Origin: Alphaproteobacteria bacterium
GTDB lineage: Bacteria; Pseudomonadota; Alphaproteobacteria; GCA-2746255
Direction of reading: 5' to 3'
NCBI GenBank assembly: GCA_021776275.1
Contig: JAJFGH010000097.1
Span: 1-38,365 of the forward strand
DNA: 38,365 nucleotides
Positions 1-38,365 of the stretch are shown here, one piece after another; position 1 is the stretch's first letter; each line of letters starts with the position of its first letter. The notes beneath the pieces are model-generated. The model was not told where the DNA came from. It was given only the letters and a program-made list of their open reading frames with translations, and made no database searches. Position numbers and translations under genes: made by a program.

Positions 1-602
1 GCAAGCAACAGAAGGTTGTCCACATGGTAATCGCGAAGGACGAGGGTTTCCGCAACGTCGCCGGCAAGTTTCAACAGCGGCGGCCAAAGCGCGGCATAGG
101 CCGCGCGCGCAAGGGGCGGCACCGCCTGCCCCGTCACGGCAGGCAGGTACCAATCCGTTAGCAGCATGGCTTCTTCGAGAAAACGTTCCTCCGTATAGGA
201 CGGCAGCGCATCCGGCACGGCTTCGCGCAAAGGGCGGCGGTGAAGATCGATGAGAAGGTCGACCGCAAGCCGGTAGAGGGGTTCTTCTTCCTCCCCATTG
301 GCAAACAAATTGGTGTAGGTCGTGTCGCCCAAATCTTCGAGCAGCACAAACCCTTTTTCCCCATCGACGGCAAACACCTCCGGCGCGCTATAGCCGAGCC
401 CCTGCAGATGCGCCGCCAACGCGACGAAGGGGCCCACGTCTTCGCGGGCGGGCGGTGCGTCCATCAAAACGAACCGGCTTTTCGTATTGGCAATGCGGTA
501 ATAGCTGCGAAAGGATGCGTCGCCGGCAAGGGGCGTTGCCTTGGCGGCATCCAGACCCTGGGATTCGAGAAAGGCGCGTCGGAGCGCGCTGCGTTCAACC
601 AT
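1..602 (-). CDS. amgK: AmgK-like aminoglycoside-phosphotransferase-family sugar kinase, partial (runs off left edge)
   Basis: Manual minus-strand translation from ATG at 602: MVERSALRRAFLESQGLDAAKATPLAGDASFRSYYRIAN...FVLMDAP...VLLEDLGD...LVLRDYHVDNLLLL; APH-type catalytic loop; directly downstream of tsaE. Not in the ORF track because it has no stop inside the window. Confidence 0.8.
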   Translation of the reverse strand, partial: MVERSALRRAFLESQGLDAAKATPLAGDASFRSYYRIANTKSRFVLMDAPPAREDVGPFVALAAHLQGLGYSAPEVFAVDGEKGFVLLEDLGDTTYTNLFANGEEEEPLYRLAVDLLIDLHRRPLREAVPDALPSYTEERFLEEAMLLTDWYLPAVTGQAVPPLARAAYAALWPPLLKLAGDVAETLVLRDYHVDNLLLL

Positions 603-1101
603 CCAAATCCGCCTCGGCATCCAGATCTTCCAAGCGTTGGGCCCAACTGCCGTGCCCCATCATCACGACATGGCGGGCGTCCGGATTCTTGCCCTGGGTC
701 AACAGGATGTCGAGCCGGTCTTTGGGCAGCCAGTGTCCCAGCCGGCCCGGCCACTCGATCAGGGAAACCCCTTCCGCAAAGGCCTCCTCGATGCCGAGCT
801 CCACGGCATCTTCCGCCTTTTGAAGCCGATAGAGATCGAAATGCCAGATGGCAAAGCCGGGAAGGTCGTAGATCTGCGCGAGGGTGAAGGTCGGCGACGG
901 CACGTCCTCCTTCAGCCCCCCGGCACGGGCATGGATGAAGGCGCGGGCGAAGGTCGTCTTGCCAGCGCCAAGGTCGCCGCCGAGGCCAATCACGTCGCCG
1001 CGGCGGACCCGCCCGGCAAGGATTTGGGCAAGCCTTTCCGTCGCCGCCTGATCGGCAAGGTCCCGTTTCACCATCCGGCTTGAAAGCCCGTTTTCGGCCA
1101 T
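595..1101 (-). CDS. tsaE: tRNA threonylcarbamoyladenosine biosynthesis ATPase TsaE
   Basis: GDLGAGKTTFARAFI Walker A, SPTFTLAQIYDLPGFAIWHFDLYRL, IEWPGRLG; internal Met at 1101 is the likely start of ORF 595..1305. Confidence 0.92.
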   Translation of the reverse strand: MAENGLSSRMVKRDLADQAATERLAQILAGRVRRGDVIGLGGDLGAGKTTFARAFIHARAGGLKEDVPSPTFTLAQIYDLPGFAIWHFDLYRLQKAEDAVELGIEEAFAEGVSLIEWPGRLGHWLPKDRLDILLTQGKNPDARHVVMMGHGSWAQRLEDLDAEADLDG

Positions 1102-1153
1102 GCTTTTGTTTGTAGACGCGCCGACGCCGCCCCGCAACGGCCTCGGTTCGCCG

Positions 1154-3676
1154 TCAGGCGCCGCCTTTGGCCGACCGCCCACCCGGCAAGGCATGGGCGC
1201 GCGCCGCCGGCCGGCCCCCATCGGCAGAGTACGGCAGGCAACAGCGCACGCGGGTGCCCTTGCCGGGCGTCGAATCCAGCACGATGCGCCCGCCATGGAG
1301 TTCAACGAATTTCTTCACCAGCGGCAAGCCAAGGCCCAGGCCGCCGCCCCTGCTTGTGCTGCCGCGCTCAAACCGTTCGAAGATGCGCTCCTGCTCCTCC
1401 GGCGGAATGCCGACGCCGCCATCCGACACGCTCAAAACCAGTTCCTCTTTTTCCTTGCGCGCCGAAAGCGAAATCTTCCCCCCCGGCGCACTAAAGTTAA
1501 TGGCGTTGTTCAAAAGCTTGAAGAGAGCCTGTTTCAAGCGCTGCTTGTCGGCCTGGATTGGCGGCAAATTCGACTCGGCATCCATCACGATCATCAGGTT
1601 TTTTTCGCTCGCCTTCTGTTGAACAAGCCTCTGCACATCTTCCAGCAGAGCCGGACCTGTCACCTCTTCCGGTTGCGCCGCCAACTGGCCGGCCTCGATC
1701 ACCGCAAGGTCGAGGATGTCGTTGATCAGCGAAAGCAGCACTTGCGAAGAATCGAGAATGCCGTCCACATAGCTTTCCTGCGCTTCCGTCAGTTCGCCAA
1801 AATAATGCTGCTCCAGCAATTGGGAAAACCCAATGATCGTATTCAAAGGGGTGCGAAACTCGTAGGAAACGTGGGCGACAAATTCCGACATCAATTTGTC
1901 CGCCGCTTCCAGCGCTTCGTTGCGTTCGCGCAACGCGCGCTCGACCCGGGTGCTGTCCGTCACGTCCACATACCGCCACAAGACGCCGCCATCTGGAAGC
2001 GGCAGGCTGGCGTAATCGATCGTTGTGCCACCCTGCCGGTCGAAGCGGCCACGCTTTGCCACGCGATCGCAGGTACCGCCGACGATTTTTTCGCGCAGCG
2101 CCGCCCAATCCGCCACGCTGGCGAAGCGTTCCGTCCGATCCGTCAGTTGCGCGACGTGGGGCTCACCTTCCAATTCGTCCTGAGAAAAACCCCAGATCCG
2201 CGCATAGGCCGGGTTGCTTAGCTTCAACCGCCCGTCGCTTCCAAAAACGGCGACCCCTTCGTAAAGATTGTCGAGGGATTGCTGCTGCACCTTGATCAAG
2301 GTGTTGTAGGAGCGTTCAAGGGCAAGCCGGTCCGTCACGTCCTCATAGGTGCAAAGTAGCCCGCCAAAGGGATGCGGCGAAACGGTCGAGCGCAGCGTCG
2401 TGCCGTCCGGAAGGTGCAAAAGCTCTTCGACCGGATCGATCAGCGAAGTAAAACGGGCAAGCTGTTCGTTCTTATAGGCGGGGAAATCGACCGTTTCCGG
2501 CAACCGCCTGCGCGCGCGCAGCGTCTCCAGCACTTCGCCCTGCATCGGCTCCATCTCCAGCCAGTTCTCATGCAAGCGCCAGAGATGGGCGAAGGCCCGG
2601 TTAAAAAATTTCAGCCGCATGTCCGGCCCGTAGATGGCGATCGCCGTTGCCAGCCCCTCCAGCACCTTCGCCTGGGCATCGATATGGCGGCCAAGCTCGT
2701 CCTGGACCCGTTCGATTTCCGTAAAGTCCTGGGAATAGCCGATCATGCCATCCTGATCGGGCTGGGGAATCTCGGTAATTTCAAGAAGGCGGCGAAAACC
2801 TTCGACAACGAAATGGTGGCTTTCCGATTGGGGCGAGCCGACGCGCTCGGCGCGTTTTGCCAAGGCTTGCCCCCGCTCGCCAATCACGCCCTCGGCAAAT
2901 TCCCGTTTGCGTTCAACCGCTTCCTCCGGCCGCATGCCGACAACGGCCGCATAAGCACGGTTGCAAAAAGAAAGCGCCAGATTTTTTCCGCGCTGCCACA
3001 CCGGAAAGGGCAGCCGGTCGAGAAGAAAGCGCAGTTGGTCCCGGTCTTTTAGGAGAACCGCGTTCCGTTCAAAAAGCGCGTCCGCATCGGCCTGGGCAAG
3101 CGTCACATCCTCCAGGCGAATGCCGTGGCCGAGAAGGATGCCGTCGGCGGCAACAATCTCGCTGCCATGGGCTTTCCATTTGCCCCCATCCGCCGCGACG
3201 AGGTTGAGAGTAAAATCCCCGCCCACGGCGCGAAGCTTTGCCGCCGCATCGCGAAGCTGCGCCTGGGCGGCACCATCGAAGCAGGCAAGCACGCTTTCAA
3301 AGCGCGGCGGCACATCGGCCGGCAATTTCAACAAGCCATGAAAGTCGCCGAAGCCGATCTCCGTTTCCGCGCCTGCGCGCCAGAAAAAGAAATCCCCCGG
3401 CGCGGCGCCAAGAAGGGCGCGCAATTCGCGCAATTCCTCTGCCGCGCGCCTTGCGGCCGCCAGCGCCGTTCGCTCGCGCCGCCGGGCCGGGCCCCCAAAG
3501 AGAAAAAGCCCAAGCACCAGCCCGGCGCCAAGCAGCGCCAAGCCTTGAAAAACAGGGTCGGAAAGAAAGGCCGCGCCTTCGGGCAGGCCAACAAACGGCA
3601 CCGCGGCGCCAAGCTTTCGCCCATGGCCGGTGACGAAGGCGGAGGAAGTTATCCCCGTTTTCCCCGTTTTCCACAT
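1154..3676 (-). CDS. divL: PAS-domain sensor kinase, DivL-like (Tyr in place of phospho-acceptor His)
   Basis: Several PAS-like segments, FVAHVSYEFRTPLNTIIGFSQLL H-box, N/G1/G2 boxes (NNAINFSAPGGKI, SDGGVGIPPEEQERIFERF, GGGLGLGLPLVKKF). Likely start MWKTGKTG at 3676, with an N-terminal TM segment. Confidence 0.85.
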   Translation of the reverse strand: MWKTGKTGITSSAFVTGHGRKLGAAVPFVGLPEGAAFLSDPVFQGLALLGAGLVLGLFLFGGPARRRERTALAAARRAAEELRELRALLGAAPGDFFFWRAGAETEIGFGDFHGLLKLPADVPPRFESVLACFDGAAQAQLRDAAAKLRAVGGDFTLNLVAADGGKWKAHGSEIVAADGILLGHGIRLEDVTLAQADADALFERNAVLLKDRDQLRFLLDRLPFPVWQRGKNLALSFCNRAYAAVVGMRPEEAVERKREFAEGVIGERGQALAKRAERVGSPQSESHHFVVEGFRRLLEITEIPQPDQDGMIGYSQDFTEIERVQDELGRHIDAQAKVLEGLATAIAIYGPDMRLKFFNRAFAHLWRLHENWLEMEPMQGEVLETLRARRRLPETVDFPAYKNEQLARFTSLIDPVEELLHLPDGTTLRSTVSPHPFGGLLCTYEDVTDRLALERSYNTLIKVQQQSLDNLYEGVAVFGSDGRLKLSNPAYARIWGFSQDELEGEPHVAQLTDRTERFASVADWAALREKIVGGTCDRVAKRGRFDRQGGTTIDYASLPLPDGGVLWRYVDVTDSTRVERALRERNEALEAADKLMSEFVAHVSYEFRTPLNTIIGFSQLLEQHYFGELTEAQESYVDGILDSSQVLLSLINDILDLAVIEAGQLAAQPEEVTGPALLEDVQRLVQQKASEKNLMIVMDAESNLPPIQADKQRLKQALFKLLNNAINFSAPGGKISLSARKEKEELVLSVSDGGVGIPPEEQERIFERFERGSTSRGGGLGLGLPLVKKFVELHGGRIVLDSTPGKGTRVRCCLPYSADGGRPAARAHALPGGRSAKGGA

Positions 3677-3738
3677 AGGCGCGAGTTTAGGCGCGAAGCC
3701 AGGCGTGAACAAGGCTGGGCGGGCTTGCGGCGGGACGG

Positions 3739-5037
3739 CTAGTAGCGGTAATAATCGGGCTTGAAGGGGCCTTCCGGCGTAACGCCGATGTATTTTGCCT
3801 GCGCCTCCGACAGCCGGGTCAGCTTTGCGCCAAGCTTCTCCAAATGCAGCGCCGCCACCTTCTCGTCGAGATGCTTCGGCAGCACATAGACTTCGCACCC
3901 ATAACTCGCATGGTTCTGCCAAAGCTCGATCTGGGCCAACACCTGATTCGAGAAAGACGCACTCATCACGAAGCTTGGATGCCCGGTCGCGCAGCCCAAA
4001 TTCACAAGCCGCCCCTTCGCCAACACGATCAGCCGCTTGCCATCCGGAAAGACCACCTCGTCGACCTGGGGTTTGACTTCTTCCCAGGTGTAATTCTTCA
4101 GCGAGTCGATTTGGATTTCGCTATCGAAATGGCCGATGTTGCAAACGATGGCGCGGTCCTTCATCGCCCGCATATGATCTTGCGTAATCACATCCAAATT
4201 TCCGGTCGCGGTGACAAAGATATCGCCGATCGGCGCCGCATCTTTCATCGTCGTGACTTCATAACCTTCCATCGCTGCTTGCAGCGCGCAGATGGGGTCG
4301 ACTTCCGTCACCATGACGCGCGCGCCCTGGCCCTGCAGCGATGCCGCGCAACCCTTGCCCACGTCGCCAAACCCGTTCACGACGGCGACCTTGCCCGCCA
4401 GCATCACGTCCGTGGCCCGCTTCACCCCGTCGATCAGGCTTTCGCGGCAGCCATAAAGATTGTCGAATTTCGATTTCGTCACCGAATCGTTCACATTGAA
4501 GGCAGGCGCCATCAGGCGGCCCGCTTCCTGCATTTCGCGCAGGCGCAACACGCCGGTCGTCGTTTCTTCGGAGATGCCCTTTACGCCCTTCATCCATTCT
4601 GGAAACTTTTCATGCATGACGCGGGTCAAATCGCCGCCATCGTCCAGAATCATGTTCGGCCGCCACCCATCCGGGCCTTCGATCGTCTGTTCAACACACC
4701 AGTCGTATTCTTCTTCCGTCTCGCCCTTCCAGGCAAAAACGGGAACTTGGCTGTCCTGCGCAACGGCGGCAGCGGCGTGGTCCTGGGTTGAAAAAATGTT
4801 GCACGAACTCCAGCGAATCTCGGCGCCCAGATCGCGAAGCGTTTCGATCAGCACCGCCGTCTGGATCGTCATATGCAGGCAGCCGGCGATGCGCGCGCCC
4901 TTGAGGGGCTGCGACTTGCCATATTCCTCACGCAGCGCCATGAGGCCTGGCATTTCCGTCTCGGCGATGGCGATCTCGCGACGCCCCCAGCCTGCCAGGG
5001 AAATGTCCTTGATCTTGTAATCGGTGAAGGATGCCAT
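3739..5037 (-). CDS. ahcY: Adenosylhomocysteinase
   Basis: 432 aa, full-length: [29 protein letters not shown]...[40 protein letters not shown]...[10 protein letters not shown]. Confidence 0.98.
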
Positions 5038-5165
5038 GAAACGTCTAACCCTTCTGCTGCTGCGTGACTGCGCCGGACGGGGCTGCCGACCGGGCGCTTG
5101 AAGATGGGCCTCGACATAGCAGCATTTTTAAGCGGCAATCAAGGGGGTGAACTCCTTCGCACGGG

Positions 5166-5459
5166 TCACGCTTCGTCGAACCCATCGCGGACAAGGCCAG
5201 ACAGCGCCGCGAGCGCCGCTTCCGCGTCTCGGCCCGTCGCCTCAATTTCGATCCGCGTGCCGCGGCTTGCCGCCAGGGTCAGCAACCCCATGATCGAAAG
5301 CCCGGACACGGCAATGCCGCGTCTTTGCACCATGATTTCCGCCTCGAAGCGCGCCGCGGTGCGCACAAATTTTGCCGCCGCCCTGGCATGCAGCCCGCGT
5401 TCGTTGCGAATCGTCAGGCGCGCCTTGAAGCCGCCTTCCGGCTTTTTCTCCTGCGCCAC
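5166..5459 (-). CDS. ptsH: HPr family phosphocarrier
   Basis: NERGLHARAAAKFV (His active site) and VSGLSIMGLLTLAA (regulatory Ser motif). Confidence 0.95.
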   Translation of the reverse strand: MAQEKKPEGGFKARLTIRNERGLHARAAAKFVRTAARFEAEIMVQRRGIAVSGLSIMGLLTLAASRGTRIEIEATGRDAEAALAALSGLVRDGFDEA

Positions 5460-5468
5460 GAAGCCTCG

Positions 5469-5879
5469 CTAGGCCTTTGCTTCTTCGGCAAGCAGATGCG
5501 AGGCGACGTTGATGTATTTGCGCCCGGCTTCCTGCGCCGCCGCCACCGCCGTCCCGATGCTGTCCTTTTCGCGAAGGCTCGCAAGCTTGATCAACATCGG
5601 CAAATTTAAACCGGCAATCACCTCGGTCTGCACGCGGTCCATGATGGAAATGGCCAGATTGGATGGCGTGCCGCCAAACATGTCCGTCAGCACAACGACG
5701 CCCTTGCCGGTATCGACCTCCGACACGCGCGCGAGAATTTCCTCGCGGCGCTTTTCCATATCGTCATCGGGATGGATGCAGACAGTTTGAAGTTGTTTTT
5801 GCGGACCAACAATATGCTCAAGCGCTTTGACGAATTCATCCGCCAAATGGCCATGGGTCACCAATACAAGTCCAATCAT
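5469..5879 (-). CDS. PTS mannose-type EIIA domain protein
   Basis: MIGLVLVTHGHLADEFVKALEHIVG with active-site His; DMFGGTPSNLA motif. Confidence 0.93.
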   Translation of the reverse strand: MIGLVLVTHGHLADEFVKALEHIVGPQKQLQTVCIHPDDDMEKRREEILARVSEVDTGKGVVVLTDMFGGTPSNLAISIMDRVQTEVIAGLNLPMLIKLASLREKDSIGTAVAAAQEAGRKYINVASHLLAEEAKA

Positions 5880-5888
5880 GGAATCCTC

Positions 5889-6773
5889 TTACGAAGGCTG
5901 CTCCAACAAATTGCCAAGCTCGCGATGCCGAATGGAGGCATGCCGCCCTTCCTGGGACAACCATTCGCCGAGCTTTTCGGCGACAAAGACCGAACGGTGC
6001 CGCCCGCCCGTGCATCCAATAGCGATCGTCAGATACGTCTTTCCTTCTTCTTCATAGCGGGGAAGCAGCATGCTCAGCATGGCCGTCAAACCCTTGAAGA
6101 AAGAGTCGAAGCCCGGGTCTTTTACGATGTGCTCGCCGACCTCCCTATCACGCCCGCTAAGCAGCCGCAACGCCGGGACGTAATGCGGATTTGCCAAAAA
6201 GCGCACGTCGAAAACCAGATCCGCCTCCCGGGGAAGCCCGTTTGCATAGGCAAAAGACGTCACGAAAAGCCGAAGTTTCGGCACATCGCCGCCGCCGAAA
6301 ATTTCTTTCAATTGCTGGCGCAATTCCCAGGGCGAAAACCGCGTCGTATCCAAGACCATGTCGGCGCGCTCGCGAAGGGGCGCCAGCAACTGTCGCTCAT
6401 GGGCGATTTCGTCCAGCACCGGCCGGTCGCCTCCCATCGGATGGCGGCGGCGCGTTTCCGTGTACCGGCGCAGCAGCGCCTCGTCGTCGCAATCGAGGAA
6501 AAGAAGCTGCAGAGCGAGACCCTCGGATTCTCCCAGCGATTTGATTTCGTCCAGCAGGCTCTCCGCTTCGAAATCCCGCGTGCGAATGTCCACCCCGATC
6601 GCCAAGGGGCGCGCGAAACTATCCGGCGAAGAAAGAAGCCGCCGAAGAAGCGAGAGCGGCAAATTGTCGATTGCCTCGAAACCAAAATCTTCCAGCGCGC
6701 GCAAGCTCGTCGTATGGCCGGCGCCGGAAAGGCCCGTCACCAAAAGGACGCGTTGCTCGGAAGGGGCTGCCAT
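5889..6773 (-). CDS. rapZ: RNase adapter RapZ / YvcJ-type ATPase
   Basis: VTGLSGAGHTTSLRALEDFGFEAIDNLP...GCTGGRHRSVFVAEKL. First Walker A reads GLSGAGHTT (His in place of the usual Lys). Confidence 0.93.
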   Translation of the reverse strand: MAAPSEQRVLLVTGLSGAGHTTSLRALEDFGFEAIDNLPLSLLRRLLSSPDSFARPLAIGVDIRTRDFEAESLLDEIKSLGESEGLALQLLFLDCDDEALLRRYTETRRRHPMGGDRPVLDEIAHERQLLAPLRERADMVLDTTRFSPWELRQQLKEIFGGGDVPKLRLFVTSFAYANGLPREADLVFDVRFLANPHYVPALRLLSGRDREVGEHIVKDPGFDSFFKGLTAMLSMLLPRYEEEGKTYLTIAIGCTGGRHRSVFVAEKLGEWLSQEGRHASIRHRELGNLLEQPS

Positions 6774-6788
6774 CTGCCGTCCGCGTCC

Positions 6789-7220
6789 TCAGGCTGCCCG
6801 GCCGTCGTTGCGGCTTGCCTCGATGGCGTAACGCAGCTTTGCCACGGCCGAGGCCTCGAAGGGGGCGATGGAAATGCGCGCCAGGGCAACGCCCAAATAG
6901 CTGCAATCCTCTTTTTCCGGCATGCGCGAGAGGGCCTCGGGCGAAACCAAATCCACGACCAGCTCAAGGGGCGTCGGCGGCGCGACCGGAACTTCGACAA
7001 GCCCCACGCCACGAATTTCCAACAGGCCGGAAATCGGCGGCGGCGGCGACGCGAGAAGCCGGCCATCCTGCAAGGCAAGCGCCGTCTGATCGTCGGCGAT
7101 GAGCTGCCCGCCCGCTTCGATCAGGCGCAGGGCCAAGTCGGACTTGCCGCTGCCGGAGGGCCCGCGCAGGAGAAGCGCCGCGCCCTTCCAAACGACGCTG
7201 GTACCATGAACTTGCAACAT
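6789..7220 (-). CDS. hprK: HPr kinase/phosphorylase, short C-terminal-domain form
   Basis: MLQVHGTSVVWKGAALLLRGPSGSGKSDLALRLIEAGGQLIADDQTAL...LEIRGVGLVEV; ATG at 7220. Confidence 0.9.
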   Translation of the reverse strand: MLQVHGTSVVWKGAALLLRGPSGSGKSDLALRLIEAGGQLIADDQTALALQDGRLLASPPPPISGLLEIRGVGLVEVPVAPPTPLELVVDLVSPEALSRMPEKEDCSYLGVALARISIAPFEASAVAKLRYAIEASRNDGRAA

Positions 7221-7320
7221 GCGGCGTTGGTCCTTGCCAATCTTGAAAGATTGTCCGACCGTGAAAGGATCGCAGGATTGCGGAACCGCCGCAAGCCCGG
7301 CCGGACGGCCCAAAGGGCGC

Positions 7321-7854
7321 CTAATGGCCGCCTTCTTCCCCATGTTCCATCGCCCGGGTATCCGTCGCGCCGGTATCCGTCGCGCCAGGGCGCATCGTTC
7401 CAGGGCCCTCGGCGCCAAGCGCCAAAATCGGCACGGCAATTTCCATCGCCGGCGCCTGGGCAAAACGCAGCCGCAGCGTCAGCGTCGCCCCCTCCTTCAA
7501 GGGCGCGCCAAGCCCCATCAGCATGATGTGGCGCCCCCCCGGTGCAAGGGAAATGGCCTCGCCGACGGGCAAGGCAAGGGCCTCGATTTTCCGCATCCGC
7601 ATGACGTCGCCATCCATTTGCATGCCGTGCAGCGCCGCCCGTTCCGCCTGGGGAGAGGCGACCCCCAAAAGCTGGTCCGCCGAGGGCCCGCCATTTTGCA
7701 AGGTCAGGTAAACGGCCCCCGTCCGCGCCCCGTCCGGGGTCGCCCGGGCCCAGGCATCGGATAGGGCAAGCCCGGCCCCGCCGCCCTCTTCACACGCCGA
7801 AAGGCCCAGCGCAAGCAGAAGGACCAGGAACCGTGTTTTGCGAAAAAGACTCAT
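7321..7854 (-). CDS. PCu(A)C-type periplasmic copper chaperone, lipoprotein-like
   Basis: Lipobox-like LGLSAC; LHGMQMDGDVMRMRKIEALALPVGEAISLAPGGRHIMLMG metal-binding motif; Met at 7854. Confidence 0.88.
   Translation of the reverse strand: MSLFRKTRFLVLLLALGLSACEEGGGAGLALSDAWARATPDGARTGAVYLTLQNGGPSADQLLGVASPQAERAALHGMQMDGDVMRMRKIEALALPVGEAISLAPGGRHIMLMGLGAPLKEGATLTLRLRFAQAPAMEIAVPILALGAEGPGTMRPGATDTGATDTRAMEHGEEGGH
7357..7386. repeat. Two-copy 15-bp tandem repeat (ggtatccgtcgcgcc) in the copper chaperone C-terminus
   Basis: Two adjacent perfect copies at 7357-7371 and 7372-7386; encodes GATDT-GATDT. Confidence 0.9.
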
Positions 7855-8115
7855 GGAAACGCTTCTCCTGAACGGCGATGGGGGCAAATGGATGGCCATC
7901 TAGCCACGATTTGACAGCCCAAGGAAGCCCCCGCAGGGCCCGCAAAAAAAATCCGGAGCCATGGCCAAATCCCCTTGAAAAATAACGCTTTTTTGTAGGC
8001 GCACCCATTTGATTCAAACGCTCGCTTCCGGCATGATACAGGCCGCTTTGGAGAAGGGTCGCAGCGATAACGGCCCCCAAAACTTACGCAACACCTGCCC
8101 AAAAGGGGGAAGACC

Positions 8116-9723
8116 TTGCAGCAAACTGGCCCCGTACAAAGTCACCATGGCCTAGACCACCACGGCATCCGGAACGTTTCCGCGGTCCATTGGAATTACG
8201 CGACCGCGTCCCTTTACGAAGAAGCCATCCGGCGCGGCGAAGGCAAATTGGCCCATGGCGGCGCCTTCATCGCCCATACCGGCGTGCATACGGGCCGATC
8301 GCCGAACGATAAATTCTTCGCCAAGGAACCCGGAAGCGAAGCCAACATCAACTGGGGCAACGTCAACCGGCCCATCGAGCAAGCCCAATGCGAAGGCCTT
8401 TACACGCGCATGCTTGCTTATTTCGAAGGCCGCGAACTTTTCGTTCAGGATTGCTACGCCGGCGCCGATCCGGCATTTCAGTTGCACGTGCGCGTCGTCA
8501 CCGAAACGGCGTGGCACAATTTATTCGCTCGCAACATGTTCATTCAGCCCGGGGGCGATGATCTTCGCAATTTCACGCCGCAATTCACCATCCTGCACGC
8601 GCCGAACTTTCAGGCCGTGCCCGAGATTGATGGCACGAATTCGGACGTCTTCATCATTGCTGATTTTTCGAAACGCCTGATTCTGATCGGCGGCTCAAGC
8701 TATGCCGGCGAGATCAAGAAATCCGTCTTTAGTATTCTGAATTACTTGCTGCCGGAACGCGGCGTCCTGCCAATGCACTGCTCGGCGAATATTGGGGCAG
8801 ACGGCAATACGGCCATCTTCTTCGGCCTTTCCGGAACCGGCAAGACGACCCTTTCCGCGGACGCAAAACGCACCCTGATCGGCGATGACGAGCATGGCTG
8901 GGGCGACAATGGCGTGTTCAATTTCGAGGGCGGCTGCTACGCGAAAGTTATTCGCCTGAGCCCAACGGCGGAGCCGGAAATTTTCGCCACCACGCGGCGT
9001 TTCGGCACGATCCTGGAAAACGTTGCCTTCAACGAGGGCAGCCGGATGCTGGATCTGGACGACGCGACGCTGACGGAGAACACGCGCGCCTCCTATCCCA
9101 TCGACTTCATTCCGAATGCCAGCGAGACGGGCACGGGCGGGCATCCACAAACGATCATCATGCTGACGGCGGATGCCTTTGGGGTGCTGCCTCCGATTAG
9201 CCACCTTTCGCCGGAACAGGCGATGTACCACTTCCTGTCCGGCTACACGGCGCGCGTCGCCGGCACCGAAAAAGGCGTCGGGGCCGAGCCCCAGGCCGCC
9301 TTCTCCACCTGCTTCGGCGCCCCCTTCATGCCGCGCCATCCGACGGTTTACGCGAAGCTGCTGCGGGACAAGATCGCCAAGAACAAGGTGAATTGCTGGC
9401 TCGTGAATACGGGCTGGAGCGGCGGCGGTTACGGCGTCGGCGAACGGATGAAGATCGGCTACACCCGGGCGATGGTCCATGCCGCCCTCGACGGCCGGCT
9501 GGCCCAGGCCTCCATGACGAAGGACCCGAATTTCGGTCTTCAGATTCCGGAAAGCTGCCCGAACGTGCCCGACGAAGTGTTGAACCCGCGGCACACCTGG
9601 GCCGACAAGCAAGCCTATGACACAACGGCCCGCGACCTTACCCAGCGTTTCGAGAAAAACTTCAAGCAGTTCGAAAGCCACGTGGACGACAAGGTAAAAG
9701 CCGTTTCGATCCGCGCCGCATAA
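8116..9723 (+). CDS. pckA: Phosphoenolpyruvate carboxykinase (ATP)
   Basis: 535 aa; HTGRSPNDKF, FFGLSGTGKTTLSADAKRTLIGDDEHGWGDNGVFNFEGGCYAK; TTG start preceded by aaaaggggga. Confidence 0.98.
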   Translation: MQQTGPVQSHHGLDHHGIRNVSAVHWNYATASLYEEAIRRGEGKLAHGGAFIAHTGVHTGRSPNDKFFAKEPGSEANINWGNVNRPIEQAQCEGLYTRMLAYFEGRELFVQDCYAGADPAFQLHVRVVTETAWHNLFARNMFIQPGGDDLRNFTPQFTILHAPNFQAVPEIDGTNSDVFIIADFSKRLILIGGSSYAGEIKKSVFSILNYLLPERGVLPMHCSANIGADGNTAIFFGLSGTGKTTLSADAKRTLIGDDEHGWGDNGVFNFEGGCYAKVIRLSPTAEPEIFATTRRFGTILENVAFNEGSRMLDLDDATLTENTRASYPIDFIPNASETGTGGHPQTIIMLTADAFGVLPPISHLSPEQAMYHFLSGYTARVAGTEKGVGAEPQAAFSTCFGAPFMPRHPTVYAKLLRDKIAKNKVNCWLVNTGWSGGGYGVGERMKIGYTRAMVHAALDGRLAQASMTKDPNFGLQIPESCPNVPDEVLNPRHTWADKQAYDTTARDLTQRFEKNFKQFESHVDDKVKAVSIRAA

Positions 9724-9763
9724 ACGAACGTCCTTCAGGTCTTCTGGGAGGAGACGTGAAATG

Positions 9764-9797
9764 AGAAGCCGGTCCCTTTGGGGCCGGCTTCTTTTTT
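9764..9797 (+). terminator. Rho-independent terminator downstream of pckA
   Basis: agaagccggtccc-ttt-ggggccggcttct hairpin followed by a T run. Confidence 0.88.
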
Positions 9798-12543
9798 AAT
9801 GGGCGGCGGCCCAGTCCGAAGCCCAGTTCGTCTCGACGACAATCGGCACGGAAAGCGTCACGGCGGGCGCTGCCGCCTGCTCCATCACCTCGGCGGCAAG
9901 CTTCGCGGTGGCTTCGACTTCGGCATCTGGCGCCTCGAAAACAAGTTCGTCATGCACCTGCAGCAGCATCTTCGCGGCAAGCCCGGCCTTGGCCAACGCG
10001 TCCGGCATGCGGATCATCGCGCGCTTGATAATGTCGGCGGCGGAACCTTGAAGGGGCGCGTTGATGGCGGCGCGCTCGGAAAAATTCCGCCGCGCCGGGT
10101 TCTTGTCCTGGATTCCGGGAACGTAGCAGCGCCGCCCGAAAAGCGTCGTGACAAAACCCTGCTCGCGCGCCAGCGCCTTCGTCGCCTCCATGTAATCGCG
10201 GATGCCGGGATAGCGCTGGAAATACGCTTCGATATAAGCCGCCGCATCCCCTTGCGCGATCCCAAGCTGACGGGCGAGGCCGAAGGGGCTGATGCCGTAG
10301 ATGATCCCGAAATTGATGGCCTTCGCCTGGCGGCGCACCATCGGGTCCATGCCCTCGATCGGCACGCCGAACACCTGAGAGGCGGTCAGCGCATGAATGT
10401 CGACCCCATCCAGAAAGGCTTCGCGCAGGGTGACGATGCCCGCCACTTCCGCCAACAGGCGAAGTTCGATCTGCGAATAATCGGCGGAAAGAAGCTGCGA
10501 GCCTTTTTCCGGAACGAAGGCCTTGCGAATCTTGCGGCCCTCGGGCATGCGGATGGGAATGTTCTGCAAATTCGGATCCGAAGACGCCAGCCTTCCCGTC
10601 GAGGTGCCCGCCATGGCAAACGACGTGTGCACCCGGCCCGTTTCGGGATGCACCTGCTCCATCAGGCTATCCGTATAGGTGCTTTTAAGTTTGGCAATTT
10701 GCCGCCATTCCAAAACCAGGCCCGGCAGCGCATGCCCCCCGGTCGCAAGGTTCTCGAGCACGTCCGCCCCGGTGCCATAGGCGCCCGCCTTCCCCTTCTT
10801 GCCGCCCGCGAAGCCCAGCTCGTCAAACAGCACTTCCCCAAGCTGTTTCGGCGAAGCCACATTGAACGGATGACCGGCCGCCGCATGAATTTTTTCTTCC
10901 AGACCCACCATCCGCTTTGCAAAATCCGTACTTAATTTGCGCAGCTGCGCCTTGTCGACGCGAATGCCCACGCGCTCCATCGCAACCAAAACCGGCACCA
11001 GCGGGCGTTCGATCGTTTCGTAGACCGTTGCCATCCGTTCCTTTGCAAGCCTGGGCTTCAGCAATCGGTAGAGCTTGCCCGTCACGTCCGCATCTTCGGC
11101 CGCGTATTCGCACGCCCGTTCGAGCCCGACCTCGTCGAAACGAAGCTTGCCCCGGCCGCTGCCAACGACGTCTTTGTATTTGATTGTCTCGACCCCAAGA
11201 TGAAGGCGCGCAAGCTCGTCCATCCCATGGCCATGCCGACCGCCCTCGAGAACGTAGGAAATCAGCATCGTGTCGTCGAAAGGGGCAATGGCGATGGCGT
11301 GGCGCGCCATCACCACCATGTCGTATTTCAGGTTCTGACCGACTTTAAGGACGCCCGGATTTTCAAGAAGCGGCTTCAGCGCTTTCAAGGCCGCCTGAAA
11401 ATCGATTTGCGAAAGCGGCCCTTCCGCCTCCCCTTCCAACGCCAATGTCTCCGCCTCCGGCCGACGGTGGGCCAACGGCACGTAGCAGGCTTTGTCCGGG
11501 GCGATGGATAAAGAAAAACCGACCAGCTCGGCCTGCATCGCGTTCAGGCTGGTCGTTTCCGTATCGAAAGCCACCACCCCCGCCGCCACCGCCGCGTCCA
11601 CCCAGGCCTGCAAGCGCGGCACCGTCTGCACCAGCTCATAGGCGTGGGGACCGGATGGCGGGGGCGGCGCCGCGTCGTCGCCCGCCCGCGTCTCGCCCTC
11701 GACCCGCGCCGCCAGGGTCCGGAACCCCTGGGCCAACAGGAACGCCCGCAATTTCTCCGGGTTCAGCGCCTTGACCCGGAAACTATCGATGGCCGCCGGC
11801 ACCGGCACGTCGTCGCGAAGCTCGACCAGCCGCCGCGAGATGCGCGCCAGATCGGCGTTCTCCTGGAGCCGTTCGCGGCGCTTCGGCTGTTTGATCTCGT
11901 CCGCATGGGCGAGCAAATTTTCAAGGTCGCCATATTCCCGGATCAGCTCGGCCGCCGTCTTGACGCCGATGCCCGGAACCCCCGGCACGTTGTCGGTCGA
12001 ATCGCCCGCCAGCGCCTGCACGTCCACCACCCGGTCGGGCGCCACGCCGAATTTCTCTTCCACTTCTTTCGGTCCGATTGTGCGATTGCCCATCGCATCG
12101 AACATCGTGATCTTTTCATCGACAAGCTGCATCAGGTCCTTGTCGGAGGAGACGATCGTCACCTTCGCGCCCTCGCGCGCAGCGGCGCGGGCATAGGTTG
12201 CGATCAAATCGTCCGCCTCGAACCCTTTCAGCTCGATGGCGGGCAAATCGAACGCTTGCGTCGCCTCGCGAATAAGCGGGAATTGCGGGATCAGGTCTTC
12301 CGGCGTTTCCGTCCGGTTCGCCTTGTAATCGGGATAAATATCGTTGCGGAAATTGACCCGGGCCGCGTCGAAAATAATGGCGATGTGGTCGGCGTCCGTG
12401 TCGTCGATCAGTTTCATCAGCATCTGGGTGAAGCCATAGACGGCGCCGACCGGCGTGCCGTCCGGCCGCGTAAGCGGCGGCAGCGCATGATAGGCACGAA
12501 AAATGAATCCAGAGCCATCAACGAGAAAAACGTGCTTGGGCAC
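9796..12543 (-). CDS. polA: DNA polymerase I
   Basis: KHVFLVDGSGFIFRAYHALPPL (5' nuclease), FDTETTSLN (3'-5' exo), SADYSQIELRLLA, RRQAKAINFGIIYGIS, LLQVHDELVFEAP. Likely GTG start at 12543. Confidence 0.97.
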   Translation of the reverse strand: MPKHVFLVDGSGFIFRAYHALPPLTRPDGTPVGAVYGFTQMLMKLIDDTDADHIAIIFDAARVNFRNDIYPDYKANRTETPEDLIPQFPLIREATQAFDLPAIELKGFEADDLIATYARAAAREGAKVTIVSSDKDLMQLVDEKITMFDAMGNRTIGPKEVEEKFGVAPDRVVDVQALAGDSTDNVPGVPGIGVKTAAELIREYGDLENLLAHADEIKQPKRRERLQENADLARISRRLVELRDDVPVPAAIDSFRVKALNPEKLRAFLLAQGFRTLAARVEGETRAGDDAAPPPPSGPHAYELVQTVPRLQAWVDAAVAAGVVAFDTETTSLNAMQAELVGFSLSIAPDKACYVPLAHRRPEAETLALEGEAEGPLSQIDFQAALKALKPLLENPGVLKVGQNLKYDMVVMARHAIAIAPFDDTMLISYVLEGGRHGHGMDELARLHLGVETIKYKDVVGSGRGKLRFDEVGLERACEYAAEDADVTGKLYRLLKPRLAKERMATVYETIERPLVPVLVAMERVGIRVDKAQLRKLSTDFAKRMVGLEEKIHAAAGHPFNVASPKQLGEVLFDELGFAGGKKGKAGAYGTGADVLENLATGGHALPGLVLEWRQIAKLKSTYTDSLMEQVHPETGRVHTSFAMAGTSTGRLASSDPNLQNIPIRMPEGRKIRKAFVPEKGSQLLSADYSQIELRLLAEVAGIVTLREAFLDGVDIHALTASQVFGVPIEGMDPMVRRQAKAINFGIIYGISPFGLARQLGIAQGDAAAYIEAYFQRYPGIRDYMEATKALAREQGFVTTLFGRRCYVPGIQDKNPARRNFSERAAINAPLQGSAADIIKRAMIRMPDALAKAGLAAKMLLQVHDELVFEAPDAEVEATAKLAAEVMEQAAAPAVTLSVPIVVETNWASDWAAAH

Positions 12544-12562
12544 CGCGCTCAAAACGTCGCGC

Positions 12563-12721
12563 CTAACGGCTTTTCTTGTCCAGAACGAAACGCTGCGAGC
12601 AATAGGGGCAGACAATCTCTCCCTGGTCTTCCATGTCGAGAAAAACGCGGGGGTGCCCCGCCGCGCCGCCGCCATCGCATGCGACGATCGGCTTCTTCAC
12701 GGAAATCGTTTCGTTTTCCAT
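12563..12721 (-). CDS. Small zinc-ribbon (CHCC-type) protein
   Basis: MENETISVKKPIVACDGGGAAGHPRVFLDMEDQGEIVCPYCSQRFVLDKKSR; C...H...CPYC pattern. Confidence 0.85.
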   Translation of the reverse strand: MENETISVKKPIVACDGGGAAGHPRVFLDMEDQGEIVCPYCSQRFVLDKKSR

Positions 12722-12854
12722 CTGGCTCGTCTTTCCTGTCTGGCCTGTCTGGGCCCGAATCCAGGCCCATGGCCTTGATCGCTTCGGCGATTCGACGGAT
12801 GATAGCGATTGCAAGCGCACAATCAACTGTCCGCCCTCTTAAAGCCTGAACCGA

Positions 12855-13844
12855 ATGAACGCTTCCAGCGAAAACCCTGCGGCGACGCCGCCTTGCGAGA
12901 ACGCCATCGCAATCCGCGGCCTGGAAAAAACCTATGGCGGCGGCGTCCATGCCCTTGAGGCGTTCGACCTCACGATCCCGCGCGGCTCCTTCTTCGGCCT
13001 GCTGGGGCCGAACGGGGCCGGAAAATCGACCCTGATCAACGTGCTCGCCGGCCTCGCCATCAAGACGGCGGGCGATGTGAAAATCTGGGGGTTCGATCTC
13101 GACCGCGCCCCCAGGCACGCCCGCGCCGCCATCGGCGTCGTGCCCCAGGAATTGAACATCGACCCTTTTCTCACCCCGCGCGAGGCGCTGGAGGTGCAGG
13201 CCGGGTTTTACGGCGTGCCGAAGAAGGCGCGCCGCACGGACGAAATCCTGCGGGCGCTGCACCTTTCCGATAAGGCGGAGGCGTATGCCCGCGCGCTGTC
13301 GGGCGGCATGCAGCGCCGCCTGCTGATTGCCAAAGCCATGGTGCACAGCCCGCCCATTCTCGTTCTGGACGAGCCGACCGCCGGCGTTGACGTCGAACTT
13401 CGCCAGCAACTTTGGGAGTTGATCCGCGCCCTCAACGCAAAGGGCACGACGGTGCTGCTGACAACCCATTATCTGGAAGAAGCCGAACAGCTTTGCGACC
13501 GCATCGCCATCATCAATCAGGGCCAGCTTGTCGCCTGCGACCAGACGGAAACCTTGCTCCGCCGGATGGACAAACGGGAAATGCTGGTCACTCTCGCCGA
13601 AGATTTGAGCGAAGTGCCCGCCGCGCTAAAGCGCTTTCAGGCCAGCCTGCAGCCGCCACGGGTTCTGCATTTCAAATTCCGCACCAGCGAGACCGGCATC
13701 GGCGATATTTTAAACGCCGTGCATGAAACGGGCCTCACCGTGTCCGACCTGACGACGCGCGAAAGCGATTTGCAGGACCTTTTCCTGCAACTCACGCGAA
13801 GCGCGGCCATCGGGAAAAAGGCGGGACGCGTTGCGAAGGCATAG
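12855..13844 (+). CDS. ABC-2-type transporter ATP-binding protein
   Basis: GPNGAGKSTLINVLAGL Walker A, LSGGMQRRLLIAKAMVHSPPILVLDEPTAGVD signature/Walker B. Confidence 0.95.
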   Translation: MNASSENPAATPPCENAIAIRGLEKTYGGGVHALEAFDLTIPRGSFFGLLGPNGAGKSTLINVLAGLAIKTAGDVKIWGFDLDRAPRHARAAIGVVPQELNIDPFLTPREALEVQAGFYGVPKKARRTDEILRALHLSDKAEAYARALSGGMQRRLLIAKAMVHSPPILVLDEPTAGVDVELRQQLWELIRALNAKGTTVLLTTHYLEEAEQLCDRIAIINQGQLVACDQTETLLRRMDKREMLVTLAEDLSEVPAALKRFQASLQPPRVLHFKFRTSETGIGDILNAVHETGLTVSDLTTRESDLQDLFLQLTRSAAIGKKAGRVAKA

Positions 13845-13995
13845 CGTCTTCCTTTTCCTTTCCATTCTGCTGGCCGCCTGGATTGCCGACCGCAAAGCGG
13901 CGCTGCCTTCCGGCGCCGAAGCGGTGGCGGCCAGCCCCGCCGGGGAGAAAAAATTACGCGCCGGCCCGTTTGCGGCGACGCCGCCTTTGGAGTAG
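13831..13995 (+). CDS. Possible 54-aa secreted/membrane micro-ORF overlapping the ABC gene
   Basis: TTG start, LRRHSVFLFLSILLAAWIADRKAALPSGAEAVAASPAGEKKLRAGPFAATPPLE*; signal-peptide-like N-terminus. Confidence 0.3.
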   Translation: MRRHSVFLFLSILLAAWIADRKAALPSGAEAVAASPAGEKKLRAGPFAATPPLE

Positions 13996-14028
13996 GTTTT
14001 CTCGCCGGGATTAAACGGTCCGGCATAT

Positions 14029-14087
<59 letters not shown>

Positions 14088-14105
<18 letters not shown>

Positions 14106-15159
14106 AATTTCGGCTGGGCGTCGACGATGTCGTCTTTCAGGCTCAGGACGAAGGCGGCGATGTGAGCATGATTGTTACGGCGGCTGCCGGCCCCCATTGT
14201 GGGCCGGTCGGCGAGCAGGACAGTTGCCTGTCCCGAGGTCTCCCAGAGCATCAAATGCATATTGAGTTAGGTACAGCTACCGCTACAACCAGCTTGGGTG
14301 TTCTTTACATTTCATCATCGTCCTGAACCTAAGCTTCATACGATTTGCAGAATGTGCATTGGCTTAATCGGCTGCCAGCCGCGCACCCATATGAGTGCAA
14401 GCTTGGAGGCGCTACCAATGTCGACAGACTTGGCCTAGTTTGAATCGTCCTTAGCATAAGCATCTGGAATCGAAATGCTCAAAAATATCATCCGATTACG
14501 AACATCGTCATCCGTCGGTTTTTCTGGCAGCGCGTCTGTCCTAAAACGCGCATAGTCAAAAAAGGCGGCTGCATGAAGAGAAAGATGGACAGCATCCCAA
14601 ATCGCTTGATCATATCTCCTTGGCAACTTGATGCGGGGAACACCGGTCGGCTCCACCACTACCTCACCCCCCGGCAAGCTATGCATCCTCGAATCATGCA
14701 CCTGAACCTCTGAAATCAGTTCGCGCAGGGCATGCCCGACTTCATCCTCATCGGCATATTCAATGACTTCCCGCAAAATGGGAACAACATCATCCGGAAG
14801 TTGCGGGAAAGCATCCGCATGCGTTCCATGCTTGGTGATATTCTTTTTGCCAATCAGAGAATAAGTTAGCGCGCGCTCGGCATAGTCAACCAGCCGGCTC
14901 AGAGCCAACGGCATCACCGCGCGGGCCGATTCAAACTTCTTTCTGCGCCGTTCGTTGTTATGACGATCCGATTTCTTAGTTGACCAAACCAATACCGCAA
15001 TAGTGAATATAGCCGCGACAAGTGCGGACAAGCCGGACGCCAGGGCTTCGTGCGCATAAGCCCAGGCCATAAGATCTGTTGCGTAGCAAGTCATGCCGCC
15101 GGCCCCAATTGTTCCGAAACAAACATCGCCTACTGCATCTCGCCGGGTGCGCCAAATTT
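14088..15159. mobile_element. Small insertion at the tRNA-Arg 3' end bounded by a 23-bp direct repeat (att-like)
   Basis: ATCTCGCCGGGTGCGCCAAATTT at 14088-14110 (tRNA 3' end) and again at 15137-15159; interior visibly AT-richer; no integrase seen. Confidence 0.7.
14435..15094 (-). CDS. Orphan protein with one N-terminal TM helix, inside the tRNA-Arg insert
   Basis: 219 aa: LASGLSALVAAIFTIAVLVWSTKKSDRHNNERRRKKFESARAVMPLALSRLVDYAER...; no family recognised. Confidence 0.7.
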   Translation of the reverse strand: MTCYATDLMAWAYAHEALASGLSALVAAIFTIAVLVWSTKKSDRHNNERRRKKFESARAVMPLALSRLVDYAERALTYSLIGKKNITKHGTHADAFPQLPDDVVPILREVIEYADEDEVGHALRELISEVQVHDSRMHSLPGGEVVVEPTGVPRIKLPRRYDQAIWDAVHLSLHAAAFFDYARFRTDALPEKPTDDDVRNRMIFLSISIPDAYAKDDSN

Positions 15160-15215
15160 TTCAGTGGGATCGTCGAAGCCACGGCCCCAGGATTAGGAAA
15201 CAGGCGATCGCCGTT

Positions 15216-15788
15216 TTATTTAAACCGCTTGCACTCGCGCGCGCCCTCGCCCCAGAAATCCGCACATTGGGCCTTCGTTATGTCGCCCTTCTCTTTGATC
15301 TTGGCGATGACATAGGCCGCCACCCGGGCAATGTCGGCGTCGCTTAGACGTTTCGCCGGCTTTGGCGGTTTGTCCTCGCCAAGCTCGGCCGCCGTCATGC
15401 CATAACAGTCGTAGCCCTTATAGGCCTTGCGATGAAAAGCGGGCATGCCGGTGCCGGGGCGGCCACAGGCAACCACTTCGACCAGATATTCTTCCGTCAA
15501 AATCGTCTCGCGCAGCGAAAGCGCCGCGCCGCCATACCCGCCGCCGCCGCCGCCATGCCATTTGTGGCAACCGACGCAATTTGCCTTTTTGTAAACCTGC
15601 TTGCCGCGATCCAGATCGGAACTGGCGCCGCCTTCGGCCAGGGCCTCGCCTGCCGCCGGCGCCGTTTCGGAAAGTTCCGCCGCCGTGGAAGCGCTTGGCT
15701 CCAGCTTTCCTCCAAACCAAAGCACGCTCAACATGCCGCAGGCCAACAACACGGCGACGAAAGAGGGAAGAAAAGTGCGAAAATTCAT
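15216..15788 (-). CDS. c-type cytochrome, likely partner of the PQQ dehydrogenase
   Basis: N-terminal signal/anchor; GKQVYKKANCVGCHKWHG haem motif; PGTGMPAFH. Confidence 0.9.
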   Translation of the reverse strand: MNFRTFLPSFVAVLLACGMLSVLWFGGKLEPSASTAAELSETAPAAGEALAEGGASSDLDRGKQVYKKANCVGCHKWHGGGGGGYGGAALSLRETILTEEYLVEVVACGRPGTGMPAFHRKAYKGYDCYGMTAAELGEDKPPKPAKRLSDADIARVAAYVIAKIKEKGDITKAQCADFWGEGARECKRFK

Positions 15789-15844
15789 GGCGGGCGTTTC
15801 CTTAAATCTTAATGGGCTTGCTATGGGTCAGTTTAACACGGCCC

Positions 15845-15887
15845 AAAATAAAAAGGGGTGCTCCGCCTTTTCGGCGAAGCACCCCTT
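15845..15887 (-). terminator. Minus-strand Rho-independent terminator/attenuator between PQQ-ADH and cytochrome c genes
   Basis: aaggggtgct...agcacccctt hairpin; minus strand continues into TTTTTATTTT. Confidence 0.75.
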
Positions 15888-15909
15888 CCCCCCTGAACCG
15901 TTCAAGCCG

Positions 15910-17709
15910 CTACGGCAATGCGAAGATGAAAAGCATGCCGCCTGGCTTTATCTTTTCCAGCCCCTTGGTGCCATCGACGAACCATTTCGGCCAGGCGCCG
16001 CCCAGACCAACGGCCAGCGCCACATATTGCTTTCCGTCCACCTCATAGGTGACCGGAGGCGCGTTGATGCCGGCCCCGGTTTCGAAACGCCACAGCTCGT
16101 CGAGCGATTTCCCGTCCAGCGCCACCAGGGCCCCTTCCGGATAGCCGACAAAGACCAAATCGCCGGCCGTCGCCAGAACGCCGCCCAGCATCGGATAGAC
16201 GGTTTCCTGCTTGGCGGCGACCTTGCCGGTCGTCACGTCAACCGCCGTCACGCTGCCGGTAATCGGCTGAAACTGCTTCGGCCCGCCGCCGGTGAACCAT
16301 TCCCGATATTTATGGCTGCCCGGCTCGACCGGCTGGTTGTCGATCTGGTTGCAGCTTTCGATCACCGGAATGTAGACGAGCTTGCGCTCCGGGTTGTAGG
16401 CCATCGGCGGCCAGTTCTTGCCGCCCATATTGCCGGGGCAGGTGCGGCCCGTCTTGTCTTCGCGGGTCGGCGCCGTGCCGGGTTCGTATTTCTGAACATC
16501 CGCATTCGGATCGTAAGAGTTCGGCCGGCCCGTCTTGGGGTCCAGCCCCTTCGTCCAGGTTACCTTTTTGACGAACTGGGTCGCCCACTGGAATTTTCCG
16601 GACTGGCGGTCGAAGGCATAGAGATAGCCGTTGCGATTGGCATGGAGCGCAAGCTTTTTCGCGCCATCCCCTTCCTCAAGATCGACGAGGATATGCTCGG
16701 AAACCGAATCGTAATCATAGGGATCGTTCGGCGTGTATTGGAAATGCCATTTGATTTCGCCGGTCGTCGCATCCAGCGCCAGCACGCTGTTCGTATAAAG
16801 ATTGTCGCCGGGACGATAGGCGTTGTCCCAATCGGGGCTTGGATTGCCGACACCCCAATAGAGGAGGTTCAACTCGGCATCATAGGAACCCGTCACCCAG
16901 GTCGGCCCGCCGCCAGTTTTCCACGCTTCGTGGCTGTCCTTCCAGGTCTCGTGGCCGGGCTCGCCCGGCGCCGGCACCGTATAGGTGCGCCACATTTCCT
17001 TGCCGGTCATCAGGTCCGTCGCCGCCAGCCAGCCGCGAATTCCATATTCGCCCCCGGCAACCCCGGTGATGGCCATGTTCTTGACGATCAAAGGCGCCGC
17101 CGTAATCGTTTCGGATTTGTCGGGATCGGCAATCGTCCGCTCCCAGAGAAGTTCGCCGGTTTTCTTGTCGAGAACCAGCAGACGGCCATCGAGAACGTGG
17201 GAAACCACCTTGTCTTTCCAAAGGGCAACGCCGCGATTGTTCACCCCGCAACAGGTGACGTTGCCGGCCCAGTCGCGATCGATTTCCGGGTCGTATTGCC
17301 AAACGAGTTTCGGCTGGCCTTTGCGAACGTCGTATTTGTAGACGGTCCCCCAACCGTCGGGGATATACAAATAGCCGTCTTCGACGATGGGCGTCGCCTC
17401 ATGGCCGCCATGGGGCCAGATGCCGCCCGCCTCGACGCCGCCAAGGACTATCGTGCCGGTAACCTGCAATTTTTTAATGTTCTTGCGGTTGATGTCGTCC
17501 AGACGGGAGAAACGATGGGCGCCGTAATTGCCGTGATGGGTGATCCAGTTTTCCGGCTCCCGATAGGCGTTCATGAGCCGTTCGTTGGTTACCTGTGCGC
17601 TGGCATCGTTCCGCTGACCGCTCTCGACGAAGAGGGCGAGCGCCAAAAGAACGCCGCCGACGCCCACCAGAATCCAGGGCCATTTCTTTGCGCTTGTCTC
17701 CAATTTCAT
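15910..17709 (-). CDS. PQQ-dependent alcohol dehydrogenase (quinoprotein), predicted lanthanide type
   Basis: TCCGVNNRG (vicinal Cys pair), WGVGNPSPDWDNAYRPGDNLYTNSVLALDATTGEIKWHFQYTPNDPYDYDSVSEH; DYD motif; Met at 17709. Confidence 0.93.
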   Translation of the reverse strand: MKLETSAKKWPWILVGVGGVLLALALFVESGQRNDASAQVTNERLMNAYREPENWITHHGNYGAHRFSRLDDINRKNIKKLQVTGTIVLGGVEAGGIWPHGGHEATPIVEDGYLYIPDGWGTVYKYDVRKGQPKLVWQYDPEIDRDWAGNVTCCGVNNRGVALWKDKVVSHVLDGRLLVLDKKTGELLWERTIADPDKSETITAAPLIVKNMAITGVAGGEYGIRGWLAATDLMTGKEMWRTYTVPAPGEPGHETWKDSHEAWKTGGGPTWVTGSYDAELNLLYWGVGNPSPDWDNAYRPGDNLYTNSVLALDATTGEIKWHFQYTPNDPYDYDSVSEHILVDLEEGDGAKKLALHANRNGYLYAFDRQSGKFQWATQFVKKVTWTKGLDPKTGRPNSYDPNADVQKYEPGTAPTREDKTGRTCPGNMGGKNWPPMAYNPERKLVYIPVIESCNQIDNQPVEPGSHKYREWFTGGGPKQFQPITGSVTAVDVTTGKVAAKQETVYPMLGGVLATAGDLVFVGYPEGALVALDGKSLDELWRFETGAGINAPPVTYEVDGKQYVALAVGLGGAWPKWFVDGTKGLEKIKPGGMLFIFALP

Positions 17710-17984
17710 GGAGGACCTCCCCATCCTAACTGTGTTTTTTTGCCCCCGGCCGGGCCGGTCTTTGTCTTTGGGTTCTCATGATGCCGCCTTCTCGATGAAC
17801 TGCCAAGCTCCTTTTCCGGGCTGGAAAATCGTTGCGTTTCCGCGATTTTTTTCAGACCTGGCCTGGCCCAAACGGCGCAATTTTCGGTTGATGCGGGAGG
17901 GGTGCTGCCCCACACTCCCCTGGCTTCGCCGGGCCTTTTAAGCCGCGCCAGGCAGAAAAAATAGACGTTCAAACGAGGAACCCC

Positions 17985-19787
17985 ATGAACCGACAGCAGC
18001 GCCGACAGCAGGCCCGCCAATCGCGGCAAAAGGAAAGCCAGCCCCAGGGCGGCGACGGCTTTTCGGACCAGCGCCTGGACGACGCGCTTCGCCTGCATCA
18101 GCGCGGCGAGTTGGAGCGGGCGGAGGCGATTTACCGAAACGTGCTGCGCCAGCAGCCGGATCATCCGGACGCGCTGCATCTTCTTGGCGTTCTCCGTCAC
18201 CAGCGCGGCGCCAGCGAGGAAGCCCTTGGCCATATCGAACGCTCCCTTGCGGCGAAACCGAAATCGCCGGACGCCACCTACAACCTTGCCGACGTCCTGC
18301 TTTCCCTGGGAAGAACGGCGGAAGCCATTCAGCATTTTCAGAGCGCCCTTTCGCTGCGCGCCGATTTTCCCGAAGCGCAGATCAGCCTGGGCGTTGCCTA
18401 CCGCGCCGCTGGCGACATGGAAAAGGCTCTCGACCAGCTTCGCGAAGCGGCGGCAAAACATCCGGATTATGCCGAAGCCCATTACAACCTTGGCGATACG
18501 CTGCGCATTCAGAACGATTTTACCGGTGCCAAGGCCGCCTTTGAAAAGGCACTGGAAGTTCGCGCCGATTTTTCCGAGGCCGAAAACAACCTCGCCACCA
18601 TCTTGCGAAACGAAGGCGACATCGAAGGCGCCGCCCGGCATATCGAAAACGCGCTTCGCATCAACCCCGACTTCGCCGAGGCCCACAACAACCTTGGCAA
18701 TATCCGAAAGTCGGAAGGCGCCATCGAGGACGCAATCCCGCATTTTGAACAAGCGGTTCGTTTGCGCCCCGATTTTACCGAAGCCCATTACAATCTGGGC
18801 AATGCCTATCTGGCGACGGGCCGGGTCGACGCGTCCGCCGATGCCTTCAAGAAGGCGCTTGTTCTAAACCCGGATCTTGAAAACGCGCGCGGCGGCCTTT
18901 CCGAGGCCCAGCAACGCCAGGTGCCGCGCTGGCATTTTGCCATGATGAACGACCGCGCCCGCAACGAGGCGTACGATCAGGCCATTCGGAAAAGCGTGAC
19001 GGAAAATGCCACCGTTCTAGACATCGGCGCGGGCGGCGGCCTGCTTTCGATGATGGCCGCGCGCGCCGGCGCAAAGCATGTCTATGGGTGCGAAACCGTA
19101 ACGCCGATCGCAGACATGGCCACCCGCATCGCCGCCGAAAACGGCCTGGCCGAGCGCATCACCATCCTGCCAAAACATTCCTACAGCCTGAAAATGGGCG
19201 AGGATTTGCCCGAGCCCGCCGATCTGCTGGTGACGGAATTGTTAAACGCCGGTTTTCTTGGCGAGGGAATCTTGCAGGTGATCCAGCATGCGCGTGCGAA
19301 TTTGTTGAAGCCCGACGCAAAGATCGTCCCGAGGGGCGGCACGGTTTATGCCATGTTGATCGAAAGCGCAGAATTGGTTGAAGAAGACCGGGTCAACGAC
19401 GCCGCCGGATTCAACGTGCGCCCCTTCAACGAATTCGCAAGCGCCGAATATCTGACAAAGCGCCTGAACGCCTACCCCCACAAAATTCTTTCCGACTCGG
19501 CGGAAGTCTTTTCCTTCGACTTTCTGGACGCCCGGCCAATGCCCGAAACGAAGGAAATTTTGGTCCCGGTCACCGCCGACGGGCTTTGCCACGGGGTGTT
19601 GTTATGGTTCCGGCTGAACCTGACGGACGAAATTTCCCTGGAAACGAAGCCGCGCGCCGAAGACACCCATTGGCACCAGGCAATTTATCTCGAAGAAACG
19701 CCAAGGCCGTTGCACAAAGGCGAGAACGCCCGCCTTTCGGCGAGCCATGACTGCCGTTACATCTCGTTGAAACTGGCATCTGACTAA
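17985..19787 (+). CDS. TPR-repeat protein fused to a PRMT-like protein arginine methyltransferase domain
   Basis: About eight TPR units, then VLDIGAGGGLLSMMAARAGAKHVYGCE, double-E loop TELLNAGFLGEGI, THW loop DTHWHQAIYLEE. Confidence 0.85.
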   Translation: MNRQQRRQQARQSRQKESQPQGGDGFSDQRLDDALRLHQRGELERAEAIYRNVLRQQPDHPDALHLLGVLRHQRGASEEALGHIERSLAAKPKSPDATYNLADVLLSLGRTAEAIQHFQSALSLRADFPEAQISLGVAYRAAGDMEKALDQLREAAAKHPDYAEAHYNLGDTLRIQNDFTGAKAAFEKALEVRADFSEAENNLATILRNEGDIEGAARHIENALRINPDFAEAHNNLGNIRKSEGAIEDAIPHFEQAVRLRPDFTEAHYNLGNAYLATGRVDASADAFKKALVLNPDLENARGGLSEAQQRQVPRWHFAMMNDRARNEAYDQAIRKSVTENATVLDIGAGGGLLSMMAARAGAKHVYGCETVTPIADMATRIAAENGLAERITILPKHSYSLKMGEDLPEPADLLVTELLNAGFLGEGILQVIQHARANLLKPDAKIVPRGGTVYAMLIESAELVEEDRVNDAAGFNVRPFNEFASAEYLTKRLNAYPHKILSDSAEVFSFDFLDARPMPETKEILVPVTADGLCHGVLLWFRLNLTDEISLETKPRAEDTHWHQAIYLEETPRPLHKGENARLSASHDCRYISLKLASD

Positions 19788-19805
19788 CGGCGGACCGCCG
19801 CCACC

Positions 19806-20636
19806 TCAGACAATGTCGCGCAAGCGCGCAAGCGCGTCTTCGCAAGTGGCATAGCGAAGGCGATAGCACGTGCCCGCTTTTGCGATCTGCAAAAGCCGGC
19901 TTACCTTTGCTTCCGCATCGATGCTTTGGGTAAAATTTCGCCGCATCAAATCGCGCAGCACGTCGCTTTTACCGATCGGCTCAAGGGAAGCAGCGCCGCG
20001 CTCGACGCGCTCGGGCAGCACGATTGCCGCAATCGGCGCCGTCGCGCCAAAACGGGCCATCTCGCCGGGCCGGAGCCCGACAAATTTTCCGTAACCATTG
20101 CCAAGCACGTCGCGATCATCGAGAAAGGCGCGAAAGCCCGCCGTCACATTCGCGGGCAATGGCAGGCGGAGTCTGGGCGCCACGCCCAAGGAAACACCAA
20201 GCCCCGCATCGTCTTGAATGGCCAGCACATCGTCGGTGAAAAGAAGCGCGCCCGCCGCCGCGCCATGAACCGCCAGGGTGCTTTTTCCCGCCTTGCCGCT
20301 GGCCGGAAAGACGAAAAGGCCGTCTCCCATTTTCAGCGCCGCCGCATGAATACAGAGCAGCTCGGGATTGGCGGCAATGAAGGCGGTGTAAAGCTCGGCG
20401 AAAAAACCCGCGATGGCCTCGTAGCGATCCACATAATCATGGGACGTAAAATGATGGACACGGGTTTCGACGCGGTACCCTGTCTGGGTCCGCGCAAGGG
20501 TCAGGACCGAATCCGGCGCTGCCGTCTCCAAAATTGCGTGGGGCCAGGTTGAAATTGGCGGGCACAGAAAGGGAAGAAGCGGATCGCACCCTAAAATGGA
20601 AACGGGCGCGGGCACCCCTTCAAAGCGAAACAGCAT
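19806..20636 (-). CDS. HprK-related kinase
   Basis: LLCIHAAALKMGDGLFVFPASGKAGKSTLAVHGAAAGALLFTDDVLAIQDD: HprK-like P-loop and following D-D segment; different architecture from the hprK at 6789. Confidence 0.75.
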   Translation of the reverse strand: MLFRFEGVPAPVSILGCDPLLPFLCPPISTWPHAILETAAPDSVLTLARTQTGYRVETRVHHFTSHDYVDRYEAIAGFFAELYTAFIAANPELLCIHAAALKMGDGLFVFPASGKAGKSTLAVHGAAAGALLFTDDVLAIQDDAGLGVSLGVAPRLRLPLPANVTAGFRAFLDDRDVLGNGYGKFVGLRPGEMARFGATAPIAAIVLPERVERGAASLEPIGKSDVLRDLMRRNFTQSIDAEAKVSRLLQIAKAGTCYRLRYATCEDALARLRDIV

Positions 20637-20677
20637 GATGGGTCAAAACCAGAGCGCGCCGACGATGGAAAACGCGA

Positions 20678-20959
20678 TCAGCTTGGCCGCGATGGCCTGC
20701 TTGGGCCGGAGGGCCCGCTTGGGCCACTCGGTCCACTCGGGCCGGAGGGCCCGCTTGGACGGGAGGGCCGCGTCGGCCCGCTTGGGCAGGGGCCGCCTTT
20801 GCCTTTGCCCTTGCCGCAGGGAGAAGGCTTGATCTTCGCCATGGCGCTGCCATCAAGATGCAGCAGCACCGGCGCCGTATATGCGATGGCCGCGCCAATT
20901 CCAAGACGGGTCAGCGCCTTGCGGCGGTTTACGATTTTTTCTTTCGAGATTTGGCCCAT
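20678..20959 (-). CDS. Small Tat-signal-like protein with (P-S/T-G/R) tripeptide repeat tail
   Basis: MGQISKEKIVNRRKALTRLGIGAAIAYTAPVLLHLDGSAMAKIKPSPCGKGKGKGGPCPSGPTRPSRPSGPSGPSGPSGPSGPSGPSRPSRPS*; alternative TTG start at 20965. Confidence 0.7.
   Translation of the reverse strand: MGQISKEKIVNRRKALTRLGIGAAIAYTAPVLLHLDGSAMAKIKPSPCGKGKGKGGPCPSGPTRPSRPSGPSGPSGPSGPSGPSGPSRPSRPS
20681..20785 (-). repeat. Protein-level tripeptide repeat PSG/PTR/PSR (12 units, last truncated)
   Basis: cca agc ggg / ccc tcc ggc / ccg agt gga / ccg agt ggc ... with varied synonymous codons. Confidence 0.85.
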
Positions 20960-21120
20960 CTTCAATCTATCCCTTGTCCGAACCCGGCCTGCTTACGAAA
21001 GGTGGCGCCGGCCCGGCCTTTTTTCAAGGCCCCTAAAGCATAGGCCGTTTCGGGCATGAAGAAAAGTTTTGCCGCGAAATTTGGATTTTCCAACAGGAAT
21101 ATCAAATGGTTAAGTAGATA

Positions 21121-22245
21121 TTACGGCGCCGCCTTCACCAGCGCGTAGACCAGCTCGATGACCGGCGCGCCATATTCGCGCCGCAGTACCTCCTCCCCCG
21201 CCGCCGCGATCGAAAGACGATCCTGGATCACGCCGGGCAGGTAATCCGGATGGTGCGCGTACCGGCCGGACGCCTGCAAGGCAAAGCCGGGCGCCTGCCC
21301 CTTTTCAAGGCTTAGCAGAAAAAATCCGCCCGGCCGCAGCGCATCGGTCGCCGCCGCCATCACGGGCGCGAGGTCGCCTATATAGACGAGGGAATCGCAA
21401 GCGATCATAAGGTCGAAGCATCCGGCCGGCATGCCGGCCAGAAAGGCCGTCGCCTCGGCGAGGTGCAGTTGCTCATAAACGGCGAGCGCTTTTGCCTGCG
21501 CAAGCATTTTCGGCGAAAGGTCTACGCCCGCCAGGCTTTTGGCAAGCCCTCGAAATTTTTTTCCGGCCAGGCCCGTGCCGCAACCGATATCGAGAATGTC
21601 AAAACGGGTTTTCCGCTTGCCGATCGCACGCTTGGCATAATCGAAGAGAACGTCCGGCCCGCAATAATCCAGGTCTTTGCAAAGATGCGTGTCAAAGGTG
21701 CCGGCATAATTGTCGAAATAATGCTTCACATAGGCTTCCGGTGCGCGCGACGGGGCGTCGGCGCCGCCAAGGGCGGCGATCATGTAGCGCGCATCGCCGT
21801 CCCGCGGATCAAGCTCCAGACAGCGGCGGTAACAGCGCAGCACATCTTCCGGACGCTTTAGGTAACTGTAGCTTTCGCCAAGCCGCCAATGGGCCTTCCG
21901 GTAATCCGGCTGCAACGCGATCGCGCGCTCAAAGAAAGAGGCCGCGCGCCCATGCTCGCCCTCCGACGCCAGCGCCTTTCCAATCGCATAGGCGTTCTCC
22001 GCCTCCAGCGCCATCCGTTGACAATGGGTGGCGGACGCCCCTTCCCCGTCGCCTTCCGCCTCCAACAATGCTTCCAACCCCTCCAACGCGGCGAGGTGCT
22101 GGGGCATGGCCTGTAAAAGTTCGCGATAAAGGGCAATTGCCCGCTTCGGCCGGCCAGCTTTTCGGTGCTGTTCGGCAAGATGGTAGAGGCGCGTTGCCGC
22201 CGCGGTCGCCCCGCCCGCTTTTCCCGAGGTAGCCCTTGACGCCAT
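21121..22245 (-). CDS. TPR-repeat class I SAM-dependent methyltransferase
   Basis: TPR-like N-terminus; FDILDIGCGTGLAGKKFRGLAKSLAGVDLSPKML; likely start MASRATSG at 22245. Confidence 0.85.
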   Translation of the reverse strand: MASRATSGKAGGATAAATRLYHLAEQHRKAGRPKRAIALYRELLQAMPQHLAALEGLEALLEAEGDGEGASATHCQRMALEAENAYAIGKALASEGEHGRAASFFERAIALQPDYRKAHWRLGESYSYLKRPEDVLRCYRRCLELDPRDGDARYMIAALGGADAPSRAPEAYVKHYFDNYAGTFDTHLCKDLDYCGPDVLFDYAKRAIGKRKTRFDILDIGCGTGLAGKKFRGLAKSLAGVDLSPKMLAQAKALAVYEQLHLAEATAFLAGMPAGCFDLMIACDSLVYIGDLAPVMAAATDALRPGGFFLLSLEKGQAPGFALQASGRYAHHPDYLPGVIQDRLSIAAAGEEVLRREYGAPVIELVYALVKAAP

Positions 22246-22264
22246 CGGCGCCCCCTCGCTTTTC

Positions 22265-23740
22265 CTATTTCGCGATCCGGGTGATGGTGGCGCTGGTGCT
22301 CTGACCGGGAACAATTTCGGCCAACAGAATTTGGCCGCCATAGCTTTTCACAAAATCCCCGCCGACCACTTCGTCCTCCCGGTAATCCGCCCCCTTTACC
22401 AGCACGTCCGGGCGAAGCGCCTTCAAAAGGCGCACGGGCGTGTCCTCCGTAAAGATGACGACGAGATCCACGTCGGCGATCGAGGCCAGCACCGTCGCCC
22501 GGGCCATTTCCGCCTGCACCGGCCGTTCGGGCCCTTTCAGGCGCGCAACCGAGGCGTCGCTGTTCAGGCCGATGATCAGCCGGTCGCACGCCGCTTTTGC
22601 CTGACGCAGCAGCGCGACGTGGCCCGGATGCAGCAAATCGAAACAGCCATTCGTAAAGCCGATGCGAAAGCCCTGCCGCCGCCAGCGCGCGACGGCGTCG
22701 TTCGCCTGTTCCAGTGAAACGCAGGCATCGGCGCTTTCAAGCAAATCGCGCTCGTGCAGCCCCGCGACAAGATCGTCCGGATGGACGACGGCGGTGCCCA
22801 CTTTTCCGACAACGATGCCGGCGGCAACGTTCGCAAGATAGGCCGCGTCTGAAATGGAGGCGCCGCCAGCAAGGGCGGTGGCAAGGGTGGCCAGCACCGT
22901 GTCGCCGGCTCCGGAAACGTCGAAGACTTCGCGCGCCCGCGCCGACAGATGCAGCGCCTCTTTTCCTTTCGTCACCAGCGTCATGCCAGCAGCGCTTCGC
23001 GTAACCAGAATGGCGTTCACGCCGACGGCTTTCAGTAATTTTTCCGCCGCCGCGACGATCTCTTCATCCGTTGCAACCGGCAACAAGGTCGCCTCGTGCA
23101 ATTCGCGCAAATTTGGCGTCAGCAGCGTTGCCCCACGGTAGCGGTCGTAGTCGAAACCCTTCGGATCGATGACAACCGGCACCTTCGCTTTTTTGGCCAG
23201 GTCAAGGATACGCTTTGCCATGTCTCCGACCAGAAGCCCTTTGCCGTAATCGGAAAGCAGCAAAACATCCGCCGCCTGAAGCGCCTCTTCGATACCACCG
23301 AGAAGTTTTCCGCGCGCCAAATCGCCAAGGGAAACCAACGTCTCGTGATCGGCCCGCAGAAGCTGCTGGCTTGCCGCGACAAAACGGTTCTTGATCGTCG
23401 TCCGGCGGCCTTCCTCGATGACGACGCCGTCATTGGCGGAACCCGATGCGTGGACAAGTTCGCGCAGCTCGTTTCCGGCCGCGTCGTTGCCGACGACCGA
23501 AAAGAAACGCACCTCTGCCCCATATGCCAAGAGATTGCGGAGCACGTTCCCGGCACCGCCAAGAACCGTCGTTTCGCGGCACACATGCAGCACCGGGATG
23601 GGCGCTTCCGGCGAGACGCGCTCGACATCGCCATAAACGAAGCGATCAAGCATGACGTCGCCAACGCAGACCACGCGGGCACCGCGAAAAGATTCCACTT
23701 CGGCTGCGAAGGCAGGCGCGTCACCCGTTTCCTTGCTCAT
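22265..23740 (-). CDS. hldE: Bifunctional heptose kinase / ADP-heptose synthase
   Basis: VVCVGDVMLDRFVYGDVERVSPEAPIPVL, VSGAGDTVLATLA; FTNGCFDLLHPGHVALLRQAK nucleotidylyltransferase domain; Met at 23740. Confidence 0.96.
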   Translation of the reverse strand: MSKETGDAPAFAAEVESFRGARVVCVGDVMLDRFVYGDVERVSPEAPIPVLHVCRETTVLGGAGNVLRNLLAYGAEVRFFSVVGNDAAGNELRELVHASGSANDGVVIEEGRRTTIKNRFVAASQQLLRADHETLVSLGDLARGKLLGGIEEALQAADVLLLSDYGKGLLVGDMAKRILDLAKKAKVPVVIDPKGFDYDRYRGATLLTPNLRELHEATLLPVATDEEIVAAAEKLLKAVGVNAILVTRSAAGMTLVTKGKEALHLSARAREVFDVSGAGDTVLATLATALAGGASISDAAYLANVAAGIVVGKVGTAVVHPDDLVAGLHERDLLESADACVSLEQANDAVARWRRQGFRIGFTNGCFDLLHPGHVALLRQAKAACDRLIIGLNSDASVARLKGPERPVQAEMARATVLASIADVDLVVIFTEDTPVRLLKALRPDVLVKGADYREDEVVGGDFVKSYGGQILLAEIVPGQSTSATITRIAK

Positions 23741-23744
23741 CTTC

Positions 23745-24338
23745 CTACTCCTCGACGAGGCCGAGTTCCTGCTCCAACGCTGCGCACAGCATATGGCCAA
23801 GCATAATATGCATTTCCTGAATGCGCGACGTACGGTCGCTTGGGACAAGCAACAAGGGATCGGCCAGCCCCTTCAATTTGCCCCCGCCCTTGCCGCCGAA
23901 CGCCGCCGCGACAAGGCCCATCTCCCTGGCTTGCTCCAGGCCGAGCAGGACGTTTTTGCTTTGGCCGGAGGTGCTGATCCCGATAGCGACGTCGCCCGGC
24001 TTGCCGAGCGCCTCCACCTGGCGCGCAAAAAGCGCATCGAAGCCAAGGTCGTTGCCGATCGCCGTCAGCGCCGAGCTGTCCGTCGTCAGCGCGATCGCGG
24101 CAATGGCCTTGCGATTTTTCGAAAAGCGGACGACCAATTCCGTCGCCAGATGCTGGGCATCAGAGGCGCTGCCGCCATTGCCGAAGAAGAGAAGCTTGCC
24201 ACCTTCGCGGATCGCTTGCGCCGAGCGTTCGAGCAGGCTGCAAAAGGCCGCAGAAAGGGCTTGTTCCGTCGCCGCGGCGGTCGCGGCATGCTCGGCGAAT
24301 TCCGCCGCATAGAAGGCGTTTAAATCGAGTTTTATCAT
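23745..24338 (-). CDS. gmhA: Phosphoheptose isomerase (SIS domain)
   Basis: GGKLLFFGNGGSASDAQHLATELVVRF, GISTSGQSKNVL, DRTSRIQEMHIMLGHMLC; Met at 24338. Confidence 0.95.
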   Translation of the reverse strand: MIKLDLNAFYAAEFAEHAATAAATEQALSAAFCSLLERSAQAIREGGKLLFFGNGGSASDAQHLATELVVRFSKNRKAIAAIALTTDSSALTAIGNDLGFDALFARQVEALGKPGDVAIGISTSGQSKNVLLGLEQAREMGLVAAAFGGKGGGKLKGLADPLLLVPSDRTSRIQEMHIMLGHMLCAALEQELGLVEE

Positions 24339-25099
24339 GAGCTGAAACGTCCACTCCCCGGTCCCGTTTTGGAAAAAAGAGTGTACCAGATAAAGAGGCT
24401 GTTCGTGACCAGATAGCGCTTCCAAAGGCGCCCCGGCTCCGCGCACAACCGAAACAGCCATTCCAGGCCGGCCGCCTGCATCCAGTGCGGGGCGCGGCGG
24501 ACCGTGCCGGCGAGAAAATCAAAGGCGGCGCCGACGCCCACCAGGACGCCCGTGAGATGGGGCGCGTAGGCCGCCATCCAATATTCCTGCTTCGGACAGC
24601 CAAGGCCGACAAAGACCAGACCGGCGCCCGTGGCGTTGATGCGGGCAACCGTCTCGGCGTCTACCGCCGGCTCAAGGGGCAGCGCCGGCGGCGCCTCGAT
24701 ACCGGCAATCCGGAGCGTGGGAAAATGCATTTCCAACACCTGGCGCAACGCCGCCGCCGTCGCGGCATTGCCGCCGAAAAAATAAACCGGCACCGCCGCC
24801 GCCGCGGCTTTTGCCAACAGGCGCGCCGTCAAATCGGGTCCGGCGACGCGGCCCGCCTCGCCATAGCCTTGGCGCCGCAAGGCCCAGACCAGGGGCATGC
24901 CGTCGCTGGTTACCCAAAACGCGCCCTCCATGGCGGCCCGCAGGCGGCTGTCCTTTCTTGCCGTCGTCACCATGTGCACATTGGCGACGCAGACATAGCC
25001 GCCTTTCCCCGCCTTGGCCGCCTCCAGAATCGTTTCCGTGGCACCGGCAAGGTTCCCCACCGTCACCGGCGCCCCGACGACGTTTCCCCTAGGCTTCAA
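24335..25099 (-). CDS. WecG/TagA/CpsF-family glycosyltransferase
   Basis: VTSDGMPLVWALRRQGYGEAGRVAGPDL, FFGGNAATAAALRQVL, VFVGLGCPKQEYWM; probable TTG start at 25099 overlapping the galE stop. Confidence 0.9.
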   Translation of the reverse strand: MKPRGNVVGAPVTVGNLAGATETILEAAKAGKGGYVCVANVHMVTTARKDSRLRAAMEGAFWVTSDGMPLVWALRRQGYGEAGRVAGPDLTARLLAKAAAAAVPVYFFGGNAATAAALRQVLEMHFPTLRIAGIEAPPALPLEPAVDAETVARINATGAGLVFVGLGCPKQEYWMAAYAPHLTGVLVGVGAAFDFLAGTVRRAPHWMQAAGLEWLFRLCAEPGRLWKRYLVTNSLFIWYTLFSKTGPGSGRFSS

Positions 25100-26078
25100 C
25101 GCCGCCCTCCCGGTATTTCCGCTCCCAGTTGAACGCCGTCTCGACGATGAAACGCAAATTGTCGTGTTTTGGCTGCCAGCCAAGGGCCGCCCGGATGCGC
25201 GACGCGTCGGCCACCAGCGCCGGCGGGTCGCCCGCCCGCCTTGGCCCTTCCGCAACGGTGAAATCGATACCGGATACCTGCTTCACCATCGCGACGACCT
25301 CGCGCACGCTGGCCCCATGGCCATAGCCGCAATTGAGAACGAGGCCCTCGCCGCCCGCCGCCAAATGGTCGAGGGCGGCGCGATGGGCCGCCGCCAGATC
25401 CGACACATGAATGTAATCGCGCACACAGGTGCCATCCGGCGTCGCATGGTCGGTGCCGAAAAGTTCAATTTTCGGGCGAACGCCGAGGGCCGCCTGCAAG
25501 GCGAGCGGAACAAGATGGGATTCCGGATCGTGGGCTTCGCCAATCCTGGCCTCCGGGTCCGCCCCGGCGGCATTGAAATAGCGCAGGATGACGCAACGCA
25601 AATCAGATGCGCGGGCCGCGTCCTGCAAAATCCGTTCGCTCATCATCTTGGAAGCGCCGTAAGGATTGATGGGAAGCAGGGCTGCATCTTCGGAAACTTT
25701 TTCCCCCTCCGGCAGGCCATAGACCGCCGCCGTCGAAGAGAAGACAAAATGTTTGACGCCGAAACGGACGCAGCGCGCAACCAGGGCCAGCGTGTTTTGC
25801 GTATTGTTCCGGTAATATTTCAACGGATCGGTAATGGATTCGGCAACTTCGATATGGGCAGCGAAATGCACGACCCCATCGAACGCGTTTTCCTGAAAAA
25901 GCGCGTCCATCGCCGCGTCGTCCGCCAGGTCGGCGACCACCAACCTGCCGGCAAGCACCGCCCAAGGGTGGCCCGCCGAAAGATTGTCGACGACAACCAG
26001 ATCGTGGCCGGCCGCGGCCAGCTCCAAAACCGTATGGCTGCCGATATAGCCCGCGCCGCCCGTTACCAATAGCCGCAT
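25089..26078 (-). CDS. galE: UDP-glucose 4-epimerase
   Basis: MRLLVTGGAGYIGSHTVLEL, FSSTAAVYG, NPYGASKMMSE, RYFNAAGADP. Confidence 0.95.
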   Translation of the reverse strand: MRLLVTGGAGYIGSHTVLELAAAGHDLVVVDNLSAGHPWAVLAGRLVVADLADDAAMDALFQENAFDGVVHFAAHIEVAESITDPLKYYRNNTQNTLALVARCVRFGVKHFVFSSTAAVYGLPEGEKVSEDAALLPINPYGASKMMSERILQDAARASDLRCVILRYFNAAGADPEARIGEAHDPESHLVPLALQAALGVRPKIELFGTDHATPDGTCVRDYIHVSDLAAAHRAALDHLAAGGEGLVLNCGYGHGASVREVVAMVKQVSGIDFTVAEGPRRAGDPPALVADASRIRAALGWQPKHDNLRFIVETAFNWERKYREGGVEA

Positions 26079-26081
26079 GCT

Positions 26082-26131
26082 GCTCCCCCTACACGCGCGC
26101 CGCGCGGCTCCCCTTACACGCGCGCCGCGCG
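26082..26131. repeat. Two-copy 25-bp tandem repeat at the galE/glycosyltransferase junction
   Basis: gctccccctacacgcgcgccgcgcg / gctccccttacacgcgcgccgcgcg, one mismatch. Confidence 0.9.
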
Positions 26132-27279
26132 GCCTCGTAAATTTCCATCAGGCGCACATAGTTTACGTCCGCCGTGTAGTTTTTCGCATACGCCTCTCGG
26201 GCATGGGCGCCCATGGCCGCCATGCGTTGCGGGTTGGCCGCCGCGAAGCGCACTTTCTCGGCCAGATCCGACGCGTCCCCCGGTGTGAAATGCAGGCCCG
26301 TTTTTCCGTCTTCCACGATTTCCGCCATTGCCCCCAATTTCGATGCGATCACCGGCAGCCCGGCCCGAAAGGCTTCCAGCAACACCATTGGGAAACCTTC
26401 GTACCATTCCGAGGGCAGCACAAGAAAGGTGGCACGGCCCATTTCGCCGGCGATCGCCGCCCCAGGCAGCGCGCCGGCGGCATCGATCCAATCGCCCTTG
26501 CGGCGGCGAACCGTTGCCAAAAGCGGCCCTTCGCCGACCAGCCGCAGCGGCACGTCCAAGCTCTCCCAGGCGTCGAGCAGGGTGCCAAGCCCCTTCTCCG
26601 GGCTTAGCCGCCCGACGAAAAGGCCGCCGCGACGACCCGCGGCATGCTCGACCGCCGCGCGATCATCGGGAAGAAAGTTTGGCTTTACCTGAATGTGCGC
26701 CGCCGGCAAACCGCCCTCGACGAATTTTTGCTTGGCAAATTGCGTCAGCGCAATGAAACGGTCTGGCCGCGTTGCCCAGGTGTCCCGTTTCCGGTGATAG
26801 GAAACCATGCGCGCGACGGCAAAAGACCCCGGTTGCGAGCCGCGATAGCAGCCATGCAGAACGGCCCGGTAGGGCGAACGGTGAACGCATTCCTCGCAAA
26901 TTTGGCCGTCGCGATAAAGCGTCGCCGCCGGACAGATGAGCCGGTAATTGTGCAGCGTCATCACCGAAGCAATGCGCGCGTCCCGGCAGGCATCGAAAAT
27001 GGACGGCGTCAGAAGCGGAAAGAAATTATGCACATGCACAAGGTCCGGCGCATGTTCCGCCAGCGCCTTCGCCATCTGCCCCCGGGCCCTCGCCGAATAG
27101 GGCGCGGCCAGCGCCGTTTGCAAGGCCCCAAGCGGGCCCTGAATGGCGGCGTTGGCAATCGTAAATTCCCGAACCTCCTGCCCGTTGCCTTCCAGCAACG
27201 CCCGCTCATTGGCGAACACGGCGTCTTCGCCGCCGGCTTGCCGGTAAAAATTATGAACGAGCAGAACGCGCATGGGCAT
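26089..27279 (-). CDS. GT4-family glycosyltransferase
   Basis: MPMRVLLVHNFYRQAGGEDAVFANE...LVHVHNFFPLL...GLFVGRLSPEKGLGTLLDAW...PSEWYEGFPMVLLEAFRAGLPVIASK. Confidence 0.95.
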   Translation of the reverse strand: MPMRVLLVHNFYRQAGGEDAVFANERALLEGNGQEVREFTIANAAIQGPLGALQTALAAPYSARARGQMAKALAEHAPDLVHVHNFFPLLTPSIFDACRDARIASVMTLHNYRLICPAATLYRDGQICEECVHRSPYRAVLHGCYRGSQPGSFAVARMVSYHRKRDTWATRPDRFIALTQFAKQKFVEGGLPAAHIQVKPNFLPDDRAAVEHAAGRRGGLFVGRLSPEKGLGTLLDAWESLDVPLRLVGEGPLLATVRRRKGDWIDAAGALPGAAIAGEMGRATFLVLPSEWYEGFPMVLLEAFRAGLPVIASKLGAMAEIVEDGKTGLHFTPGDASDLAEKVRFAAANPQRMAAMGAHAREAYAKNYTADVNYVRLMEIYEAARRACKGSRAARV

Positions 27280-27437
27280 TGCCCCGAAAGAGGTCGCGAA
27301 GCGGCCGTCTGGCCACGAAGGGGGCCTTCAACTTCGCCCGAAAATGCAAGGAATAATGCAAAACGATGCCCCTGAAGACGGGAATTATCCCCCCCAATGA
27401 AGCTCCTGCCTAGCCCCGATATGGCCTAAATCCACCG

Positions 27438-28172
27438 TTGCGCACCGGCGGCGCTAGCGTCTATCGTCGCCGGGTGGATAAGGCAAAATTCCTACCAAAA
27501 GCCAGGGTCGTCGATCGCTGCCGCACCGTCGCCGAATTCGCACGCGGGAAGGACGTTCTCCATATCGGCATGGGCGGCTACCTCGAAAACGACAGCGGGA
27601 CACAATCCTATCTGGCATCCGATCTTTCCAAATCGATGCATGGCTACCTTTCCCGCACGGCTTCTCGCTTGACCGGCCTGGACCCCAACCCTCAGGCGGT
27701 CGAGACCATGCGCCAGATCATCCCAGGCGAATACGTCGTAGGCGACATCACCGACCCGCAGGCGACAGCGCCGCTCAAACATCGCTTCGATGCCGTCCTC
27801 TTGCTCGATGTCATCGAACATCTCGACAATTTCCGGTCCACCCTGCAGAACATCCGTCCGCTACTTAATGAGGATGGGAGGCTGGTTATCACAACTGCCA
27901 ATGCCTATTGCTTCGAGTCCATGCTGAAAATGTTGTTGCGCTACGAAGCCGTCCACGAAGAGCATACTTGCTATTTCAGCTACCTCACGATGAAACGTTT
28001 GCTTGCCATGAACGGGTTTGAGATCGACACGTTTTGCTTCTACAGCGAGGGCGAACGCCGCCCGGTCGGAGCCTTTGGATGGCTCGGCTATCTTTCCCTT
28101 AAGCTGGTCACGCTTTTTTTCCCGCAATATGCCGAGGGGATATTCGTGGTGGCGAAACCAAGTTCCGCCTAA
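27438..28172 (+). CDS. Class I SAM-dependent methyltransferase
   Basis: DVLHIGMGGYLEND..., FDAVLLLDVIEHLDNFRSTLQNIRPLLNEDGRLVITTAN; TTG start at 27438 or GTG near 27474. Confidence 0.85.
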   Translation: MRTGGASVYRRRVDKAKFLPKARVVDRCRTVAEFARGKDVLHIGMGGYLENDSGTQSYLASDLSKSMHGYLSRTASRLTGLDPNPQAVETMRQIIPGEYVVGDITDPQATAPLKHRFDAVLLLDVIEHLDNFRSTLQNIRPLLNEDGRLVITTANAYCFESMLKMLLRYEAVHEEHTCYFSYLTMKRLLAMNGFEIDTFCFYSEGERRPVGAFGWLGYLSLKLVTLFFPQYAEGIFVVAKPSSA

Positions 28173-28240
28173 CGGGCGGCAAGGAACGCCGCTATTTGTT
28201 ATAGGCTTAGCGCCGGGCCCTTTGGACTCAAGGACATTCC

Positions 28241-29410
28241 TTGATGCGAATCATACAAGTCATCACCGCGTTTTGGCTGGGGGGCGCCGAGGAAGTCGCC
28301 ATCAACCTAGCCCTTGGCTTAAGACAGCGCGGCCATGACTCGTGCGTGGTGGCGGTGAACACGCCAAAGGCCGCCGATAGGGTGGGCGAAGACCAAAAAA
28401 AACGCCTTTCCGAGGGGGGCGTAGAATTCCTGGAAATTGGCGGGCCGCATTTTCGTCTAAACAGTTTGATCGCCCCCTTCCGGCTGGCGTCTTTCTGCCG
28501 CGCGTGGAAACCGGATGTCGTACATTCCCACACGGATATACCGGATTTCACCCTCTCTCTGGCGCGGCGCATCACCAACATTGCCCTCGCGAGAACCATT
28601 CACAACACCACGCTGTGGCCGACACACCATCTAATGGGATGGGTCAGCGAGCAGCGCTTTCGCGACGATTTGATTGTCCACATCTCCGATGGCGCAAAGG
28701 CTGCCTACAGAAAGCTCCGGCAGAAATATGCGCTCCCGGAATCCCGGACACAGGTGACCATCCCAAATGGCGTTCGCAAAGCATCCGAGAAGGAACGCTT
28801 CGACCGCACCGCACTGGTTCGCGAATGTGGCGCAAACGCCGAGAAGATTCTTTTTTGTTTCGCTGGGCGGTTTACGTCTCAAAAGGGTTTCGACATCCTT
28901 CTTGACGCATTTGAACGCTTGCCGGAAGGGGTGTTGAACAAGCTACAGCTGCATGCTTTTGGCGAGGGTGAAGAAAAGGGCCGATATTTTAATCGGGTGG
29001 CCGAACAGCAATTGCCCATTTTTTTTCACTCGCCGATTCCCGAAATCCGCCGCCTTTTTCCTGCCTTCGACGCCGTTGTTATGCCTTCTCGTTTTGAAGG
29101 GCTTCCTCTTGTCGCCCTCGAGAGTCTCGCCGCCGGTGTCCCCGTCATTGGCACATCCGCTCCGGGCCTGGGAGAAACGCTCCCGCCTGAATGGCCGCTG
29201 AAAGTGCCGGTTGAGAATGCTACCGCGCTTGGAAAGCTGATCGCGGATTTCGTGGGCGGCGCTTTCAATACGGAACAGCTTCGCGAGAGGGCGGCGCGCT
29301 GGGGGGATCGTTTTACAGTAGACAAGATGGTCGAAGCCTATGACACGGCGTACCGAGATTATCTTTCCCTCAAAAAAGGGCCTCACGAAGAGAAAGGGAT
29401 CGCCCACTAA
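28241..29410 (+). CDS. GT4-family glycosyltransferase
   Basis: MRIIQVITAFWLGGAEEVAINLALGL...FAGRFTSQKGFDILLDAFERL...MPSRFEGLPLVALESLAAGVPVIGT. Confidence 0.95.
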   Translation: MMRIIQVITAFWLGGAEEVAINLALGLRQRGHDSCVVAVNTPKAADRVGEDQKKRLSEGGVEFLEIGGPHFRLNSLIAPFRLASFCRAWKPDVVHSHTDIPDFTLSLARRITNIALARTIHNTTLWPTHHLMGWVSEQRFRDDLIVHISDGAKAAYRKLRQKYALPESRTQVTIPNGVRKASEKERFDRTALVRECGANAEKILFCFAGRFTSQKGFDILLDAFERLPEGVLNKLQLHAFGEGEEKGRYFNRVAEQQLPIFFHSPIPEIRRLFPAFDAVVMPSRFEGLPLVALESLAAGVPVIGTSAPGLGETLPPEWPLKVPVENATALGKLIADFVGGAFNTEQLRERAARWGDRFTVDKMVEAYDTAYRDYLSLKKGPHEEKGIAH

Positions 29411-29590
29411 CACTTGTTCGCTCGCGAACACAGCATCCTTGCCCCCACCTGTTGGCAAAAATCATGGAGAAGAAGAACGCGCATGCGCCTGCCCCCGGAG
29501 GAGGCTGCGAAGCGGCCGGCGGCGGCGAAACGGCACCGATAGCCTTGCCCGAAGGTTAAGCGAATAATGGACGATAATCCCCCAAAAGAA
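29411..29590 (-). pseudogene. 5' fragment plus upstream region of a GT4 glycosyltransferase, paralogous to the 26089-27279 gene
   Basis: MRVLLLHDFCQQVG / (other frame) GGKDAVFASEQV vs MRVLLVHNFYRQAGGEDAVFANERA; upstream DNA also similar. Confidence 0.8.
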
Positions 29591-30829
29591 GTAATAGAGA
29601 ATCGTGTTAAAGGGCTTCTCGAAGGCATCTTCGCCGATCGCAAAAATCCAGATCAGAAGGAAAAATACGAAAAGGACCATGAGCCGCTCTTGCCCGACAC
29701 GGTATTTTGCCCGACGGCACAATTGCATGGCACGGCTCCACAACAGTACCAGCGCAATATGCATCCAAATAAAGGCAAAGAGACCGACCACGCCGAGGCG
29801 CGCGAAAATCGAAATATAAGAATTATGCGGTTCGCGAACGACCGAACCTGACAGGTTGACGAAATCGACCAGCGGTTCGCCATAGCCGAGACCAAAGAGC
29901 AAATTGTCCAAGCTGGACGTCACCTGTCTCCAGATATCAATCCACCATCCGAGACGAAGGCCCACGCCTCCGGCCGCCCCCGCCAATTCGCCGCTGCCCC
30001 CGCCTCCTACGATTGTCCCAAAATGGGCGATCATGAATTCGAGCGAGATGGTGCCTCCGATACGGCCGGTGATCTGAATGCCCAGCGCGGAAACAACGAG
30101 AAGGGCGCACATCCCAAAAATCAGAGAGGACGACATTTTCACGAAGGAGCTGCGGTACTGCCAGGCAAACAACAGCAACATCGCGATCACCTGAAGGTAA
30201 ACCGTCCGTGCCTGGAAGAAGGCGACGACATAAGCCAGCAAAATCGGCGCCAACAGCATCGGCCCGAAAAGGATCGTTTTTGGCCGAACGATCATGAGAT
30301 ACGCCGCCGCCATCAACATAATGACGGACGTGTTTATGTACTGGAAGAAAATCGTGACCTTGTTCCCGGCGGCGGAAATAATCGAGGGCGAAAGGCTTTG
30401 GAAAAAATCGCCGATGGGAAAAGTCAGGCCGTAAACAACGCCTATGGCAAGCAACTTCGGAAGCCACCGAAAAAAACGCTCGATATTTGCTTCCTTAGTC
30501 GCAAAAACAAAGCCGACCCAAAGGAAAAGGGATTCAAGGATATGGGTCGCATCGCGAAACGCCCACATTCCATGTTGTGGAATATTGATGATAAGCTGTA
30601 CGAATCCGACCCCCCACCAAAGAAGAAAAGGCAAAAGAAAGATCGCGTGTGAAAAGCGCGGTAAAAACCGGACGTCCGTAAGCCACAGAAGGTAGCACAA
30701 CAACAGCAACTCGCCGAAGGGGGCGCCGATGCCTGGCGGCACGCGCAGGATCATGAAGCCATAGTTTAGGATCAGATAACAGGCGAGGATGAAAAGAGTC
30801 AGCCGGTCTCGAACGTTCGTCAGAGTCAA
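29462..30829 (-). CDS. O-antigen ligase/polymerase-like multispanning membrane protein
   Basis: Multiple hydrophobic helices; LDNLLFGLGYGEPLVDFVNLSGSVVREPHNSYISIFARLGVVGLFAF. Confidence 0.88.
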   Translation of the reverse strand: MTLTNVRDRLTLFILACYLILNYGFMILRVPPGIGAPFGELLLLCYLLWLTDVRFLPRFSHAIFLLPFLLWWGVGFVQLIINIPQHGMWAFRDATHILESLFLWVGFVFATKEANIERFFRWLPKLLAIGVVYGLTFPIGDFFQSLSPSIISAAGNKVTIFFQYINTSVIMLMAAAYLMIVRPKTILFGPMLLAPILLAYVVAFFQARTVYLQVIAMLLLFAWQYRSSFVKMSSSLIFGMCALLVVSALGIQITGRIGGTISLEFMIAHFGTIVGGGGSGELAGAAGGVGLRLGWWIDIWRQVTSSLDNLLFGLGYGEPLVDFVNLSGSVVREPHNSYISIFARLGVVGLFAFIWMHIALVLLWSRAMQLCRRAKYRVGQERLMVLFVFFLLIWIFAIGEDAFEKPFNTILYYFFWGIIVHYSLNLRARLSVPFRRRRPLRSLLRGQAHARSSSP

Positions 30830-30921
30830 AACGATCTCTTTCCAAAAAGCGTCCGGAAGCTTTTCATAAACCTGAAGAGCCCATATTCCCTACCCGGACA
30901 CCTCAAGAAACCTCCACAACA

Positions 30922-31653
30922 CTACTTCACACATTCAACGTATAAAGATTCTGGCTTATATTCATTGCCTTCTTCATCCACCTCAAGGCCGAACGATTTC
31001 CAATCCGGAATATCGCTTTCGTTGAAATGCCGGACGGTGATGTCGCGAAACCCTGCTTGCTTCAGGGCAAGCCTTAGATTGCATTCATCATACATCCATT
31101 GATGCGTTTCTCCACGCTTACGCGCGTCTCCCAATATCCTGTTTTCCAGGCACCGCCGCACGGGCGGCTGCTGTTGCGTTCCAAAGGATTCCCTTCGAAC
31201 GCACTGCTCGATCATATCCGCGATGCAAGCATCGTGCTTGTCAAGCGCGGCCGCATCTTCCCTGCAACGCTCCAGGCTGGACAAATAATTTCGTGCAAGG
31301 CTTTCCAGATCGGGCACGCATATTCGTTGAATGCCGCCCGGCTTCAATGCACGATAAATTTCCCCTAAATAGGCGGGAACATCCCCGCGATCGATATGTT
31401 CAAGAATATGCGAATGATAAACGGCGTCGACACTTTCATCCGGAAACGGGATGCCTTTTCTCAGATCCCAAGCCAGTACATTGCTGGAAAGAGAAAGCAA
31501 ACGACGGCGCCGTTCCTTATTTAGAAAGGGCACAACCAATAAACGAAGAAACCGGTTTCTCTTTATGCGAAGGTAGATTGACCAATCGATGTTGATGCAT
31601 CGAGCCGAGGTCTTCGTGCCACATCCAAGATTTAGTACACGCATAGAATACAC
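30922..31653 (-). CDS. SAM-dependent methyltransferase-like protein
   Basis: MRVLNLGCGTKTSARCINIDWS, SVDAVYHSHILEHIDRGDVPAYLGEIYRALKPGGIQRICVPDLE. Confidence 0.88.
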   Translation of the reverse strand: MYSMRVLNLGCGTKTSARCINIDWSIYLRIKRNRFLRLLVVPFLNKERRRRLLSLSSNVLAWDLRKGIPFPDESVDAVYHSHILEHIDRGDVPAYLGEIYRALKPGGIQRICVPDLESLARNYLSSLERCREDAAALDKHDACIADMIEQCVRRESFGTQQQPPVRRCLENRILGDARKRGETHQWMYDECNLRLALKQAGFRDITVRHFNESDIPDWKSFGLEVDEEGNEYKPESLYVECVK

Positions 31654-31826
31654 GATCTCCGGCGGATAATTCCCCTTATTGAACCACCGAATTTACAATT
31701 CGCAAGGAAAAATACGGCGCGCCTAAATTTGGATGGGGATACCCTGTCATTGTGTCCCCCCCTCAAATTGGATACGGTTGCACCCAATCCAGAGGTCGTC
31801 TGGACGAACCTTGGATAGGCGTAACT

Positions 31827-32315
31827 GTGGCACTCAACAAACAGCCGGCCGCCCAGCATAAAACGGTCCTTACCTACGGGACATACGATCTGTTTCATGT
31901 TGGGCACCTTCGATTGTTTAAGCGGTTGAAAGCGCTTGGTGATAAATTGATCGTCGGCGTTTCCACAGACGAATTCAATTCCATAAAAGGGAAGCGAACG
32001 ATTATACCCTTTTCCCAAAGGGCCGAAATTATCGAGTCCATAGTTTGCGTCGACCTTGTCATTCCGGAAAAGAGCTGGTCGCAAAAAGTCGACGACATCA
32101 AAACCCATGGCGTCGATATTTTTGCCATGGGCGATGACTGGCACGGGAAATTTGATGATCTAAAGGCATATTGCGAGGTCCACTATCTTCCGAGAACTGC
32201 CTGCATATCCTCGACCGAAATAAAGCACGCGCTGGAAACCATCTATGAATTGAGCCCCAAAGAACTGGCTATTCAATATGAAGTGCTGCACCAGCTCCTT
32301 GCCGATTTAAAATAG
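31827..32315 (+). CDS. Glycerol-3-phosphate cytidylyltransferase-like (TagD family)
   Basis: LTYGTYDLFHVGHLRLFKRLKALGDKLIVGVSTDEFN...AMGDDWHGKFDDL...LPRTACISSTEIK; likely GTG start at 31827. Confidence 0.88.
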   Translation: MALNKQPAAQHKTVLTYGTYDLFHVGHLRLFKRLKALGDKLIVGVSTDEFNSIKGKRTIIPFSQRAEIIESIVCVDLVIPEKSWSQKVDDIKTHGVDIFAMGDDWHGKFDDLKAYCEVHYLPRTACISSTEIKHALETIYELSPKELAIQYEVLHQLLADLK

Positions 32316-32325
32316 CGGTCTTGCG

Positions 32326-33501
32326 ATGCTCAATATTGGTACCTCATGCCCAAGAGAAATCTTTCGGGCACTGAATTGGCTGGTGCCCAAGCGGGCAAAT
32401 CAGATTTGCATTCATTCCTTCCCCGATTATGAGGATATGACAAGAGGCCTGTTAGACGGGCTTTCAAAAAGCGCTATTGAATTTCAGATCGTCATCCTGA
32501 CGGACAAGCGGGGACAAAAACCTAAATGGATCAAGAAAAACCACACCCACCTGCGACAATATAAAAAACGTTCCGTATGCGGCATTTGGGCGTATTGGCG
32601 ATCGAAATACGTTTTCTTTACCCATGTGTGTTTTTCCTCGATTCGGCCGGTTCAAACGCAAATCACCGTAAACGTCTGGCACGGCATGCCGATAAAAACA
32701 CTCGGCCGCTATCTTGAAAGAAACAAAGCCGTGCCTTTCTCGACCTATATAATTTCAACAGCGCCCTTCTTTTCAAAAATCCTTTCCACCGCCTTCGCCA
32801 TGCCAATCGAGAGGGTTCTGGAGGTTGGGCTGCCCCGAAACGACCTTCTGTTGAAAGCGCAAAACAGGGCTTTAAAAAAGCAGCTCTGCGGCGATCAAAA
32901 ATTGATCGTATGGTTGCCGACCTGGCGACACACGATCCTGGGAGAGGGAAGACTGGATGGCAGGCAAGCCGAGAATATCTTTAATCTAGCGGATTTGGAT
33001 ATCGGTGCGTTGGACGGCGCCTTCAAAAAGCTAGGGCTTAGCGTTCTTATCAAGCCGCACCCGATGGCCACCAGGCTGGAGGCAGATTTTGATCCGGAAA
33101 GCCTTTCAAACATTCGCCTGATCGACGAAGAATGGCTGAAGCAATCTGGAACGACGTTGTACGAACTGCTTTCCATCTCGGACATGCTGATTACGGACAT
33201 CTCGTCCGTTTTGGTTGATTACCTTCTCTTGGATAGGCCAATCCTGTGCCATTTTCCCGACATGGAAGCTTACAAAAAGAACCGCGGACTGATCTGGGAT
33301 TTTAACCCAACGGAATATGGCATTCCCCTCGTTGCCCATCAAAAAGAACTGATTGAAGCAGTAAAAACGAGCATGGAGCGTGCCGGGGAGAACAATCTAT
33401 ACCCCGCGCTTCGCAAGCTCATGCACGCCGATCATAAAAATAGTTCTCGCAAATTGATGGATGCGCTAGGCGTGGAAAACCAGACCGCTCCCACGCCTTA
33501 A
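32326..33501 (+). CDS. CDP-glycerol:polyglycerophosphate glycerophosphotransferase family (TagB/TagF-like)
   Basis: NVWHGMPIKTLG, WLPTWRHTILGEGRL, LIKPHPMA, LYELLSISDMLITDISSVLVDYLLLDRPIL. Confidence 0.9.
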   Translation: MLNIGTSCPREIFRALNWLVPKRANQICIHSFPDYEDMTRGLLDGLSKSAIEFQIVILTDKRGQKPKWIKKNHTHLRQYKKRSVCGIWAYWRSKYVFFTHVCFSSIRPVQTQITVNVWHGMPIKTLGRYLERNKAVPFSTYIISTAPFFSKILSTAFAMPIERVLEVGLPRNDLLLKAQNRALKKQLCGDQKLIVWLPTWRHTILGEGRLDGRQAENIFNLADLDIGALDGAFKKLGLSVLIKPHPMATRLEADFDPESLSNIRLIDEEWLKQSGTTLYELLSISDMLITDISSVLVDYLLLDRPILCHFPDMEAYKKNRGLIWDFNPTEYGIPLVAHQKELIEAVKTSMERAGENNLYPALRKLMHADHKNSSRKLMDALGVENQTAPTP

Positions 33502-33516
33502 AAATCGACGCTTAAT

Positions 33517-34782
33517 CTATGTTCGACTGCCTGCCAGTTCCGCTCTCACCGCCCTCAGCAGGACAACCAAAAGAATGAGCGCTACGCCAAGGTTTCCTAT
33601 CATTGCCCCCGTCAACTCGAAGTTTTTCAACAATGGGTACACGGAAAGCAGGGTAAACAGCGTGGCGTAAGCATCGCTTTGAAAGATGGGCCGTGTCCGC
33701 TCCAACGCACGCAACCCGGCGCGAAGCGGAAGCGCTAGCCCCACAAGCACATAGACGCCCGCATACCAGTAAAGCAGGTGCCCGTAGGCCGCGAAAGATT
33801 CTCCGAAAACAAGCTGTAGCCAGAAGGAAGGCGCCGCAGCGGCAACGATGCCAAGCACCGCTGCCGTCAGGCCCATCGCCCAGGCAACCCGCCGCAGATA
33901 GGCGGCAAGCGCACGCTTCCCCCCGCCTACCAGACTCGCCGCGGCATGCAACGGCACAACGTTTTCAAGCGCCTGAAAGAAGATACGGTTGACCCCCATC
34001 AGCGTTTGCGCGGCACGAAGCGCGCCGACGGCGGCCACGCCAAGCATGGCGCCCGCTGCGATAAAGATAAAGTTAGCCGAGGCCCATTGCAGCAGGGCCG
34101 AAGCGCCCATCCATTTCGCGAAATACCAGTGCCGCCTGCAAACGCCGGTAAAGGTGCTCACCCGCCACGAAAGACGTTCCAGAAAAAGCGTTCCCGTTAG
34201 AACCGCGGCGGCAGAGGCGCCACCAATGAACCAAAGAACGTCCGCGCTATCGAAACGAAAGCGCGGAAGCAACAGAAACAACAAAAGAAGAAGGCCAAGA
34301 TAGCCGATGGCGTCGCCCGCAAAGGCAATGGCGGGACGTTTGCGCGTGAAAAAATAACGCCGAAAAAAATCGCGCAGTTGAAAAAGAACCGCCGTTACCG
34401 CCAAAGGAACCGCCAGAACGCGCAAATCCCACTGGGGCCGGATCTGGGCTGCAAGATGCACGCCCGCAAGAATAAGAAGAAAGGTAAGCGTTACGAAGAT
34501 CAGCAGTTGCAGGAAAAGCGCGCCAAAATAAGCGGGCGCGTCTTCCGGCCGCTGCTTCGGGCCAATGCTCATCATGGGTGAGATAACCACCGCCATCTGC
34601 AGGCTTGTCGTAAAAAGGACAACCAGCCAGGCGAGGGTGAAACGTCCAAACTCTTCGATGCCCAAATGGCGCGCAATCAAAATGGTCGTGAGAAAATTCG
34701 CGGCACTCACCATTCCCTGGTCCAAAAGCGCCCAGTTCACGTGGTGGTGGCGCTTGGCCATTGCGAAGATTCGGTCGAACAT
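33517..34782 (-). CDS. Polysaccharide biosynthesis flippase-like protein (Wzx/MATE-like)
   Basis: About 12 hydrophobic helices; HVNWALLDQGMVSAANFLTTILIARHLGIEEFGRFTLAWLVV. Confidence 0.85.
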   Translation of the reverse strand: MFDRIFAMAKRHHHVNWALLDQGMVSAANFLTTILIARHLGIEEFGRFTLAWLVVLFTTSLQMAVVISPMMSIGPKQRPEDAPAYFGALFLQLLIFVTLTFLLILAGVHLAAQIRPQWDLRVLAVPLAVTAVLFQLRDFFRRYFFTRKRPAIAFAGDAIGYLGLLLLLFLLLPRFRFDSADVLWFIGGASAAAVLTGTLFLERLSWRVSTFTGVCRRHWYFAKWMGASALLQWASANFIFIAAGAMLGVAAVGALRAAQTLMGVNRIFFQALENVVPLHAAASLVGGGKRALAAYLRRVAWAMGLTAAVLGIVAAAAPSFWLQLVFGESFAAYGHLLYWYAGVYVLVGLALPLRAGLRALERTRPIFQSDAYATLFTLLSVYPLLKNFELTGAMIGNLGVALILLVVLLRAVRAELAGSRT

Positions 34783-34846
34783 TTTCCGCTTTCCGGACCG
34801 GATGGCTTAATCACCCAGTCTAGCATCGTAGGCAGCAGGCGTCCCC

Positions 34847-35914
34847 TTATCCGGGGGGCAAACCGCCATAGGGACGAACCAGACCACGCAGCCGGCGCCA
34901 ATTGCGATAGAGGCCAACGCGCAAATCCGTCGCCAGAAGAAGCTCGCGGCGCAACGTGCGCAAATGCCCGGGCCCGGTCGGGAAAAGGGTTTCGTAATCG
35001 CGGACCAGGCGCGCAAATTCGCACGCCGGAAGCCCGCGAAAAGGCCGCAGCAGGCCCACAGGCGCGGGCCCGAGCCTGCCGCCAAGCCGTTCCAGCAATT
35101 GGAGAAAGCTTCTCGCCGCCCGGCAAAGCCGCCCCTGGGTCACCAGCGCCTCGAGCCGCTCCCAATCCAGCTCCTCCGTGCGTTCCAACATGCGAATCGC
35201 ATCGACGCTCTTGCGCACGCTTGCCGGCCCGAAGGCGCCCTTCGCCGCGTTCGTCAAACTAAGAAAAAAGTGATGCTCCGGAGAAGGCACGCGCAGGCGC
35301 AAGCCGTCGATTTCCAGCCGGCGCGATTCGGAAAAAACGGCCTCCGTCGAAAGTGAAAGCGTGGCCGGGTAGGCATCGGGCGCGATGTGCAAATCGAGAT
35401 TGGCGCTGGCATCTTCGGAAACGAAGGGCAGAAAGCTGACATCGGAAATAAACCCCCAGGGCGAACGCGCCTCGCCGCGAAAGCGAAAACCGTGGCCGGA
35501 GAGAAAATGAATAAGCGCGTCCAGATCCTTCGCACGAAGCAGCAGATCCAGATCGCCAATCGTGCGCGCGTCCGGATCGTCATAAAGGCTGTGCGCGCTG
35601 GCAAATCCCTTTATGTAAACGACATCGAACCCCGCCTCGCCGATCTTGCGCACCCAGTGCAATTGGCTATGCCGCAGAAACCGGTTGTACAGAAGCCCCT
35701 TATCGGCCAGCTCCGGATCGATCCATTCGCGCTTCAGCTTGGCCGCGGCCGGACGCAACAATTCGCGCGCAAGGGCTGGCGAAAGAAGGTCCGCAAACCG
35801 CCGCAGCATGGCGGGCGTCGCTGCCGAAACGTGCCGCTCCGCCGCCTCCGGGCATGTGACAAGCGTCCAGAACTTGGCTGCCACGTTGCTTGTACTTTCT
35901 TGCGATTGCGACAA
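34847..35914 (-). CDS. Nucleotidyltransferase family protein (NTP_transf_5-like)
   Basis: FDVVYIKGFASAHSLYDDPDARTIGDLDLLLRAKDLDALIHFLSGHGFR...NLDLH. Confidence 0.85.
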   Translation of the reverse strand: MSQSQESTSNVAAKFWTLVTCPEAAERHVSAATPAMLRRFADLLSPALARELLRPAAAKLKREWIDPELADKGLLYNRFLRHSQLHWVRKIGEAGFDVVYIKGFASAHSLYDDPDARTIGDLDLLLRAKDLDALIHFLSGHGFRFRGEARSPWGFISDVSFLPFVSEDASANLDLHIAPDAYPATLSLSTEAVFSESRRLEIDGLRLRVPSPEHHFFLSLTNAAKGAFGPASVRKSVDAIRMLERTEELDWERLEALVTQGRLCRAARSFLQLLERLGGRLGPAPVGLLRPFRGLPACEFARLVRDYETLFPTGPGHLRTLRRELLLATDLRVGLYRNWRRLRGLVRPYGGLPPG

Positions 35915-35923
35915 AGAAACCCG

Positions 35924-36694
35924 TTATCCGGTTTGCAAGACCCGCCGCTCACTCCCCTCCAGAACAAGGGCCGTTAGCTGCCCGCTTGCATAGGCGCCGG
36001 TATCGATGCCGATTCTGTTCGGAAGAAATTCCGGCTTCGGCGTGATCGTATGGCCGTGCACAACAACCTTGCCAAAGTCCTCTGCGGAAAAAAGAAAGGC
36101 GTCTCGAATCCAAAGCAAATCCTCTTCCGTTTGCTCATGAAGGGAACGGCCGGGACGAACCCCGGCATGGGCAAAGTAATAATCGCCTTCTTCATGAAAC
36201 GAACGCAAACCGCGCAAAAAATCGAGATGACGGCCGGAAATCTTTTCCGCAAATTCCACCTGCATGGCGGCAAGCTTTTCCGGCGTCAGGGGTGGGCGCG
36301 GCACCGAAACGCCATAACTATAAAGCGTGGCATCGCCGCCATAGGCCAACCAGCTGGGGCCGATGTCGGCATCCTCCAGAAATTTGAGCATGGCGTCTTC
36401 GTGATTGCCTTTTAGATAGACATGCACAAACCCAAAAAGCGGCGCTTCGAGTAGGCAGTCGATGACCTCCCGGGATTGCAGCTCACGATCAACGTAATCG
36501 CCTAAATAAACAACGACGTTGCGCGCCGATTTGCTCGCGCGCGCGTCCCCTTTGATCTGCCCATGCAAATCGGTCAACAAATCCAGACGGCCGTGAATGT
36601 CGCCAACGGCATAGACGCGCGTTCCCTCCGGGACCACAGCCGCGCCATCCGTTGGCTCCGATTGCCGAAAAGGGCTGGAAAAATTATCCTGCAT
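35924..36694 (-). CDS. PPP-family serine/threonine-type metallophosphatase
   Basis: VYAVGDIHGRLDLL, VVYLGDYVDRE, VYLKGNHEDAML, VVHGHTI. Confidence 0.92.
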   Translation of the reverse strand: MQDNFSSPFRQSEPTDGAAVVPEGTRVYAVGDIHGRLDLLTDLHGQIKGDARASKSARNVVVYLGDYVDRELQSREVIDCLLEAPLFGFVHVYLKGNHEDAMLKFLEDADIGPSWLAYGGDATLYSYGVSVPRPPLTPEKLAAMQVEFAEKISGRHLDFLRGLRSFHEEGDYYFAHAGVRPGRSLHEQTEEDLLWIRDAFLFSAEDFGKVVVHGHTITPKPEFLPNRIGIDTGAYASGQLTALVLEGSERRVLQTG

Positions 36695-36807
36695 GCTGAA
36701 TTGCCGCCTCCAATGCTACGATAGCGCCATAAGAAAGCGGGCCGCAACCGAACCGCCGGACCCGGCTCGCCAGCGGAAATAACCCGAAAAGGGAAAAATG
36801 GGCCATT

Positions 36808-38307
36808 TTGAAGCGCCTTTTCTTCCCCTTGATCGGGCCGAAGAGTGACGTATCCTTAAGCGTGCAAACAAATCATACCACCTTCTCCCGAAGGGCTTCG
36901 ACCGACCTGCAGACATTCCTGATGGGCTTTCTGCGCGCCGGCGATATAGCCATGGTGGTTTTTGCCGGAATCCTCGCCTACCGGATTCGTGAGCAGAACT
37001 TTGATCTTTCCGCTGCCTACCAAATCGCCTTGGCCCTTGGGACACTGCTGACGCTCAACTATTTTCATTTTGCCCGTCTCTACCGCGATCTTAGCTTTAC
37101 CTCGACCCTCGAACCCCTGGGACGCCTGGCCCTGTCATGGATCCTCGTGGTCGTGACATTGATTTTCATCGCCTATTTCACAAAGACCTCGGAAGACTAC
37201 TCCCGCATATGGGTTGCCATATGGTTTTCCCTAAGCTTTGCAGGCTTCCTTCTTCTTCGCTTCCTTGCCATGCTTTTGGTGCGCCGCTGGCGCAAGACCG
37301 GGCAGCTCACCCTGAACGTCGCCATTATCGGAGCAGACGGCCTTGCCCGGTTGCTTGCCGATCGCCTGACGGAAAACCACCGCACCGGCATCCATCTGGT
37401 GGGTTTCTTCGACGATGGAAAGGCGGCGCTACCGGAAAAAATCGGCGAGCATGCCGTCCTCGGCACGGTTGATGACCTGCTGGATTACAGCAGGGATCAT
37501 AAAATCGACGAGGTCATTCTCGCCATTCCCTGGTCGGAAAGCGAAAAACTATTGGGTGTTTTGAAAAAATTGCACACCCTTCCCAGCAGCATCTATTTGT
37601 GCCCGGAAATCGTCGGCGCACCCATTCCAATCCACAAATTCGACCAAATTGCCGGATGGCCGATGCTGGCCGTTCAGGAGCGCCCCCTAAGCGGCTGGGA
37701 CCTTCTTGCAAAAACGGTCGAGGATTACGTTCTCGGAAGCTTTCTTCTTCTTCTTGCCACGCCACTGATGCTGGCCATTGCCATCGCCATCAAATGCGAC
37801 AGCCCTGGCCCAATTTTTTTTCGCCAAAAGCGCTATGGCTTCAACAACCGAATGATCGATATCTATAAATTTCGTTCCATGCGCCACACGAAGGAGAGCG
37901 AGGCAGCCTCCGCCGCCGAGGAGGAATTGGCGCAAGCAACCCAGGACGATCCAAGAGTGACGCGCGTCGGGCGTTTTTTACGCCGCACAAGCCTCGACGA
38001 ATTGCCGCAGCTCATCAACGTGATGCAACGCCGCATGTCCCTGATAGGGCCAAGGCCCCATGCCGTCATTCACAACGAACAATACGCCGCCATCATCGAC
38101 AATTACCTCAGCCGCCACCGCATGAAACCAGGCATCACCGGATGGGCGCAGGTGAACGGATTCCGCGGCGAAACGGATACCTATGAAAAGATGCAAAGAA
38201 GGGTTCAATACGATCTCTACTATGTCGACAATTGGTCCCTTTTCTTCGATTTAAAGATCTTGTTTCTGACGTTCTTCGTTCCCTTTATGCAGGAAAATGC
38301 CTATTGA
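36808..38307 (+). CDS. Undecaprenyl-phosphate glucose phosphotransferase (WcaJ-like initiating transferase)
   Basis: N-terminal TM helices; PGPIFFRQKRYGFNNRMIDIYKFRSM, RVTRVGRFLRRTSLDELPQLINVMQRRMSLIGPRPHA, KPGITGWAQVNGFRGET. TTG start in ORF track. Confidence 0.95.
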   Translation: MKRLFFPLIGPKSDVSLSVQTNHTTFSRRASTDLQTFLMGFLRAGDIAMVVFAGILAYRIREQNFDLSAAYQIALALGTLLTLNYFHFARLYRDLSFTSTLEPLGRLALSWILVVVTLIFIAYFTKTSEDYSRIWVAIWFSLSFAGFLLLRFLAMLLVRRWRKTGQLTLNVAIIGADGLARLLADRLTENHRTGIHLVGFFDDGKAALPEKIGEHAVLGTVDDLLDYSRDHKIDEVILAIPWSESEKLLGVLKKLHTLPSSIYLCPEIVGAPIPIHKFDQIAGWPMLAVQERPLSGWDLLAKTVEDYVLGSFLLLLATPLMLAIAIAIKCDSPGPIFFRQKRYGFNNRMIDIYKFRSMRHTKESEAASAAEEELAQATQDDPRVTRVGRFLRRTSLDELPQLINVMQRRMSLIGPRPHAVIHNEQYAAIIDNYLSRHRMKPGITGWAQVNGFRGETDTYEKMQRRVQYDLYYVDNWSLFFDLKILFLTFFVPFMQENAY

Positions 38308-38365
38308 ACCCGCGCGCCTTCATCTTTTGGCCGTTGCTTGCGGTCGTCACCCTTGCGCCGCTACC
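38304..38365 (+). CDS. Start of a further membrane protein (truncated by window)
   Basis: TTG overlapping the preceding TGA: LNPRAFIFWPLLAVVTLAPL... Confidence 0.4.
   Translation, partial: MNPRAFIFWPLLAVVTLAPL

Follow-up and report, generated by a model that had tools for sequence, protein, structure and literature searches.

In some lasso peptide clusters, a kinase (poly)phosphorylates a serine, PsmN is needed for the presence of a hexose on the phosphoserine, and a His-Lys-Asp-Asp set of residues is reported as essential in the Ser-phosphorylating kinases (PMC9266682). By a literature search that had most subscription journals outside its scope, a non-lasso HprK-related kinase/PqqD system was found to be undescribed, and HprK-related kinase/PqqD/nucleotidyltransferase cassettes outside lasso clusters were found without a described substrate. 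In eukaryotes, proteophosphoglycans are secreted Ser/Pro-rich repeat proteins with a phosphate-linked glycan. In the 38,365-nucleotide stretch of alphaproteobacterial DNA analyzed here (the window), a small leader-bearing Pro-Ser repeat protein is encoded next to an HprK-like kinase; proteins with this leader supply a candidate substrate for the non-lasso kinase/PqqD/nucleotidyltransferase cassettes.

A small Pro-Ser repeat protein with a conserved twin-Arg leader

The gene lies on the minus strand at 20678..20959 and encodes 93 amino acids when read from ATG 20959, from which residues are numbered here; TTG 20965, with AAGGG 5 nt ahead of it, is the other candidate start. No NCBIfam, Pfam or PADLOC family matched the protein, and with no PADLOC match a defence-system identity was set aside. 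The leader (residues 1-41; 20837..20959, minus strand; NRRKALTRLGIGAAIAYTAPVLLHLDGSAMA) includes a twin-Arg motif (RRKAL, residues 12-16), an invariant Tyr and Pro and an AxA end (SAMA, residues 38-41) at which cleavage probably occurs, with a hydrophobic stretch between the two motifs. Beyond it is a Cys-to-Cys loop, C(GK)3GGPC, at residues 48-58 (20786..20818, minus strand), which is set in the context PSPC-GKGKGKGGP-C; PCGKGKGKGGPC corresponds to residues 47-58. The tail (residues 59-93; 20681..20785, minus strand), which is the proposed region of modification, consists of 11 P-S/T-G/R triplets and a final Pro-Ser, making twelve Pro-Ser/Thr units. By the codon listing, Pro and Ser are fixed, and the third position is Gly in 7 of 11 triplets and Arg in 4 of 11. 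Reading frame, strand, RRKAL, hydrophobic stretch, SAMA, loop and unit number were all as described in the first-pass annotation of this DNA.

Orthologues of 82, 70 and 71% identity were found in three other species of the genus, with the frame and motifs retained. Over the 40 codons of leader and loop, dN/dS for these species was 0.09/0.27, 0.14/0.83 and 0.09/1.16 (a ratio of about 0.07-0.34), and leader and loop are under purifying selection. The conserved frame and the excess of dS over dN rule out a DNA repeat or non-coding artefact and bear out the initial call of a genuine coding gene. The call of an export-type twin-Arg leader also held across families: among 56-58 family members, the Arg pair was conserved in 56/56, a Gly in 57/58, the Tyr in 57/57 and the Pro in 57/57. 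Tat substrates follow the motif rule RR-x-[FGAVML]-[LITMVF], to which RRKAL conforms, as do 53 of 54 family members recovered with a search motif that already demanded L or M at +3.

When relatives were compared for N-terminus and repeat number, the same leader was found ahead of tails that varied in length and repeat count. Within the genus, the residue between the Pro-Ser units is Arg, Lys, Glu or Gly, while Pro-Ser stays fixed, and the description of the tail as 'collagen-like' was therefore abandoned. One species (G001) has a short KPS/RPS tail. Another (G002) carries three tandem copies of the gene (L017 8826-9936), two of which have internal leader deletions that place leader and tail in different frames; the tail of the last copy is nearly devoid of Ser. 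A C-terminal Ser is present in the window protein and in that of another genome (G003), and C-terminal residues vary across the family. Adjacent tail units in the window differ in their synonymous codons (CCA AGC GGG / CCC TCC GGC / CCG AGT GGA), and the repeat is held at the protein level, as had been proposed. The accompanying claim that such upkeep takes the place of DNA slippage did not stand, as multi-unit DNA repeats were detected: their period was 18 in the window, and the sister species had periods of 18, 27 (with 100% matches) and 36. Thus, the tail is shaped by both DNA duplication and protein-level selection.

The adjacent HprK-like kinase

An HprK-like kinase of 276 amino acids, the presumed partner enzyme, is encoded on the same strand 41 bp downstream of the small protein (19806..20636, minus strand) and adjoins it in 4/4 species of the genus. 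This gene and the polysaccharide cluster described below, which give the small protein its meaning, were missed by the first-pass annotation. The best family for the kinase was TIGR04352 (HprK-related kinase A) at 44.8 bits, under the curated cut-off of 200, and HprK_rel_B scored 17.8 bits against a curated cut-off of 200. A profile made from the kinase found HPr kinase chains in the PDB, and Foldseek matches to its AlphaFold model (pLDDT 91.7) were PEP carboxykinases and HPr kinases. As modeled, the kinase has an HprK/PEPCK fold with a P-loop kinase core; residues H97, K118, D135 and D136 are invariant.

The kinase tree was found to split in two. The window kinase belongs to a supported clade in which the gene adjoins a leader gene in 24/24 cases; in the other clade, most kinases are encoded elsewhere than at the leader gene. 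In six genomes that had a leader gene and a second-clade kinase on one contig, the leader gene was about 37-43 kb from the kinase, beside hldE and often a TPR-methyltransferase gene, with NTP_transf_5 between leader gene and kinase. Second-clade kinases at L104, L105, L117 and L118 were encoded directly after a histidine kinase/response regulator pair. The window genus, a single lineage, is mixed: its leader, Cys pair and hldE/TPR context are those of the second mode, and its kinase and Ser-rich tail are those of the first. Based on this one lineage, the type of tail seems to go with the kinase.

Co-occurrence of leader and kinase across genomes

A leader profile and a kinase profile were each run on the same 387 alphaproteobacterial genomes with analyst-set thresholds of E < 1e-6 and < 1e-30, respectively. 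By this approach, 35 genomes were found to be strongly positive for the leader and 36 for the kinase, with 33 common to both (Fisher 6e-42). Kinship was handled by counting families: 16/16 leader families fell inside the 18 kinase families, and 13/13 did so after removal of the three families that had seeded the leader profile (the window genus, G019 and G031). Such leader proteins occur almost only in genomes with this type of kinase, often beside its gene. Searches with the kinase alone recovered leader proteins beside the kinase in Rhodobacteraceae, Halomonas and a Shinella plasmid. On the plasmid of Shinella sp. WSC3-e, a kinase-PqqD fusion gene is immediately preceded by that of the hypothetical protein WP_272808546.1, in which this leader is followed by a Ser/Gly/Arg tail. 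When the Rhodobacteraceae small protein was used as the query against plasmids, no match was obtained.

The leader was also observed on larger proteins. On Shinella and Paracoccus plasmids, S8 subtilases (L136 4034-5371, L137 2734-5472) carry the same leader followed by a Ser/Gly-rich linker, and they are encoded next to the kinase-PqqD gene and an ECF sigma gene. In Rhodobacteraceae, a second, larger leader protein is encoded right after the kinase (L088 3624-4172, L089 6167-6754, L091 2153-2686); these proteins have a conserved C-terminal domain, which had no Pfam match in the one member tested, and a PepSY identity for the C-terminal part of the L089 protein was dropped for want of Pfam support. 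In G019 (L020 1206-2762), the gene next to that of a leader protein encodes a TPR/2OG-Fe(II) oxygenase, and an HprK-like kinase is encoded nearby; this arrangement suggests further modifying enzymes.

Composition of the tails

Tails beyond the leader are hypervariable, and some reach over 100 amino acids. Pro-[Ser/Thr] was enriched family-wide, with 144 occurrences (a count inflated by tandem repeats) compared to 59 expected from composition, and the reverse order was depleted. At least one Pro-[Ser/Thr] was present in 46 of 54 tails versus 28 expected, a measure less affected by tandem repeats, and 66 occurrences versus 28 expected were counted with one row per lineage. The median Ser fraction was 0.177 for tails with a kinase directly downstream compared to 0.065 for those without (p 5e-5, which is only a guide as the rows are related). 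In about half of the family, the tail is poor in Ser and contains Cys, and the kinase is encoded at a distance of tens of kb; at least two Cys were found in 22 of the 26 tails without a kinase directly downstream.

PqqD, NTP_transf_5 and the surface-polysaccharide locus

Of the 33 genomes positive for both leader and kinase, 28 were counted from coordinates to have PqqD (a RiPP recognition element) either next to the kinase or fused with it, and NTP_transf_5 is present in 30 of the 35 leader genomes compared to 77 of 387 overall. In the window genus, neither the PqqD nor the NTP_transf_5 gene is adjacent to the kinase, but both map to the same surface-polysaccharide locus or its vicinity. In three species, 26-28 kb separate PqqD from the small protein; in the fragmented genome to which the window belongs, PqqD is on another contig, next to an HlyB/HlyD-type exporter. 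A PqqD of the genus is encoded at L128 6872-7267. The nucleotidyltransferase-like NTP_transf_5 protein, the presumed second modifying enzyme, is encoded in the window at 34847..35914 on the minus strand (PF14907, E 1.7e-24), and 4/4 species of the genus have one per genome in the same cluster.

Upstream of the small protein is a TPR-methyltransferase identified by Pfam (21121..22341, minus strand), which also neighbors leader genes of several other families. HldE-like (PfkB + cytidylyltransferase, 22265-23848) and GmhA-like (SIS, 23745-24461) ADP-heptose genes, likewise assigned by Pfam (22265..24461, minus strand), are recurrent neighbors of leader genes. The rest of the surface-polysaccharide cluster (24335..38307; Pfam) includes a WecG-type transferase, an epimerase, glycosyltransferases, Wzy_C, a CDP-glycerol glycerophosphotransferase, a metallophosphoesterase and Bac_transf. 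With the CDP-glycerol glycerophosphotransferase-like gene at 32326-33501, a teichoic-acid-like polymer is possible. Convergent with the kinase is a TPR and arginine-methyltransferase-like protein (17985..19787, plus strand; Pfam PRMT_C), syntenic in 4/4 species, which has a candidate role in that the Arg residues of the tail are its possible target. A PQQ-dependent methanol/ethanol-family dehydrogenase and cytochrome c (15216-17724) are also syntenic in 4/4 species.

Proposed role and alternative explanations

On balance, the small protein is probably a RiPP-like precursor or substrate whose tail would be phosphorylated on Ser/Thr by the adjacent HprK-like kinase before export, with KPSPCGKGKGKGGPCPSGPTRPSRPS as a candidate kinase substrate peptide. 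This relation between kinase and substrate is drawn from genomics: leader proteins are almost confined to kinase genomes and are often encoded beside the kinase gene, and the tail is thus the probable target. The proposal is built on a real gene, a conserved leader, the kinase fold and active-site residues, the genomic coupling and the Pro-Ser enrichment, each of which is established here. The leader would be recognized in the cytosol by the PqqD-type protein encoded elsewhere in the same genome region, and the kinase would modify the Pro-Ser tail in the same compartment. The NTP_transf_5 enzyme may then place a sugar or nucleotide on the phosphate, although the glycan link is putative. Export of the finished protein would most simply be by Tat or, alternatively, by the HlyB/HlyD-type exporter beside PqqD. 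TatC is present in the genus, and since Tat exports finished proteins, cytosolic phosphorylation before export would fit this route. Once exported, the Ser-repeat peptide, phosphorylated and possibly bearing a glycan, may act on the cell surface or within the polysaccharide layer. Counting against this proposal are the roughly half of the family with Ser-poor tails and a distant kinase, the near lack of Ser in the last G002 tail and, in the window genus, PqqD and NTP_transf_5 genes that do not adjoin the kinase.

A plainer account is that the small protein is an ordinary exported protein, disordered and serving in matrix or adhesion within the polysaccharide layer, that the kinase has a different target, be it a sugar, another protein or a lipid-linked intermediate, and that the two co-occur by way of the same clusters. 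Leader gene and kinase are indeed both found in polysaccharide loci, many leader proteins are Ser-poor, and in some genomes about 40 kb separate the two genes. By contrast, the two genes are directly adjacent in many families, the stop of one often lying a few bases from the start of the next, Ser-richness goes with an adjacent kinase, and the pair is retained on Shinella and Paracoccus plasmids, in Shinella among neighbors other than a polysaccharide cluster; we therefore regard this account as rather unlikely. The subtilases with leader and Ser/Gly-rich linker, together with the larger leader proteins that follow the kinase in Rhodobacteraceae, would also agree with a leader that is a cargo tag for a dedicated export route, the low-complexity tails being linkers or remnants. 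A linker, however, leaves the Pro-[Ser/Thr] enrichment and the near-obligate kinase unexplained, making this an improbable reading.

A lasso-peptide-like antimicrobial precursor with a cyclized core would account for the terminal Ser of the window protein, and kinase, PqqD and nucleotidyltransferase do occur in lasso clusters (PMC9266682). Leader peptidase B2 (PF13471), however, had no match in the 4 genus genomes or in 30 of the 35 leader genomes (4 of the 5 matches being over the cut-off), and an Asn-synthetase-like cyclase was not among the annotated neighbors within the window. The missing peptidase largely refutes a lasso identity and, with an export-type leader, tails of over 100 amino acids and a C-terminal Ser that is not general, leaves this reading very improbable. 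A bacterial collagen-like triple-helix protein is scarcely credible: seven Gly-Pro-Ser units are in register, but Gly gives way to Arg at 4 of 11 positions in the window protein and at about half of them in that of the sister species, the tail has very little length, and orthologues lose the Gly register. The interrupted Gly-X-Y pattern excludes a collagen helix.

Beyond the phosphorylation of the tail by its neighboring kinase, it is a tentative and rather doubtful extension that these proteins are new RiPP-like surface phosphopeptides of Alphaproteobacteria and some Halomonas, tethered through phospho-Ser to cell-surface polysaccharide by NTP_transf_5 as a bacterial counterpart of proteophosphoglycans. 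If the kinase does act on the tail, bacteria would have a widespread, overlooked route for adding phosphate, and perhaps glycans, to small secreted repeat proteins in the polysaccharide layer; short, low-complexity genes of this kind easily escape annotation.

Comparison with known systems

As for the lasso tailoring kinases PadeK, ThcoK, SyanK and PsmK and for PsmN, an HprK-like kinase with His-Lys-Asp-Asp is encoded together with PqqD-type and nucleotidyltransferase-like proteins, and Ser of a ribosomal precursor, the acceptor in those systems, is the proposed acceptor here (PMC9266682). The present system differs in its location in a surface-polysaccharide locus, in the lack of a leader peptidase, and in having a twin-Arg export leader and repeat tail instead of a threaded core. 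Fold and active-site residues are common to the window kinase, HprK/P and the NCBIfam HprK-related kinases A and B, but the window kinase is under the curated cut-offs and HPr is not an evident partner. The likeness to eukaryotic proteophosphoglycans, which is one without homology, is in the secreted Ser/Pro-rich repeats, the phosphate-linked glycan being a proposal here. Similar to RiPP precursors that are served by RRE (PqqD) proteins, a conserved leader precedes a hypervariable core and PqqD is found beside the modifying enzyme; modification is presumed for the proteins described here, and their leader instead resembles a Tat signal with an additional invariant Tyr and Pro. With Tat-exported proteins, the window protein has in common the RR-x-A-L motif, hydrophobic stretch and AxA end that predict its export, but conservation of its family's leader far exceeds that of usual signal peptides.
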